The notes under the pieces: model-generated
The model's input: the letters and a program-made list of their open reading frames with translations, nothing else
The model's database searches: none
Told to the model about the DNA's origin: nothing
In this document: piece after piece, positions 1-64,000 of the stretch
Layout: each line of letters opens with the position of its first letter
Position numbering within the stretch: position 1 is the stretch's first letter
DNA from: Sphingomonas sp. CL5.1
Lineage (GTDB): Bacteria > Pseudomonadota > Alphaproteobacteria > Sphingomonadales > Sphingomonadaceae
Direction: 5' to 3'
DNA length: 64,000 bases
Assembly: GCF_013344685.1 (NCBI RefSeq)
Contig: NZ_CP050137.1
Coordinates: forward strand, 2,907,001 to 2,971,000
Program-made: the position numbers and the translations under genes

Positions 1-1
1 G

Positions 2-631
2 GTGATGGAGGTGATCTATGGCCAGACCGAAGCTCCGTTGATGCTCGCCGCTGGTCGGTCGAATGAGATGCAGGGCGCCCGTATCGCCTCGGTCGGACGC
101 CCGGGTCCGCTGGTTGAGGTCGCGATCCTCGATCAGGCCGGCAATCAGGCGGAGGCCGGCCATATCGGCGAAATCTGCGCGCGCGGCGACCTGTTGATGG
201 ACGGCTATCTCGACATGCCGGAAGAAACCGCCGCAACGATCCGAGACGGCTGGCTGCACACCGGGGACCTCGGTGCGTTCGACAATCAGGGCTTCCTCTA
301 CGTGAAGGGGCGCATCCGCGATGTCGTCATTACCGGCGGGTTCAATGTCTATCCGTCCGATGTCGAGGAAGCGATCGCGTCCCATCCCGCGGTGGCGGAA
401 GCGGTGGCGTTCGGTCTGCCTGACGATCATTGGGGAGAGCGGCTGGAGGCTATGGTGGAATTGCGTGACGGTTCCGACGTGATCGCGCAGGCGATCCTCG
501 ATCATTGCCGTGATCTGCTGGGCGCGGTGAAGACGCCCAAACGGCTTCACATCGTCGGCTCATTGCCGCGCAGCCCGGTGGGGAAAGTGCTACGGCGCGA
601 GGCGCGGGCGGCGGTGATGGCGGCTGGGTAA
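2..631 (+). CDS. Acyl-CoA synthetase (ANL superfamily), C-terminal part; gene starts outside window
   Basis: Adenylate-forming enzyme that activates a carboxylic acid as its acyl-AMP and then acyl-CoA. The window starts inside the gene, leaving 209 residues. Visible family motifs in order: YGQTEA near the start (acid-binding/A5 region), a TGDLG segment, the hinge and A8 loop ending GGFNVYPSDVEE, and the terminal PRSPVGKVLRRE segment whose Lys is the usual adenylation lysine. The real start is therefore upstream and the GTG at position 2 is not the initiator. It leads a same-strand cluster of catabolic genes, so it probably supplies the CoA thioester that the following dehydrogenases act on. 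The substrate cannot be read from the sequence. Confidence 0.9.
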   Translation: MMEVIYGQTEAPLMLAAGRSNEMQGARIASVGRPGPLVEVAILDQAGNQAEAGHIGEICARGDLLMDGYLDMPEETAATIRDGWLHTGDLGAFDNQGFLYVKGRIRDVVITGGFNVYPSDVEEAIASHPAVAEAVAFGLPDDHWGERLEAMVELRDGSDVIAQAILDHCRDLLGAVKTPKRLHIVGSLPRSPVGKVLRREARAAVMAAG

Positions 632-646
632 CAGCGGAAAGGCGCA

Positions 647-1738
647 ATGGTGGACGAAGGCAAATCCCACCCGCAGCATGCGACCGTCCGGCCGGATTGG
701 CTGGCATCCTATACCGAGGAGGTGATCGACCCCGGTCAGGCGCTCATCGATGCGCATCACCATTTCTATGACCGGCCCGGCGCGCGCTATTTGCTACACG
801 ACATGCTGGACGATATCGCTTCGGGCCATGATCTCCGCGCGACCGTTTTCGTACAGGCGCGCGCCATGTATCGGGCAAGCGGGCCTGAGGAAATGAAGCC
901 GGTTGGCGAGACGGAATTTGCCAATGGCGTAGCCGCCATGTCGGCGAGCAGCGGCTATGGCCCGACGCGCTTCTGCGCCGGGATCATCGGCAGCGCGGAC
1001 CTGATGTCGGGCGATGCCGTGCAGCCGGTGCTGGAGGCGCATGTCGCTGCCGCGCCGGCGCGTTTCCGTGGCATCCGCCATACGGCTGCCTGGGATCGCG
1101 ACACCTCGCTGCTCAACCCGGCATATACGGTCAGCGAGGAGATGCTTGACACGCCGGCGTTCCGCGCCGGTTTCGCCCATCTCGCGCCGCTCGGTCTCAG
1201 CTTCGACGCATGGTTGTTCTTCCACCAGCTTCCGCGCCTTGCCGACCTCGCGCGGTCGTTCCCTCAAACAGCGATCGTTCTCGATCATTGCGGCGGGGTG
1301 CTGGGCATCGGCCCGTATCTTGGCAAGGGTGACGAGGTGTTCGCGCGCTGGCTCGCCGGGATGCGTGAGCTTGCCGACTGTTCGAACCTGTCGGTCAAGC
1401 TCGGCGGGCTGGGCATGCGGATGTGCGGCTTCGGCTTCGATGCGCGGAGTCGGCCGGCATCGTCGCGAGATCTGGCGGAGGCTTGGCAGCCATGGATGGA
1501 AACGGCGATAGAGCTGTTTGGCGCAGGCCGATGCATGTTCGAAAGCAATTTCCCGGTGGACAAGGGAAGCTATGGTCACGTCGTGGGATGGAATGCGTTA
1601 AAGCGCGTCGCGGCCGGCGCGAGCCAGGACGAGCGCGACGATCTGTGTTGGCGCAGTGCGGCGCGTTTCTATCGACTGGATGCCGTCGAAACAGGCCGCA
1701 GAGCGGAGCGCTGGGTGAGCACAAATGCCGGTCAATGA
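647..1738 (+). CDS. Amidohydrolase family 2 protein (TIM-barrel metal-dependent hydrolase)
   Basis: A 363-residue metal-dependent hydrolase of the amidohydrolase_2 family, which includes decarboxylases and lactonases acting on cyclic acids. The N-terminal IDAHHHFYD carries the HxH metal motif (about residues 35-40), VLDHCGG supplies the mid-barrel His, and ESNFPVDK near residue 305 gives the C-terminal acidic ligand. The gene follows the synthetase by 15 bp and overlaps the next gene by 14 bp, so it is cotranscribed. In this setting it may hydrolyse a lactone or decarboxylate a ring-cleavage product; this is inferred from family and neighbours only. Confidence 0.85.
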   Translation: MVDEGKSHPQHATVRPDWLASYTEEVIDPGQALIDAHHHFYDRPGARYLLHDMLDDIASGHDLRATVFVQARAMYRASGPEEMKPVGETEFANGVAAMSASSGYGPTRFCAGIIGSADLMSGDAVQPVLEAHVAAAPARFRGIRHTAAWDRDTSLLNPAYTVSEEMLDTPAFRAGFAHLAPLGLSFDAWLFFHQLPRLADLARSFPQTAIVLDHCGGVLGIGPYLGKGDEVFARWLAGMRELADCSNLSVKLGGLGMRMCGFGFDARSRPASSRDLAEAWQPWMETAIELFGAGRCMFESNFPVDKGSYGHVVGWNALKRVAAGASQDERDDLCWRSAARFYRLDAVETGRRAERWVSTNAGQ

Positions 1739-2438
1739 CTTCGATACCCGGTTCGGCGATCCGGCGGTGGCGGCCGGGATGGCGCGACGCTTTCCTCAAT
1801 TCCATGGTGCCGCGCGTGATTTCTGGAATACGGCGCTCGCGGATGGCGCATTGACGCAACGGATGCGTGAACTCGTGCTGCTGGCGATCTTCGCCTCGCC
1901 CGCAGGCTACGATCAGCCGATGGTTGATGCGCAGTTAGAGCGCGCGGAGGCGGCCGGCGCCTCCCCGGAAGATATCGTCGACGTGCTGATATCGGTGGCG
2001 GGCATCGCCAATCACGCTCTCTACATGGCCGTTCCTTTGGCGGAAGAGCATTTCCCGCCGGATGAAATCACAGCCGGTATTGATGCGCGCGCGCTGGCTT
2101 CCGCCGCTGCGACAAAGGAGGAATTCATTCGTACACGAGGTTTCTGGAACAAGGAACGCGATGTGCTGGCCCGGGCGATGCCCGATTATTTCCTTGCGTC
2201 CGGCGAATTCTCGATGACGGCGACGAAAAGCGGATCACTCTCGATCAAGGAGCGCGAAATGATCTTCCTTTCGATCGATGCGTCCGTTAACCATATGTCG
2301 GAACCCGGATTGGATATCCACTATCGGAATGCCCGCAAGGCGGGTCTGACATTCCGCGAGGTGGCGGCCGTGCTGAAGATCGTCGGCGTGGTCGGCTTGC
2401 TTTCCTATATCAATTCGGCGCCGAGGCTCACGCGGTAA
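1725..2438 (+). CDS. Carboxymuconolactone decarboxylase-like protein (tandem CMD domains)
   Basis: A 237-residue helical protein resembling two CMD/AhpD-type repeats. The first half holds the RMRELVLLAIFAS helix typical of CMD domains, and the second half repeats the pattern (SIKEREMIFLSIDA). No CxxC redox pair of AhpD type is present, so a peroxidase-linked role is unlikely and a decarboxylase or isomerase-type role is more plausible. Its start lies 14 bp inside the amidohydrolase gene, an overlap that points to translational coupling. Function is assigned from fold only; the specific reaction in the cluster is unknown. Confidence 0.75.
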   Translation: MPVNDFDTRFGDPAVAAGMARRFPQFHGAARDFWNTALADGALTQRMRELVLLAIFASPAGYDQPMVDAQLERAEAAGASPEDIVDVLISVAGIANHALYMAVPLAEEHFPPDEITAGIDARALASAAATKEEFIRTRGFWNKERDVLARAMPDYFLASGEFSMTATKSGSLSIKEREMIFLSIDASVNHMSEPGLDIHYRNARKAGLTFREVAAVLKIVGVVGLLSYINSAPRLTR

Positions 2439-2548
2439 TCGACCGCCGGCCTTTTCATTCCGCGCACAAGTGCTTGGCTCGATCAGCCGGTCCGGGTGGA
2501 CCTGAATGCCTGTAAGCATATGGCAGGGCGCGAACGGCAGAGGAGCTT

Positions 2549-3358
2549 ATGGGACGGCTGAGAGATAGGGTGGCGATCGTCGTCGGCGCCGGGCAGATGG
2601 CGGGCGAGTCCGTCGGCACCGGGCGCGCAACCGCGCTTCGTTTCATGCAGGAAGGCGCGCATGTCCTCGCGGTTGATCGCGATATCATGTCGGCGGAAGA
2701 AACGCTTGAACTGGCGGGTGTCGATCGCCGGGATTCGTTCGTCGTACAGGCCGATGTTACGGTCACGCCGAGCCTCGAAGCCGCGGTCGCCGCCGCGGTC
2801 GCGAAATGGGGCAGGATCGATGTGGTGTTCTACAATGTCGGCGTCGCATTCGCGGGCGGCGACCGTCCGCTGGAGGAGATCACCGACGATATCCTCGACC
2901 GGATCGGCGCGATCAACCTGCGCGGCGCGATCATGACGGCGAAATATGCGATTCCGGTAATGCGGGCGCAGCGCTCCGGTGTGTTCCTCAGCCTCTCATC
3001 GGTTTCGGCGATCGAGACCACGCGGCCGAATATCGCCTATCGTATCAGCAAGGCGGGGCTCACCGCCTTCACGCAGCAACTGGCGGTGCAGAACGCCGCT
3101 TATGGTGTGCGAGCCAACTCGATCCTTCCGGGCATGATGGACACGCCGATGGCGGTGGATCAGCGAGTGGCGTTGCTTGGCAAGTCCCGCGCCGAACTGG
3201 TCGCCGAGCGCTCGGCGCAGGTGCCGCTGCGTGGCAGAATGGGGACGGGCTGGGACGTCGCCAATGCCGCGCTGTTCCTGGCGTCGGACGAGGCCGACTT
3301 CATCACTGGTGTCGCCTTGCCCGTGGACGGCGGAATGCTTTCGCGGATTGGCTGGTAG
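2549..3358 (+). CDS. Short-chain dehydrogenase/reductase (SDR) 1
   Basis: Classical SDR oxidoreductase of 269 residues. The Rossmann start VGAGQMAGESVGTGRATA holds a lengthened glycine-rich loop, YNVG replaces the usual NNAG, and AYRISKAG gives the catalytic YxxxK. The C-terminal LASDEADFITGVALPVDGG is the typical SDR end. It lies 110 bp after the CMD-like gene and begins a run of SDRs. The long glycine loop is shared with the third SDR (4732-5532) but not the second, so the first and third are the closer pair. Substrate unknown. Confidence 0.9.
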   Translation: MGRLRDRVAIVVGAGQMAGESVGTGRATALRFMQEGAHVLAVDRDIMSAEETLELAGVDRRDSFVVQADVTVTPSLEAAVAAAVAKWGRIDVVFYNVGVAFAGGDRPLEEITDDILDRIGAINLRGAIMTAKYAIPVMRAQRSGVFLSLSSVSAIETTRPNIAYRISKAGLTAFTQQLAVQNAAYGVRANSILPGMMDTPMAVDQRVALLGKSRAELVAERSAQVPLRGRMGTGWDVANAALFLASDEADFITGVALPVDGGMLSRIGW

Positions 3359-3370
3359 CGGTCGCTCGGA

Positions 3371-3380
3371 AAGGAGGTAA
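3371..3380 (+). promoter_or_regulatory. Strong Shine-Dalgarno fixing the SnoaL-like gene start
   Basis: AAGGAGGTAA lies immediately upstream of ATG 3385 and is nearly a perfect anti-16S match. It decides that start; a long upstream extension in the same frame would run through the first SDR gene and is spurious. Confidence 0.8.
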
Positions 3381-3384
3381 CGCG

Positions 3385-3945
3385 ATGGCTTTTCCGTATG
3401 CGGAAAGCATGCAACGTCTGATCGACAAGGACGAAATTCGCGACGCCATCGTACGCTATGCGCACGGCGTCGACCGGGGCGACTGGGAGATGGTCCGTTC
3501 GGGCTACCATCCGGACGCCTATGACGCGCATGGCGAATATTGCGGTGGCGTCGATGGATTGCTCCGATGGCTGGACGAGCGTTTTGCCGGCGTCGACAAT
3601 TCCATGCACTTCCTTGGGCAGAGCCTGTTCGAATTTGCGGGACCCGAACTGGCGCTGGTCGAAACTTGTTTCGTGAGCCATCGGCTCCGCGCGCCCACAA
3701 GCGCGGAAGCATCCGACCTCGCACCGGATGATGCGATCGTCCGGGAAGGGTGGGGGCGCTATGTCGATCGTTTTGAACGGCGCAATGGGCAGTGGCGCGT
3801 CGCCCACCGGACAGTGGTGATGGAGGCGATGAGCAGTGCGATCGGGCGTGGCGGCAGGCGAAAGACCGGGCCGCAGCGCTGGAGCGACCGGAAGGGCTCG
3901 GACCGGGTGAACGAACTGCGCGTGGAGATTTTCGGCCGTGGCTGA
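3385..3945 (+). CDS. SnoaL-like / NTF2-like protein
   Basis: A 186-residue protein of the SnoaL-like (NTF2-fold) group, small cone-shaped domains that isomerise, dehydrate or hydroxylate polycyclic substrates or act as ring-hydroxylating accessory folds. The N-terminal helix (LIDKDEIRDAIVRYAHGVDRGDW) and the later GRYVDRFERRNGQWRVAHRT strand pair are typical. ATG 3385 was chosen because AAGGAGGTAA precedes it. The gene ends 8 bp inside the next SDR. In catabolic clusters such proteins often accompany SDRs acting on cyclic ketones or steroids, but the substrate here cannot be read. Confidence 0.8.
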   Translation: MAFPYAESMQRLIDKDEIRDAIVRYAHGVDRGDWEMVRSGYHPDAYDAHGEYCGGVDGLLRWLDERFAGVDNSMHFLGQSLFEFAGPELALVETCFVSHRLRAPTSAEASDLAPDDAIVREGWGRYVDRFERRNGQWRVAHRTVVMEAMSSAIGRGGRRKTGPQRWSDRKGSDRVNELRVEIFGRG

Positions 3946-4723
3946 GGCGCGGGCGCCGAAACCCCGGATGGCCGGCAAGGTGGTTCTCGTCACTGGCGCC
4001 GCGCGCGGTATCGGCGCCGAAACGGCCCGTTTGCTTGCGGCGGAGGGGGCGCGTCTCATGCTGGCCGATATGCTGGCGGAATCGCTGCAGGCGTTGGCGG
4101 ATGAACTCTCCCCATCAGCCGATTGGTGTGAGGCAAATATTGCCGAAGAGGCATCGGTGGCACGCATGGTGGAGATAACCTTGCGTCGGTTCGGCCGGAT
4201 CGACGCGGCGGTACTCAATGCAGGCGTAGCGGGAGAACTGCGGCCACTGGTCGAATATCCGACGGAAACCTTCGATCGCGTTGTCGCGGTAAACGTGCGC
4301 GGCACCTGGCTGTGCCTCAAGCATGTGATGAAGGCGATGGCGCGCGGCGGAGGCAGTGTCGTCGTCACCGCATCGGCCAGTTCCGTGCGCGCCGTGCCAA
4401 ATATGTCGGCGTATGTGGCTTCCAAACACGCTGTTCTCGGCTTGATGCGCGCCGCGGCGATGGAAGGAGCCGCGAGCGGTATACGCGTCAACAGCGTAAA
4501 TCCGGCGACGGTGGATACACCGATGGTCCGTGAGATGGAAACCGGCGGCACAGGTAGCGCAAATCAGTTGGAAACCAAGACCCGCCTCATTCCGCTGGGG
4601 CGACAGGGCACGACGATGGAGGTGGCGCGCATGATCCTGTTCCTCGCCAGCGATGAGGCAAGCTTCTGTACTGGAGGTGTCTATATGGTCGATGGCGGCG
4701 TGACCGCCGGTCGCGCGGCGTAA
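3938..4723 (+). CDS. Short-chain dehydrogenase/reductase (SDR) 2
   Basis: A 261-residue classical SDR. Evidence: the cofactor loop TGAARGIGAETA (residues about 18-29), LNAGV, catalytic YVASKHAV and the terminal FLASDEASFCTGGVYMVDGG. Initiation is at GTG 3938, which overlaps the end of the SnoaL-like gene by 8 bp, so translation is probably coupled. A canonical short TGxxxGIG loop separates it from the neighbouring SDRs 1 and 3. Likely an NAD(P)-dependent alcohol or ketone oxidoreductase in the same pathway. Confidence 0.9.
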   Translation: MAEARAPKPRMAGKVVLVTGAARGIGAETARLLAAEGARLMLADMLAESLQALADELSPSADWCEANIAEEASVARMVEITLRRFGRIDAAVLNAGVAGELRPLVEYPTETFDRVVAVNVRGTWLCLKHVMKAMARGGGSVVVTASASSVRAVPNMSAYVASKHAVLGLMRAAAMEGAASGIRVNSVNPATVDTPMVREMETGGTGSANQLETKTRLIPLGRQGTTMEVARMILFLASDEASFCTGGVYMVDGGVTAGRAA

Positions 4724-4731
4724 GCTCGGCG

Positions 4732-5532
4732 ATGCAGCGATTGCATGGAAAGACCGCGCTGGTTATCGGTGCCGGAAGCGTTGCTGCCGGATGGAGCAAT
4801 GGGAAGGCCGCTGCGGTGCAATATGCGCGCGAGGGCGCGCGTGTTATATGCTTCGACATCAGCGCCGAGGCCGCCGGCGAAACCGCGCGGCTCATCCGCG
4901 CGGAAGGCTTCGAAAGCATTGCTATCGTGGGCGATGCCGCAAAAGGCGAAGATGTGCGGCGCGCGATTGACGCCTGCCTGTCCGCCTATGGCAGGATCGA
5001 TATCCTCCACAACAATGTCGGCATCGTCGTCAATGGTGGGGTGGTCGATCTTCCCGAAGAAGAGTGGGACCGCGTTTTCAACATCAACCTGAAAAGCTGC
5101 TATCTGGCGATGAAACACGCCATTCCAAAAATGATCGAGGGGGGTGGTGGCGCGATCGGGAACGTATCATCGATTTCCTCGATCCGTTTTCTGGGAACGC
5201 CCTACGCATCTTATTATACTTCCAAAGCTGCGATGAACCACCTGACGCGCGTGACCGCAGCGGAATTCGCGCGGCATCAAATACGCGTCAATGCCATCCT
5301 GCCCGGCTTGATGGATACGCCAATGGCGGTTCTCTCCGCGATGAACAATCATGGTGTCGAGGCAGATGCCATTGCGGAGGCATGGCAGCGGAAGAGCGAA
5401 CGCATTCCGATGGGCTGGATGGGTGATGCCTGGGACCTCGCGAAGGCCGCCGTATTCCTGGCGAGTGACGACGCCCGTTTCATCACCGGCGTTTCGCTGG
5501 TGGTGGATGGCGGCCTGACCTTGCGAAGTTAA
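4732..5532 (+). CDS. Short-chain dehydrogenase/reductase (SDR) 3
   Basis: A 266-residue SDR starting 9 bp after SDR 2. It has the variant glycine loop IGAGSVAAGWSNGKA, NNVG, catalytic YYTSKAAM, and the closing FLASDDARFITGVSLVVDGG. It resembles SDR 1 more than SDR 2 in loop length and in the LPGLMDTPMAV segment. This suggests a duplication of one enzyme, or two enzymes working on successive oxidation levels or stereocentres of one substrate. Confidence 0.9.
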   Translation: MQRLHGKTALVIGAGSVAAGWSNGKAAAVQYAREGARVICFDISAEAAGETARLIRAEGFESIAIVGDAAKGEDVRRAIDACLSAYGRIDILHNNVGIVVNGGVVDLPEEEWDRVFNINLKSCYLAMKHAIPKMIEGGGGAIGNVSSISSIRFLGTPYASYYTSKAAMNHLTRVTAAEFARHQIRVNAILPGLMDTPMAVLSAMNNHGVEADAIAEAWQRKSERIPMGWMGDAWDLAKAAVFLASDDARFITGVSLVVDGGLTLRS

Positions 5533-5563
5533 ACATGCAGTCTGCCGAAATCAGGAAGTGCTG

Positions 5564-6427
5564 ATGACCGAAATCCGCGTCGTGACATCATCGGGTCTTG
5601 CGATTGCCGCTGACGTTGAGGGGCAGGGGGACGTTACCGTAATCCTCGGTCATGGTGGGGGGCAGACCCGCAACGCATGGCGACGTCTTTCCGCGTTTCT
5701 CGCCGAACGCGGCTATCGTGTCATCCGTTATGATCTGCGCGGGCATGGCGAAAGCGATTATGCGCCGGACGGCGATTATCACCTGCCCGCGTTGGCTTGC
5801 GATCTCGCTGCTATCGTTAGTTGGGCCGATAGCCCGGTCGCATTGGTGGGTGCGTCTTTGGGTGGTCTAGCCGCCTTTTACGCGCTGGGGAGCGGCATTA
5901 TCTCGTCTGCCATGTCATTGGCGCTGGTGGATATAGTGCTGCGACCAGCGGCAGAGGGAACCGCGCGTGTGCGCACGTTCCTGGATGCTCACCTAGAAGG
6001 CTTCGATACGGTCGAAGCGGCCGCGGAAGCGGTTGCCGCCTACAACGCCGGTCAGGCGCGCCCACCGTCGATCGCCGGACTGCGCCGCAATCTGCGGATG
6101 GCCGAGGACGGTCGCTGGCGCTGGCATTGGGACCCGCGCTTTCTTCGGCAGGCGGATTCGATCGAGGAGCGGGGCGAACTACTTATGTCTGTGGCATCAC
6201 GTGTAGCCGTCCCCGTGCGTCTGCTCCGCGGTGGAGCGAGCGAGATGGCAAGCGATGCGGCCATTGCTGAGATGGCAGCCTCGATCCCAGACTTTTCGGT
6301 CGAGATCGTCGCGGGTGCGGGCCATATGGTGTCTGGTATGGCGAATGATAGATATGCTCCGGCGGTGATCGCTTTTTTGGAACAGACGACGAGATTGGTG
6401 GCGAAGAAAAATCCAGACCGGTTTTGA
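5564..6427 (+). CDS. Alpha/beta hydrolase
   Basis: A 287-residue alpha/beta-hydrolase-fold enzyme, the last gene of the catabolic cluster. The oxyanion segment GHGGGQTRNAW (about residues 27-37), the nucleophile elbow GASLGG (Ser near residue 97) and the C-terminal GAGHM (His) are visible. ATG 5564 was chosen over GTG 5558 because AGGAAG at 5553-5558 would overlap the earlier codon but is well spaced for the ATG. It may be a carbon-carbon bond or ester hydrolase; the family does not fix the reaction. Confidence 0.85.
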   Translation: MTEIRVVTSSGLAIAADVEGQGDVTVILGHGGGQTRNAWRRLSAFLAERGYRVIRYDLRGHGESDYAPDGDYHLPALACDLAAIVSWADSPVALVGASLGGLAAFYALGSGIISSAMSLALVDIVLRPAAEGTARVRTFLDAHLEGFDTVEAAAEAVAAYNAGQARPPSIAGLRRNLRMAEDGRWRWHWDPRFLRQADSIEERGELLMSVASRVAVPVRLLRGGASEMASDAAIAEMAASIPDFSVEIVAGAGHMVSGMANDRYAPAVIAFLEQTTRLVAKKNPDRF

Positions 6428-6690
6428 AGAAAGCACCTCGAACGCCAGGCCGGGGATCAATAGATCGGCCAGCAATCCTTTCTGCAACGCGTCGATCGAC
6501 GCGGGCGTCAATGCAATTTTCTTCGCCACAACCGACTCCGGGTCGGCTCCCCGTGCGGATAAAATCATGGCGGAAATCATGGCGGAATAGCCGTCCAGCC
6601 CAGTCTGGCCGAGGCGAGCCGGGTCTAGCTGACGTAGCGCCTGAATCTGCCGTAACGTTTTGCACTGGAACCGAATCTAGAGGACTCGGC
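6428..6690. other. Intergenic stretch between catabolic cluster and tRNA-Gln
   Basis: No gene is recognised. A minus-strand frame gives a protein-like stretch (ALTPASIDALQKGLLADLL) but has no convincing start or family match and overlaps the hydrolase gene; it could be a decayed gene end. Confidence 0.4.
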
Positions 6691-6765
6691 TGGCTGGGGC
6701 GGCAGGATTCGAACCTGCGTATGACGGTACCAAAAACCGTTGCCTTACCGCTTGGCGACGCCCCA
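6691..6765 (-). tRNA. tRNA-Gln (anticodon TTG)
   Basis: On the minus strand the 75-nt sequence starts TGGGGCGTCGCCAAG and ends CGCCCCAGCCA, giving a seven-base-pair acceptor stem with encoded CCA. The anticodon arm pairs ACGGT with ACCGT around the loop TTTTGGT, placing TTG at positions 34-36. The T arm contains GGTTCGAATCC. No duplicated fragment of this tRNA was seen nearby, so it does not appear to be an island integration site here. Confidence 0.95.
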
Positions 6766-6823
6766 GCATCCGTGGCGGAGGCGCCCCTTAACGCGCGTCG
6801 GGCGGAACCGCAATTGCCGTAAT

Positions 6824-6857
6824 CGCCGGGTGCCGCGTTCAGACGCGGCGCCCGGCG
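6824..6857 (-). terminator. Hairpin downstream of the S9 peptidase gene
   Basis: Inverted repeat with arms of about 14 bp (one T:G pair) around a TTCAGA loop, 10 bp after the peptidase stop. It lacks a clear T run, so it is a possible terminator or 3'-end stabilising hairpin rather than a textbook intrinsic terminator. Confidence 0.55.
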
Positions 6858-6866
6858 GTCGTCATG

Positions 6867-8933
6867 TCATTCGGCAAGGACCTTGGCCGCCCCGGTGCGA
6901 TAGCGATCAAACCAAGCGATGATCGCCGAAGCCTTGGCAGCGCTCTGCGAGGGGCGGGCGGCGAGGCCGCCGTGGCTGGCGCCGGGCACCTTCACCAGCG
7001 CGGTGGGCACGCCGCGGATCTGGAGCGCGGCATAATATTGCTCGCTCTCGCTGACGGGCGTGCGGTAATCCGCGCCGCCGACCACGACCAGCGTGGGCGT
7101 CTTGACGTTGCCGACGAGGCTCAGCGGCGAACGGTTCCAGTAGCTCATCGGGTCTTCCCACGGCTTCTTGGCGAACCAGTAGCGCGAGGTGAAGACGGTG
7201 TTGTCCATCGTCAGCGCCTCGCTCGTCCAGTTGATGACCGGCTTCTGCGTCGCGGCCGCCTTGAAGCGATCGGTCTTGCCGACGATCCACGCGGTGAGCA
7301 CGCCGCCGCCGGAACCGCCGGTGACGAACAGATTGTCCGGGTCCGCCGTGCCGTCCGCGATCGCCGCGTCGACCGCCGCCATCAGGTCGTCATAGTCCTG
7401 GCCGGGGTAGTTCTTGTCGATCAAATTGGCGAATTCCGCGCCATAGGAGGTCGATCCGCGCGGGTTGGTCCACAGCACGGCATAGCCGGCGGCGGCATAG
7501 AGCTGCACGTCGGTGGAAAAGCCGGGGCCATAAGCGCTGTTCGGCCCGCCATGGATTTCGAGGATCAGCGGCACCTTCTGCCCCGGCTGGCGACCGGGCG
7601 GGGTGGCGAGCCAGGCGTCGATCGCGCGACCGTCCGGCGCGGTGACGGCGATCTTGCGCACGGGGGCGAGCGCTTTCGCCTCGAGCAGGTTGGCGTTGAG
7701 GTCCGTCAGCCGCCGCGTCTTGCCGCCGGACCATACCCATATGTCGGCGGGCGCGCTGGCATCGCCGCCGGTATAGGCGACCACGCCGCCGCGCGAGACG
7801 GAGAAATCGCCGCCGGTATAAGGCCGGTCGATCCCGCCGCCGGTGATATTGTCGGCGATCGGCGTCAGATGGCCGTCCAGCGTCACGCGCGCCAGCTTGC
7901 GTTTCCCGTGATCGTCGTAACTGGCGTAGAGGCTCTTGCCGTCTGCGCTCCACGCCGCATCCTCGATCGCGCGATCGAGCGAGGCAGTCAGCGAGCGCGG
8001 CGCGTCGGCCGTGTGGCCGCCGACATAGAGCTGCGTGTTCTCATAGCTGCGGTGGTGGTCGTCGAAGCCGAGCCACGCGATGCGCGCGCCATCGGGGGAG
8101 AAGACCGGCGCATTGTCCGGCCCGTCGCGCGTGGTGAGCGTGCGCAGCCCGCCGGTCGCGGCATCGACGGCATAGACGTCGCTGTTCATCACCTGCCGTT
8201 CGGCATCAGGGGTGCGGATCGCCGAGAACAGGATGGTGCGACCGTCCGGGCTCCACGAAAGCGGGCCGCTGTCGTCGAACTTGCCGAAGGTGAGCTGGCG
8301 CGCGCCGCCGCCGTCGGCCGAGACGACGAAGACATGGTCGTTGCCCGGCTTGATATAGCCGCCGCCATCCGCGCGATAGTTGACGCGGTCGATCACCTCC
8401 AGCGGCTCGGCCCATTTCGCCCCTTCGGGCTTGGCGGGGGCCTTGCCGAGCGTGGTCGGTTCCCCAGCGACCGTCGCGATATAGGCGAGGCGGCGGCCGT
8501 CCGGCGACCAGGCGAGCGCATTCGGATCGTTCGGCAGCGTCGTCACCCGCGTCGCCGCCTCGCTGCCCAGCCAGCGGACGAACAGTTGCGGATTGGTCCC
8601 GTCCGATGCGACATAGGCGATACGCGTGCCGTCAGGCGACCAGCGCGGGCTGGAGCCGCTCGCCACGAACGGTGTCTGCCGCCCGGTGGCGACGTCGACC
8701 AGCCACAGCGAGGATTGCATCCGGTCGGTCATCACATCGCCGGAGCGACGGACATAGACGATGGTGCGGCCGTCCGGGCTGATCCGCGGATCGGCGGCGA
8801 TCGAAAGCTGGAACAGGTCGCCGCCGGTGAAGGCGCGGGTGGGCGCTTCGGCGGGTGCGGCATTGGGCTGGACCTCCGCCAGCGCCGGCACGGCGGCCGT
8901 GGCGAGAAGAAGGGCGGCGATAAGGCGCATCAT
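6867..8933 (-). CDS. S9 family serine peptidase (prolyl oligopeptidase / acylaminoacyl peptidase type)
   Basis: A 688-residue exported peptidase. An N-terminal signal peptide (MMRLIAALLLATAAVPALA) is followed by a beta-propeller of TolB/WD40-like repeats with recurrent WSPDGR and FSPDG segments over about residues 40-400. The C-terminal alpha/beta-hydrolase domain has the nucleophile in GGSGGG (about residue 541), Asp in GADYRTPVSES (about 619) and His in PGASHGG (about 652). It probably acts in the periplasm on oligopeptides. It is a monocistronic minus-strand gene followed by a hairpin and tRNA-Gln. Confidence 0.93.
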   Translation of the reverse strand: MMRLIAALLLATAAVPALAEVQPNAAPAEAPTRAFTGGDLFQLSIAADPRISPDGRTIVYVRRSGDVMTDRMQSSLWLVDVATGRQTPFVASGSSPRWSPDGTRIAYVASDGTNPQLFVRWLGSEAATRVTTLPNDPNALAWSPDGRRLAYIATVAGEPTTLGKAPAKPEGAKWAEPLEVIDRVNYRADGGGYIKPGNDHVFVVSADGGGARQLTFGKFDDSGPLSWSPDGRTILFSAIRTPDAERQVMNSDVYAVDAATGGLRTLTTRDGPDNAPVFSPDGARIAWLGFDDHHRSYENTQLYVGGHTADAPRSLTASLDRAIEDAAWSADGKSLYASYDDHGKRKLARVTLDGHLTPIADNITGGGIDRPYTGGDFSVSRGGVVAYTGGDASAPADIWVWSGGKTRRLTDLNANLLEAKALAPVRKIAVTAPDGRAIDAWLATPPGRQPGQKVPLILEIHGGPNSAYGPGFSTDVQLYAAAGYAVLWTNPRGSTSYGAEFANLIDKNYPGQDYDDLMAAVDAAIADGTADPDNLFVTGGSGGGVLTAWIVGKTDRFKAAATQKPVINWTSEALTMDNTVFTSRYWFAKKPWEDPMSYWNRSPLSLVGNVKTPTLVVVGGADYRTPVSESEQYYAALQIRGVPTALVKVPGASHGGLAARPSQSAAKASAIIAWFDRYRTGAAKVLAE

Positions 8934-9020
8934 GATTCCCCGAATTTGTTATTATGGAAGGAGGGATGCTGCGCGGCATCGGCGCTGGCAAGGGCGATAT
9001 GCCTGCTCTGCTCGTGTTTT

Positions 9021-9647
9021 TCACGACGGGCTGTGAGTGGACCGATCGGTCAGCGCCGCGCGGACGGCGGCTTGCAGGTCCGGCAGCATCTCCCCCTCGA
9101 ACCACGGATTGCGCGCGAGCCACGGCTGGTTGCGAGGCGAGGGATGGGGGAGGGGCAGCACGCCGCGCGGCAGATATTCGTGCCATGCCTGTACGGTATC
9201 GCCGAGCGTCGCGTTGCGCGCCCCGCCGAGATAGCTCGCCAGCGCATATTGACCGATCAGCAGCGTCAGCCCGATATCCGGCAGCAGCGAGGCGAGCCGG
9301 GCGTGCCAGCGCGGCGCGCATTCCGGCCGGGGCGGGTTGTCGCCCGAGGCCGCTTTGCCGGGATAGCAGAAGCCCATCGGAATGATCGCGACCTTTTCGG
9401 GATCGTAGAATTCGGCCGGCGTAAGGCCGATCCACGCACGCAGGCGATTGCCGGAGGCGTCGTCCCACGGGATGCCGCTCTGATGCACCTTGCGGCCTGG
9501 CGCCTGCCCGACGATACGCAGCCGCGCGTTCCGTCCAGCCTGCACCACCGGGCGCGGTTCGTGCGGCAGGTGGGCGGCGCACTGGCGGCAGCGGCCTATC
9601 TCGTCGAGCAGATCGGCCAGCGGCCTGTCATCGGAGGCGATCGGCAT
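9021..9647 (-). CDS. Uracil-DNA glycosylase family protein
   Basis: A 208-residue protein of the UDG superfamily. The N-terminal CRQCAAHLP segment is followed by motif I GQAPGRKVHQSGIPWDD and the later motif HPSPRNQPWLARNPWFE, the counterpart of the HPSP-type leucine-loop motif. The motif I variant (GQAPGRK) differs from canonical family 4 GEAPG, so the true substrate may be another damaged base. Probably cotranscribed with the DUF488 gene just upstream (6-bp gap). Confidence 0.8.
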   Translation of the reverse strand: MPIASDDRPLADLLDEIGRCRQCAAHLPHEPRPVVQAGRNARLRIVGQAPGRKVHQSGIPWDDASGNRLRAWIGLTPAEFYDPEKVAIIPMGFCYPGKAASGDNPPRPECAPRWHARLASLLPDIGLTLLIGQYALASYLGGARNATLGDTVQAWHEYLPRGVLPLPHPSPRNQPWLARNPWFEGEMLPDLQAAVRAALTDRSTHSPS

Positions 9648-9653
9648 GGTGCG

Positions 9654-10214
9654 TCAGAACAAGCTGGCCTGTTCCGGCGGATAGGTGATCGCCGTGCCCT
9701 CGACTTGCGCGAAGGGCGTCAGCCGGTGGGGGCGCCAGTCCGTCTCCGACAGGATCTCGATCACCGGCACGTCGCGGACGACCAGCGCGTCCGCGATCAG
9801 CGAACGGTGGCAGCGCCATGGCACCGCCTCGGCGCACATGATCGCGGTCCGCCGCTCCTTGCCGAGCGCGATCAGCTCCCCGACGGCCTCACGGAACGCT
9901 GCTGTCTGCATGTGGTCGGCATAGCCGCGAAAGCCATCGTTGCGCCAACCCTTATTGGGCGAATCCGCATGGGGATGCCGCAACCCGCCGAGCGCCGGCA
10001 TCGCGGCATAAGCGATGTGCGCCGTCGCGAGGCTCTCGGCGAGCGCGTCCGCGTTGAATTGCGGATTGTGGCGCGAGCGGGGCACGGTCCGCACGTCGAC
10101 CAGCCGCGCGATGGCGTAGGCGGCGAGCAGCGCCAGGAAGCGTTCGATCGGCAGCGTCGAATGGCCGACGGTGAAGATCGTCCCCGCCGGCCATGTGTCG
10201 CCGTCCCCGGTCAT
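9654..10214 (-). CDS. DUF488 family protein
   Basis: A 186-residue protein recognised by the N-terminal TVGHSTLPIERF, VDVRTVPRSRHNPQF and the later ALGGLR and CAEAVPWRCHRSLIADAL segments, all hallmarks of DUF488. The conserved CAE..P..CHR motif suggests a metal- or nucleotide-binding role, but the family's function is not established. It overlaps the histidine kinase gene by 4 bp and sits 6 bp before the UDG gene, forming a kinase-DUF488-UDG transcription unit that could link signalling with DNA repair. Confidence 0.85.
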   Translation of the reverse strand: MTGDGDTWPAGTIFTVGHSTLPIERFLALLAAYAIARLVDVRTVPRSRHNPQFNADALAESLATAHIAYAAMPALGGLRHPHADSPNKGWRNDGFRGYADHMQTAAFREAVGELIALGKERRTAIMCAEAVPWRCHRSLIADALVVRDVPVIEILSETDWRPHRLTPFAQVEGTAITYPPEQASLF

Positions 10215-12817
10215 CCCGCCGCCTGCATCACCGCGCGGTTCAGCGCGAACTGGGTGAAGGGCTTGTTGAGGCGGCGGATTTCAGGCCCCAGCCCGGTCGG
10301 CGCCTCGCCATAGCCCGTCGCCAGGATGATCGGCAGCGCGGGGCGGCCTTCGCGGGCCTTCGCGACCAGCTCGCTCCCCGTCATGCCCGGCATGATCTGG
10401 TCGGTGATGAGCAGGTCGATATCCGCATGTTGCGCGATCAGCGCGAGGGCTTCGTTCCCCGATGCGGCGCCGAGCACCTTGTGGCCGAGGTCCTCCAGCA
10501 GGGCGATGGTGTTCTTAAGGATGAGAATATCATCGTCCACCACCAGGATATTGTGCGGCGTCCCGACCGGCATCGCTTCGGGCGTTCCGTCCGGTGTCGG
10601 CTGCCCGACTCCGCCCTTCCTCACCGGCAGCCAGATATGGGCACGCGTGCCCATGCCGACCTCGCTCTCCAGCTCGAACGCGCCGCCCAGTTGATGAAGA
10701 TAGCCATGCACCATCGACAGGCCCAGCCCGGTGCCCTTGCCCACCCCCTTGGTGGTGAAGAACGGGTCGCTGGCGCGCGCCAGCGTGGCTGCATCCATGC
10801 CACTGCCCTTGTCGGTCACCGTCAGGCGCACGTAGCGGCCGGCCCGCAGCCCGGCGACCTCGCCATCCGCGACGTTGCGGTGGATCGTGTCGATGGTGAT
10901 CGTGCCGCCTTCTGGCATCGCGTCGCGCGCGTTGACGGCCAGGTTGAGCAGCGCCATCTCAAGCTGGTTCACGTCGGCCGATACGGTCGGCAGGTCGGCG
11001 CGGAAGCGGGTTTCGAGGATGAAGGTCGGCCCGAGCGAACGTTGCAGCAATTCCATCATGTCGGCGACCAGCGCCGGGATGTGGACGATCTCCGTGGCAA
11101 GCTCCTGGCGCCGTGCGAACGCCAGCATCCGCTGGGTGAGCGCCGCCCCGCGCTCCGCCGCCTTGACCGAATTATCGAGGAGCGAGGTGACCTGCGGATT
11201 GGCCGGTATCCGCTTGCGCAGCAGTTCCAGGCCGGACAGCACCGCCGCCAGCAGATTGTTGAAATCATGCGCGATGCCGCCGGTAAGCTGCCCGATCGCC
11301 TCCATCTTCTGCGACTGGAACAGCGCCTCGCGCGCCAGCTCCAGCTCGCGATGAGCCTGATCGCGCTCGGTGACGTCGCGGGTGATCTTGGCGAAACCGA
11401 TCAATTGCCCCGCATCGTCATGGATCGCATCGATCACCACGCTGGCGCGGAAGCGGGTGCCGTCCTTGCGCTGGCGCCACCCCTCCGCCAGGTAGCGGCC
11501 TTCACGCCGCGCGGTTTCCAGCGTGCGTGCCGGCTCGCCGCGTTCGCGATCCTCGTCGGTGTAGAAGGCGGAGAAATGGCGTCCGACGATCTCCTGCGGC
11601 GTATAGCCCTTGATCCGTTCCGCGCCGGCGTTCCAGCTCGATACCCGCCCATCGGTGTCGAGCATGAAGATCGCATAATCGGTGACGCCCTGCACGAGCA
11701 GGCGGAACTGCGTCTGGCTCCGCTCCAACGCGGCCGAGCGTTCCTCGACGCGCTGCTCCAGCGTCTCGTTCAACTCGCGCAGGCGATCGGCGGTGGCGCG
11801 CAGCTCCACCTCGGTCCCGGCGCGCTCGACATGCGCCCAGCTCCGCTCCGCCACCTCGCGGACCAGCGTCAGGTCGCTGGCCGGCCATTGGCGCGGCGCG
11901 GCGTCGTGGACGGCCATCAGCGCGATCAGCCGCTGTTCCTTGACGAGCGGGATGCAGATCGTCGCGCGGGCGCCGAGCCGGTCGAACCCCGCGCTTTCGC
12001 CCGGCGGCAGGTCGCCGCGGCTGTCGTGGATGATGAGCGGCTGGCCGGCGTTGAGCCGCTCGACCGCCATGCCGCCGAAATCGGCTAGCCGGTAATGGCC
12101 GACGATCGAGGCGATCCCCGCCCGCGTCCAGTCGCCCCGGATGGTGAAGCCGTCGCCGTCCTCGTCCATGTCGGCATAGGCGCAGATCGCGACGCCCAGC
12201 TTCTCGCCCAGCATCCGGGTGGTGACCGCAAGGATCTCGTCGGCATTGGTGGTGGAAGCGGTCCGCTTGCCGAGCGTGTCGAGGAAGCGGAGCGTCTCCT
12301 CGCTTTCGCGCAGCGCGGCGGCGGCCTTCACCATCGCCGTGGTTTCCACGACCACCGCGAGCACGCCCGCCGGGCGGCCGGTGTCGTCATAGACCGGCGA
12401 GTAATCGAGGTTCATCCACACGTCCTCGAACCTGCCGGTGCGGTTCAGGCTGAGAACGTGGTCCTTGTACGCGAGCGTGCCGCCGGCCAGCCCGACCTTC
12501 ATCACATTGTCGTTGAAGTCGGCCACCTCCGGCCACCCCTCGCGCACCCGGCAGCCCAGGATGCGGGGATGATTGTCGCCGGCGAACACCGAATAGCCGT
12601 CGTTGTAGAGCATGATGCCGTCCTCGCCCCACAGCATCACCATCGGCACCGGCGAATGGACGATGAAGGCGACGATCGCGCGCAGGCTCTGCGACCAGCC
12701 CTGGATCGGCCCGAGCGGCGTGGCGCTCCAGTCATGGTCGATGATGCGACGACCCATCTCGCCGCCGGTTTCGAGCAGGGCGCCGTATGCGGCAGATTCC
12801 GTCACGACTTCCAGCAC
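10211..12817 (-). CDS. Hybrid sensor histidine kinase with PAS, GAF and receiver domains
   Basis: An 868-residue cytoplasmic-looking sensor with no clear membrane segments. Order: PAS-like domain (about 40-165), GAF domain (about 190-340), short coiled coil rich in RELNETLEQRVEER, second PAS (about 375-490), HisKA with the phosphorylated His in GGIAHDFNNLLAAV (about 517), HATPase with GKGTGLGLSMVHG, and a C-terminal receiver ILVVDDDILIL whose acceptor Asp lies in LLITDQIMPGMTG (about 804). GTG 12817 was chosen because AAGGGAG lies 4-5 bp upstream. Such kinases often sense light, redox or small ligands; no chromophore cysteine is assigned. The partner regulator is not in the window. Confidence 0.92.
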   Translation of the reverse strand: MLEVVTESAAYGALLETGGEMGRRIIDHDWSATPLGPIQGWSQSLRAIVAFIVHSPVPMVMLWGEDGIMLYNDGYSVFAGDNHPRILGCRVREGWPEVADFNDNVMKVGLAGGTLAYKDHVLSLNRTGRFEDVWMNLDYSPVYDDTGRPAGVLAVVVETTAMVKAAAALRESEETLRFLDTLGKRTASTTNADEILAVTTRMLGEKLGVAICAYADMDEDGDGFTIRGDWTRAGIASIVGHYRLADFGGMAVERLNAGQPLIIHDSRGDLPPGESAGFDRLGARATICIPLVKEQRLIALMAVHDAAPRQWPASDLTLVREVAERSWAHVERAGTEVELRATADRLRELNETLEQRVEERSAALERSQTQFRLLVQGVTDYAIFMLDTDGRVSSWNAGAERIKGYTPQEIVGRHFSAFYTDEDRERGEPARTLETARREGRYLAEGWRQRKDGTRFRASVVIDAIHDDAGQLIGFAKITRDVTERDQAHRELELAREALFQSQKMEAIGQLTGGIAHDFNNLLAAVLSGLELLRKRIPANPQVTSLLDNSVKAAERGAALTQRMLAFARRQELATEIVHIPALVADMMELLQRSLGPTFILETRFRADLPTVSADVNQLEMALLNLAVNARDAMPEGGTITIDTIHRNVADGEVAGLRAGRYVRLTVTDKGSGMDAATLARASDPFFTTKGVGKGTGLGLSMVHGYLHQLGGAFELESEVGMGTRAHIWLPVRKGGVGQPTPDGTPEAMPVGTPHNILVVDDDILILKNTIALLEDLGHKVLGAASGNEALALIAQHADIDLLITDQIMPGMTGSELVAKAREGRPALPIILATGYGEAPTGLGPEIRRLNKPFTQFALNRAVMQAAG

Positions 12818-12877
12818 ACCGCTCCCTTCATTTTCGCGACATCTATACGCAAATAATGGACGAGCAGTTCCCTGCGG

Positions 12878-14284
12878 TTATTCCAGCGGAGGGCGGCGGG
12901 TATGCCAGTCGGTCATCGTCTGGAAACGGTGCGCGGCTTGCAGCAACGCGGCTTCGGCGAAATGCGGGCCGACCAGTTGCGCGCCGCATGGCAAGCCATC
13001 ATCGCTGAACCCCGCGGGAAAGGTGATCGTCGGATGGCGCGAGACGTTGAATGGCAGCGTCCAGGCGAAGAAGCGCTCGAATTCCTCGCCGCCCGCCGCC
13101 ATAGCCGCGTCCAGCTCCGCCACCGGACGCGCCGGATGGGGCAGGGCGGGCGCGAGCAGCAGGTCGATTTCCCCGAAAATCGCGTTCATCTGGCCGGTAA
13201 AGCGATCCGCCGCATTGATCGCCGCGGCGACCTCGCGCGCGGCGGTTTCCGGCGCCCCGTCGAGCATCGCGGTCAGCGCCGGACCATAAGCGCTCGCGTG
13301 CGCCGGATAGCTCTCGCGATGCGCGTCGGCGACACCGGCCGTCAGCAATGGCGAGAAGGCGGCGGTCTCGCCGACGGGGGCGGAGATCGTCCTGATCCGC
13401 GCGCCTGCCGCCGCCAGCGTCTCCGCGACATGCCGTAGCGCGTCGACGATCGCGGCGTCGCTATCCCGCTCGATGCGCTCCCAATCCACGCCGATCGTCA
13501 TGCCGCTGATCGGCTTCGCCAGCACGCCGGCATAATCGGGGACGGGGGTGGGCGCGGCGGTGGGATCGCGCGGATCGGCGCCGGCGATGACGCCGATCAT
13601 CGCCGCCACATCGACCGCGCTCCGCGCCATCGGCCCGATCGTGTCGAGCAATTCGACCAGCGGCCAGACGCCGTCGCGGCTGACGCGGCCCCAGGTGGTC
13701 TTCAGCCCGGTTATCCCGTTGAAGGCGGAGGGGATGCGCACCGAGCCGCCGGTATCCGATCCCAGCGCGGCGACACACAGCCTCGCGGCGACCGCCACGC
13801 CCGAGCCGCTCGAGGAGAAGCCGGAGGAATAGCCCGCGCGCCACGGATTGTCCGGCACCGCCACGTCCGGATGGTGGAGAATCGTGGCGCCCTCGGTCAT
13901 CGCCAGCTTGCCGAGGATGATCGCGCCCGCGCCGCGCAGCCGCTCGACGATGGTGGCGTCGCGCGCCGCGACATGGCCGGCGCGGTACGGCATCCCCGCC
14001 AGCGTCGGTTCCCCGCCGATGTCGATCAGGTCCTTGATCGCGATCGGGATGCCGTGGAGCGGGCCGCGATCGAAGCCGGCGGCGAGTTCGCGATCCGCCC
14101 GCGCCGCATCATCGCGCGCCTTGTCGTGCAGCAGCCGGGCGAAGCTGCGCAACCGGCCGTCGAGGCGATCGACACGATCGAGGAACGATTCGGTCAATGC
14201 CCGCGCGCTGATCCTTCCGCCGCGCAGATCGGCGCCCAGCGCACGCACGTCCTTCACCAGGCACGAGTCATCCAGCGACGCCAT
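12878..14284 (-). CDS. Amidase (amidase signature family)
   Basis: A 468-residue amidase. The catalytic Ser-cisSer-Lys set is visible: Lys in IAIKDLIDIGG (about residue 80) and the serines in the glycine/serine-rich GFSSSGSGVAVA stretch and the GSDTGGSVRIPSAF signature (about 170-190). It hydrolyses a carboxylic amide, possibly a xenobiotic or an amino-acid amide. ATG 14284 is preceded by GAGAGG on the minus strand. It is divergent from the TonB receptor, sharing a 165-bp region with it; a joint role is possible but unproven. Confidence 0.9.
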   Translation of the reverse strand: MASLDDSCLVKDVRALGADLRGGRISARALTESFLDRVDRLDGRLRSFARLLHDKARDDAARADRELAAGFDRGPLHGIPIAIKDLIDIGGEPTLAGMPYRAGHVAARDATIVERLRGAGAIILGKLAMTEGATILHHPDVAVPDNPWRAGYSSGFSSSGSGVAVAARLCVAALGSDTGGSVRIPSAFNGITGLKTTWGRVSRDGVWPLVELLDTIGPMARSAVDVAAMIGVIAGADPRDPTAAPTPVPDYAGVLAKPISGMTIGVDWERIERDSDAAIVDALRHVAETLAAAGARIRTISAPVGETAAFSPLLTAGVADAHRESYPAHASAYGPALTAMLDGAPETAAREVAAAINAADRFTGQMNAIFGEIDLLLAPALPHPARPVAELDAAMAAGGEEFERFFAWTLPFNVSRHPTITFPAGFSDDGLPCGAQLVGPHFAEAALLQAAHRFQTMTDWHTRRPPLE

Positions 14285-14449
14285 AACACCTCTCCATCTC
14301 GAATTTTTCCGTGAAAGTTAGTAAACTACATATTGCGCGGGGAGCAACCTCCGGCATCCTATACCCTTAGTACTTGAAGTAATTTCCCCGACGCTGTAGG
14401 GGCCGCCGCGATTTTGACCGCGCAAGAACGCGCAAGGAGGGGACAAGTG
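14285..14449. promoter_or_regulatory. Divergent promoter region between amidase and TonB receptor
   Basis: A 165-bp divergent intergenic region. An AT-richer stretch (GTTAGTAAACTACATATT) lies near 14319-14335 and could hold both promoters. The plus-strand AAGGAGGGG at 14434-14442 is the ribosome-binding site that sets the receptor start at ATG 14450. Confidence 0.5.
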
Positions 14450-16717
14450 ATGCGGCGAGGGCGTTTGGGGATTTTTCTGGCCGGCGGCGCGATGCTGGCG
14501 ATGGCCGCCACGGCACATGCGCAGACCGCTCCGGCGGCCTCCACGCAGGAAGCCGATCCGTCCGAGATCATCGTGACGGCGACCAAGGAGAAGCAGACGC
14601 TCCAGCAGGTTCCGATCTCCGTCGGCGTCGTCAACGGCAAGGCGATGGCCGATCAGGGCGTGCGGCTGTTCACCGATCTCCAGTCGTCGGTGCCCAATCT
14701 CCAGATCGACAACACCAACGGCAATTACGCGATCACCATCCGCGGCCTCGGCTCCGGTTCGAGCAACCTCGCGTTCGAGCAGTCGGTCGGCCTGTTCGTC
14801 GACGGTGTCTATTCGAGCCGCGCGCGCTCGCTCCAGGTGCCGTTCCTCGACATCGAGCGGGTCGAGGTCGTGCGCGGTCCGCAGGGCGCATTGTTCGGCA
14901 AGAACACCAATGCCGGCGCGATCAGCATCATCACCCGCCGCCCGACGCGTGATTTCCAGGCGGAAGCGCGGATCGGCGGCGAGATGGAGCATGGCGGCTT
15001 CAACGCCAGCACCTATGTCTCCGCGCCGATCAGCAACACGCTCAGCCTGCGCCTCAGTGGCGAGGCGGGCCGGGCGGACGGCTATATCGACAACCGCCTG
15101 ACCGGGCAGAAGGACAACAGCTCGAAATATCTCGCCGGCCGCGCGCAATTGCTGTGGCAGCCGACCAGCGATTTCGAGGCGCTGCTGAAGGTCGAGGCGT
15201 TCCGCAACGAGATCGACGGGTCGAACGCCGTCTACAACAATCTCGGCGCGGCGAGCTGCGCGCTGTGCAACCTCGTCCGCAACGCGAGCGGCGGCGCGAA
15301 CGCCCAGCAATATCCGGGTTTCTGGCGCACCAGCCGGGGCAATCCGGCGGAGTTCGACTTCACCAAGTCGCGCACCGGCGAACTGACGATGACCTGGACG
15401 CCGGACGACTGGAATATCACCTCGATCACCGCCTTCCAGAAGATCGACGCGTCGCGCACCTTCAACACCATTCCGGGCGGCTTGCCGCTGCTCAACACGT
15501 TGCAGGCGGAGCGCACCACGCAATTCTCGCAGGAGGTGCGCGCGGCGAAGAACATCGTCGACGGGATCAAGGCCACGGTCGGCGTGACCTATACCCACGC
15601 CGATTCCAGCATCCTCCAGGACGTTTACTACACCGGCAACGCCGCCGGGCTGGCGACCGTGCCGGACGGCCTCGCCCACCGACCGTTCGACCAGAAGAGC
15701 TGGTCGCTGTCGCCCTATGCGATCCTCGACGCCGATCTCACCAGCCAGCTCAAGTTCAACGGTAGCTTGCGCTACAGCTATGAGGACAAGACGGCGCGAG
15801 CGCAGAGCGTCTTCACCGGCGTGCGGCGGCCCGCGAACAACCTCGATTACGACCTGAGCGGCGAGCGTCGCGAGAAGCTGTGGGATTATTCGGCCCGCCT
15901 GCGGTACGAATTCAGCAAGGACATCTACGCCTATCTGAGCTACGCCACCGGCACGAAGGGCGGCGGCTTCATCTCGAACGACGGCCTGCTGCTCTACAAC
16001 ATCATCAACAACAAGGGCCGCTTCGATTTCGATTCGGAGCGCGCGCGGTCGTGGGAACTGGGCACCAAGATGCGGCTGCTCGACCGGCGGCTGGATATCG
16101 ATGTGGCGCTGTTCCGCACCAAGTTCCACAATCTCCAGGTCTCGTCGTACAACGGCACCGCGTTCATCACCGGCAACGCGGCCGAGGCGAAATCGCAGGG
16201 CGTCGAGCTGGATACGCGCTTCCGGCCCAACCACGTCCTGTCGATGGGTCTTTCGGGCGCCTATCTCGATGCGAAATATATCGATTATCCGGGCGGCCCG
16301 TGCGTCTACAACGCGCCGTCGACCTGCTCGCCGCTCACCAACAACCTCGCCGGCTCGCCGCTGGTGCGCGCGCCGAAGTGGAAGGGATCGGGCTATGTGC
16401 AGGTCGACGTGCCGGTCAGCGCCGATCTCGTGCTGACGGCGCGCGGCTCGGCGGATCACACGACGCGCTCGTACATGCAGGGCGATCTCAACCCGCTGAA
16501 CAGCCAGGCACCCTATACGCGCTACGACGCGCGCATCGCGATCCACAACAGCGGCGACAAGTGGGAGATCGCGCTGGTCGGCCGCAACCTGTCGAACGAG
16601 GTGATCGCGACGCAGGCGTTCAACACGCCGCTGCTCTATACGGCGGCGAGCAACAGCCACGTCGTGATGATCGCGCCGCCGCGCACCATCTCGATCGAGG
16701 CGATGATCCGGTACTGA
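14450..16717 (+). CDS. TonB-dependent outer-membrane receptor
   Basis: A 755-residue outer-membrane receptor. An N-terminal signal (IFLAGGAMLAMAATAHAQ) leads into a TonB-box-like ADPSEIIVTATKEKQTLQQ, then a plug with DGVYSSRARSLQVPFLDIERVEVVRGPQG and FGKNTNAGAISIITRRPT, followed by a beta barrel ending in the aromatic-type MIRY terminus. ATG 14450 was chosen over an upstream TTG because of AAGGAGGGG at 14434. The family imports iron complexes, vitamin B12, sugars or aromatic compounds. The Rieske oxygenase directly downstream suggests uptake of an aromatic substrate, which is inference. Confidence 0.92.
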   Translation: MRRGRLGIFLAGGAMLAMAATAHAQTAPAASTQEADPSEIIVTATKEKQTLQQVPISVGVVNGKAMADQGVRLFTDLQSSVPNLQIDNTNGNYAITIRGLGSGSSNLAFEQSVGLFVDGVYSSRARSLQVPFLDIERVEVVRGPQGALFGKNTNAGAISIITRRPTRDFQAEARIGGEMEHGGFNASTYVSAPISNTLSLRLSGEAGRADGYIDNRLTGQKDNSSKYLAGRAQLLWQPTSDFEALLKVEAFRNEIDGSNAVYNNLGAASCALCNLVRNASGGANAQQYPGFWRTSRGNPAEFDFTKSRTGELTMTWTPDDWNITSITAFQKIDASRTFNTIPGGLPLLNTLQAERTTQFSQEVRAAKNIVDGIKATVGVTYTHADSSILQDVYYTGNAAGLATVPDGLAHRPFDQKSWSLSPYAILDADLTSQLKFNGSLRYSYEDKTARAQSVFTGVRRPANNLDYDLSGERREKLWDYSARLRYEFSKDIYAYLSYATGTKGGGFISNDGLLLYNIINNKGRFDFDSERARSWELGTKMRLLDRRLDIDVALFRTKFHNLQVSSYNGTAFITGNAAEAKSQGVELDTRFRPNHVLSMGLSGAYLDAKYIDYPGGPCVYNAPSTCSPLTNNLAGSPLVRAPKWKGSGYVQVDVPVSADLVLTARGSADHTTRSYMQGDLNPLNSQAPYTRYDARIAIHNSGDKWEIALVGRNLSNEVIATQAFNTPLLYTAASNSHVVMIAPPRTISIEAMIRY

Positions 16718-16766
16718 GGGCACAGGCTCCCGAAGGATCAGAGGAGGCGACGCCAGAGGAGGGCGC

Positions 16767-17885
16767 ATGGGCGAGGATCAACTGTCGGCCGAAGCCGGTT
16801 CGCCGATCGAGAGCAGATCGATCGGCGGGTGCGGGTCGGACATGGCCAACCGCGCCACGCCCTTCCTCGAAAGCCATTGGTATGTCGCGGCCTGGGCCGG
16901 GGAGATCGGCACGACGCCGCTTGCCCGGACGATCCTCGACCGGCGGATCGTGCTCTATCGCGATGCGGCCGGCGTGGTGGCCGCGCTCGCCGATCGCTGC
17001 CCGCACCGTTCCTATCCCTTGTCTCGCGGCGAGGTGAAGGGGGACAGGATCGTCTGCGGCTATCACGGGATAGAGTTCGGCCGGGACGGGCGATGCGCGC
17101 TCGTCCCCTCGACGGGGAACGCGCCGGGTGCGCTTCGGGTGCGCGCCTATCCGGTGGTGGAGCAGGGGCCGTTCGTATGGATCTGGATGGGCGATCCCGC
17201 CGCGCCGCGCCATGACCGGCTGGTCGATCAGCCGTGGTTCACCGAGCCGGGCTGGGCGCACGTCACCGGCTATTTCCCGATGCGCGCGCACTATCTCGGC
17301 CTGCACGAGAACCTGATGGACCTCTCCCACTTCCCGTTCCTGCACGGTGTGGCGGTGGGCAAGCCGGAACATGCCACCGCGCGTCCGAAAGTGACGGTCG
17401 AGGGCAATGTCGTGCGCTCGGTCGTGGAGCATCGTGACGTCACGGTGATGCCGGCCTACGGGCGCCGCGCCGGTTTCGCCGGGCCGGTCGATCGCGTCAG
17501 CGAATCCGTGGTGCCGACGCCGGCGATCCATCTCGGCAAGGTGGTGATGCGCGAGGCTTCGGGGCGTGGCGAGGCGCATGTCCGCTATATCGTCCATTGC
17601 CCGACGCCGGAAACGGAACATAGCACGCATTATTTCTGGGCGATGGCGCGCAGCCATTTCATCGACGACGAGGATATTGACGCGGAGATGCGCGCGCTCG
17701 GCGAGAAGGCGTTCCGCGAGGACAAGGCTGCGCTGGAGGCGATCGAGGAACTCGTCGTCGCCGAGCGCGACCCGGCCTTCCGCGAACGGCTGATCGCGAG
17801 CGACGAGGCGGGCGTGCAGCTCCTCCGCGCGCTGGCCCGGATGGAGCGCGAGGATCGTGCGGACGCGGTCGCGGTGGGAGCGTAA
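16767..17885 (+). CDS. Rieske (2Fe-2S) aromatic ring-hydroxylating oxygenase, VanA-like
   Basis: A 372-residue oxygenase alpha subunit. The Rieske motif C-P-H ... C-x2-H is seen in DRCPHRSYPL and VCGYHGIEF (about residues 75-105), and the mononuclear iron site in ENLMDLSHFPFLHG (about 180-195). It resembles vanillate/toluate-type demethylases that remove methyl groups or hydroxylate aromatics. ATG 16767 follows AGAGGAGGG closely; an internal ATG at 16842 (MANRATPFLESHWYVAAW) fits the family start better but has no ribosome-binding site. A reductase partner is not in the window. It follows the TonB receptor by 49 bp, suggesting one uptake-and-oxidation unit. Confidence 0.88.
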   Translation: MGEDQLSAEAGSPIESRSIGGCGSDMANRATPFLESHWYVAAWAGEIGTTPLARTILDRRIVLYRDAAGVVAALADRCPHRSYPLSRGEVKGDRIVCGYHGIEFGRDGRCALVPSTGNAPGALRVRAYPVVEQGPFVWIWMGDPAAPRHDRLVDQPWFTEPGWAHVTGYFPMRAHYLGLHENLMDLSHFPFLHGVAVGKPEHATARPKVTVEGNVVRSVVEHRDVTVMPAYGRRAGFAGPVDRVSESVVPTPAIHLGKVVMREASGRGEAHVRYIVHCPTPETEHSTHYFWAMARSHFIDDEDIDAEMRALGEKAFREDKAALEAIEELVVAERDPAFRERLIASDEAGVQLLRALARMEREDRADAVAVGA

Positions 17886-17930
17886 CGCCACCTGCCGCGT
17901 TGACCTTTCCTCGATAGCGGGGAGAAGCGG

Positions 17931-19361
17931 GTGCGCGTTGGTTCGATCGGTTCGTCTTTGGCGGTGCTGCTGCTGCTCTGCGCCTGCGGTTCGAATGGAA
18001 AGGGGAGCGGGCAGCCGACGGGCGAGGTGGCCGCCGCGAGATGGAGCGAAACCACCGCGCGCCAGTTGCACGAGGCGATCGCCGCCCGCGCCGCTCACGG
18101 CCTCGATCGGCTGCGCTTCGAGGATATCGCGCCGGGCGCGCCGCTGGACGACGCCGCGCTGACCCGCGCCGCGCTCGCCTACGCCGCCGCGCTGGCGCGG
18201 GGGGCGAGCGATCCGACGAAGCTCTATCGTGTCTATACCTTGCCGCGACCGACGCCGGACCTGTCGCGCGGCCTCGCCGCTGCGCTCGCCGATGGGAAGG
18301 TGGGCGAGTGGCTGGCGAGCCTCGCGCCACAGGACGACGGCTATCGCGCGCTCTCGCGCGCCTATCTCGCGTTGCGCGGGCACGGAGACGCGCCGCCGGC
18401 GATCCCACAGACTGCGGCGGCGCTGAAGCCCGGCGCGACCGATCCGCGCATTCCGGCGATCGCGCGGCAACTCGCCGCGTTCGACTATCTCGACGCATCG
18501 GCCGCGCAAGGCGAACGCTATACCCCCGCGATGGTCGCGGCGGTGCGGCGGATGCAGGCCGACTACGGGATCACGCCCGACGGCGCGATCGGCGACAAGA
18601 CGATCGCGACCCTCAACCTTTCCGACGCCGACCGCGCCCGCGCCATCGCCGTTGATATGGAGCGGCTGCGCTGGCTGGAGCGGACGCCGCCGGCCACGCG
18701 GATCGACGTCAACATCGCCGCCGCCCGGCTGACCTATTGGCGCGACGGCAAGATCGCCGACACGCGCAAGGTGATCGTCGGCAAGCCGGATACCGCGACG
18801 CCCCAGATCGGATCGCCGATCTTCAGCCTCGTCGCCAATCCGACATGGACGGTGCCGCGCTCGATCGAGCGCAAGGAGATCGCCGGCAAGGGGGCCGCCT
18901 ATCTGCGCCGCAATGACATGATGTGGAAGGATGGGCGGGTCGTGCAACGGTCCGGCCCGCGCAACGCGCTCGGCCTCGTCAAGTTCGACATGCGCAATCC
19001 CTATGCGATCTACCTGCACGACACGCCCGCGAAGCAATTATTCACGGCGGTGCAGCGCGAGCGCAGCCACGGCTGCGTCCGCGTCGAGGACGCGCTGGGC
19101 TTCGCCGGGATGCTCGCGCGCGACGAGGGCGTGCTCGATCGCTGGAACGCGGCGCGCGCGCACGGCAAGGAAGCGTTCGTCGGCCTGCCACGGGAAATCC
19201 CGGTGCGGCTGCTGTATCAGACGGTGCTGCTCGACAAGGACGGCGACCCGATCGTGCGCGGCGACCCTTATGGATGGAATGACCGGATCGCGACGGCGCT
19301 GGGCTTCGGCGTTGCCGGCGCGGCTCATCTGCGCGCCGGTTCCGGCGATCTCGGGCCATGA
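17931..19361 (+). CDS. L,D-transpeptidase lipoprotein with peptidoglycan-binding domain
   Basis: A 476-residue cell-wall enzyme. It starts at GTG 17931 with a lipoprotein signal ending in LLLCACGS (lipidated Cys about residue 19). A peptidoglycan-binding domain (YTPAMVAAVRRMQADYGITPDGAIGDKT, about 195-225) precedes the YkuD catalytic domain, whose motif ERSHGCVRVEDALGFA contains the active Cys (about 382). The order matches LdtD/YcbB-type transpeptidases that make 3-3 cross-links or attach proteins to peptidoglycan. No gene symbol is given because the orthology is unresolved. Confidence 0.9.
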   Translation: MRVGSIGSSLAVLLLLCACGSNGKGSGQPTGEVAAARWSETTARQLHEAIAARAAHGLDRLRFEDIAPGAPLDDAALTRAALAYAAALARGASDPTKLYRVYTLPRPTPDLSRGLAAALADGKVGEWLASLAPQDDGYRALSRAYLALRGHGDAPPAIPQTAAALKPGATDPRIPAIARQLAAFDYLDASAAQGERYTPAMVAAVRRMQADYGITPDGAIGDKTIATLNLSDADRARAIAVDMERLRWLERTPPATRIDVNIAAARLTYWRDGKIADTRKVIVGKPDTATPQIGSPIFSLVANPTWTVPRSIERKEIAGKGAAYLRRNDMMWKDGRVVQRSGPRNALGLVKFDMRNPYAIYLHDTPAKQLFTAVQRERSHGCVRVEDALGFAGMLARDEGVLDRWNAARAHGKEAFVGLPREIPVRLLYQTVLLDKDGDPIVRGDPYGWNDRIATALGFGVAGAAHLRAGSGDLGP

Positions 19362-19468
19362 TCCGCGCCCTTCGGTTTTCCGCGCGGAAAGGGTAGGGAA
19401 TAGCGCCCCCAATGATCGGAAGGACGTCGTCCGATGGATTTCCCGCCTGCTGTTCCGGTGTCGGTCGC

Positions 19469-19912
19469 ATGAGCGCGCGCGACGATCTGCTCGCATCGCT
19501 CAACGAATTGCTGGAGGCCGAGCGCGCCGGCGCCCGCGTCGCGCTCGATGCGCTTAAGGACGCCGTGTCGACGAAGGCGGAGCATTTGCTGCGCGACGTC
19601 CGTGCCGACGAATCGCGCTGGTGCGCGATGCTCTCCCATCATATCGCGCGGCTGGGAGGGCAGCCCTCGCGGCAGACGGGGGCGTTTCACGGCAAGGCGA
19701 TGGCGATCGCCGACCCGATCGCGCGGCTGGCGTTCCTCAATCGCGGGCAGGCGTGGGTTGTGCGCAGGCTGGAGGCGTTGATGCCCGGCGTCGCGGATGA
19801 CGATGCATTGCGCGGCGATCTGCAGGCGATGTGGGACAGCCATCGCGTCAATATCGGCCGGACCGAGGACTTCCTGACGACGCTGAAACAGCCGGCGGAT
19901 CAATCAAAATAA
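19469..19912 (+). CDS. Ferritin-like helical protein of unknown function
   Basis: A 147-residue all-helical protein, probably a four-helix bundle of the ferritin-like type (LLASLNELLEAERAGARVALD, then VRADESRWCAMLSHHIARLGG). The spacing of Glu and His residues resembles bundle proteins with a metal site, perhaps of DUF6306 type; I cannot confirm the family. ATG 19469 was chosen because the longer reading starts in a non-conserved region. It is the last intact gene before the disrupted zone. Confidence 0.6.
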   Translation: MSARDDLLASLNELLEAERAGARVALDALKDAVSTKAEHLLRDVRADESRWCAMLSHHIARLGGQPSRQTGAFHGKAMAIADPIARLAFLNRGQAWVVRRLEALMPGVADDDALRGDLQAMWDSHRVNIGRTEDFLTTLKQPADQSK

Positions 19913-20093
19913 TTGCATCCATAGCGCTAAAATATGTGCTTTTTTGCTTGATCGGCGGGGCGTACCTTGCGCGCGGGCGACGATCCGCCATTTCCCGCTG
20001 GATTGCCCGGCTTCGCGAGAACCCATCCCGCGCGCCGGACGCTGGACGCCGGGCAGCGGGCGCGGTCGTCTCCGGCGGAGCCAGGAGGCGGCG
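19913..20093 (+). other. Leader region before the oxidase fragment
   Basis: No complete gene seen. It probably represents the upstream region of the terminal-oxidase gene whose 5' fragment begins at 20094; an AT-rich patch (GCTAAAATATGTGC) near 19926 could be part of its promoter. Confidence 0.35.
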
Positions 20094-20204
20094 ATGGTCG
20101 AGGCGGTTGCGGGAAGAAGCGAATTCAGAAGCGATTATGTCGGGGCGCGGCACGACGAGCACAAGCCGCGTTTCTTCACCCGCTGGTTCATGTCGACCAA
20201 CCAC
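20094..20204 (+). pseudogene. 5' fragment of a haem-copper oxidase subunit I gene (ctaD-like)
   Basis: ATG 20094 has an excellent AGGAGG at 20083-20088 and reads 37 codons ending DEHKPRFFTRWFMSTNH, the N-terminal signature of cytochrome c oxidase subunit I, where KDIGTLY normally follows. The reading breaks off immediately after the conserved His; the rest of the roughly 530-residue protein is absent. The next bases belong to a helicase fragment on the other strand, so a rearrangement joined two genes here. Confidence 0.75.
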
Positions 20205-20400
20205 GCCGCGCGTGTCGATCCAGCCGGTCGCCAGGCTGACGGGGGTTTCCTTGTCCAGACCCGGCGCGATCGTGCCGTAGACCATCGCGCCGTCGTAGGC
20301 GATGCGGTTGGCGAGGTCGAACATCGGGCGATCGCAGCGGCGATGCACGGCCAGCGGCAACCCCACCCAGGTCTTGCCGCCCACCGGCTCGATCATGCGC
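20205..20400 (-). pseudogene. Fragment of a superfamily 1 helicase/AAA ATPase (C-terminal region)
   Basis: A minus-strand stretch of about 65 codons reads GKTWVGLPLAVHRRCDRPMF, then DLANRIAYDGAMVYGT, then GWIDTRG. These are characteristic of the C-terminal part of large SF1-type DNA/RNA helicases (HRRCDxPMFxxxNxIAYxxxMV). Homology stops at the oxidase fragment on one side and at the G-rich repeats on the other, so both ends are lost. Confidence 0.65.
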
Positions 20401-20406
20401 CCCCAC

Positions 20407-20455
20407 GTGGGGAAAGTGGGGAAAGTGCAGTACGGTGGGGAAACTGGGGAAAGTG
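20407..20455 (+). repeat. Two copies of a 21-bp G-rich repeat
   Basis: Positions 20407-20427 and 20435-20455 match at 20 of 21 bases, each built from two GTGGGGAAA-type units. A degraded inverted version (CCCCCACTTCACCACATTCC) lies at about 20483-20510, so the area could fold into a hairpin. It sits at the broken edge of the helicase fragment. Confidence 0.6.
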
Positions 20456-20552
20456 CTAGCAACTCCTCACTTTGCACCACTGCCCCCACTTCACCACATT
20501 CCCCACCTTGCGGGGTTTCCCTACATGCGCGCCCGCGCGTACCTGCATGTGG

Positions 20553-21400
20553 TCAGTTCTCGCTCTCGCCGTCCATGGGCGGGTTCTTTCGAGCCAGCGC
20601 CAATCGCCAAGCGACTACGTTCTTGTGGCGACAGGTGTGGCAGGAGAACGTCCCATGCTGGTCGTATTTCATCTCCCAGAAGAACCGCCACGGAATGAGG
20701 TTTGTCGCGCCGCAGTTATCGCAATCGATGTTTGCCGTTACTGACTCGAATGCGAATTCATCGCCATCCCTCGTTACCATCCATGTGTTTTTGCAATCAG
20801 GGTTGATGCAGTGAATATGCTGCTTCTCGCGTAACAGCTTCTCGCGCCGCTTGTTCGTAGTTCCGCATGAACAATCGAATGAGACCTCCATGCCAATGCC
20901 CGAGAAGGTCATCGTTCCCTTAGCCAGCCGTTCCAATTCGGCGACAACTTCTAAAACCTTGACTCGAATTTCATCTTTGTCCCCGTAGTCCGGTATATGG
21001 TCATCTTTGTCCTTTGGCAGGCGGGCATGTAGCGCCAGACGGGCGACGGCATTCCACATTTTGACAATCTTCTTTGCATCGAAGCCTACCTCGGTGCCGA
21101 CCTTGACGTATTCCTCATCCTCCAGCTTAACGCCTTCGCGGGCAGGGTTCTTGCCGATGCTTAACGTCATCGTGTCCGTAAGGTGGGCATCGACATCGCT
21201 TATTAGTGTATTGATGACTGCGCCCGGCTGCCACCGGCGCAACTGGTCGTGCGATTATAGGCGTGCCGTTGGCGTAGCCTGTCGTAGACGACTTTCTCCA
21301 GCGCCAAGCGGCACTCAAGCGCAGCATAGGTGATGCTAGCTTCGGTATCCTGTTCAAGTAGTGCTTTGTTGCGATCAATGATGGGCTGAAGTTGGATCAT
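20553..21400 (-). pseudogene. Zinc-ribbon protein, frameshifted paralog of the gene at 30188-31018
   Basis: The N-terminal part (ATG 21400, MIQLQPIIDRNKALLEQDTE, then YAALECRLALEKVVYDRL) and the C-terminal part (RRWQPGAVINTL to the stop at 20553) lie in different frames; the break is near 21253-21259, where one base appears lost after RHAY. Rejoined, the product would be about 280 residues and matches the intact gene at 30188 over its length, including CSCGTTNKRR, HCINPDC, CDNCGATNL and CHTCRHKN zinc-binding cysteine pairs. Function unknown. It lies just outside the left boundary of the island, while its intact paralog lies inside. Confidence 0.75.
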
Positions 21401-21834
21401 AGCCCGACTGTGACACAGGTTGCTTGCGTGGTCACCACATGCAGGCCGGGTGCCGCCGCGCTGGAGCGCGACAACACCGCGCTCGTCCCTGCTGTTAGGG
21501 CAGCCCCGGCCTGCCCTGCGCGCGGCTTGCAGCGCCCCGTGCCCGTGTGGTCATCACCCCCAAATCGCCGACCCACAAATATGCTTTTTCACAGCCTCAC
21601 GCTTTAGAACCAACCTAAGTGACTGTTATTACAAATAAATCGCTTGAGGACCTTCAAGCGGCCTCCCTAGCTTGTAGCCAATGTCTAGCCGCGAGGTTAG
21701 TCTTTCTCCTCCTGCCTGACGCTGCCAGCACCCTGCACCCTCGGGCGTGGGGTGCTGCTATGAGCAGCTAGAGCGGCTAGAAATACGCTAGAAAGCAAAT
21801 CGCACGGCGCTTTTGGAGTGATCCCCTTGCGGGG
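21401..21834. other. Non-coding stretch left of the island boundary
   Basis: No gene recognised. The sequence turns AT-rich toward 21600-21660 and holds short repeated GCTAG-containing words near 21765-21795. It is likely old mobile-element debris. Confidence 0.4.
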
Positions 21835-21880
21835 TAAGTGACTGAATTTACTAGGGAATTTTGGTGGGCGCACTTTTTTT

Positions 21881-21914
21881 TAGGGCTCGAACCTAGGACC
21901 CGCTGATTAAGAGT
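21881..21914 (-). repeat. Left attachment-site repeat (3' remnant of tRNA-Lys)
   Basis: 34 bp identical to 43598-43631, covering the tRNA-Lys anticodon arm to T arm. The preceding bases 21835-21873 also match the tRNA 3' acceptor end and its downstream flank (43560-43597) imperfectly, with a 7-T insertion at 21874-21880. The copy lacks the 5' half of the tRNA, as expected for the far end of an element inserted into a tRNA 3' end. Confidence 0.85.
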
Positions 21915-22116
21915 AAGTAAGGTCTCATAAGTTATTGATATTATTATATTTTCCCGTTTTCCGTTAAGCGAATTCCAAATCCCATTTCGAACGCCTTATA
22001 TGGAGGATTTTATGCGATAGACCCCGTCATTTCCAGGCGTTTTTTCGAGCCCTTTTCGCGCTTCGAGACCCACTGAAAAATGATCAGCGGGTCCAAAACG
22101 CCCTTGGCAATTGTAA

Positions 22117-22173
22117 TGCTCAAATATGAGCAATTATCTTGCATTTTCCTGTCTAAATGCTCATATAGGGACA
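22117..22173 (+). promoter_or_regulatory. Probable HipB operators
   Basis: A perfect palindrome TGCTCAAATATGAGCA lies at 22117-22132, and a second site, TGCTCATATAGGGACA, at 22158-22173 keeps one half of it, 41 bp away and directly before the hipB start. Paired TGCTCA half-sites upstream of an XRE antitoxin gene suggest autorepression by HipB. Confidence 0.65.
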
Positions 22174-22494
22174 ATGTTTGAAACGCCAGCAGAAATTGCC
22201 GAGGCCCTGGGCACCCGTATCCGTGTGCGCCGGCTCGCTTTGGGGTGGGGACAAGCGGAGGCTGCAAGCCGGGCGGGCGTATCCTACAGCACCTGGCGTC
22301 GCATGGAAGCGGAGGGCAAGGCATCGATCGATGATCTGGTCCGCGCAGCCATCGCCCTGCGGTGCGAACAGGATCTGAGGGCGCTGTTTCCCGAACCTGT
22401 GGCAACCAGCATGGATGCACTGCTTGACCACCAGCAAAAAGCAGTTGGGAGTGCACTGAAACGTCGAACTCGCGCCCCACGGCGAACGGCATGA
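22174..22494 (+). CDS. hipB: HipB-like XRE antitoxin
   Basis: A 106-residue helix-turn-helix antitoxin. The XRE domain runs over about residues 5-60 (EALGTRIRVRRLALGWGQAE, then AASRAGVSYSTWRRME) and a basic tail follows (KRRTRAPRR). It should bind its own operators and neutralise the HipA kinase encoded next. ATG 22174 is preceded by AGGGA; a longer in-frame start at 22126 would run through the operator palindrome region. It overlaps hipA by 4 bp (ATGA), so the two are translationally coupled. Confidence 0.82.
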   Translation: MFETPAEIAEALGTRIRVRRLALGWGQAEAASRAGVSYSTWRRMEAEGKASIDDLVRAAIALRCEQDLRALFPEPVATSMDALLDHQQKAVGSALKRRTRAPRRTA

Positions 22495-23741
22495 AACTCG
22501 TTCCCGGCAGGCCGTTGCTGATTGGGCTGTGGCAGGATGAAACCGGCGCGACGCAACCCGTCGGCCGGCTGGCGATAGCCAATGGCTTGGCGCAGCTCGA
22601 ATGGTCATCCGAACTGATTGCCGGCGGACAGCCGGTCGCTCCGGCGCTCTACCCGCTTGAGCCTGGCCTGCATCAGGCACGTACACGCGATTTCGACGGG
22701 CTCCATGGCTTTCTCGCTGACAGTCTCCCTGAAGGGTGGGGGGCGCTGGTGATGAAGCGGCGGTTGGCGACGCTTGGTGTTCGATGGGATGATCTCAACG
22801 GTGTCGATCGCCTCGCTCTGGTTGGGCGTCAGGGCCGTGGCGCACTTGTATTTGAGCCCGCGACAACGCCTGCCGAAGATGTGCAGACGCTCGATCTGGA
22901 CGAACTTGCTGCCGAAGCCCGTTCGATTTTGTTGGGGGACGAAGGAAGGTTGGCCGACACACTGGCCACCTTGGCGGGGGCTTCGGGTGGCGCGCGACCC
23001 AAAGTTCACATCGGCTTTGCGCCAGGCGGAGAAATCTGCCTTTCAGATGGAGAATTGGCGGCTGGATTTGAGAGCTGGATCGTCAAATTTCGTGCTTTGA
23101 CCGATCCCGTCGACATCGGTCCCGTCGAGGAAGCTTATGCACGCATGGCGCGTGCTGCCGGAATCATGGTGGCGCCCTCTCGCTTGTTGCCCGCGAAGGA
23201 CGGCCCCGGCTATTTCGCTACGCAGCGCTTCGACCGACCCGAACCCGGCCGACGATTGCACATGGTGTCGCTGGCGGGCGCGGTGGAAGCGCCGTCGCAT
23301 ATGCCGAGCATCGACTATGACGGCTTTCTCCGCGTGGTGCACGGCATCACCCGGCACGCGGGGGATCTTGAGCAGGCGTTTCGACGCATGCTGTTCAATA
23401 TCCTAGCCTATAATCGGGACGATCATACCCGCCAGCATGCATTTCTGCTTGGTGCCGACGATCAATGGCGCCTTGCGCCTGCCTATGATCTGACCTTCTC
23501 GAGCGGTCCCGGCGGCGAACATTATCTGGCCGTGGAAGGGGAGGGGCGCACGCCAACCCGCGCCCATGTGCTGCGTCTTGCCAAACGGCATGGCCTTTCG
23601 GAAGCGCAGGTATCGGAAATGATCGATGCTGTTCGGAGCAGCATTACCGATTGGCCGAGACATGCCGAAGACCTCGGCGTTGGCGCTTCGCGCAATGAGA
23701 TCGGTGAGCGGCTTGCTTATATCGACCGACTCTTTGGTTGA
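22491..23741 (+). CDS. hipA: HipA-family serine/threonine kinase toxin
   Basis: A 416-residue HipA-type kinase; relatives phosphorylate glutamyl-tRNA synthetase or other targets and induce dormancy. The N-terminal HipA_N-like subdomain includes LADSLPEGWG (about 75-84). The ATP-binding signature GASGGARPK lies at about 163-171, the conserved Lys in ESWIVKF at about 199, the catalytic loop NRDDHTRQH at 308-316 and the metal-binding AYDLT at 331-335. All key residues are present, so this is the one toxin in the island that looks functional. It is cotranscribed with hipB. Confidence 0.88.
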   Translation: MKLVPGRPLLIGLWQDETGATQPVGRLAIANGLAQLEWSSELIAGGQPVAPALYPLEPGLHQARTRDFDGLHGFLADSLPEGWGALVMKRRLATLGVRWDDLNGVDRLALVGRQGRGALVFEPATTPAEDVQTLDLDELAAEARSILLGDEGRLADTLATLAGASGGARPKVHIGFAPGGEICLSDGELAAGFESWIVKFRALTDPVDIGPVEEAYARMARAAGIMVAPSRLLPAKDGPGYFATQRFDRPEPGRRLHMVSLAGAVEAPSHMPSIDYDGFLRVVHGITRHAGDLEQAFRRMLFNILAYNRDDHTRQHAFLLGADDQWRLAPAYDLTFSSGPGGEHYLAVEGEGRTPTRAHVLRLAKRHGLSEAQVSEMIDAVRSSITDWPRHAEDLGVGASRNEIGERLAYIDRLFG

Positions 23742-23846
23742 CGGCCTCGTCCGCGAAAATCGTTCACGGGCCGTGAATTTCGCCACTGTGACTTTGATCG
23801 GTCCCCGCAAGGTCTCGCCCTTCACCGCTCTGAGGCAAAGGCTGGA

Positions 23847-23950
23847 TTTATAACTCAATATATGGGAAAATATGAGTTATAAACGGGGTCTTTATAACTC
23901 ATGTCTTTATAACTCATGTCTTTATAACTCATGTCTTTATAACTCATGAC
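23847..23950 (+). repeat. Four tandem 15-bp repeats with an upstream inverted pair (Fic-gene control region)
   Basis: The unit TTTATAACTCATGTC occurs four times head to tail at 23891-23950; the last copy ends in GAC and contains the ATG of the Fic gene. Upstream, 23847-23857 and 23873-23883 carry the same word in inverted orientation (TTTATAACTCA ... TGAGTTATAAA). The arrangement looks like iterated operator sites. The repeats overlap the start codon, so copy number could also affect translation. Confidence 0.75.
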
Positions 23951-24359
23951 GTGGAACTGGCAGCAATCGGCTTGGCCGTATTTTCGTTGGGATGAAGGCG
24001 CGCTTGCCCCTTTGGAGGCGCGGTTCCTCCAAAATGTCGGCGAGCAGATCGGCTCCATCAGGCATGTCGATGCGGAGGATCGCAGCACGATCCTGATCGA
24101 CATGATGACGGGCGAGGCGATCAAGACATCCGAGATCGAGGGCGAGTTGCTCGACCGCGATAGCGTCCAATCCTCTCTGCGCCAGCAGTTCGGGCTGGAT
24201 ACCGATCGCCGCCGCGTTCCGCCCGCCGAAGCCGGCATCGCGGAGATGATGGTCGATCTCTATCGCAACTATGCCGATCCGCTATCCCATGACGCCCTCC
24301 ACCATTGGCATCGCATGATCGCCAACGGGCGCACCGATCTTACCAGCATCGGCGCTTAC
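23946..24359 (+). pseudogene. Truncated Fic-family protein (DUF4172 N-terminal domain only)
   Basis: 138 codons of recognisable protein: MTWNWQQSAWPYFRWDEGAL is the DUF4172 start that precedes a Fic AMP-transferase domain, and the inhibitory-type helix TSEIEGELLDRDSVQSSLRQ follows. Homology stops at DLTSIGAY, before the HPFxxGNGR catalytic motif, so the AMPylation domain is missing. The frame continues to a stop at 24488 through a glutathione S-transferase remnant read backwards. Inactive as an enzyme. Confidence 0.82.
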
Positions 24360-24368
24360 TGTATCGGG

Positions 24369-24512
24369 GATCCGGTGCCATTCATAAGGAATCCCCGTTT
24401 CCTCAGGCATGATGCTGGCCTTCACGCCATTGGGCGTCGGCAGCGAAAAGAGCTGCAAACGGCCGGGGAATTGCGCTGGCCAGCGTAGGAAAATTGGATG
24501 ATCGAGCGTCAT
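24369..24512 (-). pseudogene. 5' fragment of a glutathione S-transferase gene
   Basis: Minus-strand ATG 24512, with AGGAG 7 bp upstream, reads 48 codons including RLQLFSLPTPNGVKASIMPE and YEWHRI, the N-terminal thioredoxin-like domain of YghU/GstB-type transferases. The rest of the roughly 230-residue protein is missing. It ends 9 bp from the broken end of the convergent Fic gene. Confidence 0.75.
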
Positions 24513-24964
24513 GTCTGAACTCCTGGAGAAAAAGGACAAGCAGAATATCTATTCCTGCATAGACCATTCCGGATGAACCGGGATATGGTCGAGGAGGTCG
24601 TCGGCTATCTGGTCGATGAGGCGGGCGACGATATGTTTGCCAAGTCCCGCAACTATGGTCCAGATCATGAACCAGAAGTCAGCAGGTCATCATGTCCGAC
24701 CATTTCATCGCCTGGGGAATAATGGTTGAAGACAAGGATATTTGGGAACATTGACCATACTCGCCTAGCAACGATGTTGGGGCTAATGATGAAGTGCGGC
24801 AACGGGGCGTTGCGACCCATTCCATAGCTGGCTCGCGCTGGCGGTCTCGCGTGGTGGCTGTGTCGCTCCGTCGCCGATCAGTACGACGGTTCGATCGAAG
24901 CCTTCAGGCGGAAACCGAGCCGTGCCTCCGCCCAACTGGTCCAATTTCGGCACCTTGATTTAAG
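24513..24964. other. Non-coding stretch between GST remnant and HigBA locus
   Basis: A plus-strand open stretch of about 49 codons from ATG 24573 (MNRDMVEEVVGYLVDEAGDD) is protein-like but has no family I recognise and may be gene debris. Nothing else is seen. Confidence 0.35.
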
Positions 24965-24979
24965 TAGCACTTAGTGCTA
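24965..24979 (+). promoter_or_regulatory. Operator palindrome for HigBA-type locus
   Basis: TAGCACTTAGTGCTA is a perfect 7-bp-arm inverted repeat 9 bp before the toxin ATG, next to an AT-rich TATATAAAA. It probably binds the HigA-type antitoxin. Confidence 0.65.
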
Positions 24980-24988
24980 TATAAAAAC

Positions 24989-25368
24989 ATGAGCGAGGCC
25001 AAGAAGACATGGCGGACTTTCAAAACCGCCTGGTTCGCCAAGGCGGCGCGGAAGGCGCGCATTTCGGACGATGAACTATGCGAGGCCATTCGGGAAGTGA
25101 TGAAGGGCCAGGCCGATGATCTTGGCGGCGGCGTTTTCAAGAAGCGCCTCAACAAGAACAGGCACCGAAGCATCATCCTCGCCAAGTTCGGTAGCTATTG
25201 GCTGTATCAATATCTGTTCGCCAAGAAGGACCGGGCCAATATCGATGACGATGAATTGAGGGAATTTCGTCTCTTGGCGAAAAACTCCAGAAAGCCACGG
25301 ACAAGGACATCGCTCCCCTGTTGGCGGATGGCAGGCTGACGGAGATATGCAATGGCGACGAAGCGTAA
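24989..25368 (+). pseudogene. RelE/HigB-type toxin with one-base frameshift
   Basis: ATG 24989 reads a RelE/ParE-family toxin (SEAKKTWRTFKTAWFAKAAR, then GGGVFKKRLNKNRHRSIILA) to DDELREFRLLAK near 25280. The expected C-terminus, GEKLQKATDKDIAPLLADGR then LTEICNGDEA, continues in the next frame to TAA 25366-25368. Loss of one G in the CTCTTGGCG run around 25271-25280 explains the switch; as read, the frame goes into unrelated sequence and stops at 25339. In the intact form the toxin gene would overlap the antitoxin start by 17 bp. Probably an inactivated toxin. Confidence 0.72.
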
Positions 25369-25675
25369 GTATAAGAGCGATGCCTTCGAGGCTATTCACT
25401 CGACGGCTGAGGCGTTTCATAGCGTCGGGGTCATCGACAAGGCGACCATGCGCCATTTCGATGAAAGCTGTCTGACCACGCCCTCGGCGATCACGCCGGC
25501 GGAAATCAAGCGGCTACGCGAGCGCAACAAGGTCAGTCAGCCGGTGTTCGCCCGCTATCTCAACACCAGCGAAAGTACGGTGGAGAAGTGGGAAACTGGG
25601 GCGAAGAAGCCGAGCGGCGCGGCGCTCAAGCTGCTGTCGATCGTCGAAAAGCACGGCATCCAGATTCTCGCCTGA
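25352..25675 (+). CDS. HigA-type XRE antitoxin
   Basis: A 107-residue antitoxin with its helix-turn-helix near the C-terminal half (RLRERNKVSQPVFARYLNTS, then ESTVEKWETGAKKPSG), the arrangement of HigA/MqsA-like proteins paired with RelE-type toxins. The N-terminal part probably wraps the toxin. It is intact although the toxin gene upstream is frameshifted, so it may now act only as a DNA-binding repressor. Confidence 0.85.
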   Translation: MATKRKYKSDAFEAIHSTAEAFHSVGVIDKATMRHFDESCLTTPSAITPAEIKRLRERNKVSQPVFARYLNTSESTVEKWETGAKKPSGAALKLLSIVEKHGIQILA

Positions 25676-25676
25676 C

Positions 25677-25714
25677 CCCCCGTTTCCTTGCCATGAATTT
25701 CAAGGCGGGTTTTT
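25677..25714 (+). terminator. Probable rho-independent terminator of the HigBA locus
   Basis: Starts within 5 bp of the antitoxin stop. CCTTG and CAAGG, extended by CCCG/CGGG, form an interrupted stem around CCATGAATTT and are followed by a run of five T. Confidence 0.55.
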
Positions 25715-25893
25715 AGGCGCTCGGAGCGAGAAAGATGCTTTGCGGAGGATTCCCGGCATGCGGAGCAACCAAGGCAACAGCGCCAATCACCTCGGCAGTC
25801 GCCGGTGTGTTATCGGTTCAGATGCGCTTGTGATCGATCACCGTGGCGTGATGTAGCTTGCCTATGCGCAAGCCAATTTTAGGAAAGCGTACC

Positions 25894-26253
25894 ATGGGAA
25901 TGTTCGATCGTGTCCATTGTGAAATTCCATTGCCGGACGGTTTCACGGGAGAAATGCAGACCAAGGATTTTGACTGCGCGTTGAGCAACCTTCTGATCCG
26001 GGCCGATGGCCGCCTGATGATAGAAGAGCGCGAGTGGGAGGCCGTATCCCCGGAAGAGCGGCAAAATTCCAAATTGCGTTTCCTGGAATCGCGCAGAGTG
26101 ATTGCCAGGCGGTGGCGCGATCTCGACTTCCATGGGGATTTCCATTTCTACGGATCGCAAAAATCGGACGACAGCTGGCACGAATATTGGGCGCGTTTCA
26201 CCCATGGGAGCCTCGAATTCATCAAGCTCGTATCGGAAGGTGCCGCTCGCTGA
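25894..26253 (+). CDS. Small conserved protein of unknown function
   Basis: A 119-residue protein starting MGMFDRVHCEIPLPDGF, a pattern I recognise from small hypothetical proteins of proteobacterial accessory regions (MGMFDxxxCxxPLPD...FQTKDxDC). No function is known to me. ATG 25894 was chosen over an upstream ATG at 25864 because AGGAAAG at 25881-25887 is correctly spaced. The Cys/Trp/Tyr-rich second half could be a compact beta domain. Confidence 0.7.
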   Translation: MGMFDRVHCEIPLPDGFTGEMQTKDFDCALSNLLIRADGRLMIEEREWEAVSPEERQNSKLRFLESRRVIARRWRDLDFHGDFHFYGSQKSDDSWHEYWARFTHGSLEFIKLVSEGAAR

Positions 26254-26426
26254 TTCGATACGTCGATGAGTATGAAAAGGATGGCGCGCTGAGTGCAGGG
26301 ATGGTCGAGCCGGCTCCACGATTAGCTGCTCCGATCGCGGTGATGACGATTCCTGTTCCGTAATGAGCTTGATCCTGTAAGGAGCCTGCCCCGCTCCATA
26401 ACCTATTGCAGGATATACTCTATTTC

Positions 26427-28418
26427 ATGACACTGAAGGTCCGTCGCAAACGCATTTCTTCCGCTCGGCCCCTTCCGGCATCTCTGAAAAAGAAGCGCGG
26501 TCCAAAGCCGCGGCCTGTCGTGGCACTGCCGGAAGCCAAATCCGGTATATGGGCGGACAAGGATGCGTTTCATGAAGCCCTTGCGTTCCATATCGAGCGG
26601 CACGGCGACACGGTCTGGCATCTGCACAAGGCGATCACTGGCCCGAAAGACCGCGTCGATCGCAAGACGATCGCGCACTGGGCGGCCGGAACCAAGGTGC
26701 CGCGTTCGGTGACGAGCCTCGAATTGCTCGGCCGGATCGAAAGGCGATACCAGCTCCCGCTCGGCTATTTCGCGTCCAAGCTGCCGCATACGGATCGGGC
26801 CGCAAGCGGTCATACCAAGCTTGGCGACATGAAGCCTTCGGAAAGGCGGCGGATCGCCTGGCATTTGCCGAGCGATTTCGACAGGCGTTCTCTGAAGGAA
26901 TGTGATGAGATTCTCGCCTGGGTTCGCAAGGTCATCGTATCCGGAGCAACGGACTATCGTCTCTATCAGGCGGCGGCGATGCAACATCGTTACGCGCTGC
27001 GTTTTCCCGATCCGGCCAATCTAGCCGCGAGTGTCTTGCCGGGGGCGCAGGACGAAAGTGATGAGGAAGAGGGCGACGATGTGGAAATCGAGCTTGCTGC
27101 GGCAAGGCGCGATGCTCCCCGTCGCCTGATAGGCGAACTGGCTCATCTCGTCCGGTTCAAGACGGCGACGCTGACCGAGATCGGTTTTCAGCGCAATGGC
27201 GTCTGGAACGATGCGACGGCGTTCCAGAAGGTCGATCATCTGGGCTTGCTGTTCGGCGCGATGGCGGCGGACCCGCAGGGACCGGTCGCCGGCCTTGGCG
27301 TTCCTCTCTCGAAGCTCACCATGGCCCTGCTGGTTTTTCCCGCCGTTTGGGATTGGTATGTCCAATGGCGTGAAAGGCGCCGGGGCTTCTATACCATCTG
27401 GGAAGTCAACATGATCCAGTTGGGTCTCGCGCTGACACGAGCAGAAACCGGGTGGTTGCGTCAGCGTCCCGATCTTGCCCGCGCGCTGCGTCCCATTTCC
27501 GGTCTGGTGTCGCAGGACGATATCGATCGGGTTGTGGCCGATTGGGAAGGGGCTTGTGAGGCCTTCTATCAGCACGGCATGGTCCGCGCGAAAGAGCTCC
27601 AGCGCGTTGCTCGCGTTCATCGGGATACGTTCGAACCGATCATGGCTGTTCTCGAGGCCGACAGTCCGGTCGGTGAGTATCGTCGCATTGCTGATGAGGT
27701 CGTCCGCCTCATGCCGCGCAAGGACCGATATCCCAAGGCGGCGGCGGAAGCGGTGCGCTCCATTCTGATGATCCGCCTCGGACTGCATCTCGGCGTTCGG
27801 CAGAAGAATCTCAGGGAACTGCTCTTCTGTCCTCGGCACGAACAGCCATCGACGGAGCGCCAACTCGAAACGCGCCGATGCGGGGAGATGCGCTGGAGCG
27901 ACAAGGAAAAAGGCTGGGAGGTCCTGATCCCTGCCGCGGCTTTCAAGAACGCGAATTCTTCCTTTTTCTCAGCCAGGCCATTCCGGTTGGTGCTGCCGGA
28001 TGTCGGCGATCTCTATCGCTATATCAGTGCGTGGATTCGCGATCACCGTGCCCTACTTCTGAACGGCGCGAAGGATCCGGGCACCTTTTTCGTCAAGACC
28101 GTCAAATCGACGAGCCAGGATGCGGCGTACAGCCAGTCGTCTTTTTACGAAGCCTGGCGCCTCATCATCCAGCGCTATGGCATATATAATCCCTATACCG
28201 GGCGAGGCGCGATCAAGGGGCTTCTGCCGCATGGGCCGCATAGCGTCCGGGATGTGCTGGCGACCCATGTGCTGAAAGAGACCGGCTCTTATGAGCAGGC
28301 GGGCTATGCGATTCAGGACACGGCTGAGATCGTTGCCGAGCATTACGGGCGATTTCTGCCGGAGAATAAGGTCGCGTTGGCCGCTAAAGTCATCAACAAG
28401 GTGTGGGAGGTGGCGTGA
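26427..28418 (+). CDS. Large tyrosine-recombinase-like protein
   Basis: A 663-residue protein whose C-terminal third carries the tyrosine recombinase catalytic layout: Arg in GLHLGVRQKNLRELLF, His-x-x-Arg in PHSVRDVLATHVL and the terminal Tyr in AEHYGRFLPE. The first 400 residues are an unusual N-terminal region with a basic start (KVRRKRISSARP, KKKRGPKPRP) and an acidic stretch (DESDEEEGDD). It is about twice the length of a typical integrase. ATG 26427 was chosen; a TTG at 26406 is possible. It is the only recombinase in the island and lies 4.5 kb from the left end, not next to the tRNA. Confidence 0.72.
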   Translation: MTLKVRRKRISSARPLPASLKKKRGPKPRPVVALPEAKSGIWADKDAFHEALAFHIERHGDTVWHLHKAITGPKDRVDRKTIAHWAAGTKVPRSVTSLELLGRIERRYQLPLGYFASKLPHTDRAASGHTKLGDMKPSERRRIAWHLPSDFDRRSLKECDEILAWVRKVIVSGATDYRLYQAAAMQHRYALRFPDPANLAASVLPGAQDESDEEEGDDVEIELAAARRDAPRRLIGELAHLVRFKTATLTEIGFQRNGVWNDATAFQKVDHLGLLFGAMAADPQGPVAGLGVPLSKLTMALLVFPAVWDWYVQWRERRRGFYTIWEVNMIQLGLALTRAETGWLRQRPDLARALRPISGLVSQDDIDRVVADWEGACEAFYQHGMVRAKELQRVARVHRDTFEPIMAVLEADSPVGEYRRIADEVVRLMPRKDRYPKAAAEAVRSILMIRLGLHLGVRQKNLRELLFCPRHEQPSTERQLETRRCGEMRWSDKEKGWEVLIPAAAFKNANSSFFSARPFRLVLPDVGDLYRYISAWIRDHRALLLNGAKDPGTFFVKTVKSTSQDAAYSQSSFYEAWRLIIQRYGIYNPYTGRGAIKGLLPHGPHSVRDVLATHVLKETGSYEQAGYAIQDTAEIVAEHYGRFLPENKVALAAKVINKVWEVA

Positions 28419-28501
28419 GGAAACACCGGGCATGGTGCGAACTTTGTAAATGTGCGGAGAGATGTCTGTATATGATTCGCTTTATGCTTGGAGCATATTC
28501 G

Positions 28502-28822
28502 ATGGCATCGGATATTCGCTGCGGTCGAAATCAGTTACGGGCAAAACTCAAGTCCAAGGTCATCAGCTTCTGCGGTTTCAACCGGCGTAAACTGGCCGCG
28601 CAGCCGGTGGAACAGAATGAGTCGGACCGCCTGCCGCGCATCATGGGAATCGTCGCCTTGGCCGAGGGGGTGTTCGACAACGCGGACAAGGCACAGGTCT
28701 GGCTGAATTGCGAAAACCGTGCGTTCGATGGCGAGACGCCGCTAGCGATAGCCGAGACCGAGCGCGGCGTGCGTGCGGTCGAAACGCTTCTTGGACAGAT
28801 TGCGCACGGCATTGCCGCATGA
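28502..28822 (+). CDS. Xre/MbcA/ParS-type antitoxin (DUF2384 toxin-binding domain)
   Basis: A 106-residue protein. The C-terminal part, LPRIMGIVALAEGVFDNADK then AQVWLNCENRAFDGETPLAI, then ETERGVRAVETLLGQIAHGI, matches the DUF2384 toxin-binding domain of antitoxins that partner RES-domain toxins. The usual N-terminal DNA-binding part looks short and diverged. ATG 28502 was chosen for the GGAG 8 bp upstream; longer in-frame starts lack a ribosome-binding site. Its stop overlaps a downstream ATG (ATGA), the usual coupling to a toxin, but only a 22-codon reading frame follows. Confidence 0.78.
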   Translation: MASDIRCGRNQLRAKLKSKVISFCGFNRRKLAAQPVEQNESDRLPRIMGIVALAEGVFDNADKAQVWLNCENRAFDGETPLAIAETERGVRAVETLLGQIAHGIAA

Positions 28823-28887
28823 ACGCCTATCAGCTTGCCTATATCGCGTTGAATGATGAATTTGCCGGGTCAATCTACGCCAAATAA
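28819..28887 (+). pseudogene. 22-codon reading frame in the toxin position of the DUF2384 antitoxin
   Basis: Starts at the ATGA overlap with the antitoxin and stops after MNAYQLAYIALNDEFAGSIY and two further codons. It is too short for a RES toxin and only vaguely like the RES N-terminus, so it is called a toxin stub with low confidence. Confidence 0.4.
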
Positions 28888-29079
28888 AATTCCAGATCGT
28901 GAACCAGGCGAGACGATCCCATCGCGATGGGCAGGTGCCGCCTGAACGCGCCGGGCTGGTTGTCCTGCCGATCTCGCACCCCGTGGGGGAGGGCGTCGAA
29001 GCTTATTGCCGCTTTCAATTCCGGCTATCATTGCGCATGCGCGATGCTGAACTAAACTTATAAGACTAGGAGTTAGCGC
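28888..29079. other. Short spacer with possible PemK/MazF-like debris
   Basis: A stretch near 28925-29000 reads DGQVPPERAGLVVLPISHPV in one frame, similar to the middle of PemK/MazF-type toxins, without start or catalytic N-terminus. TTATAAG at 29058-29064 followed by AGGAG before ATG 29080 gives a plausible promoter and ribosome-binding site for the next gene. Confidence 0.35.
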
Positions 29080-29322
29080 ATGGAAACGGTGAACATCCAA
29101 TATGCAGAGACACACCTTTCGCGCCTGATCGAGCGAGCGGCACGCGGCGAGGCGTTCATCATCGCGAAGGCGGGCAAGCCGATGGTGAAAGTCTCACCGA
29201 TCGATGCGCCTGCGAAAGGAGTGCGCCGTTTTGGGTCCTTGGCCGGACAAATCAATATCCCTGCGGATTTCGACCGTTTGTGCGCTGCCGAGATCGAGCA
29301 GATGTTCGAGGGCGAAGAATGA
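29080..29322 (+). CDS. Phd/VapB-type antitoxin
   Basis: An 80-residue antitoxin of the Phd/YefM fold: METVNIQYAETHLSRLIERA is the DNA-binding N-terminus, followed by GEAFIIAKAGKPMVKVSPID, and a toxin-binding tail (ADFDRLCAAEIEQMFEGEE). It overlaps the next ATG by 4 bp (ATGA), as in VapBC-type loci. The toxin behind it is cut off after about nine codons. Confidence 0.87.
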   Translation: METVNIQYAETHLSRLIERAARGEAFIIAKAGKPMVKVSPIDAPAKGVRRFGSLAGQINIPADFDRLCAAEIEQMFEGEE

Positions 29323-29345
29323 AGCTGCTTATTGATATGCATCTT
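29319..29345 (+). pseudogene. Remnant of a VapC (PIN-domain) toxin gene
   Basis: ATG 29319, coupled to the antitoxin stop, reads MKLLIDMHL, the first beta strand of a PIN domain (MKLLLDTHL type, with the first catalytic Asp). It then enters unrelated sequence with a run of seven to eight G. The remaining roughly 120 codons are missing. Confidence 0.7.
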
Positions 29346-30187
29346 TCTTCATTTGGGGGGGGCACAAATTCCTGGCCGACTCGAGGCCGCGCGAAGCCAC
29401 GCCGGAGGCCCCCCACGCAAATCCGTTCTGAAGGATGGGTGAGAGTCGAGCGGGGCCAAGGCGCGGTGTGCAGAGATGTGGTGGCGTGGCTGCCGCGCAC
29501 CACTCGAGAGCTGCAGAGGCGTTCGCTACTTGCCAACTGAGGTTCCAGTCGTGAAGAGCATCGCGGCGACCGCGACGACCAAGTGGCCGCGATGCGCACG
29601 TCATGACCCGCGTACGGCGAACCGTCGCCGGATTTGCTCCTGGTTATTACGTGACGATGGCTGGCGTCCGCAATTGCATCATGGCACTGTCGTTCAAGCT
29701 GAAGAGGTGGCTGTCCTGCCCCGGCGGACTGCCAGTGCGAGACGGCAAACGGCTCGATCGTTCCCAAGTTCGATTGGCTTTGTGGGTTAAATTGACTCGA
29801 ACGGCAGATTTCCATCAGCTGACTATGCTCGCTTCCGGACTCTGAGCGAGCGAAAGTTTCGATCCGGCTATCGACCCACAATCAGTCCGTCCTCCTTCGG
29901 CGCGAGCTGCCGGTCGGCAACGCGCCCTCAATCTGGTCGTTAGGCTCGATTCAGCGCTGCCCTGAAACCTGCCATTCGTTCATCGAGCCGCAAGCTGGCG
30001 CTAGATCGACCTACTTTCCCGCAGGTCTGCAAACGGCCATCCGCTGGACCGGTAGGGGCGCCCTATACCTGAGTCTAAACATGAGACCACCGCCAGCGCG
30101 AAGGCCGCAATGCGAGCGCCCGTCTGAAGGAGATCGTTGGCTCATCATGCGCCATGCCGCATGATGTCCAGTGTCCTTGGGAAATCG
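29346..30187. other. Gene-free junction between left and right halves of the island
   Basis: About 840 bp without a supported gene. Open frames on both strands have low-complexity composition and no recognisable domain. Position 29346 is the break point of the VapC remnant, so the left part is a likely deletion or insertion scar. Confidence 0.5.
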
Positions 30188-31018
30188 CTATCCGCCGGAC
30201 AAAGTGCTACGCGCTGCATGGTAGAGACGCCATTGAAAGATCGTTTCGTCTCCGCAGTCGCAGACAAACGTGCCTATCTCACCTTTACGCATCCTCTCCA
30301 GCGGCGCCTTGGCGAAAAGATGCGTCTTCCCGCAAGGACAAGCCACCTCGACCGTACGAGGGCTGAAGGTGAAATCCTTCCCGTCCGGTTCGACCTCGAA
30401 GCTGTGAGGACACTTCGGATTGACGCAGTGGACCACCTTGCCTTCGTGCAGGTGCTCCGATTTTCGCTTGTTGAGCGTCCCGCACTCGCAGGTGAACGAG
30501 GCTTCCGGCCCGAAACCGGTTGAGGTCAGGTTGCCGGTGGCAATCCTTTCAAGTTCAACCAGGCATTGCTCGACCTTGGCCCGCATCGCATCCGGGATAC
30601 CGAACTGCCCGACCGCGTCCGCGCTCGATTTGGGCAAAGCGATGTGGAGGGCTACCTTGGAGAGCCCGTTCCAGAGCTTGGCGAGATGGCCGCCGTTAAA
30701 CCCCTGCTGCGTTCCGATCGGAACGTAGTCGAGGCTCGTAAGGTCCTGGTTCCCCTCAACCGGTTCGCGGCTGACGCTGATCGTGTAGGTAGAGGCCACG
30801 TCGGGGTCCACGTCCTCCTCGATCAGTCGGATAACGTGGTTGGGCTGCCAGCGGCGTACCTCCTCGTGAGCGAGATAATCGTGCGCCTTCGCCAGCCGGT
30901 CGTAGCAGATACGCTCAATCGACAGGCGGCACTCGAGCGCGGCATAAGTCAGCGCGCGCGCTGAACCGTCGGCCAAGTGGCCTTTGATGGAGGCGATCGC
31001 GTCTTGAAGGTCGATCAT
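30188..31018 (-). CDS. Zinc-ribbon protein of unknown function
   Basis: A 276-residue protein with an N-terminal helical domain (DLQDAIASIKGHLADGSARA, LTYAALECRLSIERICYDRL, RRWQPNHVIRLIEEDVD) and a C-terminal half with three cysteine-rich units: CECGTLNKRK with VHCVNPKC, CPCGKTHLF, and CDCGDETIF. These look like zinc ribbons that could bind nucleic acid or serve as structural knuckles. A frameshifted paralog lies at 20553-21400. The gene is divergent from the unknown plus-strand gene at 31085 (66-bp gap). Family unknown to me; function not assigned. Confidence 0.72.
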   Translation of the reverse strand: MIDLQDAIASIKGHLADGSARALTYAALECRLSIERICYDRLAKAHDYLAHEEVRRWQPNHVIRLIEEDVDPDVASTYTISVSREPVEGNQDLTSLDYVPIGTQQGFNGGHLAKLWNGLSKVALHIALPKSSADAVGQFGIPDAMRAKVEQCLVELERIATGNLTSTGFGPEASFTCECGTLNKRKSEHLHEGKVVHCVNPKCPHSFEVEPDGKDFTFSPRTVEVACPCGKTHLFAKAPLERMRKGEIGTFVCDCGDETIFQWRLYHAARSTLSGG

Positions 31019-31084
31019 CTTCTGCGAAGAACCTATAGTGGCCTCGAACCGCCGACAACTTCGCCTTTGGTCAGCTCCTCATCG

Positions 31085-32425
31085 ATGCCCATCTTTTCTC
31101 GCCGCCGCATCCAGCAAATGCTAGACGACCTGATCGGGGTTGCGAAGCCCTCACATTTCATTGGCCGGCTGAACGACAAGCGGTTCGAAAACGCGCTGCC
31201 GGCGGAAGCCGAACTAGCCCTGGTCTGGGCGGCGAACCGCCTCGGCGGGTTCGAGTCCGAACCGACGTGGTATTCGCCGCACGGAAATCTGCCGGAAGGT
31301 ATCTCCACCGCCTTCTTCTCCGGCCGAGAGGCTGTGTTCGACGTCAAGGCGGTATCGGATCGTGTCATCCCCGGCGTGGCGGCGATGCGGACAATCACCG
31401 CAAAGCTGGTGGAGGCGGCCAACAAGGCCGCGAAGGGGTCGGGCCGCAATCTCGAGTTCTTCTACTTCGAGCGGCGCGACTACTTTAATCCAAAGCTGCA
31501 TCGATCCATCCGGGCCCCGGCTAATCATATCCTCGGGGAGAGCCTTCTTGCGACGCTAGGCGCGTTCGTCCGATCCGGGCCCAAGGAGGATGACCACGTC
31601 GACATCATCGACGGCGAACTGGCTGTACGGGTGACGTGGAAGCCGGGCACGTCAGCATTGTTCAACCGCCGGCAGTCGACAGTGAACGAGATTTTCGATC
31701 CCGACGACAACTACATAGCAGCGGCGCTTCGCGAAAAGGCGCGGCAGCTGCGGTCCGTGGACTTCACTGGTCTCAAGGGAGTGCTCCTCGTCGACATCGG
31801 CAGCGCGACTCTAAGGACGATCAAGGGGATCGACCGTCAAAACCACAGCGCGTCGGGCCAGCGGATTATCCAAGGCCACCTCGACAAGCCAGATGGCGGA
31901 CTGGACTTCGTGTGCGTCTTCTCGCCCCAAGACTGGAGCGACATGCGGGGCAATCGGGGAAAGTCCTGGCGGGTTACCGCGTTCCAGCGAACCGGCCTCG
32001 ATCTGCCGCTCGATGGATTGAGATCGCTCGCCGAACAGCTTCCGCCACCGCGGTTCACCAGTGACGAGCTGGAACATCTGCACGAGCAGCGTCTCTTCGG
32101 AGGGCAGACCTACGGATGGTATTTGGGGGGTAGCATGACGTCGGAACCAGAAAAGCACGAGATGACTGCGACCTTCTCGGCGCGGGCGCTCCACGACTTC
32201 CTCGCCGGACGCCTCGACGGCGACCGTTTGCGCGACAGCATGATCGGCATGCGGGGAGCGTTCGAATACCAGCTTTCGCGCGGTCACACGATCAGTTCGG
32301 CGCGGCTGATCCCCGCAGGCGTTGACGAGGACGACGATGTGATCGAGCTGAGCTTCGCGGCCGACCCGGCTGCGGCCACGTTTGAGGATCGCAGCCCGAA
32401 AGACGGTAGCGGCAACCGCGGCTGA
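31085..32425 (+). CDS. Unknown protein with possible nuclease-like N-terminal motif
   Basis: A 446-residue protein with no family I can name. The N-terminal half contains AEAELALVWAANRL, then GREAVFDVKAVSD, an E ... D-x-K arrangement that faintly resembles a restriction-endonuclease-like core but lacks other support. The C-terminal half is acidic near its end. ATG 31085 is the first start outside the divergent zinc-ribbon gene's upstream region. It is convergent with the 913-residue ATPase gene (227-bp gap) and divergent from the zinc-ribbon gene, so it may be a control or accessory component of the neighbouring system. Confidence 0.6.
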   Translation: MPIFSRRRIQQMLDDLIGVAKPSHFIGRLNDKRFENALPAEAELALVWAANRLGGFESEPTWYSPHGNLPEGISTAFFSGREAVFDVKAVSDRVIPGVAAMRTITAKLVEAANKAAKGSGRNLEFFYFERRDYFNPKLHRSIRAPANHILGESLLATLGAFVRSGPKEDDHVDIIDGELAVRVTWKPGTSALFNRRQSTVNEIFDPDDNYIAAALREKARQLRSVDFTGLKGVLLVDIGSATLRTIKGIDRQNHSASGQRIIQGHLDKPDGGLDFVCVFSPQDWSDMRGNRGKSWRVTAFQRTGLDLPLDGLRSLAEQLPPPRFTSDELEHLHEQRLFGGQTYGWYLGGSMTSEPEKHEMTATFSARALHDFLAGRLDGDRLRDSMIGMRGAFEYQLSRGHTISSARLIPAGVDEDDDVIELSFAADPAAATFEDRSPKDGSGNRG

Positions 32426-32652
32426 CACAACGCGTCATTTGGAATAGGCAGGCATCCTGCACTTCACCCTCTTTGCGCCCTAAAGTTAGACGTTCCCGCA
32501 CTCCAGAGCGCCTCCCAATAGCCGACGGGCAGCTTGTTGATCATACCTCAGGTCAGAATGAAGAGGCCCGGGACATTCCTGCCATTCCCAAAGTGCTTGT
32601 CGCATGAGTCCAGGCCCGGGAGACTTGCGCGCGCGGCGCGCGGAGCCGCCCT
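32426..32652. other. Convergent intergenic region
   Basis: No gene. A GGCCCGGGAC and CAGGCCCGGG pair (about 32565 and 32612) is repeated around a 35-bp spacer and could be part of a bidirectional terminator. Confidence 0.4.
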
Positions 32653-35394
32653 CTAGGATCGCTTTCGCGCGCGATTGTAGAGGTTCACCACGCTTCGCCG
32701 CGCCCCGGCATGCTTGAGGCCCAGCCCCCGCCGGAAGAGTTCCGGCACTTCGTAGGGAGGCTTGTCACCAAAGATGATGCCGTGGCGGATCAGCGCTGCG
32801 AGTTCTGTATCCGTGAGCCCGAGCTGATCGACGACTTCCTGGCTGAGCGGAACGGCGAGTTCATCGGCCTGCGACTTGAACTTAGCGAAGGCGGGCTTGA
32901 GTTCGCCGATCTCTTCTTCGGTTTCTTCTACCTTCGACGTGCTCGTGGATTCAACCGCCGTCCGTAGCGAGCGGGGCGTCAACAAGCGTCCGGCATAGAG
33001 CGCGACTTCATCCCCCTCCGGCGCGACCGTTGCCGCGCTGGCGAGAAGACGGACAAGATCCCGAGGCACGAGGCGCCCGCGCAGATCGGAAAGGACAGCG
33101 ACGATCCAAGTGGCGGTATAGGCTTCCCGCGTACGTTGGCCTGGCTTGTCGTCCGGCCCGAGCTTGGTGCCCCAGAGCGGCTCAAGCTTCGATGCGCGTT
33201 CGGCCGAGGAGAGATTTTGGAAGTCCGCGTCCCAGATGTCCGGGATCGCCCTTGACTGCGATGCGAGCCATGCGGCGAGTTCCAGGACATCGTCTTCCGT
33301 CCAGGTGAGCGCGAAGGCCGCATATTCGCGCCTGAACTGATCGAGGTTCTGACGGATCGCGGCCTCAACGGTGTCTCTGCGCACAAAGGCGATCATCCCG
33401 ACCGGCCGTCGCAATTCGGACCGGAGCTTCTGGGGAAGCGAGATGAGGAGTGCACGCATCGCCAACTCGACACCGGGGTCGACGACGGACGAATAGAGTT
33501 CCTCCAGCCCTTCGAAGACTGCCACGATCGATGTCGAACCGGCGCGAAGCACGTCGAAGAACGCTTCGCCTGCCCCTTCGGTTTTGGCTTTGTAGCCGGC
33601 GCTCCACGCAATCACATCGAGCCAGACTGATACCCATTTGCTCTCGCTCAGATTGCTCTGGAGCTTCTCCTTGAGATAGCTCGTCGTCTCGAAGATGTTC
33701 AGAGGCTCGCCATAACCCAGTTTCTGGGCAACGGCGCGACGAGCGTTGCCCGCCTCCTGCTGCAAGATGGCGCTCGACTGGATCGATGCAGCGATCGGTA
33801 CAACCGCAGCGGAAATGGCATTGTCGCCGCCGACCAGATCCGCAGCTACCTGGCTCCAATCGCCTTTAGAGACGATGAAGCGTGCCGCGAGCGTCTTGCC
33901 AGTGCCCTTTGCGCCTTCCGCGATCGCGATCGGCACCTCGGACTTGTACCGCGACGCCAGGGCACTGAGCGGCTGAGTGACTAACGGACGCGGCACGGTC
34001 CCCTGGACGTTCTCGGCCGCGATCAGTTGGTTGGCGAAGGCGCTCAGTGCCTGACGCTTGTCGGCGACTGCCGGGGATGGTGCTTCCGGCTCAAGGGGAC
34101 TCGGTACTGCCTTGAAGGACAATTCGGTGGCAACAAATTCTTCGCTGCCATTTGCCAAGGCACGCGAAAACCCGCTGCTGCTGAGCTGTTCGACGAAGTC
34201 GCGCCAATTCCCCGTAGGCACCTGGATATCGGGAAGTTCCGGTACGTCGACCTGGACAAAGGGCTGGATGTCAAAGGCGCTCGCGAACAGGTCTTCGCCC
34301 GCGCCGATCTCGACCGAGGCATCGCTGACAAGAGAATTCAGCAGCTCGGTGGTCAAGGGCTCCGTGATCTTTTTGTCCATTCCCGTCTGTCGGAAGAGGA
34401 CTGGCACGCGATTGACCACCAGCAAAGGTCGACGCGGCGCCGCACCATTCCTGCGAAATTCGCGCGCAAGGAAACTGACGAAGCCCGTCGTCGCTTTGAT
34501 CGACTGGTCGGCCAAGGTGGTAACGAAGATCGGCGAGACGTTCGGGTCCATCGCGAGGTTGACGCCGATCGGGACCAGACCCGCCCTTACATCCACGACG
34601 ATCCCCGCGACGCCGAGATGGGCCGCAACACCGGAGAGCAGGTCGGCGAGTGCGAACGGCCGCTCCGGCGTGGAAAGATGCTCGGGCCGGATTGACGAAC
34701 TTGCCAGCTCGGCAATGTCACGCCGCAGTGGCAGAACGAAGATATTGCCGGGCAGCAGATGGTCGCGAAGCCGTTCGGCAACGAACTGCGTCGTCTCCGG
34801 CGCGCCATCGGTCTCTTCGGCATGCGCCAGAGCGATCAGGTCCTCCAAGGACGTCTTGGGGTGCCCGGCAAATGCCTCGAACAGGTAGCTGATCCCCGGC
34901 GCCTCAAGGTCCGCGTCGACGAGCAAGATGGGGCGCCCGCTGGTTGCTGCCCAATGGAGGGCGAATGCGACAGCGGTCGTGGTGCGGCCTGTGCCCCCCT
35001 TTACGCTCAACGCCGCCGCGATCGGGATCTGTCTCTGCGAACCCTGCGCTTCGGCTGGCCGGAAATCGATCCATCCATCTACCACGCCGAATGGTTGTCT
35101 CGATGTCCCCTGATCGGTGACGATTTCGATGTCTACCGTCAGATCGCTGGTCGACTGGCCGCCTTCGAGTTCGATCCGCAGCGGATTCTGTTTGATCCGC
35201 GAGGGGAACAGCGTTTCGAGCCCGGCGGTGAGCTGCGCCGTATCTACGGCTGCGGTGGCTTGGAGCAACAGGCCGAACCAGCCAACCCGCGCGCTGGCGA
35301 TTTCCGCGGGCAAGGGCGACTGGGCGGGATCGATACCTGCCAGGCAGCGGGCAACGTCAACCCATGTGACCGGGGAATGATCGGGAGTGCTCAT
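32653..35394 (-). CDS. Tandem ATPase: deviant KGGTGR MinD/ParA-like domain plus AAA-type P-loop domain
   Basis: A 913-residue protein, last gene of the operon. Residues about 1-120 form an unknown N-terminal domain. Then comes a MinD/ParA-like ATPase with SVKGGTGRTT (132-139), where the usual KGGxGKT lysine is Arg, then VDADLEAPG (159-167) and VVDVRAG (267-272). A second P-loop GAKGTGKT (494-501) begins an AAA/STAND-like domain with a Walker B-like VAVFEGLEEL and an Arg-finger-like IAFVRRDT. It overlaps the HEPN-like gene by 4 bp. It may act as a sensor, switch or assembly factor for the nuclease and HEPN partners; this is inference. Confidence 0.8.
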   Translation of the reverse strand: MSTPDHSPVTWVDVARCLAGIDPAQSPLPAEIASARVGWFGLLLQATAAVDTAQLTAGLETLFPSRIKQNPLRIELEGGQSTSDLTVDIEIVTDQGTSRQPFGVVDGWIDFRPAEAQGSQRQIPIAAALSVKGGTGRTTTAVAFALHWAATSGRPILLVDADLEAPGISYLFEAFAGHPKTSLEDLIALAHAEETDGAPETTQFVAERLRDHLLPGNIFVLPLRRDIAELASSSIRPEHLSTPERPFALADLLSGVAAHLGVAGIVVDVRAGLVPIGVNLAMDPNVSPIFVTTLADQSIKATTGFVSFLAREFRRNGAAPRRPLLVVNRVPVLFRQTGMDKKITEPLTTELLNSLVSDASVEIGAGEDLFASAFDIQPFVQVDVPELPDIQVPTGNWRDFVEQLSSSGFSRALANGSEEFVATELSFKAVPSPLEPEAPSPAVADKRQALSAFANQLIAAENVQGTVPRPLVTQPLSALASRYKSEVPIAIAEGAKGTGKTLAARFIVSKGDWSQVAADLVGGDNAISAAVVPIAASIQSSAILQQEAGNARRAVAQKLGYGEPLNIFETTSYLKEKLQSNLSESKWVSVWLDVIAWSAGYKAKTEGAGEAFFDVLRAGSTSIVAVFEGLEELYSSVVDPGVELAMRALLISLPQKLRSELRRPVGMIAFVRRDTVEAAIRQNLDQFRREYAAFALTWTEDDVLELAAWLASQSRAIPDIWDADFQNLSSAERASKLEPLWGTKLGPDDKPGQRTREAYTATWIVAVLSDLRGRLVPRDLVRLLASAATVAPEGDEVALYAGRLLTPRSLRTAVESTSTSKVEETEEEIGELKPAFAKFKSQADELAVPLSQEVVDQLGLTDTELAALIRHGIIFGDKPPYEVPELFRRGLGLKHAGARRSVVNLYNRARKRS

Positions 35395-35807
35395 CGGTTT
35401 TTCTTACACCATTCCAGCAAGGATTTTAGCCAGTCGTAGATTGCGTTGGTGTCCTGGATCTTCTCACCGTAGCGCCACGCCTCGTGGAGGACCGCTGGCG
35501 TCCCATTCAGTCCGAGCCGAACCGTCACCACTGGCGGCACCGGTTTCACGCTCGAACGTGAAATGTTCAGCGCCTGAATGAGTGCGACGATGTTGTGCGA
35601 AAAGCTGCGCGCAGATCTGGCGCTGCCGCGCATTTCATCGGTGTACTTCAAATTGTTCTGCAGCATGTATGCGGACTTGAGCCCACATTCGGCCGCATAG
35701 AATAACAACAATGCGGCAGAGTCAGAATCGTGCGGCTTTTCGCGCTCAGCGGAAGCGAAGAGTTCCTCCGATCGTCGACGTAGTGCCATTGCTGGAGGGT
35801 TGATCAC
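35391..35807 (-). CDS. HEPN-like small protein
   Basis: About 138 residues. The helix LLLFYAAECGLKSAYMLQNN and the later RSARSFSHNIVALIQAL fit a HEPN domain, including an R-x6-H pair that could be the RNase motif. GTG 35807 was chosen because GGAAG lies 4 bp upstream; ATG 35789 is possible but has no ribosome-binding site, and upstream extension overlaps the previous gene. It is coupled by ATGA to the tandem ATPase gene. HEPN proteins are common RNases in toxin-antitoxin and defence systems, so this is a plausible effector. Confidence 0.65.
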   Translation of the reverse strand: MINPPAMALRRRSEELFASAEREKPHDSDSAALLLFYAAECGLKSAYMLQNNLKYTDEMRGSARSARSFSHNIVALIQALNISRSSVKPVPPVVTVRLGLNGTPAVLHEAWRYGEKIQDTNAIYDWLKSLLEWCKKNR

Positions 35808-35856
35808 GCGGCTTCCAATGCTCCTTACCGCAGCGAGCGAAAGGGATGTGGTCCCT

Positions 35857-36312
35857 CTATTCCGTAGCGGCGAGGCGATGTCTAGAGCCGACCCGGCGCG
35901 GTCGGAAGCGTTCCGCGCCATCGGACTGTCTGCCTTGTTCAAAGCATTTCCTGCCTGCCAAACCGGACAGACCGCTTTCAGGGTCGGTGACACGGTTCGC
36001 GAATGACACATGGGGCGCATAGCAGGCCAACTGCTTCTCGGCGGGTACCACAACGAGATAGGCGATGCTGAACGGAATAGCCTTGGCACCCTCCGCTCCC
36101 TTCAGATAGCCGCCGCGCCGGCCCTGACAGCGGCGCAGTCCCAACTCGGCGAGCGTGGCGAGCGCGGTGTCGAAGCCGCGCTGCGCGTCGAGCCGCTGGG
36201 TGAAGGTCATCGACGACCAGATGTCGCCCCAGTCGCGAAGGTCGTCGAACAGCGCCGCGGCCTCGCGCTGGGCCTCTTCGCCGCCAGGACGCACGAGACG
36301 CGCGGCCGACAT
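35857..36312 (-). CDS. Small protein of unknown function in the ATPase/nuclease operon
   Basis: A 151-residue protein not matched to a family. A helical N-terminal part (EEAQREAAALFDDLRDWGDI) is followed by FTQRLDAQRGFDTALATLAE and a Gly-rich LKGAEGAKAIPFSIAYLVVV strand segment; the last about 35 residues are Arg-rich and may be non-conserved. ATG 36312 overlaps the TGA of the large NTPase gene by one base (TGATG), so translation is coupled. The next gene starts about 50 bp after its stop. Probably an adaptor; no function is assigned. Confidence 0.55.
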   Translation of the reverse strand: MSAARLVRPGGEEAQREAAALFDDLRDWGDIWSSMTFTQRLDAQRGFDTALATLAELGLRRCQGRRGGYLKGAEGAKAIPFSIAYLVVVPAEKQLACYAPHVSFANRVTDPESGLSGLAGRKCFEQGRQSDGAERFRPRRVGSRHRLAATE

Positions 36313-39300
36313 CACGGATCACTGGCGTCCCGCGCTGCCGCGGCCACCGCCGCATCACGCTCGACGAGGCGCATCACGAGTTGGATGTTCATCGCGGAGA
36401 ATTCGGTCAGCTCACCGCGCAGGAGGCGGGAGAAATCCGCCGCCATCGGCGTTCCGGCGAATTCGGGGCTGTACTCGATCGCGAGGCGCTCGAGAGCCAG
36501 AGAGACGAATTCAATCGCGTTGTTGATATCCTGATCCGGCGCTTCGGAGGCGAGATCCTGAAGGCGCTTGAGCCTCGCCGCTAGTCCCGCATTACGCTCC
36601 TTGAGATGGCGAAGCTCCTCCTCGTTCGGTAGCCGGTCCGCGCATGCGTTCATGCCCGACAATTCGGTGATCGCGGCAGTCGCGTCGTTGAAGGCCGCGA
36701 CGGCGTCGGCGGGCACGATCGGGAGCGGCAGGTGGGTCGCCCATTTCTCGGCAAATCCGAGATCGGGCACGAACGTCGCGGCCTGCTGGCCCGCGAAGTT
36801 CGGGACGACATATCCGTCCACCACCGGCGCGAAATAGACGCGGAAATGGTCGGGGAACGTCCGTGTGACCGCGACTGCTCGCTCGGCGGATTCGAAAAAT
36901 CCATCGATATTGGGCACGTGGAGGAGGACGGCATGCTCCACCCGCGGCCACAAAGGGATCTTCTCCTTGATCGGCGGGCGCATGCCGATCGTGGCCTCGA
37001 ACCCGGCCTCTTGGAACGCCGTCTCAATCTCGCTCGTCATCGCCATTGCCCGATCGCTCGCACGCTGCCGCGCATCGGCGGCAAAGCGCATCAGCGCGCG
37101 ATTGTGCCGGCTGCTTCTCTGCGCACGCAGGCGCGAGATGCGGAAGCCTTCGGGCTCGCGATGCGCATCTCCGAGCACGGCCTCCAGCGCCGCAAGCGTC
37201 TCCCCGCAGTCGCCGATCGCCTGGACCGGCACCTCGGCCAGCCATTTCCAGTCGGGCGACGTCTTCAGCTCATCCGCCTGCCTTGCAAGCTCTGCGGCTT
37301 CGCTCGACAGAAGGAGCGGGTGGTCAATGTCCGGCGCGACGAGCTTCTGGGTGAGCGTCGTCACGGCATCTACCCAGTTCTTCGTCTTGTCCACTGTGTC
37401 GTAGCGACCGAGGTCGAGTGGCGACCGAGCTTCATCGCCCACCGCAGACGCGCGGATGAAATTGTTGAGCAGGGCTCTGATGCTGAGCTTGAGCGTTTCC
37501 TCATTGGTCGCGACACCACCGCGGCAATAGGTCTCGGCGGCCGCCGACAGGATCGGCGAGAGATCCCGCATCGCGCCAGCCAGCGCGTCGGCGCGGCCGG
37601 TCTCGGTCGGAGTGCCAAGCTGGCGCTGGATCGCTCGCAGGATGGCGCGGTTCCAGGCGACGCGTACCGGAGGCGGAATCGCGTCGCGCGTCAGGCGCTT
37701 GGTGGCCACATTGATGTCCTGCATGCCGGCCGGGCGGCCATCCCATCCGACCGCGTCGCTCACCAACAGGTCCGCGTCCGGGACAGCGGCGCCTAGCATC
37801 TCGCAAAGCGTCACAACCGATCCGTTGGGATCGGGCTGGATGCTCGGCGCAACATAGCGGTAGTTCGACGAGGCGATCTTGAAGCCGTCCTCGTCATAGA
37901 CGGTCGGTCGCGTCACCCAGGCCGTCTCGACATGGATCCTCTCGAGCAACCGGTCGATGCCCCCGAAAACTGCGATGGCCGCCTGCGCCGGCCCGACGCC
38001 GAACTCCCGCAACGTCGCGACCACCTTGAGCAGATCGCGGATGGCCGTCTCTGCCCATTCGGGGCGTACCGGCATCGCCGGTTCCGCCGTCCCCGTGACG
38101 AAGGCAATGGGAGCGAGCGACGCGGCCAGCTCGTGAAAGCCCTCAAGCGTCTCCGGCGACGGCAGTTGCGACAGACCAGCGCGCTCGATCAGGTCGACCC
38201 GCAGATCCGCGGTCTCGAGTTCCATGAACCTGGCCTTCGCCTCGTAGACCTTGGCGGAGGTGGGATTGTCGATGACCTGATCGACGATCGCCAGGGTGAA
38301 GGCGGTGGCGACGACCTGCTCCGGGATTTCGATGTCGGCGCAGATTCCGCACCATCGGGCCGCGATCCTGTCGCACATCACGAGACCGAGGCCGTGGAAG
38401 AGCGCCGTCAGGCCGAGCGAGGGCAGAGACGGTGCGCGCCGGGCAAGCGCGTCGAGCACAATCCCATCGCCGATATCCTCCTCTCGCATGAGGCGCGGCA
38501 GCACCACCGGCAGGTCGGACGCTCGGAGCACTCCGATCGAGATCGCGACCTCATCCACGAGACCGGTGGGCACCATGCGGCGAAGTGCATCATGCAGCCC
38601 GCGCGATCGGATTTCGTGCAACCCCGCGATCGAGCCGTCGTCGGTGACGCGCAGCGCATGCTCGTCGGCGAGCCTGGCGAGCGCACGGGCGAAAGCCGGG
38701 ACAGAGAGACCGAGGCGGGAGCGCAGCAGATCCTGATCGACCGACCCGCCATGCCGCGCCACGGAGACGACCGCGAGCAGGATTTCGAGCTCGCTGTCCC
38801 GCGTTTCGGCCAGCCGGCGCCGTACCTGGTCGTCGAGCGTCTCCTGGAGCCGCTTCCCACTCGTCAGCAGATGGACATATTCAAGAAGCAGCCCGCGAGC
38901 GAGCTCGCACGGCTCGCGCCAATGGGCGAAGTTGCCGGCCCCGTCGGGGCCCAGCGCCGCGAAGATCCGTTCAGCGAGCGCATCGTCCAGCCTGGGTCGG
39001 ACCAACGTCGTCGCAGCAAGGCTGCCGACGAGGAAGAGATCCTCTTCGCGGATCGTGCCGAGAAGCAGCAGCCCCGGTTCGTGCGCGGCTTCGCGGACCA
39101 GCGCGTCCCAACCGCCGACCGAGTCGCGGCCCAGATCGTCGAGCACGAAGCCGACCGGGCGGTCGGCCGTCGCTTCCAGCCGGCGAGAGAGGTCGATCAG
39201 GCTCGAAGCCTGGTCGGCGCCCAGGCTGCGGACCCGGTACCAGCGCACAGCATGGCGCATCTGTTCTGCGAACAGCCACGCCGTTGCCGACTTGCCACTG

Positions 39301-40196
39301 CCGGACGGCCCGGCGACGAGTGCCGAGCGCCGCCGCTCGAGCGCCTTCTGAAGCTCCCCGATGAGCTCGGGGCGATCGAGCACGAGACCGGCGCCGACAT
39401 GTCCCGGTGTCGCGTCGACGCCTTCGTAGAAATTCGGCTCGGCGATGGGCGTGAAGTCGACGATCTCGCAAAGCCCGAGCGCGAGGGCCGAATGCATCGA
39501 AGCTGGATCCGTAAGCGACGAGACACGGTCGATTGCACGTGCCACGTCGTCGATCACCATGACCGCGGGCGCCTCGGCGGGTGCGAGATAATTGCGGTCC
39601 GACATCAAGCCGACATCGAGCCGCAGATCGTGGGCAACGATGCGCGCGGCCGCATCGACCATGCCGGTCCGCCCCGCAATCAGGACCGTCGCGGACCCGA
39701 TCGGGTCGGTATCCACGACTAGGTGGCAAGCGCTCAGGAATTCGACGATGCCAAGGTTCGCCATGGTGTCGCCAAGATGGGGGCGCAGTGCTTCGACGGC
39801 CGCTTCGTCCTTCCCCAGGCTCATGGCCCATCCTGTCTGATCGAAGTCGGCCGCCGGCCGCTCAATGACCAACGTCAACTGAACACGGCCGGTGCGCAGG
39901 TCATCGCCATCCACCGTCGCCGACGACTTGAGAAGATGCTGCGCCACTTCCAGCGACGAGAACGTGCCGCGCGGATCGTGACGCGCCTTGACCTGTACGC
40001 GATATTCGCAGCCACAGCCGTGCAAAGTGATGTCGTCCAGTCCCTCCGGGACAACGACCGTCCAGCCTGCGCCACTCCAGGCATCGACGGCCAGACCCGC
40101 ACTCACTGCATCCTGATAGCGAAAGCCGCGGCCCGAGCGCGCGCCGGCGCGCGACGCATCCCAGAGCGCCGGATTGATCTGCACGCGATCCGTCAT
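36312..40196 (-). CDS. Cap4/DUF4297-like nuclease fused to a STAND-type NTPase
   Basis: A 1294-residue protein. The N-terminus has GRGFRYQDAVSAG, EGLDD (about 51-55) and YRVQVKAR (Gln 68, Lys 70), the layout of PD-(D/E)xK nucleases of the dsDNA-cutting Cap4/DUF4297 type. A P-loop NTPase follows with GPSGSGKS (about 296-303), Walker B FVLDD (350-354) and GTIREED. The long C-terminal region is helical and Leu/Ala-rich, probably a sensor. The architecture is like Avs/STAND immune proteins. ATG 40196 was chosen over GTG 40229, which overlaps the previous gene. Likely an abortive-infection nuclease activated through its NTPase domain (inference). Confidence 0.8.
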   Translation of the reverse strand: MTDRVQINPALWDASRAGARSGRGFRYQDAVSAGLAVDAWSGAGWTVVVPEGLDDITLHGCGCEYRVQVKARHDPRGTFSSLEVAQHLLKSSATVDGDDLRTGRVQLTLVIERPAADFDQTGWAMSLGKDEAAVEALRPHLGDTMANLGIVEFLSACHLVVDTDPIGSATVLIAGRTGMVDAAARIVAHDLRLDVGLMSDRNYLAPAEAPAVMVIDDVARAIDRVSSLTDPASMHSALALGLCEIVDFTPIAEPNFYEGVDATPGHVGAGLVLDRPELIGELQKALERRRSALVAGPSGSGKSATAWLFAEQMRHAVRWYRVRSLGADQASSLIDLSRRLEATADRPVGFVLDDLGRDSVGGWDALVREAAHEPGLLLLGTIREEDLFLVGSLAATTLVRPRLDDALAERIFAALGPDGAGNFAHWREPCELARGLLLEYVHLLTSGKRLQETLDDQVRRRLAETRDSELEILLAVVSVARHGGSVDQDLLRSRLGLSVPAFARALARLADEHALRVTDDGSIAGLHEIRSRGLHDALRRMVPTGLVDEVAISIGVLRASDLPVVLPRLMREEDIGDGIVLDALARRAPSLPSLGLTALFHGLGLVMCDRIAARWCGICADIEIPEQVVATAFTLAIVDQVIDNPTSAKVYEAKARFMELETADLRVDLIERAGLSQLPSPETLEGFHELAASLAPIAFVTGTAEPAMPVRPEWAETAIRDLLKVVATLREFGVGPAQAAIAVFGGIDRLLERIHVETAWVTRPTVYDEDGFKIASSNYRYVAPSIQPDPNGSVVTLCEMLGAAVPDADLLVSDAVGWDGRPAGMQDINVATKRLTRDAIPPPVRVAWNRAILRAIQRQLGTPTETGRADALAGAMRDLSPILSAAAETYCRGGVATNEETLKLSIRALLNNFIRASAVGDEARSPLDLGRYDTVDKTKNWVDAVTTLTQKLVAPDIDHPLLLSSEAAELARQADELKTSPDWKWLAEVPVQAIGDCGETLAALEAVLGDAHREPEGFRISRLRAQRSSRHNRALMRFAADARQRASDRAMAMTSEIETAFQEAGFEATIGMRPPIKEKIPLWPRVEHAVLLHVPNIDGFFESAERAVAVTRTFPDHFRVYFAPVVDGYVVPNFAGQQAATFVPDLGFAEKWATHLPLPIVPADAVAAFNDATAAITELSGMNACADRLPNEEELRHLKERNAGLAARLKRLQDLASEAPDQDINNAIEFVSLALERLAIEYSPEFAGTPMAADFSRLLRGELTEFSAMNIQLVMRLVERDAAVAAAARDASDP

Positions 40197-40219
40197 CGCC
40201 CCGTGCCGGCTACGATCGC

Positions 40220-42652
40220 TCAAAGCCACGCCTTCTGCGTCGCGCCGATCACGCGCCGCGCGGTCGGGCGATCGTAGCCGAGACCGAGATCGAGCCAGTA
40301 GGTGACGGCATAATATCGCCCTTCGGGCTCCGCCCGATAGGCGCGCAACAGTTTCTCGACCCGGGTGCGACCGACGCTCACGGGCACCTTTCGCGCCACG
40401 GCTCGCCGCACATGGTCCTTGTCGCTGAGCAAAAGGGCGATGATGGCATCGTCGGTCAGCTTCGCGAACTCGTTGGCCGGCGTGGATTCGATCAGCAGTG
40501 CAAGCATATGTGTCGGAAGGTCGAGGGCGATGAGCTCGGACAGGTCCTTGTTCAGTCGCAGGATGACTCGGGCCGCCTCGGTAAATTCGGCCTGAATGTC
40601 GCCATCGTCGTGGGGGACCGTGATCATCGGCGCTTCGCTCAGCCGAACGATGTCCCTTGCGTTACCGAGCGTCTTGAGGAACGCGATCACCGGCATCGTC
40701 GTCGGAACGCCGCTGTGATCGAGAACTTCGCGAACAAGCTCAAGATCGGCTGCGTCCCGCTGCGCCGCCACGATTTCGAGAGCGGCCTTGGTCAAGTCCC
40801 TCTTCTTCGCGACCTCCGGGTCGGTTCGCCGGCCGATCGAGAGCAAGCTTACGGCGGTCTCCGGCGGCGCCTTGATGCCTTCCGGCCAGTGCAACGCGAA
40901 ATAGCTCTCGAAGCCGTCGCGCAGGTCTGCCCTCAGGCGCGTGCCGAAATCACCGATGCGCCGCGCGGCGAGCGCCTGATAGGCGGCGTCGCGATGCGTG
41001 GGCGTGCTAAGCAGGGTCTCCAGCATCGCGGCGGGCAGCGACCGCAGACGCTCGGTGCGATAGTCCTCGAAGAGCACGGCGCCTGACGAGTCGATCGAGG
41101 CGAAGAAATTGTAGCTCGCGAGCGGCGATCGCGAATGTGCGAGGACCTTGTACGCTTCGTCGAGCGACAGTCCCTGCCCGAGCCGGTCGAGCGCGCGCAA
41201 CGCGGCGAGACGGACCTTCGCCGACTCGTCCGATTTCGCGCGATCGAGCGTTTCGAGGTCGATGGCGCCGCGTTCGCTCAGTTCGCGGACCACGGCCGCT
41301 CGGACCTCTGGAGAACGATGATCGAGGCCGTTGCGCAGCATCTGCATGGGCAGTTGTGCGACCTGCTGCAGAGCACGAGCCTGCAATCCTTCGTCGATCT
41401 TCTCGTAGGACGTTCCGATCAGATATTCGGCCGCCTCCTTGTCGCCTTGCCGCAGGTGGATGGCGACGGCCGCCTCCAGCGCGGCCGCCAATGTCTTGCT
41501 TGCGGCGCGCTCTACCTCCTGCTGGACCAAAGGAAGCTCGCGCGGCGTGCCGAGATCCCGAAGGTATCGCAGCGCCGCCACCTTGATCTCGGACTCCGTG
41601 GCCTCCCCGAGCCAGTAATTCCCCACCGCTTCCTCCTTGAGGAAGGACAGTTGCTCGATCGGCGCCTGCAGCCGGCGCATGGCCTCAATCGCGCCGCTTC
41701 GTTCGGCGGGCTCGCCGAATATGGTGAGGCTCATCAGCAGGTCGGCTTCCTTGCTGGTGATATTGGCAAGCCAGCTCCAGACCGGCAGGTTCTCCTGCGC
41801 AATCGCGCTCAGACCCGCCTCCAAAAGCCCACGCCGTTCCGCGAAGGACAGGTCGAAGCTGCCGCGGCCTGAATAGATGAGGTTGGCGTCGTGCACGCCG
41901 ATGAGTTGCTTGTCGTTGTTGGAGAGGCCGGCGGATGTCGCGATCAGGCGCAGGCGCGCCACCTCGGTTGCCGTGAGAGTGCCATTCCTTCGGACGGTGG
42001 CGGAGGTCTCGAAGAGGAAGTCGGCATCTGGAGCGACTTCGTCGTTCGCCGCGATAGCGGACTGATCCGTCCTCTCGGACTTGCGCGCTATCTCGATCGG
42101 CCGTTCTTCGCGTGGCGCCGCCGATTGTCTCAGCAGCTGGATGACGTGGTGGGAGAGGAACTCCCGGACCCGCGCCGCGAAATCGTCGGCTCCACCGAAC
42201 GTGCCATAAAGGAAGGTCTTCTCCGCCTTCAGCTTCTCCTGGAAGGCGAGAACCTTCTGCAGCTCGGCGCCAGGATCGCGCATCTGTCCCGGTTCGACCG
42301 ACTTGAAGAACATAGCCATGATCGGACTGCTGGTCTCGGCATGACGCTTGCGCGAAAGCTCGAACTCTTCTTCGAAGCCGGACGTGTAGGGGCCGTCGAG
42401 CGATGGGCGCGATCCCCAGGACGTCCAAATCGCACCGATGAACAGATCGCAGGTTTCCATGTCGGCGTTGATGATCTGCTGGGGACGCCCATGGCCGGAG
42501 AGCGTCTCCTCCCAGCCGATCAGTTCGAGACGACCGCCCAAGGGTCTTGCGACAGACCGATTGACCTCCTCGGCGGCAGCAAACGCGGCCTTGCGCTCTT
42601 CTTCGAGCCCGCCCGGAGATGCAATGAAGGCACGGATAAGCTTGATGTCCAT
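40220..42652 (-). CDS. DUF4062 (TIR-like) protein with long helical-repeat C-terminus
   Basis: An 810-residue protein, first gene of the operon. Residues 1-190 match DUF4062: KLIRAFIASPGGLEEER, CDLFIGAIWTSWG, the conserved SGFEEEFELSRKR (acidic pair near 94-96) and MAMFFKS. DUF4062 is a TIR-like domain seen in NTPase-linked immunity proteins. The rest (about 260-800) is Leu/Ala-rich helical repeats resembling HEAT/ARM units (SPEVRAAVVRELSERGAIDL, AKVRLAALRALDRLGQ). ATG 42652 is taken; the longer frame has no family support. Its stop lies 24 bp before the next ATG. It could sense phage proteins and signal to the partners. Confidence 0.78.
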   Translation of the reverse strand: MDIKLIRAFIASPGGLEEERKAAFAAAEEVNRSVARPLGGRLELIGWEETLSGHGRPQQIINADMETCDLFIGAIWTSWGSRPSLDGPYTSGFEEEFELSRKRHAETSSPIMAMFFKSVEPGQMRDPGAELQKVLAFQEKLKAEKTFLYGTFGGADDFAARVREFLSHHVIQLLRQSAAPREERPIEIARKSERTDQSAIAANDEVAPDADFLFETSATVRRNGTLTATEVARLRLIATSAGLSNNDKQLIGVHDANLIYSGRGSFDLSFAERRGLLEAGLSAIAQENLPVWSWLANITSKEADLLMSLTIFGEPAERSGAIEAMRRLQAPIEQLSFLKEEAVGNYWLGEATESEIKVAALRYLRDLGTPRELPLVQQEVERAASKTLAAALEAAVAIHLRQGDKEAAEYLIGTSYEKIDEGLQARALQQVAQLPMQMLRNGLDHRSPEVRAAVVRELSERGAIDLETLDRAKSDESAKVRLAALRALDRLGQGLSLDEAYKVLAHSRSPLASYNFFASIDSSGAVLFEDYRTERLRSLPAAMLETLLSTPTHRDAAYQALAARRIGDFGTRLRADLRDGFESYFALHWPEGIKAPPETAVSLLSIGRRTDPEVAKKRDLTKAALEIVAAQRDAADLELVREVLDHSGVPTTMPVIAFLKTLGNARDIVRLSEAPMITVPHDDGDIQAEFTEAARVILRLNKDLSELIALDLPTHMLALLIESTPANEFAKLTDDAIIALLLSDKDHVRRAVARKVPVSVGRTRVEKLLRAYRAEPEGRYYAVTYWLDLGLGYDRPTARRVIGATQKAWL

Positions 42653-43126
42653 GCGACGACATGAGCCACGGACCGGAGTCCGGTGCAAGTCGAAGAAGCT
42701 CGTCGCTGCGCGTCGACCTGGTCCGCACGACCTTCCGCCCGCCGCCGCCGACATCTATTTCTGTGTCTGCGATCTTGATAAGGCCGGACCCGACCGCGCC
42801 CTAGATGAGTTTGGCGCGAACATTTCCGGGGACAGTACCGACCTGTGGGTGCCCCTTAACTAACTCTCCACTAGCGCCAGCTTTCGGCCGGCGGGTTTGC
42901 CGGTCAACTCAATGAGAGGCGCAACTGAGCTTCAGGCTAAGAGGGCGCAGACGGCGAACGGCGATAAAGCGTCTGCCGGCGACGCCGTCTCCTTTACAGC
43001 GTGAGGATCGAAAGCGCATGTCCGTTTCTCCAAGCTCATCCCCCGGAAGCCGTCAGTCAGCAACCGGCCCAATTGCCGTTGACGGCGAGTGCCTGAACGT
43101 AGGACAGCTTTCGACGAGCGATCCCG
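42653..43126. other. Upstream region of the five-gene operon
   Basis: Should contain the operon promoter on the minus strand, but no clear -35/-10 pair was identified. No gene is recognised. Confidence 0.4.
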
Positions 43127-43330
43127 CACGACGACTTCTTCGATGCGTTGAAAGCGAAGGGCGTTTACGACGTGGCGGTGATCGGCGTCGCTGCCGACTA
43201 TTGCGTCCGCTGGGCGATCGATGGCCTGCTCACCCATGAGTTCGATGTCTCCGTTCCGGTCGGACTCACGTGCGGGATCGATCGCCAGATCGAGACGGTC
43301 GCCTCACCCGCGAATGACCGAGTGGCTTGA
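43127..43330 (+). pseudogene. Remnant of an isochorismatase/nicotinamidase-family gene
   Basis: A frame without a usable start reads HDDFFDALKAKGVYDVAVIG, then VAADYCVRWAIDGLLTHEFD, then VGLTCGID. This is the cysteine-hydrolase active-site half (ADYCV with the nucleophilic Cys) of isochorismatase-like proteins. The N-terminal half with the catalytic Asp and Lys is missing. Confidence 0.65.
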
Positions 43331-43520
43331 GCTTGAGGAAGAGGTCGGGAGGGGATTCAATCTCGTTTCGCAGGACCCACTGATTGCGATCGGCGATTCG
43401 GCAATTCAGTGCCGCTCGGGACCGCCGAAAGGTGAAACATCGGTGAAAAATTCTGAACCCAATGAAACCTCGCATCACTTCGGATTTGTAGCGCAAACTG
43501 TAGCGCGAATGGCAAATTTA

Positions 43521-43542
43521 GTGGGTTTTCCGGAAAACCCAC
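43521..43542. repeat. Perfect 22-bp palindrome beside the tRNA-Lys attachment site
   Basis: Two arms of GTGGGTTTTCC/GGAAAACCCAC with no loop, 44 bp downstream of the tRNA-Lys 3' end on the minus strand. Direct TGTAGCGC words lie just left (about 43486-43505). It could bind an accessory recombination protein, or act in transcription termination although no T run follows. Confidence 0.7.
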
Positions 43543-43585
43543 CGACCGCGCCATCACCATAAGTGATTGATTTTATTAGAAATTT

Positions 43586-43661
<76 letters not shown>

Positions 43662-43753
43662 ATTCCGGCGGCGGAAGGCGGCTTTGGGAGCGGCCTTGCG
43701 ATCGGAAGCGCGCGGTTAGCAGGCATAATCCGGTTTGCAAATACCTTTTTGCT

Positions 43754-44866
43754 TCACCAGCCCGTTTTTCGGCGGCTTTCGCGGTCGATCGACATCAGGA
43801 TGCCCAGGCACAGCAGCACCGTCATCTGCGCCGAGCCGCCGAAGCTGACCAACGGCAGCGGGATGCCGACTACGGGGGCAAGGCCCATCACCATCATCAG
43901 ATTGATCGCGACGTAGAAGAAGATCGTCGTCGCCAGCCCCGCCGCGGTCAGTTTGGCGAAGCGCGATTTCGCGCGGATGCCGACGTTCACGCCCCAGCGG
44001 ATCACCATCAGATAGGCGGCGATGATGAAGACGCCGCCGGCCAGCCCCCATTCCTCGGCCATCGTCGCGAAGACGAAATCGGTCTGCCCCTCGGGCAGAT
44101 AGTCGAGGTGGCTTTGCGTACCGTTGAGGAAGCCCTTGCCGAACACCCCGCCGGAGCCGATCGCGATCTTCGACTGGGTGATGTGATAGCCGGTGCGCAA
44201 CGGATCGCTTTCCGGGTCCATGAAGATCAGCACGCGGTTGCGCTGGTAATCGTGCAGCACGAAGTTGAAGGCGAGGGGGGCGGCAATGGCGAGCGCCAGC
44301 GCCCCGCCGACGAACAGCCGTAAAGGAATGCCGGCGAGGAACATCACCGTCACGCCGCCGGCGCAGATCATCAGCGCGGTGCCGAGATCGGGCTGGAGCA
44401 TGACCAGCGCCGCCGGCACGCCGATCAGCACGCACGGCGGCCAGATCGCCCCGAAGCGCCGCGTCTCCGATGGCGGCAGCATGTCGTAGAAGCGCGCGCA
44501 GGCCATGACGATCGCCGGCTTCATCAGCTCCGACGGCTGCAACCGTATGAAGCCGAGATCGAGCCAGCGTTGGCTCCCCCCGCGCACCGCGCCGAGCAGC
44601 TCGACCGCGAACAGCAGCACGACCAGCACGACATAGGCCGGGAAGGCGGCGCGTCGCCACACGTCCTCGCGCACGCCGCTGATCGCTATTGCGGCGGCGA
44701 GGAAGACGAATAGCCGAACGCCCTGCGGCAAGGCCCACGGGCGCAGGCTGCCCCCGGCGGCGGAGAACAGCACGACCAGCCCGAAACAGCCGATCGCGGT
44801 GATCGTCAGCAGCACCCGCCACGGCAGGCGGGCAAGCGGCGCGGGGATGATGGAATTGCGGATCAT
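43754..44866 (-). CDS. rodA: Rod-shape glycosyltransferase RodA
   Basis: A 370-residue multi-pass membrane protein of the SEDS family, the peptidoglycan polymerase of the elongasome working with PBP2. Signature segments: GGSQRWLDLGFIRLQPSE, PDLGTALMI, HYQRNRVLIFMDPESDPLRT-type loop and GLAPVVGIPLPLVSFGGSA at the C-terminus. ATG 44866 was chosen; its ATGA overlap with the mrdA stop shows translational coupling. It is the last gene of the mreB-mreC-mreD-mrdA-rodA operon, directly followed by tRNA-Lys and the island. Confidence 0.95.
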   Translation of the reverse strand: MIRNSIIPAPLARLPWRVLLTITAIGCFGLVVLFSAAGGSLRPWALPQGVRLFVFLAAAIAISGVREDVWRRAAFPAYVVLVVLLFAVELLGAVRGGSQRWLDLGFIRLQPSELMKPAIVMACARFYDMLPPSETRRFGAIWPPCVLIGVPAALVMLQPDLGTALMICAGGVTVMFLAGIPLRLFVGGALALAIAAPLAFNFVLHDYQRNRVLIFMDPESDPLRTGYHITQSKIAIGSGGVFGKGFLNGTQSHLDYLPEGQTDFVFATMAEEWGLAGGVFIIAAYLMVIRWGVNVGIRAKSRFAKLTAAGLATTIFFYVAINLMMVMGLAPVVGIPLPLVSFGGSAQMTVLLCLGILMSIDRESRRKTGW

Positions 44867-46962
44867 CGCTCGGGCGTGGTCGATTCGGGGGAGCCGGTGG
44901 TGCCGGCAACGCCGCCGGTGTTGGCGATGTCGCCGGGCGTCTCGTCGGCATTTGCGTTGCGCGCGCGGGTGACAGCCTCCACGGCGGGCGCGTCGGTGGG
45001 GGCGGGAGCGTCGGTCTCGGTGGCGAGGCCGGCCTCGCTCTCGGCGGCGTTGGCGGCCTTGCGATAGGCATCCGCCTCGGCGGCCATGCGCGTGCGGATG
45101 TCGCCGCCCCAGGTCGGCTCGACCTCGGCCAGCGACTTGATCGCGCGGTCGCGATCGAACAGCCAGGTCATGATGTCGCGGCCGATCATCGGGGAATCGA
45201 GGTTGCGCACGGTATGGCCGCCATGTTCGAGCACGACGGCGGCGGCATAGCGCGGATTGTCCGCCGGCGCGAAGCAGATGAACAGCGCGTGGTCGCGCAG
45301 CCGGAACGGCAGGCTGGCGTTCTTGAGCACGCCCGAGCGCCGCTCCGCCATCGTGATGCGGCGCACCTGCGCGGTGCCGGTCTTGGCGGCGAGCTGCACG
45401 CCGGGGACGTACATGCGCGAGGCGCCGCCGGTGCCGCCGCCGTTCACCACCTTCCACATCCCCTCGCGCACGATGCGCAGGTGATCGGGATTGACCGCCA
45501 GCGCGGCGGCGTCGCGATGGACATGGCCGGCGAGCAGGCTGGGCTGGATCGACCGGCCGGACGCGATCCGCGCCGCCATCACCGCGAGCTGCATCGGATT
45601 GGCGAGCACATAGCCCTGGCCGATCGAGGCGTTGAGCGAATCCGCCACCGTCCAGTCGCTCTTGTACTTGCGGCGTTTCCACGCGCTGTCCGGCACGGTG
45701 CCGTAGCGCTGGGTGGTGAGGGGCAGATCGTATTTCTGCCCCAGCCCGACCATCCGCGCGATCGGCGCGACGTGATCGTAGCCGAGCCGCCGCACCATCT
45801 CGTAGAAATAGATGTCGCAGCTTTGCGCGATCGCGCTACGCATATCGAGCGGGCCATGGCCGCGCCGCTTGTGGCAGTGGAACACGCCGGTGCCGACGCG
45901 CAGCGAGCCGGAGCAGAAGATGCGCTCGTCCGGCCCGACCCCGGCCTCCAGCAGCGCGAGCGCGTTCATCGGCTTGACGGTGGAGCCGGGGGGGTAAAGC
46001 CCCTGCGTCACCTTGTTCATCAGCGGGACGTGATCGTTGGCGCTCAGCATCTCCCATTCGAGATGGCTGATCCCGGCGGAGAAGCTGTTGGGGTCGTAGG
46101 CCGGCATCGAGACCATCGCCAGCATCTCGCCGGTTAGGCAATCGAACACCACCGCCGAGCCGGAATTGGTGCCGAGCCGCCGCGCGGCATATTCCTGAAG
46201 CCCGGCGTCGATCGTCAGCTTCTGCGTCTTGCCGGGGATGTCGGGGCGGGTGGCCAGTTCCGCGACGAGCTTGCCGCGCGCCGTCACCTCGACGCGCTTC
46301 GCGCCGGGGGTGCCGCGCAATTCCTTCTCCAGCGCCTTTTCGAGGCCGTCCTTGCCGAGCTTGAAGCCGGGGGTGACGAGCAGCGGGTCCTTCGTCGCCT
46401 TGAACTGCTCGGCGGTGGCGGTGCCGACATAGCCGGTGAGATGCGCGACCGCCGCGCCCGCCGGATAGTTGCGCGCGAAGCCGCGCGTCGGCGCGACGCC
46501 GGGCAACTCGGGCTGGCGCACCTGCACCGCCGCGAACCGCTCCCACGAGATATTGTCGATCACCTGCACCGGCTGGAAACCGGCCGCCTTCTTGAGATCG
46601 GCGCGGACGCGCAGCAGGTCCTCCGGCGTCAGGTCGAGCAATTTCTGGAGCAGCGCCAGCGTGCGATCGAGGTCCTCGACGCGATCGGGGATGATGTCGA
46701 CGCGGAAATCGGTGCGGTTGTCGGCGATCGGATGGCCGTTGCGGTCCACCATCCAGCCGCGGCGCGGCGGGATCATCGTGTTGTTGACGCGGTTGCTCTC
46801 GGACAGGCTGCTGTAGCGCTCGTTCTCGGCGATCGCGAGCCAGCCCATCCGCGTGACGAGCAGCGCGCCGACCCCGATCTGCGCGGTGCCGAGCAGCCAG
46901 GCGCGGCGGGAGAAGGTATAGCCCTGCTGCGCCTCGGTGGCGATCCGGGGGACGCGGCTCAT
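44863..46962 (-). CDS. mrdA: Penicillin-binding protein 2 (peptidoglycan D,D-transpeptidase)
   Basis: A 699-residue elongasome transpeptidase. One N-terminal membrane segment (LGTAQIGVGALLVTRMGWLA), a PBP dimerisation domain (IPPRRGWMVDRNG onward), then the catalytic domain with SxxK in PPGSTVKP (about residue 320), SCD in place of SxN, and KTG in AAKTGTAQV. The C-terminus has an unusual Thr/Pro/Ala-rich acidic tail (ESEAGLATETDAPAPTDA). It overlaps mreD and rodA by 4 bp each. ATG 46962 was chosen; longer readings run into mreD. Confidence 0.95.
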   Translation of the reverse strand: MSRVPRIATEAQQGYTFSRRAWLLGTAQIGVGALLVTRMGWLAIAENERYSSLSESNRVNNTMIPPRRGWMVDRNGHPIADNRTDFRVDIIPDRVEDLDRTLALLQKLLDLTPEDLLRVRADLKKAAGFQPVQVIDNISWERFAAVQVRQPELPGVAPTRGFARNYPAGAAVAHLTGYVGTATAEQFKATKDPLLVTPGFKLGKDGLEKALEKELRGTPGAKRVEVTARGKLVAELATRPDIPGKTQKLTIDAGLQEYAARRLGTNSGSAVVFDCLTGEMLAMVSMPAYDPNSFSAGISHLEWEMLSANDHVPLMNKVTQGLYPPGSTVKPMNALALLEAGVGPDERIFCSGSLRVGTGVFHCHKRRGHGPLDMRSAIAQSCDIYFYEMVRRLGYDHVAPIARMVGLGQKYDLPLTTQRYGTVPDSAWKRRKYKSDWTVADSLNASIGQGYVLANPMQLAVMAARIASGRSIQPSLLAGHVHRDAAALAVNPDHLRIVREGMWKVVNGGGTGGASRMYVPGVQLAAKTGTAQVRRITMAERRSGVLKNASLPFRLRDHALFICFAPADNPRYAAAVVLEHGGHTVRNLDSPMIGRDIMTWLFDRDRAIKSLAEVEPTWGGDIRTRMAAEADAYRKAANAAESEAGLATETDAPAPTDAPAVEAVTRARNANADETPGDIANTGGVAGTTGSPESTTPER

Positions 46963-47471
46963 TCGACCGCCCGTTTGCGGTCGATCCAGGCGACGATGCG
47001 CGCAGCGAGAGGGAAGACGAGGATCGACACGACGATCTGGATCACTAGCACGGCATCGACGTGCGCGGTAAGCGGCGACGCGACCAGCCTGCCGCCGGCG
47101 AGGCACAGGACGATCGCGGCGGCGGCGATCATCCAGTCCTGCCAGAAATCGCGGAACATGGTGCGCTGGTCGAACAGGTCGATCAGGAAGAAGGCGAGCG
47201 TCCACAGCACCATCGCGCTGCCGAGCGGCTGGCCGCTCAGCAGGTCGTCGAACAGGCCGAGCAGCGGCGGCGTCCAGCGGCGCAGCGCGAGCGGGGCGAG
47301 CAACCGCCACGCCAGCAGCATCAGCAGGCCGCACGGCGGCAGCAGGCCGAGCGTCGCGCCGAACGGGGCGATGGTGACGAGCGAGCCGGCCATCACCGTC
47401 ATCCACGGGATCGCGCGCGCGCGGCCGGCGGGGAGCAGCGGATCGAACGGCTTGCGCGGCGCGATGCTCAT
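46959..47471 (-). CDS. mreD: Rod-shape-determining protein MreD
   Basis: A 170-residue inner-membrane protein with about five hydrophobic helices (LLMLLAWRLLAPLAL, LWTLAFFLIDLF, AAAAIVLCLAG, VLVIQIVVSILVFPL). MreD sequences are poorly conserved; assignment rests on size, topology and its place between mreC and mrdA, with 4-bp overlaps to both. It links MreC and the RodA/PBP2 synthase. Confidence 0.88.
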   Translation of the reverse strand: MSIAPRKPFDPLLPAGRARAIPWMTVMAGSLVTIAPFGATLGLLPPCGLLMLLAWRLLAPLALRRWTPPLLGLFDDLLSGQPLGSAMVLWTLAFFLIDLFDQRTMFRDFWQDWMIAAAAIVLCLAGGRLVASPLTAHVDAVLVIQIVVSILVFPLAARIVAWIDRKRAVE

Positions 47472-48361
47472 TTCCTGCCCTTGCTCTTGTCGGGCAGGGG
47501 ACGCGGCGGCGGGGGCGGGGGGACGAACGCCTCGCTGACCAGCGCGAAATCGAACGTGTCGGGCCGCGCATAGGGCTGCGCCGGCGCGGTGTCGCTCCCG
47601 GCGCGGACGACGCGCGCGACCAGCACGCCCGGCGTGTAGATGCCGCCGGTGCCGGAGGTGACGAACCGGTCGCCGGGCCTGAGCTTCGCGTCCGCCGTAT
47701 CGACCGAACGGATATCGACCATCCCGTCGCCGCGCCCGGCGGCCAGCGCCGGCATCCCGTCGCCGATGCGGCGGACGGGGACGATGCTGTTCGGGTCGGT
47801 GAGCAGCAGCACGCGCGCGGTGTTCGGCCCGGTCTCCACGACGCGGCCGAGCAGCCCGTCCGGCCCGCGCACCGGCTGCCCCTCGCGCACGCCCTGCCAG
47901 ATGCCGGCGTTGAGCACGCCGAAGCGCCGCGTGCTCGACGCGGACGAGCTGACGATGCGCGCGGTGACGACCGGGTTGGGCGTGCCGTCGCGCAGCTTGA
48001 GCAGCCCGCGCAGCCGGCGGTTGTCGCGCACGATGATCTGCGCCTGGAGCAGCGCGGCGCGGGTGCGCTTCACCTCGGCGCGCAATTCCTCATTCTCGCC
48101 GTGGACGCGGAAATAGCCGCCGATCGCGTCGGGGGCCCCCGCCACGGTGCCGAACGCCGCCGACAGCCCCGACGACACCGGCGTCGTCACCTCGCGCAAT
48201 GTGGCGCGCAGCGCGGCGAAGGCGGCCGGGTTGAACGCCGACAGGGCGAGCAGCACCGCGCCGACCACCGCGCCGGCGATGGCCAGTATATAGGTCAGGA
48301 ACAGCGAATATTGCGCCCGCCGCGAGAAACCCGGGCGCCGGTCCCGCGTCGGCGCCATCAC
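47468..48361 (-). CDS. mreC: Rod-shape-determining protein MreC
   Basis: A 297-residue bitopic protein: one N-terminal membrane helix (LFLTYILAIAGAVVGAVLLA), a coiled coil (ENEELRAEVKRTRAALLQAQ) and two beta domains (GLLGRVVETGPNTARVLLLTD). It scaffolds the elongasome in the periplasm. The C-terminus is rich in Pro and basic residues (PPPPPRPLPDKSKGRK). It follows mreB by 28 bp and overlaps mreD by 4. Confidence 0.93.
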   Translation of the reverse strand: MMAPTRDRRPGFSRRAQYSLFLTYILAIAGAVVGAVLLALSAFNPAAFAALRATLREVTTPVSSGLSAAFGTVAGAPDAIGGYFRVHGENEELRAEVKRTRAALLQAQIIVRDNRRLRGLLKLRDGTPNPVVTARIVSSSASSTRRFGVLNAGIWQGVREGQPVRGPDGLLGRVVETGPNTARVLLLTDPNSIVPVRRIGDGMPALAAGRGDGMVDIRSVDTADAKLRPGDRFVTSGTGGIYTPGVLVARVVRAGSDTAPAQPYARPDTFDFALVSEAFVPPPPPPRPLPDKSKGRK

Positions 48362-48389
48362 CTATGCCTCTTGAGAAAAGCCTCGCCGC

Positions 48390-49584
<1,195 letters not shown>

Positions 49585-51348
49585 GTGTCAATACGACGAT
49601 TGCCCGAGCATCTCATCAACCGCATCGCGGCCGGTGAAGTGGTGGAAAGACCGGCCAGCGCGTTGAAGGAGCTGGTGGAGAATTCCATCGACGCCGGCGC
49701 GAGGCGGATCGCCGTTTCGCTGGCCGCCGGCGGGGTCGAGCGGATCGAGGTTTCCGACGACGGCCGCGGCATGACGCCGGAGGAGATGGCGCTGGCCTGC
49801 GAGCGCCACGCGACCTCCAAACTGCCCGACGACGATATCGATTCGGTCGCCACCCTGGGTTTCCGGGGCGAGGCGATCCCGTCGATCGCCAGCGTCGCGC
49901 GGATGACGCTGGAGAGCCGCCCGCGCGGCGCCGACGGCTGGGCGCGGACGATCGACAATGGCGTGCTGGCGCGCGAGGGGCCGGCGGCGCTGCCGCCCGG
50001 CACGCGCGTGGTGGTGGAGGGGCTGTTCGCGCGCGTGCCGGCGCGGCGCAAGTTCCTGCGCTCCACCCGCAGCGAATATGCCGCCTGCCTCGATGTGGTG
50101 CGCCGGCTGGCGATGGCGCGACCGGACATCGCCTTCACGCTGGAGCATGACGGGCGCCGCGCGCTCGCCGCGACGCAGGCGGAGGACCGGCCGGGGCGCG
50201 TCGCCCTGCTCACCGATCGCGCGCTGGCGGAAAATTCGGTCGCGGTCGATCTGGAGCGCGAGGGCGTGGTGCTGGGCGGCGTCGCGGGTCTGCCGACCTT
50301 CCATCGCGGCGTGGCCGACCATCAATATCTGTTCGTCAACGGGCGGCCGGTGAAGGACCGGTTGCTGATCGGCGCGATTCGCGGCGCCTATGCCGAGATG
50401 ATGCCGCGTGACCGTCATGCGGTGGTGGCCCTGTTCCTCGACGTGCCGCCCGATCAGGTCGACGTGAACGTCCACCCGGCCAAGACCGAGGTGCGCTTCC
50501 GCGATCCGGCGATGATCCGGGGGATGATCGTCAGCGGCATCCGCCGCGCGCTGGACGGCGCGGGGCATCGCGTGTCGAACCGCCCGGCGGAGGACGCGTT
50601 GGCGATGTGGCGCAGCGAGCCGGTCGCGCCGGTCGAGCGGCAGGAGACGATCTGGGCGAGCGCGCCCGTGCCGACGATATCGCTGGCGGATCGTCGCCCG
50701 ACGTTCAACGCACCCCCGCCGCAGGCGCGCGCCGAGCCGGCATGGGCGCCGCCGCCGGAGCGGGTGGATCACCCGCTGGGCGTCGCGCGCGGGCAGGTCG
50801 CCAAGACCTATATCGTCGCGGAGGCGGAGGACGGCCTCGTCATCGTCGACCAGCATGCCGCGCACGAGCGGCTGGTGCTGGAGCGGATGCGCCGCGCGCT
50901 GGCCGGCGGGCAGGTCGCTTCGCAGGCGCTGCTGATCCCCGAGGTGGTGGAACTGGACGAACCCGCCTGCGACCGGCTGGAGGCGCGGATCGCGGAGCTG
51001 GCCGAGCTGGGGCTGGAGCTGGAGCGGTTCGGCCCGCGCGCGATCCTCGTCCGCGCGACGCCCGCGCTGCTGGGGAGCGGCGATCCGGCCGGCCTCGTCA
51101 CCGACCTCGCCGACGAGCTTGCCGCGTTCGATGAGGCGCTGTCGCTGCGCGAACGGCTCGACGCGGTGGCGGGGACGATGGCCTGCCACGGCTCGATCCG
51201 CGCCGGGCGGGTGCTGTCGGTCGCGGAGATGAACGCGCTGCTCCGCGAGATGGAGGTGACGCCACACTCCGGCCAGTGCAACCACGGCCGCCCGACCTGG
51301 GTGAAGCTCGCGCACGGCGATATCGAGAAATTGTTCGGGCGGAAGTGA
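49585..51348 (+). CDS. mutL: DNA mismatch repair protein MutL (endonuclease type)
   Basis: A 587-residue mismatch repair ATPase. N-terminal GHKL motifs: ELVENSIDAGA, DDGRGM, ATSKL and GFRGEA. The C-terminal domain has DQHAAHERLVLE, fitting the DQHA(x)2E(x)4E metal-binding motif, plus ACHGSIRAG and CNHGRPT. These are the residues of nicking MutL proteins from bacteria without MutH. GTG 49585 was chosen because AGGGGAG is correctly spaced, giving MSIRRLPEHLINRIAAGE as the start. The linker (about 340-400) is Pro/Ala-rich. Confidence 0.96.
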   Translation: MSIRRLPEHLINRIAAGEVVERPASALKELVENSIDAGARRIAVSLAAGGVERIEVSDDGRGMTPEEMALACERHATSKLPDDDIDSVATLGFRGEAIPSIASVARMTLESRPRGADGWARTIDNGVLAREGPAALPPGTRVVVEGLFARVPARRKFLRSTRSEYAACLDVVRRLAMARPDIAFTLEHDGRRALAATQAEDRPGRVALLTDRALAENSVAVDLEREGVVLGGVAGLPTFHRGVADHQYLFVNGRPVKDRLLIGAIRGAYAEMMPRDRHAVVALFLDVPPDQVDVNVHPAKTEVRFRDPAMIRGMIVSGIRRALDGAGHRVSNRPAEDALAMWRSEPVAPVERQETIWASAPVPTISLADRRPTFNAPPPQARAEPAWAPPPERVDHPLGVARGQVAKTYIVAEAEDGLVIVDQHAAHERLVLERMRRALAGGQVASQALLIPEVVELDEPACDRLEARIAELAELGLELERFGPRAILVRATPALLGSGDPAGLVTDLADELAAFDEALSLRERLDAVAGTMACHGSIRAGRVLSVAEMNALLREMEVTPHSGQCNHGRPTWVKLAHGDIEKLFGRK

Positions 51349-51396
51349 ACGCCCACCGCCGCGTGTCACCCCGGCGCGACGCCGGGGGCGCACGTC

Positions 51397-53286
51397 TCAC
51401 TGGCAGGCGAGGCACTCGTCGTAGTCGGTCGATTCGCCGAGGTCGAACTTCGGCTTCTCGATCGTATTGTCCGCCTCGACCCCGCCCGCGAAGCCGGCGC
51501 GCTGCACCGACTTGGAGCGGAGGTAGTAAAGCGATTTGATCCCCAGTTCCCACGCGCGATAGTGGAGCATCAGCAGGTCCCACTTCTCCACGTCCGCCGG
51601 GATGAACAGGTTCAATGACTGCGCCTGATCGATGAACGGCGAGCGGTCCCCGGCCAGTTCCAGCAGCCAGCGCTGGTCGATCTCGAACGAGGTCTTGAAG
51701 CAATCCTTCTCTTCCTGCGTCAGGAAATCGAGATGCTGCACCGATCCGCCCTGTTCGAGGATCGAGTTCCACACCGCGTCGGTGTTCTTCGCCTTCTCGA
51801 CCAGCAGCTTCTCCAGATACGGGTTCTTGACCACGAAGCTGCCGGACAGCGTCTTGTGCGTGTAGATATTGGCCGGGATCGGCTCGATGCAGGCGCTGGT
51901 GCCGCCGCAGATGATCGAGATCGACGCGGTCGGCGCGATCGCCATCTTGCACGAGAAACGCTCGATCACGCCCATGTCGGCGGCGTCGGGGCAGGGGCCG
52001 CGTTCCACCGCGAGCTGCATCGAGGCTTCGTCGACCTGCGCCTTGATGTGCTTGAAGATCCTGAGGTTCCACGATTTCGCCATCGCGCCCTCGAAGGGAA
52101 GGCCGCGCGCCTGGAGGAACGAGTGGAAGCCCATCACGCCCAGCCCGACCGACCGCTCGCGCCCGGCGGAGTAAGCGGCGCGCTCCATCCCCGGCTCGTG
52201 CCGCTCGATATAGTCCTGAAGCACGTTGTCGAGGAAACGCATCACGTCCTCGATGAAGCTCTTGTCGTCCTTCCACTCGTCCCACGTCTCGAGGTTGAGC
52301 GAGGACAGGCAGCAGACGGCGGTGCGGTCGTTGCCGAGATGGTCGCGCCCGGTCGGCAGCGTGATCTCGCTGCACAGGTTCGAGGTGGAGACCTTGAGGC
52401 CCAGATCGCGATGATGCTTGGGCATGTTCCTGTTCACATGATCGGCGAAGACGATGTACGGCTCGCCGGTCGCCAGCCGCGTCTCGACCAGCTTCTGGAA
52501 CAGCGCGCGCGCATCGACCTTGCCGCGCATCGAGCCGTCCTTGGGCGATTTCAGCTCCCATTCCGCGCCGTCGCGCACCGCCTCCATGAAGGCGTCGGGG
52601 ATCAGCACGCCGTGGTGCAGGTTGAGCGCCTTGCGGTTGAAGTCGCCGGAAGGCTTGCGGATCTCGAGGAACTCCTCGATCTCCGGGTGCGAGATGTCGA
52701 GGTAGCAGGCCGCCGAGCCGCGCCGCAGCGAGCCCTGCGAGATCGCCAGCGTCAGGCTGTCCATCACGCGGACGAACGGGATGATGCCGCTGGTCTTGCC
52801 GTTGAGGCCGACCGGCTCGCCGATGCCGCGTACATTGCCCCAATAGGTGCCGATCCCGCCGCCACGCGAGGCGAGCCAGACGTTCTCGTTCCACGTATCC
52901 ACGATGCCGTTCAGGCTGTCCGGCACCGAATTGAGGTAGCAGGAGATCGGCAGCCCGCGCCCCGTGCCGCCGTTCGACAGCACCGGCGTCGCCGGCATGA
53001 ACCACAGTTTCGAGATATAGTCGTAGAGCCGCTGCGCGTGCGCGGCATCGTCGGCATAGGCGGAGGCGACGCGGACGAACAGGTCCTGATAGCTCTCGCC
53101 CGGCAGCAGATAACGGTCGGTCAGCGTGTCCTTGCCGAAATCGGTGAGCAGCGCGTCGCGCGCGCGATCGATCTCCACGTCGAAGGCCGGGCGCCGCGCC
53201 GCCTTCTCGCCGGTGGCGCCGTCGCCGGTCGCCGCTTCCAGTGTCTCGCTCGCCATGCCTGCCTCGCCCGAGTCCCTGAAATCCAT
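51397..53286 (-). CDS. nrdA: Ribonucleoside-diphosphate reductase alpha subunit
   Basis: A 629-residue class I RNR large subunit. Seen: ATPVLSNGGTGRGLPISCYL with the first active-site Cys, NLCSEITLP, the second-Cys region and the C-terminal YDECLACQ tail with the redox Cys pair. It lacks the long N-terminal ATP-cone. ATG 53286 was preferred: GAGGGA lies 9 bp upstream, while ATG 53295 would touch it. The small subunit nrdB is not in the window. Convergent with mutL. Confidence 0.9.
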   Translation of the reverse strand: MDFRDSGEAGMASETLEAATGDGATGEKAARRPAFDVEIDRARDALLTDFGKDTLTDRYLLPGESYQDLFVRVASAYADDAAHAQRLYDYISKLWFMPATPVLSNGGTGRGLPISCYLNSVPDSLNGIVDTWNENVWLASRGGGIGTYWGNVRGIGEPVGLNGKTSGIIPFVRVMDSLTLAISQGSLRRGSAACYLDISHPEIEEFLEIRKPSGDFNRKALNLHHGVLIPDAFMEAVRDGAEWELKSPKDGSMRGKVDARALFQKLVETRLATGEPYIVFADHVNRNMPKHHRDLGLKVSTSNLCSEITLPTGRDHLGNDRTAVCCLSSLNLETWDEWKDDKSFIEDVMRFLDNVLQDYIERHEPGMERAAYSAGRERSVGLGVMGFHSFLQARGLPFEGAMAKSWNLRIFKHIKAQVDEASMQLAVERGPCPDAADMGVIERFSCKMAIAPTASISIICGGTSACIEPIPANIYTHKTLSGSFVVKNPYLEKLLVEKAKNTDAVWNSILEQGGSVQHLDFLTQEEKDCFKTSFEIDQRWLLELAGDRSPFIDQAQSLNLFIPADVEKWDLLMLHYRAWELGIKSLYYLRSKSVQRAGFAGGVEADNTIEKPKFDLGESTDYDECLACQ

Positions 53287-53739
53287 CGCCGCCATTCCCT
53301 CGTTCCCGGTCCGTTCGAATCGCGAACGAACATATATGCTACACCCGGCCGCCCGATCGTGGCAGGAAGGAATTGACCCGGCGCCGCCCGCAAGCGCGCA
53401 CGAAACCGTTCCCGCAATATAGTGATGCGGGTCCGTTCCTACCAGCGATTGAGTTTGCCCCCTCAGCTAACCCCAACAGATTGTGGCAATCGCGCGCCGG
53501 CCGCAAGAGCGTAATTGCGCGGCGCGGCCAACGGTTCGTCGCTGCGGAGATTTGTTTCGTCGCAGCCGGCGGGGCGCGACGCGCGGACTTCCGCGCCTTT
53601 CCGGGAAGGCAAGGGGGCAAAGCGGGAACAAAAATATTTTCGTCGCGAAGCGCGGATCGCCGCCCGCCGCTAAGCGGTTGCGGCGATCGGAGCAGCGGCT
53701 ATCCCTGACAGGACGCAACATCACGGCGGGCGATATTCG
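53287..53739. other. Divergent region between nrdA and the acyl-CoA carboxylase
   Basis: A 453-bp region with no supported gene. An AATATAGTG word at 53416-53424 and AACATATATGC at 53327-53337 are AT-rich and may hold the nrdA promoter; a possible NrdR box was considered but not accepted. Confidence 0.45.
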
Positions 53740-56700
53740 ATGGCGTTCCAAAAATTGCTGATCGCGAACCGGGGAGAGATAGCGATCCGCATCGCCAGGG
53801 CCGCCGCCGCCGAGGGGATCGCCAGCGTCGCTGTCCATCCGGCCGACGACGCGTTGTCGCTGCACGTCCGCGCCGCCGACGCGGCGGTCGAGCTGCCGGG
53901 GCACGGGGCGGGGGCCTATCTCGACATCGACGCGCTCGTCGCCGCCGCGACGCAAGCGGGGTGCGACGCGCTCCACCCCGGCTACGGCTTCCTGAGCGAG
54001 AATGCCGCATTGGCGCGGCGCTGCGCGGCGGCGGGCGTGGCGTTCATCGGCCCGGCGCCGGAGGTGCTGGAGCTGTTCGGGGACAAGCCGAGGGCCAAGG
54101 CGCTCGCCCGCCAATGCGGCGTGCCGGTGATCGAATCGACCGAGGGCGACACCAGCCTCGAGGAAGCGCGGGCGTTCCTCGCCTCGCTCGGGCCGGGAGC
54201 GGCGGTGATGGTCAAGGCGATCGCCGGCGGCGGCGGGCGCGGGATGCGCGCGGTGGAGGATGCCGCGCAGCTCGCCGAGGCCTATGCCCGCTGCCGCTCC
54301 GAGGCGCGGGCGGCGTTCGGCGACGACGGCGTCTATGTCGAGCGGCTGATCCGTGACGCGCGCCATATCGAGGTGCAGGTCATCGGCGACCGGCACGGCG
54401 GCCTCAGCCATTTGTGGGAACGCGAATGCTCGATCCAGCGCCGCCACCAGAAGCTGATCGAGATCGCGCCCAGCCCGTCGCTGAGCGCGGAGGCGCGCGC
54501 CCGCATCGTCGACGCCGCCACGCGGATCGCGGGCACGATCGGCTATGACGGCCTCGGCACGTTCGAGTTCCTCGTCGAAGGCGGCGCGGGCGACGACGAT
54601 GCGCGCTTCGCCTTCATCGAGGCCAATCCGCGCCTCCAGGTGGAGCATACCGTCACCGAGGAAGTGCTGGGGGTCGATCTCGTCCGCGCGCAGATCGGGG
54701 TCGCCGGCGGGACGACGCTCGCCGCGCTCGGGCTGGATCAGGCGAACGTGCCCGCGCCGCGCGGCTACGCGCTGCAATTGCGCGTCAACATGGAGACGAT
54801 GGATGCCAGCGGGGCGGTGAAGCCGGGCGGCGGGGAGATCGCCGCCTTCGACCCGCCGTCCGGCCCCGGCGTGCGCGTCGATACGTTCGGCTATTGCGGC
54901 TATCGCACCAGCCCCGCGTTCGATTCGCTGCTCGCCAAGGTGATCGTCCACACGCCGGCGCCGCGCTGGGCGGAAGCGGTGGCGAAGGCGTCGCGCGCGC
55001 TGCGCGAGTTCCGTGTGGCGGGCGTCGAGACCAATATCCCGTTCCTCCAGGCGGTGCTGGCGCATGGCGACTTCCGCGCCAACCGGATCGACACCGGCTT
55101 CATCGACGCGCACGTGGCCGAACTGGCCGTCGCCGCCGGCCCGTCGCCGCTGCATTTCGCCGCGCCGCCGGATGCGGGCGAGGCGCGGGAGGCGCGGCGG
55201 GAGGCCGCTCCGCCCGGCACGGTCGCCGTCGCCGCGCCGCTCCACGGCGCCCTGGTGACGATCGACGTGGCCGAGGGCGATCTGGTGTTTCCGGGCCGGC
55301 AGCTCGCGGTGATGGAGGCGATGAAGATGGAGCATCCGCTGCTGGCCGAGGCCGGCGGCCGGGTGGTCGCGCTCGCCGCCGCGCCGGGGGCGACGCTGAC
55401 GGTGGGCGATCCGGTACTGTATCTCGAACCGGCCGAGGTCGACGGCGACGGCGCGGCGGGCGAGGAAGCGCCCGATCCCGATCATATCCGCCCCGATCTC
55501 GCCGAGCTTCACGCCCGCCGCGCCTTCGGGCTGGACGAGAACCGGCCGGCGGCGGTGGCGCGGCGGCGCAAGGCCGGGCAGCGGACCGCGCGGGAGAATA
55601 TCGCCGATCTGGTCGATGCCGGCTCGTTCCACGAATATGGCTCGCTCGCCGTCGCCGCGCAGCGCCGCCGCCGCAAGCTCGACGACCTGATCGCGGAGAC
55701 GCCCGCCGACGGGCTGATCGCCGGGACCGCCACGGTCAACGCCGCGCGCGTCGGCGAGGACAAGGCGCGCTGCATGGTGCTGTCCTATGACTATACCGTG
55801 CTGGCCGGCACGCAGGGCACGATCAACCACAAGAAGATCGACCGCATGTTCGACCTCGCCGGCAAGTGGCGCATCCCGCTGGTGCTCTATGCCGAGGGTG
55901 GCGGCGGGCGGCCGGGCGATACCGACGGCATCGCGCTGACCGGGCTGGACGTGCCGTCCTTCGCCAGCTTCGCGCGATTGTCCGGGCTGGTGCCGACGGT
56001 CGGGATCGCCTCCGGCTATTGCTTTGCCGGCAACGCCGCCCTGCTCGGCTGCTGCGACGTCATCATCGCCACGCGCAACGCCTCGATCGGCATGGGCGGG
56101 CCGGTGATGATCGAGGGCGGCGGGCTGGGCGTTTATCACCCCGCCGAGGTCGGCCCGGTCGCGATGCAGGCGCCCAACGGCGTCATCGACGTGCTGGTCG
56201 AGGACGAGGCGGAGGCGACGCGCGTCGCGCGGCAATATCTCTCCTATTTCCAGGGGCCGGTGGCAGAGTGGCGCGCGGCGGACCAGAGATTGCTCCGCGC
56301 CGCGATCCCGGAGAACCGGCTGCGCGTCTATGACGTCCGCGCGGTGATCGACCTGCTCGCCGACGAGGGATCGGTGCTGGAACTGCGTCGCGATTTCGGC
56401 CTGGGCACGATCACCGCGCTGGTGCGGATCGAGGGCAAGCCGTTCGGGCTGATCGCCAACAATCCCAGGCATATCGGCGGCGCGCTCGACGCGGAGGCGT
56501 GCGACAAGGCGGCGCGCTTCCTCCAGCTTTGCGACGCGCACGACCTGCCGGTGATCTCGCTGTGCGACACGCCGGGCTTCATGGTGGGGCCGGATGCGGA
56601 GCGGACGGCGATGGTGCGCCGCGCCGCGCGGCTGTTCGTCGTCGGTGCCAGCATCACCGTGCCGCTGTTCGGCGTCGTGCTGCGCAAGGGCTATGGCCTT

Positions 56701-57042
56701 GGCGCACAGGCGATGCTCGGCGGCAGCTTCCACGCATCCGACTTCACCGTGGCATGGCCGACCGGCGAGTTCGGCGGCATGGGGCTGGAGGGCTATGTCC
56801 GGCTCGGCTTCCGCAAGGAGATGGAGGCGATCGCCGATCCTGCCGCGCGCGAGCAGTTCTTCCGCGACAAGCTCGACCAGCTCTATGCCAACGGCAAGGC
56901 GGTGTCGGTCGCCTCGGTGCTGGAGATCGACGAGGTGATCGACCCGGCCGAGACGCGCGACTGGATCGTCGCCGGGCTGCGCGCCGTCGCCCCGCGTCAG
57001 CCGCGCGCGCGGCGCAAGCGGCCGTGCGTGGAGAGCTGGTGA
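53740..57042 (+). CDS. Single-chain acyl-CoA carboxylase (biotin carboxylase + biotin carrier + carboxyltransferase)
   Basis: A 1100-residue multifunctional carboxylase in one chain. Residues about 1-450 are biotin carboxylase (LLIANRGEIAIRIARAA, PGYGFLSENA, GGGGRGMRA, IEANPRLQVEHTVTE). The biotinyl site AMKMEHP lies at about 527. From about 590 to the end comes a carboxyltransferase (RKAGQRTARENIADLVDAGS, then GGPVMIEGGGLG and the CoA-binding C-terminal half). Most bacteria split these into two or three genes; this order is that of single-chain long-chain acyl-CoA carboxylases. Substrate (acetyl-, propionyl- or longer acyl-CoA) is not determined. Confidence 0.93.
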   Translation: MAFQKLLIANRGEIAIRIARAAAAEGIASVAVHPADDALSLHVRAADAAVELPGHGAGAYLDIDALVAAATQAGCDALHPGYGFLSENAALARRCAAAGVAFIGPAPEVLELFGDKPRAKALARQCGVPVIESTEGDTSLEEARAFLASLGPGAAVMVKAIAGGGGRGMRAVEDAAQLAEAYARCRSEARAAFGDDGVYVERLIRDARHIEVQVIGDRHGGLSHLWERECSIQRRHQKLIEIAPSPSLSAEARARIVDAATRIAGTIGYDGLGTFEFLVEGGAGDDDARFAFIEANPRLQVEHTVTEEVLGVDLVRAQIGVAGGTTLAALGLDQANVPAPRGYALQLRVNMETMDASGAVKPGGGEIAAFDPPSGPGVRVDTFGYCGYRTSPAFDSLLAKVIVHTPAPRWAEAVAKASRALREFRVAGVETNIPFLQAVLAHGDFRANRIDTGFIDAHVAELAVAAGPSPLHFAAPPDAGEAREARREAAPPGTVAVAAPLHGALVTIDVAEGDLVFPGRQLAVMEAMKMEHPLLAEAGGRVVALAAAPGATLTVGDPVLYLEPAEVDGDGAAGEEAPDPDHIRPDLAELHARRAFGLDENRPAAVARRRKAGQRTARENIADLVDAGSFHEYGSLAVAAQRRRRKLDDLIAETPADGLIAGTATVNAARVGEDKARCMVLSYDYTVLAGTQGTINHKKIDRMFDLAGKWRIPLVLYAEGGGGRPGDTDGIALTGLDVPSFASFARLSGLVPTVGIASGYCFAGNAALLGCCDVIIATRNASIGMGGPVMIEGGGLGVYHPAEVGPVAMQAPNGVIDVLVEDEAEATRVARQYLSYFQGPVAEWRAADQRLLRAAIPENRLRVYDVRAVIDLLADEGSVLELRRDFGLGTITALVRIEGKPFGLIANNPRHIGGALDAEACDKAARFLQLCDAHDLPVISLCDTPGFMVGPDAERTAMVRRAARLFVVGASITVPLFGVVLRKGYGLGAQAMLGGSFHASDFTVAWPTGEFGGMGLEGYVRLGFRKEMEAIADPAAREQFFRDKLDQLYANGKAVSVASVLEIDEVIDPAETRDWIVAGLRAVAPRQPRARRKRPCVESW

Positions 57043-57045
57043 GGC

Positions 57046-58185
57046 TTATCCCCGCCGCGCGCCGGGCCGCTCGGGCGACATCGCCGCCGGGGTGATGCCC
57101 CAATCGGTCAGTTCGGCGGGCCAGGGCGTGCCGGCGATCAGCGATTCTGTGATGACGCTCATCGCCGGGGAGGTCTGCAAGCCATAGCCGCCCTGTCCGG
57201 CGAGCCAGAAGAACCCGTCCGCATCGGCGGCGAATCCCGCCACGGGCACGCGGTCCTCGGTGAAGGTGCGCAGCCCCGCCCAGCTATGGTTGATGCGCCG
57301 GATCGGGATCGAGGTGTAATGCTCCACCTTCGACGCGGCGAGCGCGATGTCATATTCCTCCGGCTGAGCATCACCCGGCTCGTCCGGCACCTCGTCGACC
57401 GGGCAGGCGAGCAGGCGGCCGGATTCGGGCAGCATGTAGAAATCGTCGACCGCCGTCTTGGTGAACGGCCAGTCGCGGACCTCGCAGCCCTCCGGCGGGT
57501 CGAACACGATGATTGTGCGACGCAGCGGCCGCAGCCCGAGCGGCGCGACCCCGGCGAGACGGGCGATCCCGTCCGCCCATGCGCCGGCCGCGTTGACGAG
57601 GACCGGCGCGGCGAACTTCTCCCCGGCGGCGGTGGTGACCGTCCAGCCGCCGCCCTCGCGCGCGATCGCGGCGACGCGGGCGTCGGCGATCGCCTCGCCG
57701 CCCTGCTTCTTGAGCGCGGCGCGGTAATCCTGTTGCAGCGCCTCGCTGTCCAGCCGCCGCGCGGCGCGGTCGATCACACCGGCGACGATCCCCTCGCCGC
57801 CGCAGTTCAGCGCCGGCACGATCGCGCGGACCCCGGCGACGTCGAGCCGTTCGAGCCGGTCGCTATAGGGCGCCATCTCCTGCTCCAGCGCATCGAGCAC
57901 GCCCAGCATTTCGGGCGTGGCGATGAACAGCGCGGGGGAGGGGCGCGACAGGTCGAGGCCGTTCGCGGCCGGGCTTTCGAAATGGGCGCGGCTGAAGGCG
58001 GTCATGCCCCGCACCACCGACTTGCCGATGCCGAAATGGTAGAAGGTCGCGCTGCGGCCGCTGGAGTGATAGCCAAAGGCGCTTTCGGCCTCGAGCAGGA
58101 TGGTCCGGCCATGCGGGGCGAGCCGTGACGCGGCCGAGACGCCGGCGATGCCGCCCCCCACGATCAGAAAATCGGCTGTCTTCAA
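57046..58185 (-). CDS. FAD-dependent oxidoreductase (DAO family)
   Basis: A 379-residue flavoprotein of the glycine/D-amino-acid oxidase family. FAD-binding FLIVGGGIAGVSAASRLA at the start, ESAFGYHSSGRSA after it, and the late GLRTFTEDRVPVAGFAADAD region with GQGGYGLQTSPAM. The substrate could be a D-amino acid, glycine or a sarcosine-type amine. It is convergent with the carboxylase gene (3-bp gap). Confidence 0.88.
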   Translation of the reverse strand: MKTADFLIVGGGIAGVSAASRLAPHGRTILLEAESAFGYHSSGRSATFYHFGIGKSVVRGMTAFSRAHFESPAANGLDLSRPSPALFIATPEMLGVLDALEQEMAPYSDRLERLDVAGVRAIVPALNCGGEGIVAGVIDRAARRLDSEALQQDYRAALKKQGGEAIADARVAAIAREGGGWTVTTAAGEKFAAPVLVNAAGAWADGIARLAGVAPLGLRPLRRTIIVFDPPEGCEVRDWPFTKTAVDDFYMLPESGRLLACPVDEVPDEPGDAQPEEYDIALAASKVEHYTSIPIRRINHSWAGLRTFTEDRVPVAGFAADADGFFWLAGQGGYGLQTSPAMSVITESLIAGTPWPAELTDWGITPAAMSPERPGARRG

Positions 58186-58475
58186 CTCTGGCTCCCTCGT
58201 GTCAGGCGGCGGCGTGGTCGCGGCCGGCGGCGAGGGCGCTTCTGCGAAGTCCGCGGCGGCAAATCAACACCGGAACCGGGAAAGCGCGCGCCCGCGCGAC
58301 CGGCGGCGGGACGCCCGGCGATGGAACCGGCCGATCCGTCGCGCCGCGATCGTCCGGCTATTCCCGGCGGAAGCCGGCCGTGCTTTGATCCCGTGGCGCG
58401 CCGCCGCCTTGCAATGCCACGCGATGTCGGGATGATCGGCGCGTCCCACGGACGGGGCGAGGAGGAAAGGCAGTC
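58186..58475. promoter_or_regulatory. Divergent promoter region between FAD oxidoreductase and pirin gene
   Basis: 290 bp, GC-rich. GAGGAAAGG at 58461-58469 is the pirin ribosome-binding site. No promoter boxes assigned. Confidence 0.4.
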
Positions 58476-59348
58476 ATGGCGATCGAGCGGATCATCGACC
58501 GGCGCACGCACGATCTGGGCGGCGGCTTCGTGGTCGGGCGGGTGCTGCCGTTCCATGCGCGGCGGATGGTCGGGCCGTTCATCTTCTTCGACCATCTCGG
58601 GCCGCTGGAACTGGCGCCGGGCATCCCGCGCGATCTGGACGTGCGGCCGCATCCGCATATCGGCCTCGCGACCGTCACCTACCTCTATTCGGGGCGGATC
58701 ACGCATCGCGACAGCCTGGGCTACGCGCAGGAGATCCGGCCCGGCGAGGTCAACTGGATGGTCGCCGGCAGCGGCATCACGCATAGCGAGCGGCTGGAAT
58801 ATGCCCGCGCGCACGGCGCCGACATGCACGGCATCCAGGCGTGGGTCGCGCTGCCGGTGGCGGACGAGGAGAGCGATCCCACCTTCGGCCATCACGAGGG
58901 CGCGGACCTGCCCGAATGGCACGAGGACGGGGTGCGCGGGCGGCTGATCGCCGGTGCGATCGACGGCATGAGGGCGGCGGTGCGGACCCATTCGCCGCTC
59001 GCCTATCAGCATTGGGACATGGCGGCGGGCGCGCGGCGGTCGGTGACGACCGCCTATCCCGAGCGCGCGGTCTATTGCGCCAGCGGCGAGGTGGAGGTCG
59101 GCGGCACAACGCTGGCGACGGGGCGGATGGCGGTGCTGGAAAGCGGCGAGGCGGTCGACGTGATCGCGCGCGGGCCGGCGACGGTGATGGCGCTGGCCGG
59201 CGAGCCGATCGGCGAGCGTTTTCTGCTGTGGAATTTCGTCTCCTCCTCGAAGGACCGGCTGGAGCAGGCGGCGGAGGACTGGCGGCAGCAGCGGATGAAG
59301 CTGCCGGTCGGCGACGACCGCGAGTTCATCCCGATGCCGGCGCGCTGA
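58476..59348 (+). CDS. Pirin family protein
   Basis: A 290-residue bicupin. N-terminal cupin motif with PHPHIGLATVTYL and the Glu/His iron ligands in HRDSLGYAQEIRPGEVNWM; HGIQAWVALP follows. Bacterial pirins include quercetinases and transcriptional cofactors; the role here is unknown. It starts a plus-strand run of small redox and stress genes. Confidence 0.92.
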   Translation: MAIERIIDRRTHDLGGGFVVGRVLPFHARRMVGPFIFFDHLGPLELAPGIPRDLDVRPHPHIGLATVTYLYSGRITHRDSLGYAQEIRPGEVNWMVAGSGITHSERLEYARAHGADMHGIQAWVALPVADEESDPTFGHHEGADLPEWHEDGVRGRLIAGAIDGMRAAVRTHSPLAYQHWDMAAGARRSVTTAYPERAVYCASGEVEVGGTTLATGRMAVLESGEAVDVIARGPATVMALAGEPIGERFLLWNFVSSSKDRLEQAAEDWRQQRMKLPVGDDREFIPMPAR

Positions 59349-59350
59349 TC

Positions 59351-59689
59351 GTGGCCGGGATCGCGATCACGAAGGAGGATGGCGAGCGCCACGGCCGCTA
59401 CGTCGCCCGCGTCGCCGGGATCGATGCGGAGGCGGAGCTGACCTATACGCATCGTGGCCCCGGCTTGATCAGCGCCGACCATACCGGCGCGCCGGAGGCG
59501 TTGCGCGGCACGGGGGCGGCCACCGCGCTGGTCGACCGGCTGATCGCCGATGCGCGCGCGACCGGCTTTCGCATCATCCCGCTCTGCCCCTATGTTCGCG
59601 CGCGATACGAAAAGCATCCCGACTGGCGCGACGTGATGACGGTCGGGCCGGGCGAGATGCCGCGCATCGCGGCGGGCGGCGCGGCATGA
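59351..59689 (+). CDS. Small GNAT-like N-acetyltransferase (Acetyltransf_CG type)
   Basis: A 112-residue protein. ISADHTGAPEALRGTGAATAL contains the acetyl-CoA-binding RGTGAA loop, and CPYVRARYEKHPDW is the usual C-terminal motif of this short GNAT subgroup. GTG 59351, two bp after the pirin stop, is the start; the frame runs as an extension through the pirin gene and must be cut here. It overlaps the reductase gene by 4 bp. Confidence 0.85.
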   Translation: MAGIAITKEDGERHGRYVARVAGIDAEAELTYTHRGPGLISADHTGAPEALRGTGAATALVDRLIADARATGFRIIPLCPYVRARYEKHPDWRDVMTVGPGEMPRIAAGGAA

Positions 59690-60243
59690 TCCGGCTGCTC
59701 GGCATCTCGGGTAGTCTGCGGCGCGGCTCGTACAACACCGCGCTGCTGCGCGCGGCGGCGGAGCTGGCGCCGGACGACGTGACGCTGGAGACGCACACGC
59801 TGCACGGCATCCCGCTCTATGACGGAGACGCGGAGGCGGAAGGCGTCCCGGAGCCAGTGGCCGCGCTCAAGGAGGCGATCGCCGCCGCCGATGGCGTGCT
59901 GCTGGCGACGCCCGAGTATAACAACGGCATTCCCGGCGTGTTCAAGAACGCGATCGACTGGGCGTCGCGGCCGCCGGCGGACAGCGCGCGGGTGTTCGGC
60001 TGCCGCCCGTTCGCGCTCATTGGCGCTTCGCCGGGCGGGTTCGGCACGCTGCTCGCGCAGAACCACTGGCTGCCGGTGCTGCGCACGCTCGGGGCGAACC
60101 TGTGGACCGAGGGCCGGCTGATGGTGTCGCGCGCCGGCACGGTGTTCGACGGCGAGGGCGCGATCACCGACCAGAAGGTGCGCGAGCAGTTGCAGGCGTT
60201 CGTGGCCGGCTTCGCCGCGATGATCGCGCGGACGAAGGGATAG
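59686..60243 (+). CDS. NAD(P)H-dependent FMN reductase
   Basis: A 185-residue flavodoxin-like reductase: GISGSLRRGSYNTALLRAAA phosphate loop, ATPEYNNGIPGVFKNAIDWA and GASPGGFGT. Reduces FMN, quinones or azo compounds. Coupled (ATGA) to the acetyltransferase gene and followed by osmC after 3 bp, suggesting an oxidative-stress unit. Confidence 0.92.
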   Translation: MIRLLGISGSLRRGSYNTALLRAAAELAPDDVTLETHTLHGIPLYDGDAEAEGVPEPVAALKEAIAAADGVLLATPEYNNGIPGVFKNAIDWASRPPADSARVFGCRPFALIGASPGGFGTLLAQNHWLPVLRTLGANLWTEGRLMVSRAGTVFDGEGAITDQKVREQLQAFVAGFAAMIARTKG

Positions 60244-60246
60244 GCG

Positions 60247-60666
60247 ATGGCGGAACGGACCGTGGCGAAGGTCCACGATGCGCAGGGCAGCCCGCTGGCC
60301 GTGGCGATCGAGGTTTCCGGCCATCACCTGTTCGGCGACGAGCCGGTTGCGCGGGGCGGCGCCAATCTCGGCCCGACGCCCTATGACCTGCTCACCGCCG
60401 CGCTCGCGCAATGCACGGCGATGACGGTGCGCTGGTATGCCGGGCAGCGCGGCTGGCCGCTGGAGCACGTCGCGGTCGAGGTGGAGCACGGCAAGAGGAT
60501 CGAGGCCGGCGGCATCGAGGCGGTGGACGCGTTCCGCAAGACGGTGACCATCACCGGACCGGCGCTGACCGGGGAGCAGAGGGCGAAGCTGATCGAGATC
60601 GCCGGCCGCTGCCCGGTTCACAAGACGCTCACCGGGACGATCAGGATCGAGACCCTTGCTGGTTGA
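60247..60666 (+). CDS. OsmC family peroxidase
   Basis: A 139-residue OsmC/Ohr-type protein with the resolving-Cys segment AALAQCTAMTVRWYA and the second Cys in RCPVHKTL. Reduces organic hydroperoxides. Same operon as the FMN reductase. Confidence 0.88.
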   Translation: MAERTVAKVHDAQGSPLAVAIEVSGHHLFGDEPVARGGANLGPTPYDLLTAALAQCTAMTVRWYAGQRGWPLEHVAVEVEHGKRIEAGGIEAVDAFRKTVTITGPALTGEQRAKLIEIAGRCPVHKTLTGTIRIETLAG

Positions 60667-60670
60667 GGGC

Positions 60671-61054
60671 CTAGCCCTTCGCTTTTCCGTTCGCGGCGAC
60701 GGCCGCCCGCACCAGCGCCTTTAGCGCCGCCGCGTCGATCCTGTCGCCCTCGTGGAAGTCGATCGCGCGGCGCACGTTGCCGTCGAGGCTGGCGTTGAAC
60801 AGCCCGGCCGGATCGTCGAGCGACGCGCCTTTGGCGAAGGTCATCTTCACCGCACTCTTGTAGCTCTCGCCGGTGCAGATCATCCCGTCGCGATACCAGG
60901 TCGGTACGCCGCGCCACTTCCATTCCTCGATCACATCGGGGACCGCCTCGTGGATCAGCGCGCGGATGCGGGCGAGCGTCTCGCCGCGCCAGTCGCCAAG
61001 CCCGGCGATACGCCGGTCGATCAGCTCGGCGGGGGAGGCCTCCCCGCCGCTCAC
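60671..61054 (-). CDS. DUF1801 domain protein
   Basis: A 127-residue protein with the DUF1801 pattern RIRALIHEAVPDVIEEWKWRG and SYKSAVKMTFAKGASL. The family is related to YdhG-type proteins of unknown function. Overlaps the start of nothing else; its ATG overlaps the lytic transglycosylase stop by 4 bp, so it is downstream in the same unit. Confidence 0.85.
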   Translation of the reverse strand: MSGGEASPAELIDRRIAGLGDWRGETLARIRALIHEAVPDVIEEWKWRGVPTWYRDGMICTGESYKSAVKMTFAKGASLDDPAGLFNASLDGNVRRAIDFHEGDRIDAAALKALVRAAVAANGKAKG

Positions 61055-62898
61055 TCGTGCCCGCCGCCGTTCACCGTGCCACTCACCGTGGTCGAGGCGG
61101 CGCCGACGCGCCCGTCAACCGCGATCGCGGTCTGCTGCATGATCGGCGTCCTGATCCGCACCGCGCTAGGGCCGGGCATTCCGGGGAAGCGCGGCCACAG
61201 GCCCTGCGCCAGCGCCGCGCGGCTCGGCGAGGCGGCGCGGCCGGTCTGCGCCTCGTACATCCAGTAATTGCGCAGCACGATCGTCACATAGCCGCGCGTC
61301 TCCCAATAAGGGATGCTTTCGATGTAGAGCAGCGGATCGCCGCCGTCGTGGACGAGGGCGTTCCAGTCCTGCACCGGCTTCGGCCCAGCGTTATAGGCGG
61401 CGATCACCTTGGGCAGCAGGCCCTGCGTCATCGCCATGTCGCGCAGCTTTTCGAGATGCCGCTGGCCGATGTCCATGTTGGTGGAGGGGCGGGTGAGCGC
61501 GGCACGGTCCACGGTGACGCCGCGCTCGCGCATGTAATCGCTCGCCGCCGCCGGCATGATCTGCATCAGGCCATAGGCGCCGGCCGGGCTGACCACCTTG
61601 TTGCGGAAGCCCGATTCCTGAAGCGTGTGCGCCCACACCAGCGCCTTGTCGACGCGCCAGCCGGTGTCCGGCGTCCAGTTCGGCGTGGGATAGCGCGCCT
61701 CGGCGGTGGCGGTGACGCCCTGCGGGCAATTGTGCGCCAGCCACACCACGCTGGCCGGCAGGTCCATCTGCTCGGTGAGGCGGATCAGCGCGGCGAATTC
61801 GTTCGGCGCGCCGATCCGCGCCTGCTGCCGGATCACCTGATCGGCGGCGTCGTTCTCGCCGATCTCGACCAGCGCGGCGGCGACGCGGACGTTGGGGCGG
61901 CGCTCCAGCAGCGCCCAGTCGGCGGTGACGTGCTGAGGCTGGATGATATGCTTGGAGATGCCCAGCGCCTGTCGCGCGAGCTGGCCGTAGAAGGCCTCGC
62001 CATATTGCGCGGCGTTCTTCAGTCGCCCCTCGACGCGATCGGGGCGGCCGCAGCGCATGTCCGCGCGGGCGGCCCAATAGAGGCCGGCGGCGCGCATGTC
62101 GGTGTCGCCGGCGCGGGTGGAGACGCCCTCGAACCCGCGCTCGGCCGCCGCGCAATCGTTCGACCGCCACGCCGCCAGCGCCGATGTCCAGCGCGCCTGC
62201 ACCGCCCAGTCGCCGACCCCGTTCGCGCCGATATCGCCCAGCCGGCGCGCGTCGGCGTCGAGGCCCTGGAGGAAATAGATCCACGCCACCCGCGCGGTCC
62301 ATTCGGTCTGCGCCTCGGGCGAAAGGCCGCTGGTGGATTCGAGTAGCGCCTCCGCCTCGCTGCCCATGTCGCCCTTCACATAGGGCTGCATCCTCGCCGC
62401 GAGATCGGCCGCGACCATGTCGCTGCGCGTCGCCTTGACGCGGATACGGTTGGGGGCGCCGTCCTGCCAGATCAGCCGCTGCGCCTCGGGCAGCGGCGGC
62501 AGGTCGGTCGCGCCGCGCGCCCGCGCGAGCCGCGCCAGCGCCTCCGCCTGCGGCAGCTCGGGCGCCTCGGTCAGGAGCTTGACGAGCGGCTCCTGCTCGA
62601 CGCGCGGCGAGCCCTTGGCGGTGTAAAGCTCGGCGAGCGCATAGGAATGGAGCGGGCCGGGCGCCATCGCGGTCAGCCCGATCTGCGCATCCTGCCAGCG
62701 CTGCTCGCGGATCGCGGCGAACACCGCGCGATAGGCGGCGCGCTGCTCCGGCGTGAGCTGCGCGGGGACGGAAGCCCTGGTGGAAGCGGCGATCGTGCCG
62801 ACCGACGCGGCGCTCGCCGCCGGCGGCAACGGATCGGCATGTACGACCCCCGCCGCCAGCGCGGTCAACCCCGCCGCCGCCACGAACCTCGCGATCAC
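61051..62898 (-). CDS. Soluble lytic murein transglycosylase
   Basis: A 615-residue periplasmic enzyme. After a signal peptide (MIARFVAAAGLTALAAGVVHA) comes a long helical superhelical domain, then the SLT domain with catalytic Glu in TLQESGFRNKVVSPAGAYG and LMQIMPAAASDY. It cuts glycan strands to 1,6-anhydro products. GTG 62898 was chosen: it overlaps the upstream gene's stop by 4 bp (GTGA) and places the signal peptide at the N-terminus. Confidence 0.9.
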   Translation of the reverse strand: MIARFVAAAGLTALAAGVVHADPLPPAASAASVGTIAASTRASVPAQLTPEQRAAYRAVFAAIREQRWQDAQIGLTAMAPGPLHSYALAELYTAKGSPRVEQEPLVKLLTEAPELPQAEALARLARARGATDLPPLPEAQRLIWQDGAPNRIRVKATRSDMVAADLAARMQPYVKGDMGSEAEALLESTSGLSPEAQTEWTARVAWIYFLQGLDADARRLGDIGANGVGDWAVQARWTSALAAWRSNDCAAAERGFEGVSTRAGDTDMRAAGLYWAARADMRCGRPDRVEGRLKNAAQYGEAFYGQLARQALGISKHIIQPQHVTADWALLERRPNVRVAAALVEIGENDAADQVIRQQARIGAPNEFAALIRLTEQMDLPASVVWLAHNCPQGVTATAEARYPTPNWTPDTGWRVDKALVWAHTLQESGFRNKVVSPAGAYGLMQIMPAAASDYMRERGVTVDRAALTRPSTNMDIGQRHLEKLRDMAMTQGLLPKVIAAYNAGPKPVQDWNALVHDGGDPLLYIESIPYWETRGYVTIVLRNYWMYEAQTGRAASPSRAALAQGLWPRFPGMPGPSAVRIRTPIMQQTAIAVDGRVGAASTTVSGTVNGGGHE

Positions 62899-63656
62899 GC
62901 CCTTATACCCCCCACCAGCAACTGAAGATCCCTCCACGCCTCGGCCTTGGCGGTGGGCCGCTCGCGCAACAGGCGCGGGTGATAGCTCGCCACGACCTCG
63001 GTTGATCTGCCACCCTTATGTTCAACAACATGCAAACGCCCACGGGCTTCGGCGACATCCATCGAAAGGAGCGCACGACTCGCCGCATTTCCTAGCGTCA
63101 GCAGCCGTTTGGGGCCGACCAGCGCGACATGATGGTGCGTGATCGCGAACAGCGCGTCCGCCTGCTCGGGCGGAAGCCGGCCGGCGATCGGGCGGGCGGC
63201 GGCGACGGCGGCGAGATGCACGTCGGCACGGCTCCGGCCGATCGCGGCGAGCATCCGGCCGAACAATCGCGCGGTGGCGCCGGTGAGCAGCCCCTCGGCA
63301 TCGTCGCGGTCCGGGCAGTCGATCAGGATCATCAGGTCGGCGGTGCCCGGCCCGGTCGCGGGCAACAGCGCGCCGCCCCAGGCGGCCTCCGGCGCGTCCG
63401 CCCCGGTGCGCCATGCGAGGAAGGCCTCCAGCGTCGGCGGCAGGACGAGCGGCTGCGTTGCCGCGGGGGCGGGCGCGGCGCGGCCCTCGCGATCGGCCGC
63501 GCGACGGTCGGCGGGACGCGTGGGCGCTTCCGGCTCGGGCGCGGCGAGCCAGTCGAACGGATCGTCGCCGGCCAGCACGTCGACGCCCGCCGCCGCCCAC
63601 CATTCCAGCGTGCTCGCCGAGGCTCTTGCCCAATCGAAAATCCGTGCGTCCCCCAT
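62895..63656 (-). CDS. Degenerate uracil-DNA glycosylase family protein
   Basis: A 253-residue protein with the UDG-like fold over about residues 105-250: motif I position reads LIDCPDRDDAEG rather than GEAPGxxE, and the end has SYHPRLLRERP. The iron-sulfur cysteines of family 4 are missing. The N-terminal 80 residues are Ala/Pro-rich. Probably catalytically altered or inactive. ATG 63656 was chosen because longer readings run past the next gene's promoter. Confidence 0.72.
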   Translation of the reverse strand: MGDARIFDWARASASTLEWWAAAGVDVLAGDDPFDWLAAPEPEAPTRPADRRAADREGRAAPAPAATQPLVLPPTLEAFLAWRTGADAPEAAWGGALLPATGPGTADLMILIDCPDRDDAEGLLTGATARLFGRMLAAIGRSRADVHLAAVAAARPIAGRLPPEQADALFAITHHHVALVGPKRLLTLGNAASRALLSMDVAEARGRLHVVEHKGGRSTEVVASYHPRLLRERPTAKAEAWRDLQLLVGGIRA

Positions 63657-63764
63657 CGCGCGTATAAGGATTGGCGTTGACGCGCCGGTCAATTCCCTTG
63701 AGAGCCGTCCACGGACAGGACGTTGCCGGATCGCGCCCGGATGCGGATGGCACGGGAGAGAAGA
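63657..63764. promoter_or_regulatory. Divergent promoter region before the ETF oxidoreductase
   Basis: 108 bp. GGGAGAG at 63754-63760 is the ribosome-binding site for ATG 63765. Confidence 0.45.
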
Positions 63765-64000
63765 ATGACCGAACGCGAATCGATGCCTTATGACGTGGTG
63801 ATCGTCGGCGCGGGGCCAGCGGGCCTCAGCGCGGCGATCCGTCTGAAGCAGCTCGCCGCCGAGAAGGAGGCGGAAATCTCGGTCTGCGTGCTCGAAAAAG
63901 GCTCCGAGGTCGGCGCGCATATCCTTTCGGGCGCGGTGATCGACCCGCGCAGCCTCGACGAGCTGCTGCCCGACTGGCGCGACGAGGGCTGCCCGCTGGC
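63765..64000 (+). CDS. Electron-transfer flavoprotein-ubiquinone oxidoreductase, N-terminal part
   Basis: The first 78 codons before the window ends. [20 protein letters not shown] is the FAD loop and [20 protein letters not shown] matches the ETF-QO N-terminus. The enzyme passes electrons from acyl-CoA dehydrogenases, via ETF, to ubiquinone at the inner membrane. Confidence 0.9.

Follow-up and report, generated by a model that had tools for sequence, protein, structure and literature searches.

A run of five minus-strand frames in Sphingomonas sp. CL5.1 is best read, at a probability of roughly 85%, as a mosaic: three independent defense-type units sit next to one another where a tRNA-Lys gene serves as an integration hotspot, and one of the joins holds the remnant of a regulator gene. 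The frames occupy 42652-40220, 40196-36312, 36312-35857, 35807-35391 and 35394-32653 of the window, the 64,000-nucleotide stretch that was analyzed, and a sequence-only reading had placed them at the same positions. Unit 1 is the first frame (P0001) and unit 2 the second (P0002). Unit 3 comprises the fourth and fifth (P0005 and P0004). Each unit resembles a kind of system that is already catalogued, and a defense-type character is likely for all three.

The three units occur separately

The sequence-only reading had joined the five frames into a single defense system with two effectors, a DNA nuclease and an RNase, and two NTPase layers. Its appeal is easy to see. All five frames share a strand, the spacings are short (frame 2 follows frame 1 after 23 bp, and frame 4 follows frame 3 after 49 bp), frames 2 and 3 meet in a TGATG junction and frames 4 and 5 in an ATGA junction, and every intact protein comes from a conflict-type family. 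However, such a system should be recognizable elsewhere, and genes of more than one unit were found together at none of 27 related loci (14 for P0004, ten for P0002 and three for P0001), a set that lies apart from the neighborhoods of the metagenomic proteins to which P0002 and P0004 are most closely related. Homologs thus occur without the neighbors seen here, an outcome that the sequence-only reading had itself named as a refutation, and on this co-occurrence result we rejected the five-gene system. Two further observations weigh against it: frame 3 is a gene remnant, and the DNA similarity to a Rhizobium locus described below spans the last two genes only. We now consider a single system very improbable.

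The separation holds from the side of each unit. At none of the 14 P0004 loci did tblastn (E≤0.001) detect a match to P0001, P0002 or P0003 (frame 3); about 10 kb of upstream DNA was available at 12 of these loci, and about 1.2 kb and 1.7 kb at the other two (L004 and L012, respectively). The other genes were absent from all ten P0002-family loci examined, and the other four genes from all three loci with P0001 relatives.

A narrower grouping would pair P0001 with P0002 as a two-gene system, NADase plus nuclease-STAND protein, newly made in this lineage and distinct from the HEPN-ATPase pair. The two genes lie on the same strand 23 bp apart and, according to a preprint, some DUF4062 genes sit in operons with other defense genes (PMC13174449). 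Against this, P0001 had no match at any of the ten P0002 loci, nor P0002 at any of the three P0001 loci, and we regard the pairing as improbable. Within this one strain the situation may be different: the short spacings (23 bp, the overlap and 49 bp) allow a single transcript, so the units of the mosaic could be co-expressed and could even cooperate. In favor of separate units, G+C content also differs among them: it is 0.640 for P0001, 0.666 for P0002 and 0.619 for unit 3, with 0.614 for the whole island and 0.704 for the chromosome to its right.

A broken regulator gene lies between units 2 and 3

The third frame had been taken for a small gene of its own. Instead, its residues 11-95 match residues 135-219 of an intact 231-residue HTH_3 protein at 82% identity, and the frame holds an XRE/HTH_3 regulator remnant at 36028-36282 on the minus strand. 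Only five proteins, all of 230-231 residues, are related to it at E≤1, with 56-57% query coverage and 73-83% identity; both of the two that we scanned contain an HTH_3 domain. When the intact relative is compared with the CL5.1 genome, the fragment is its sole match. The fragment is cut at both ends, with the HTH half missing and the C-terminal end replaced. The last 35 or so codons of the frame run in DNA of the HEPN unit, from 35963 downwards; because window positions 32635-35963 align to the Rhizobium locus, the end of the frame falls in the leader of that unit. P0003 was accordingly rejected as a real small component. Both overlaps proposed as signs of coupling are present, that of frames 4 and 5 and that of frames 2 and 3, but since frame 3 is a remnant the TGATG junction is most likely accidental. 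The join of units 2 and 3 thus holds a broken regulator gene.

The island begins at tRNA-Lys

A tRNA-Lys gene (anticodon CTT; 43586-43661, minus strand; ARAGORN) forms one border of the island, which begins at the 3' end of this gene. A partial, imperfect copy of the 3' part of tRNA-Lys and its downstream flank lies 21.7 kb away at 21835-21917 on the same strand (83% identity to 43560-43634) and is probably the other border. In a same-genus comparison, 12 of 30 matching genomes, our own included, yielded tRNA-Lys loci. At all 11 of the others the DNA shared with the window stops at the tRNA-Lys 3' end, at 43586 in ten and at 43579 in one. We disregarded a tblastx comparison of these loci with the window, which yielded only noise. 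The site seems to have been used repeatedly for integration, because three same-genus genomes (G010, G011 and G028) likewise carry partial tRNA-Lys copies at a distance of about 8-21 kb from it. These data suggest that it is a recurrent integration site.

The island carries several other genes. Near both ends of the 20.5-31 kb region, two minus-strand genes (20553-21242 and 30188-31018) encode paralogous proteins that are 38% identical over 220 residues and contain cysteine pairs like those of zinc ribbons; neither matched a family above cut-off. A plus-strand gene at 26406-28418 encodes a 670-residue protein with no Pfam, NCBIfam, PADLOC or PHROG match, the C-terminal part of which resembles a tyrosine recombinase by eye only. 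Close to the border opposite tRNA-Lys lies a HipA-type toxin gene (22491-23741, plus strand; HipA_C 151 bits, Couple_hipA 37 bits). Adjoining unit 3 on the opposite strand, 31091-32425 (plus) encodes a 444-residue protein with no family match.

Unit 1 is likely a DUF4062 NADase

P0001 (40220-42652, minus strand) is an 810-residue protein with a TIR-like DUF4062 domain at residues ~3-178 followed by HEAT-type helical repeats. The sequence-only reading had recognized both parts, and in Pfam both exceed their cut-offs (DUF4062, 27.1 bits against 24.7; HEAT, 26.0 against 23.5). The PADLOC family PDC-S60 also matches P0001, over residues 3-178 only; we found no mention of PDC-S60 in the literature searched. 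PHROGs returned no match for P0001, and a sequence search of solved structures gave nothing relevant.

The same recent preprint describes DUF4062 as a TIR-like NADase family in anti-phage defense, named Swarozyc (PMC13174449). P0001 has the same plan, an N-terminal DUF4062 domain and a long C-terminal auxiliary part. An alignment of P0001 and three relatives shows a cluster of invariant glutamates, E94, E95 and E96, any of which may be the counterpart of the conserved catalytic glutamate, E97 in KpSwz. It differs in that its C-terminal part is HEAT-like, and the likeness is to the published description rather than to the tested Swarozyc sequences. We consider P0001 likely to be a Swarozyc-type, TIR-like NADase, and likely a new DUF4062 NADase. 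Unit 1 would then probably act as a stand-alone abortive-infection NADase: its helical repeats would detect a phage product, whereupon its DUF4062 domains would assemble and destroy NAD+.

Relatives of P0001 are few: three of 298 family genomes, our own included, and five plasmid records, one of which (H13) was taken into the analysis, the other four matches covering 11-20%. One relative (L040) lies amid genes that, by eye, appear to encode ribosomal proteins and elongation factors. On an Asticcacaulis plasmid, the relative is broken by an IS5 transposase gene.

Unit 2 joins a putative Cap4-like nuclease to a STAND-type NTPase region

P0002 (36312-40196, minus strand; 1,294 residues) combines a putative N-terminal Cap4-like nuclease, a STAND-type NTPase and a long C-terminal part. 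The Cap4-like and STAND-type regions assigned to it earlier were recovered in its family: P0002 itself falls below the Pfam cut-offs (11.5 bits for the Cap4 domain PF14130, cut-off 26.2), and at E≤0.001 nSTAND1 is matched by nine, nSTAND_NTPase5 by eight and Cap4_nuclease by five of 30 family members. The nuclease motif of PF14130 consists of acidic-Q/E-x-K residues. Across 30 aligned relatives, the family is full-length and E51, D54, D55, Q68, K70, GPSGxGKS (296-303) and D353-D354 are invariant. No close solved structure was found by sequence.

Avs proteins are built from an N-terminal effector nuclease, a central STAND-type NTPase and a long C-terminal part. P0002 shows this layout in one protein, as in Avs (AVAST) systems, but none of the 30 family members matched an Avs model in PADLOC at E≤0.001, and for that reason we do not class P0002 as Avs; the only PADLOC families matched at this threshold were LmuA (four members) and HamA1 (one). 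HerA-DUF4297 systems also couple a nuclease of the Cap4/DUF4297 type to an ATPase, which reportedly drives it. There the two are separate proteins, whereas P0002 is a single polypeptide with a STAND-type NTPase. P0002 probably works like a STAND sensor-nuclease, and unit 2 would probably be a stand-alone sensor-effector: the C-terminal part would sense, the ATPase would assemble and the Cap4-like nuclease would cut DNA.

The P0002 family was found in two of 289 class genomes and six of 397 family genomes (our own in both counts) and in 12 plasmid records. Five of these records were taken in (H1-H4 and H8); H5-H7 repeat the H4 match, and H9-H12 cover 22-31% of the query. Two genome matches were left out (G655, 119 residues; G034, 18 bits). 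In viral contigs, 36 stretches carried the family's peptide patterns and none was confirmed. At three P0002-family loci the nuclease-STAND gene is followed on the same strand by a very large gene (L028, 12030-16871, 1,613 residues; L025, 12824-17200, 1,458 residues; L030, 3437-7876, 1,479 residues), a possible partner that has no counterpart in the window.

Unit 3 pairs a HEPN-fold protein with a fused tandem ATPase

The last two frames form a unit with clear DNA borders. P0005 (35391-35807, minus strand; 138 residues) is assigned a GTG start, where the family alignment begins, with an alternative ATG at 35789. P0004 (32653-35394, minus strand; 913 residues) fuses a MinD/ParA-like KGGVGR ATPase to a second ATPase of the Sll1717 type. 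All of 32635-35963 is shared with Rhizobium halophytocola (L003) at 85.3% identity over 3,331 blastn columns. This stretch includes P0005 and P0004 only: the similarity reaches 156 bases upstream of the start of P0005 at one edge and 18 bases beyond the stop of P0004 at the other.

The same pairing recurs elsewhere. A scan for conserved peptide patterns in one genome per species returned 109 stretches, of which 14 were confirmed as P0004-family loci, a lower bound. In 13 of the 14, tblastn and profile searches place a P0005-type HEPN gene directly upstream of the tandem ATPase; the fourteenth (L016) retains a truncated gene, roughly the last third of the ATPase only. Relatives at L003, L004, L005, L006, L009 and L013 likewise have the two genes overlapping by 4 bases. 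In Rhizobium sp. G21 (L014, 9917-12732) the tandem ATPase is divided between a 474-residue and a 496-residue frame that overlap, either split or frameshifted. In viral contigs, 23 pattern stretches were found, of which one, where a contig ends, belongs to a partial relative (L085).

Structure prediction and fold comparison bear out the HEPN-like character suggested for frame 4: the P0005 model has a pLDDT of 92.7, its best VIA-align rows are HEPN chains, and toxins of HEPN-MNT pairs match at lower Z. P0005 had no PHROGs match. The classical HEPN RNase motif is Rx4-6H. In 14 P0005-family sequences E40, K44, H71, W111, R112, Y113 and G114 are invariant, and no invariant arginine lies 4-6 residues ahead of H71, so the classical motif is not conserved, which weakens the proposed RNase step.

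For frame 5, the tandem ATPase proposed at the outset was found as two P-loop ATPase regions, with a KGGVGR ATPase match in NCBIfam. The model (pLDDT 81.3, pTM 0.50) says little on the relative placement of the domains; its fold is MinD/ParA-like, the list of fold matches spanning residues 120-429 only. In a sequence search of solved structures, query A1 matched ParA/MinD-type chains and query A5 nothing relevant.

Unit 3 is a diverged relative of PDC-M28

The five-gene set had been thought undescribed. For unit 3, comparison with a defense catalogue changes this: P0004 matches two models of the PADLOC candidate system PDC-M28 (M28A, M28B and M28C; PADLOC-DB 2.0.0, 2023), M28B at E 9.5e-13 (46 bits) and M28C at E 6.8e-10 (36 bits), but in a fused and diverged form. 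Among 33 aligned P0004 relatives, all match M28B and 31 match M28C. The order is that of PDC-M28 as well, with a small HEPN-like gene, a KGGVGR ATPase and a second P-loop ATPase.

Several features set unit 3 apart. B and C are one protein in the P0004 family, whereas they are separate genes at three canonical PDC-M28 loci (L068, L070 and L071). The fusion also occurs naturally in the canonical group: at L067, a single 915-residue frame (3791-6538) matches M28B over residues 3-445 (509.5 bits) and M28C over 456-911 (342.8 bits). P0004 is far diverged: it scores 46 and 36 bits, whereas the canonical proteins that we scanned reach 343-653 bits. P0005 differs in having no M28A match, nor any other PADLOC family match at E≤1. 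M28A is matched by five of 14 P0005-family members (best E 0.0015), and the two families have AEC-x-LK and W..RY motifs in common, although a profile comparison aligns only 15 columns, at 75% probability. Five of the 20 PDC-M28A loci were enlarged for this analysis. We found no mention of PDC-M28, Sll1717 or KGGVGR in the literature searched. We conclude that unit 3 is a two-gene, fused, diverged relative of PDC-M28.

How such a unit might work is a more tentative matter. The MinD-like and second ATPases, on one chain, could bind and hold the HEPN protein until a phage signal alters their nucleotide state, whereupon it would probably act as an RNA-cutting effector. It is possible, although we put this somewhat short of even odds, that unit 3 is a self-sufficient and so far uncharacterized system against phages. 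Its HEPN effector would then have a non-classical active site (E40-K44, H71 and R112-Y113) and would be gated by two ATPases acting together on one chain, the first of them a partition-type deviant-Walker ATPase. The MinD/ParA-like fold of P0004 would also suit an addiction or stability module, in which ATPase and HEPN protein serve to retain an integrated or mobile element rather than to fend off phage. The HEPN fold of the toxins in HEPN-MNT pairs, at their lower Z, is consistent with this, and genes that look resolvase-like by eye adjoin the HEPN-ATPase pair in L004, L006 and L007. Yet searches of 72,556 plasmid records and 50,697 phage records gave no match to P0004, and PADLOC lists the related triad as a candidate for phage defense. 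On balance a stability module seems unlikely, though a more serious contender than either grouping of units considered above.

Implications

Neighboring defense-type genes of an island can mimic an operon, even to the point of a stop-start overlap that involves a gene remnant. Therefore, the gene order of one genome should not be taken as one system. Unit 3 represents a fused branch of PDC-M28 that is compact, having two genes, and is clearly delimited at the DNA level; it could easily be cloned and tested, and is worth a test at the bench.
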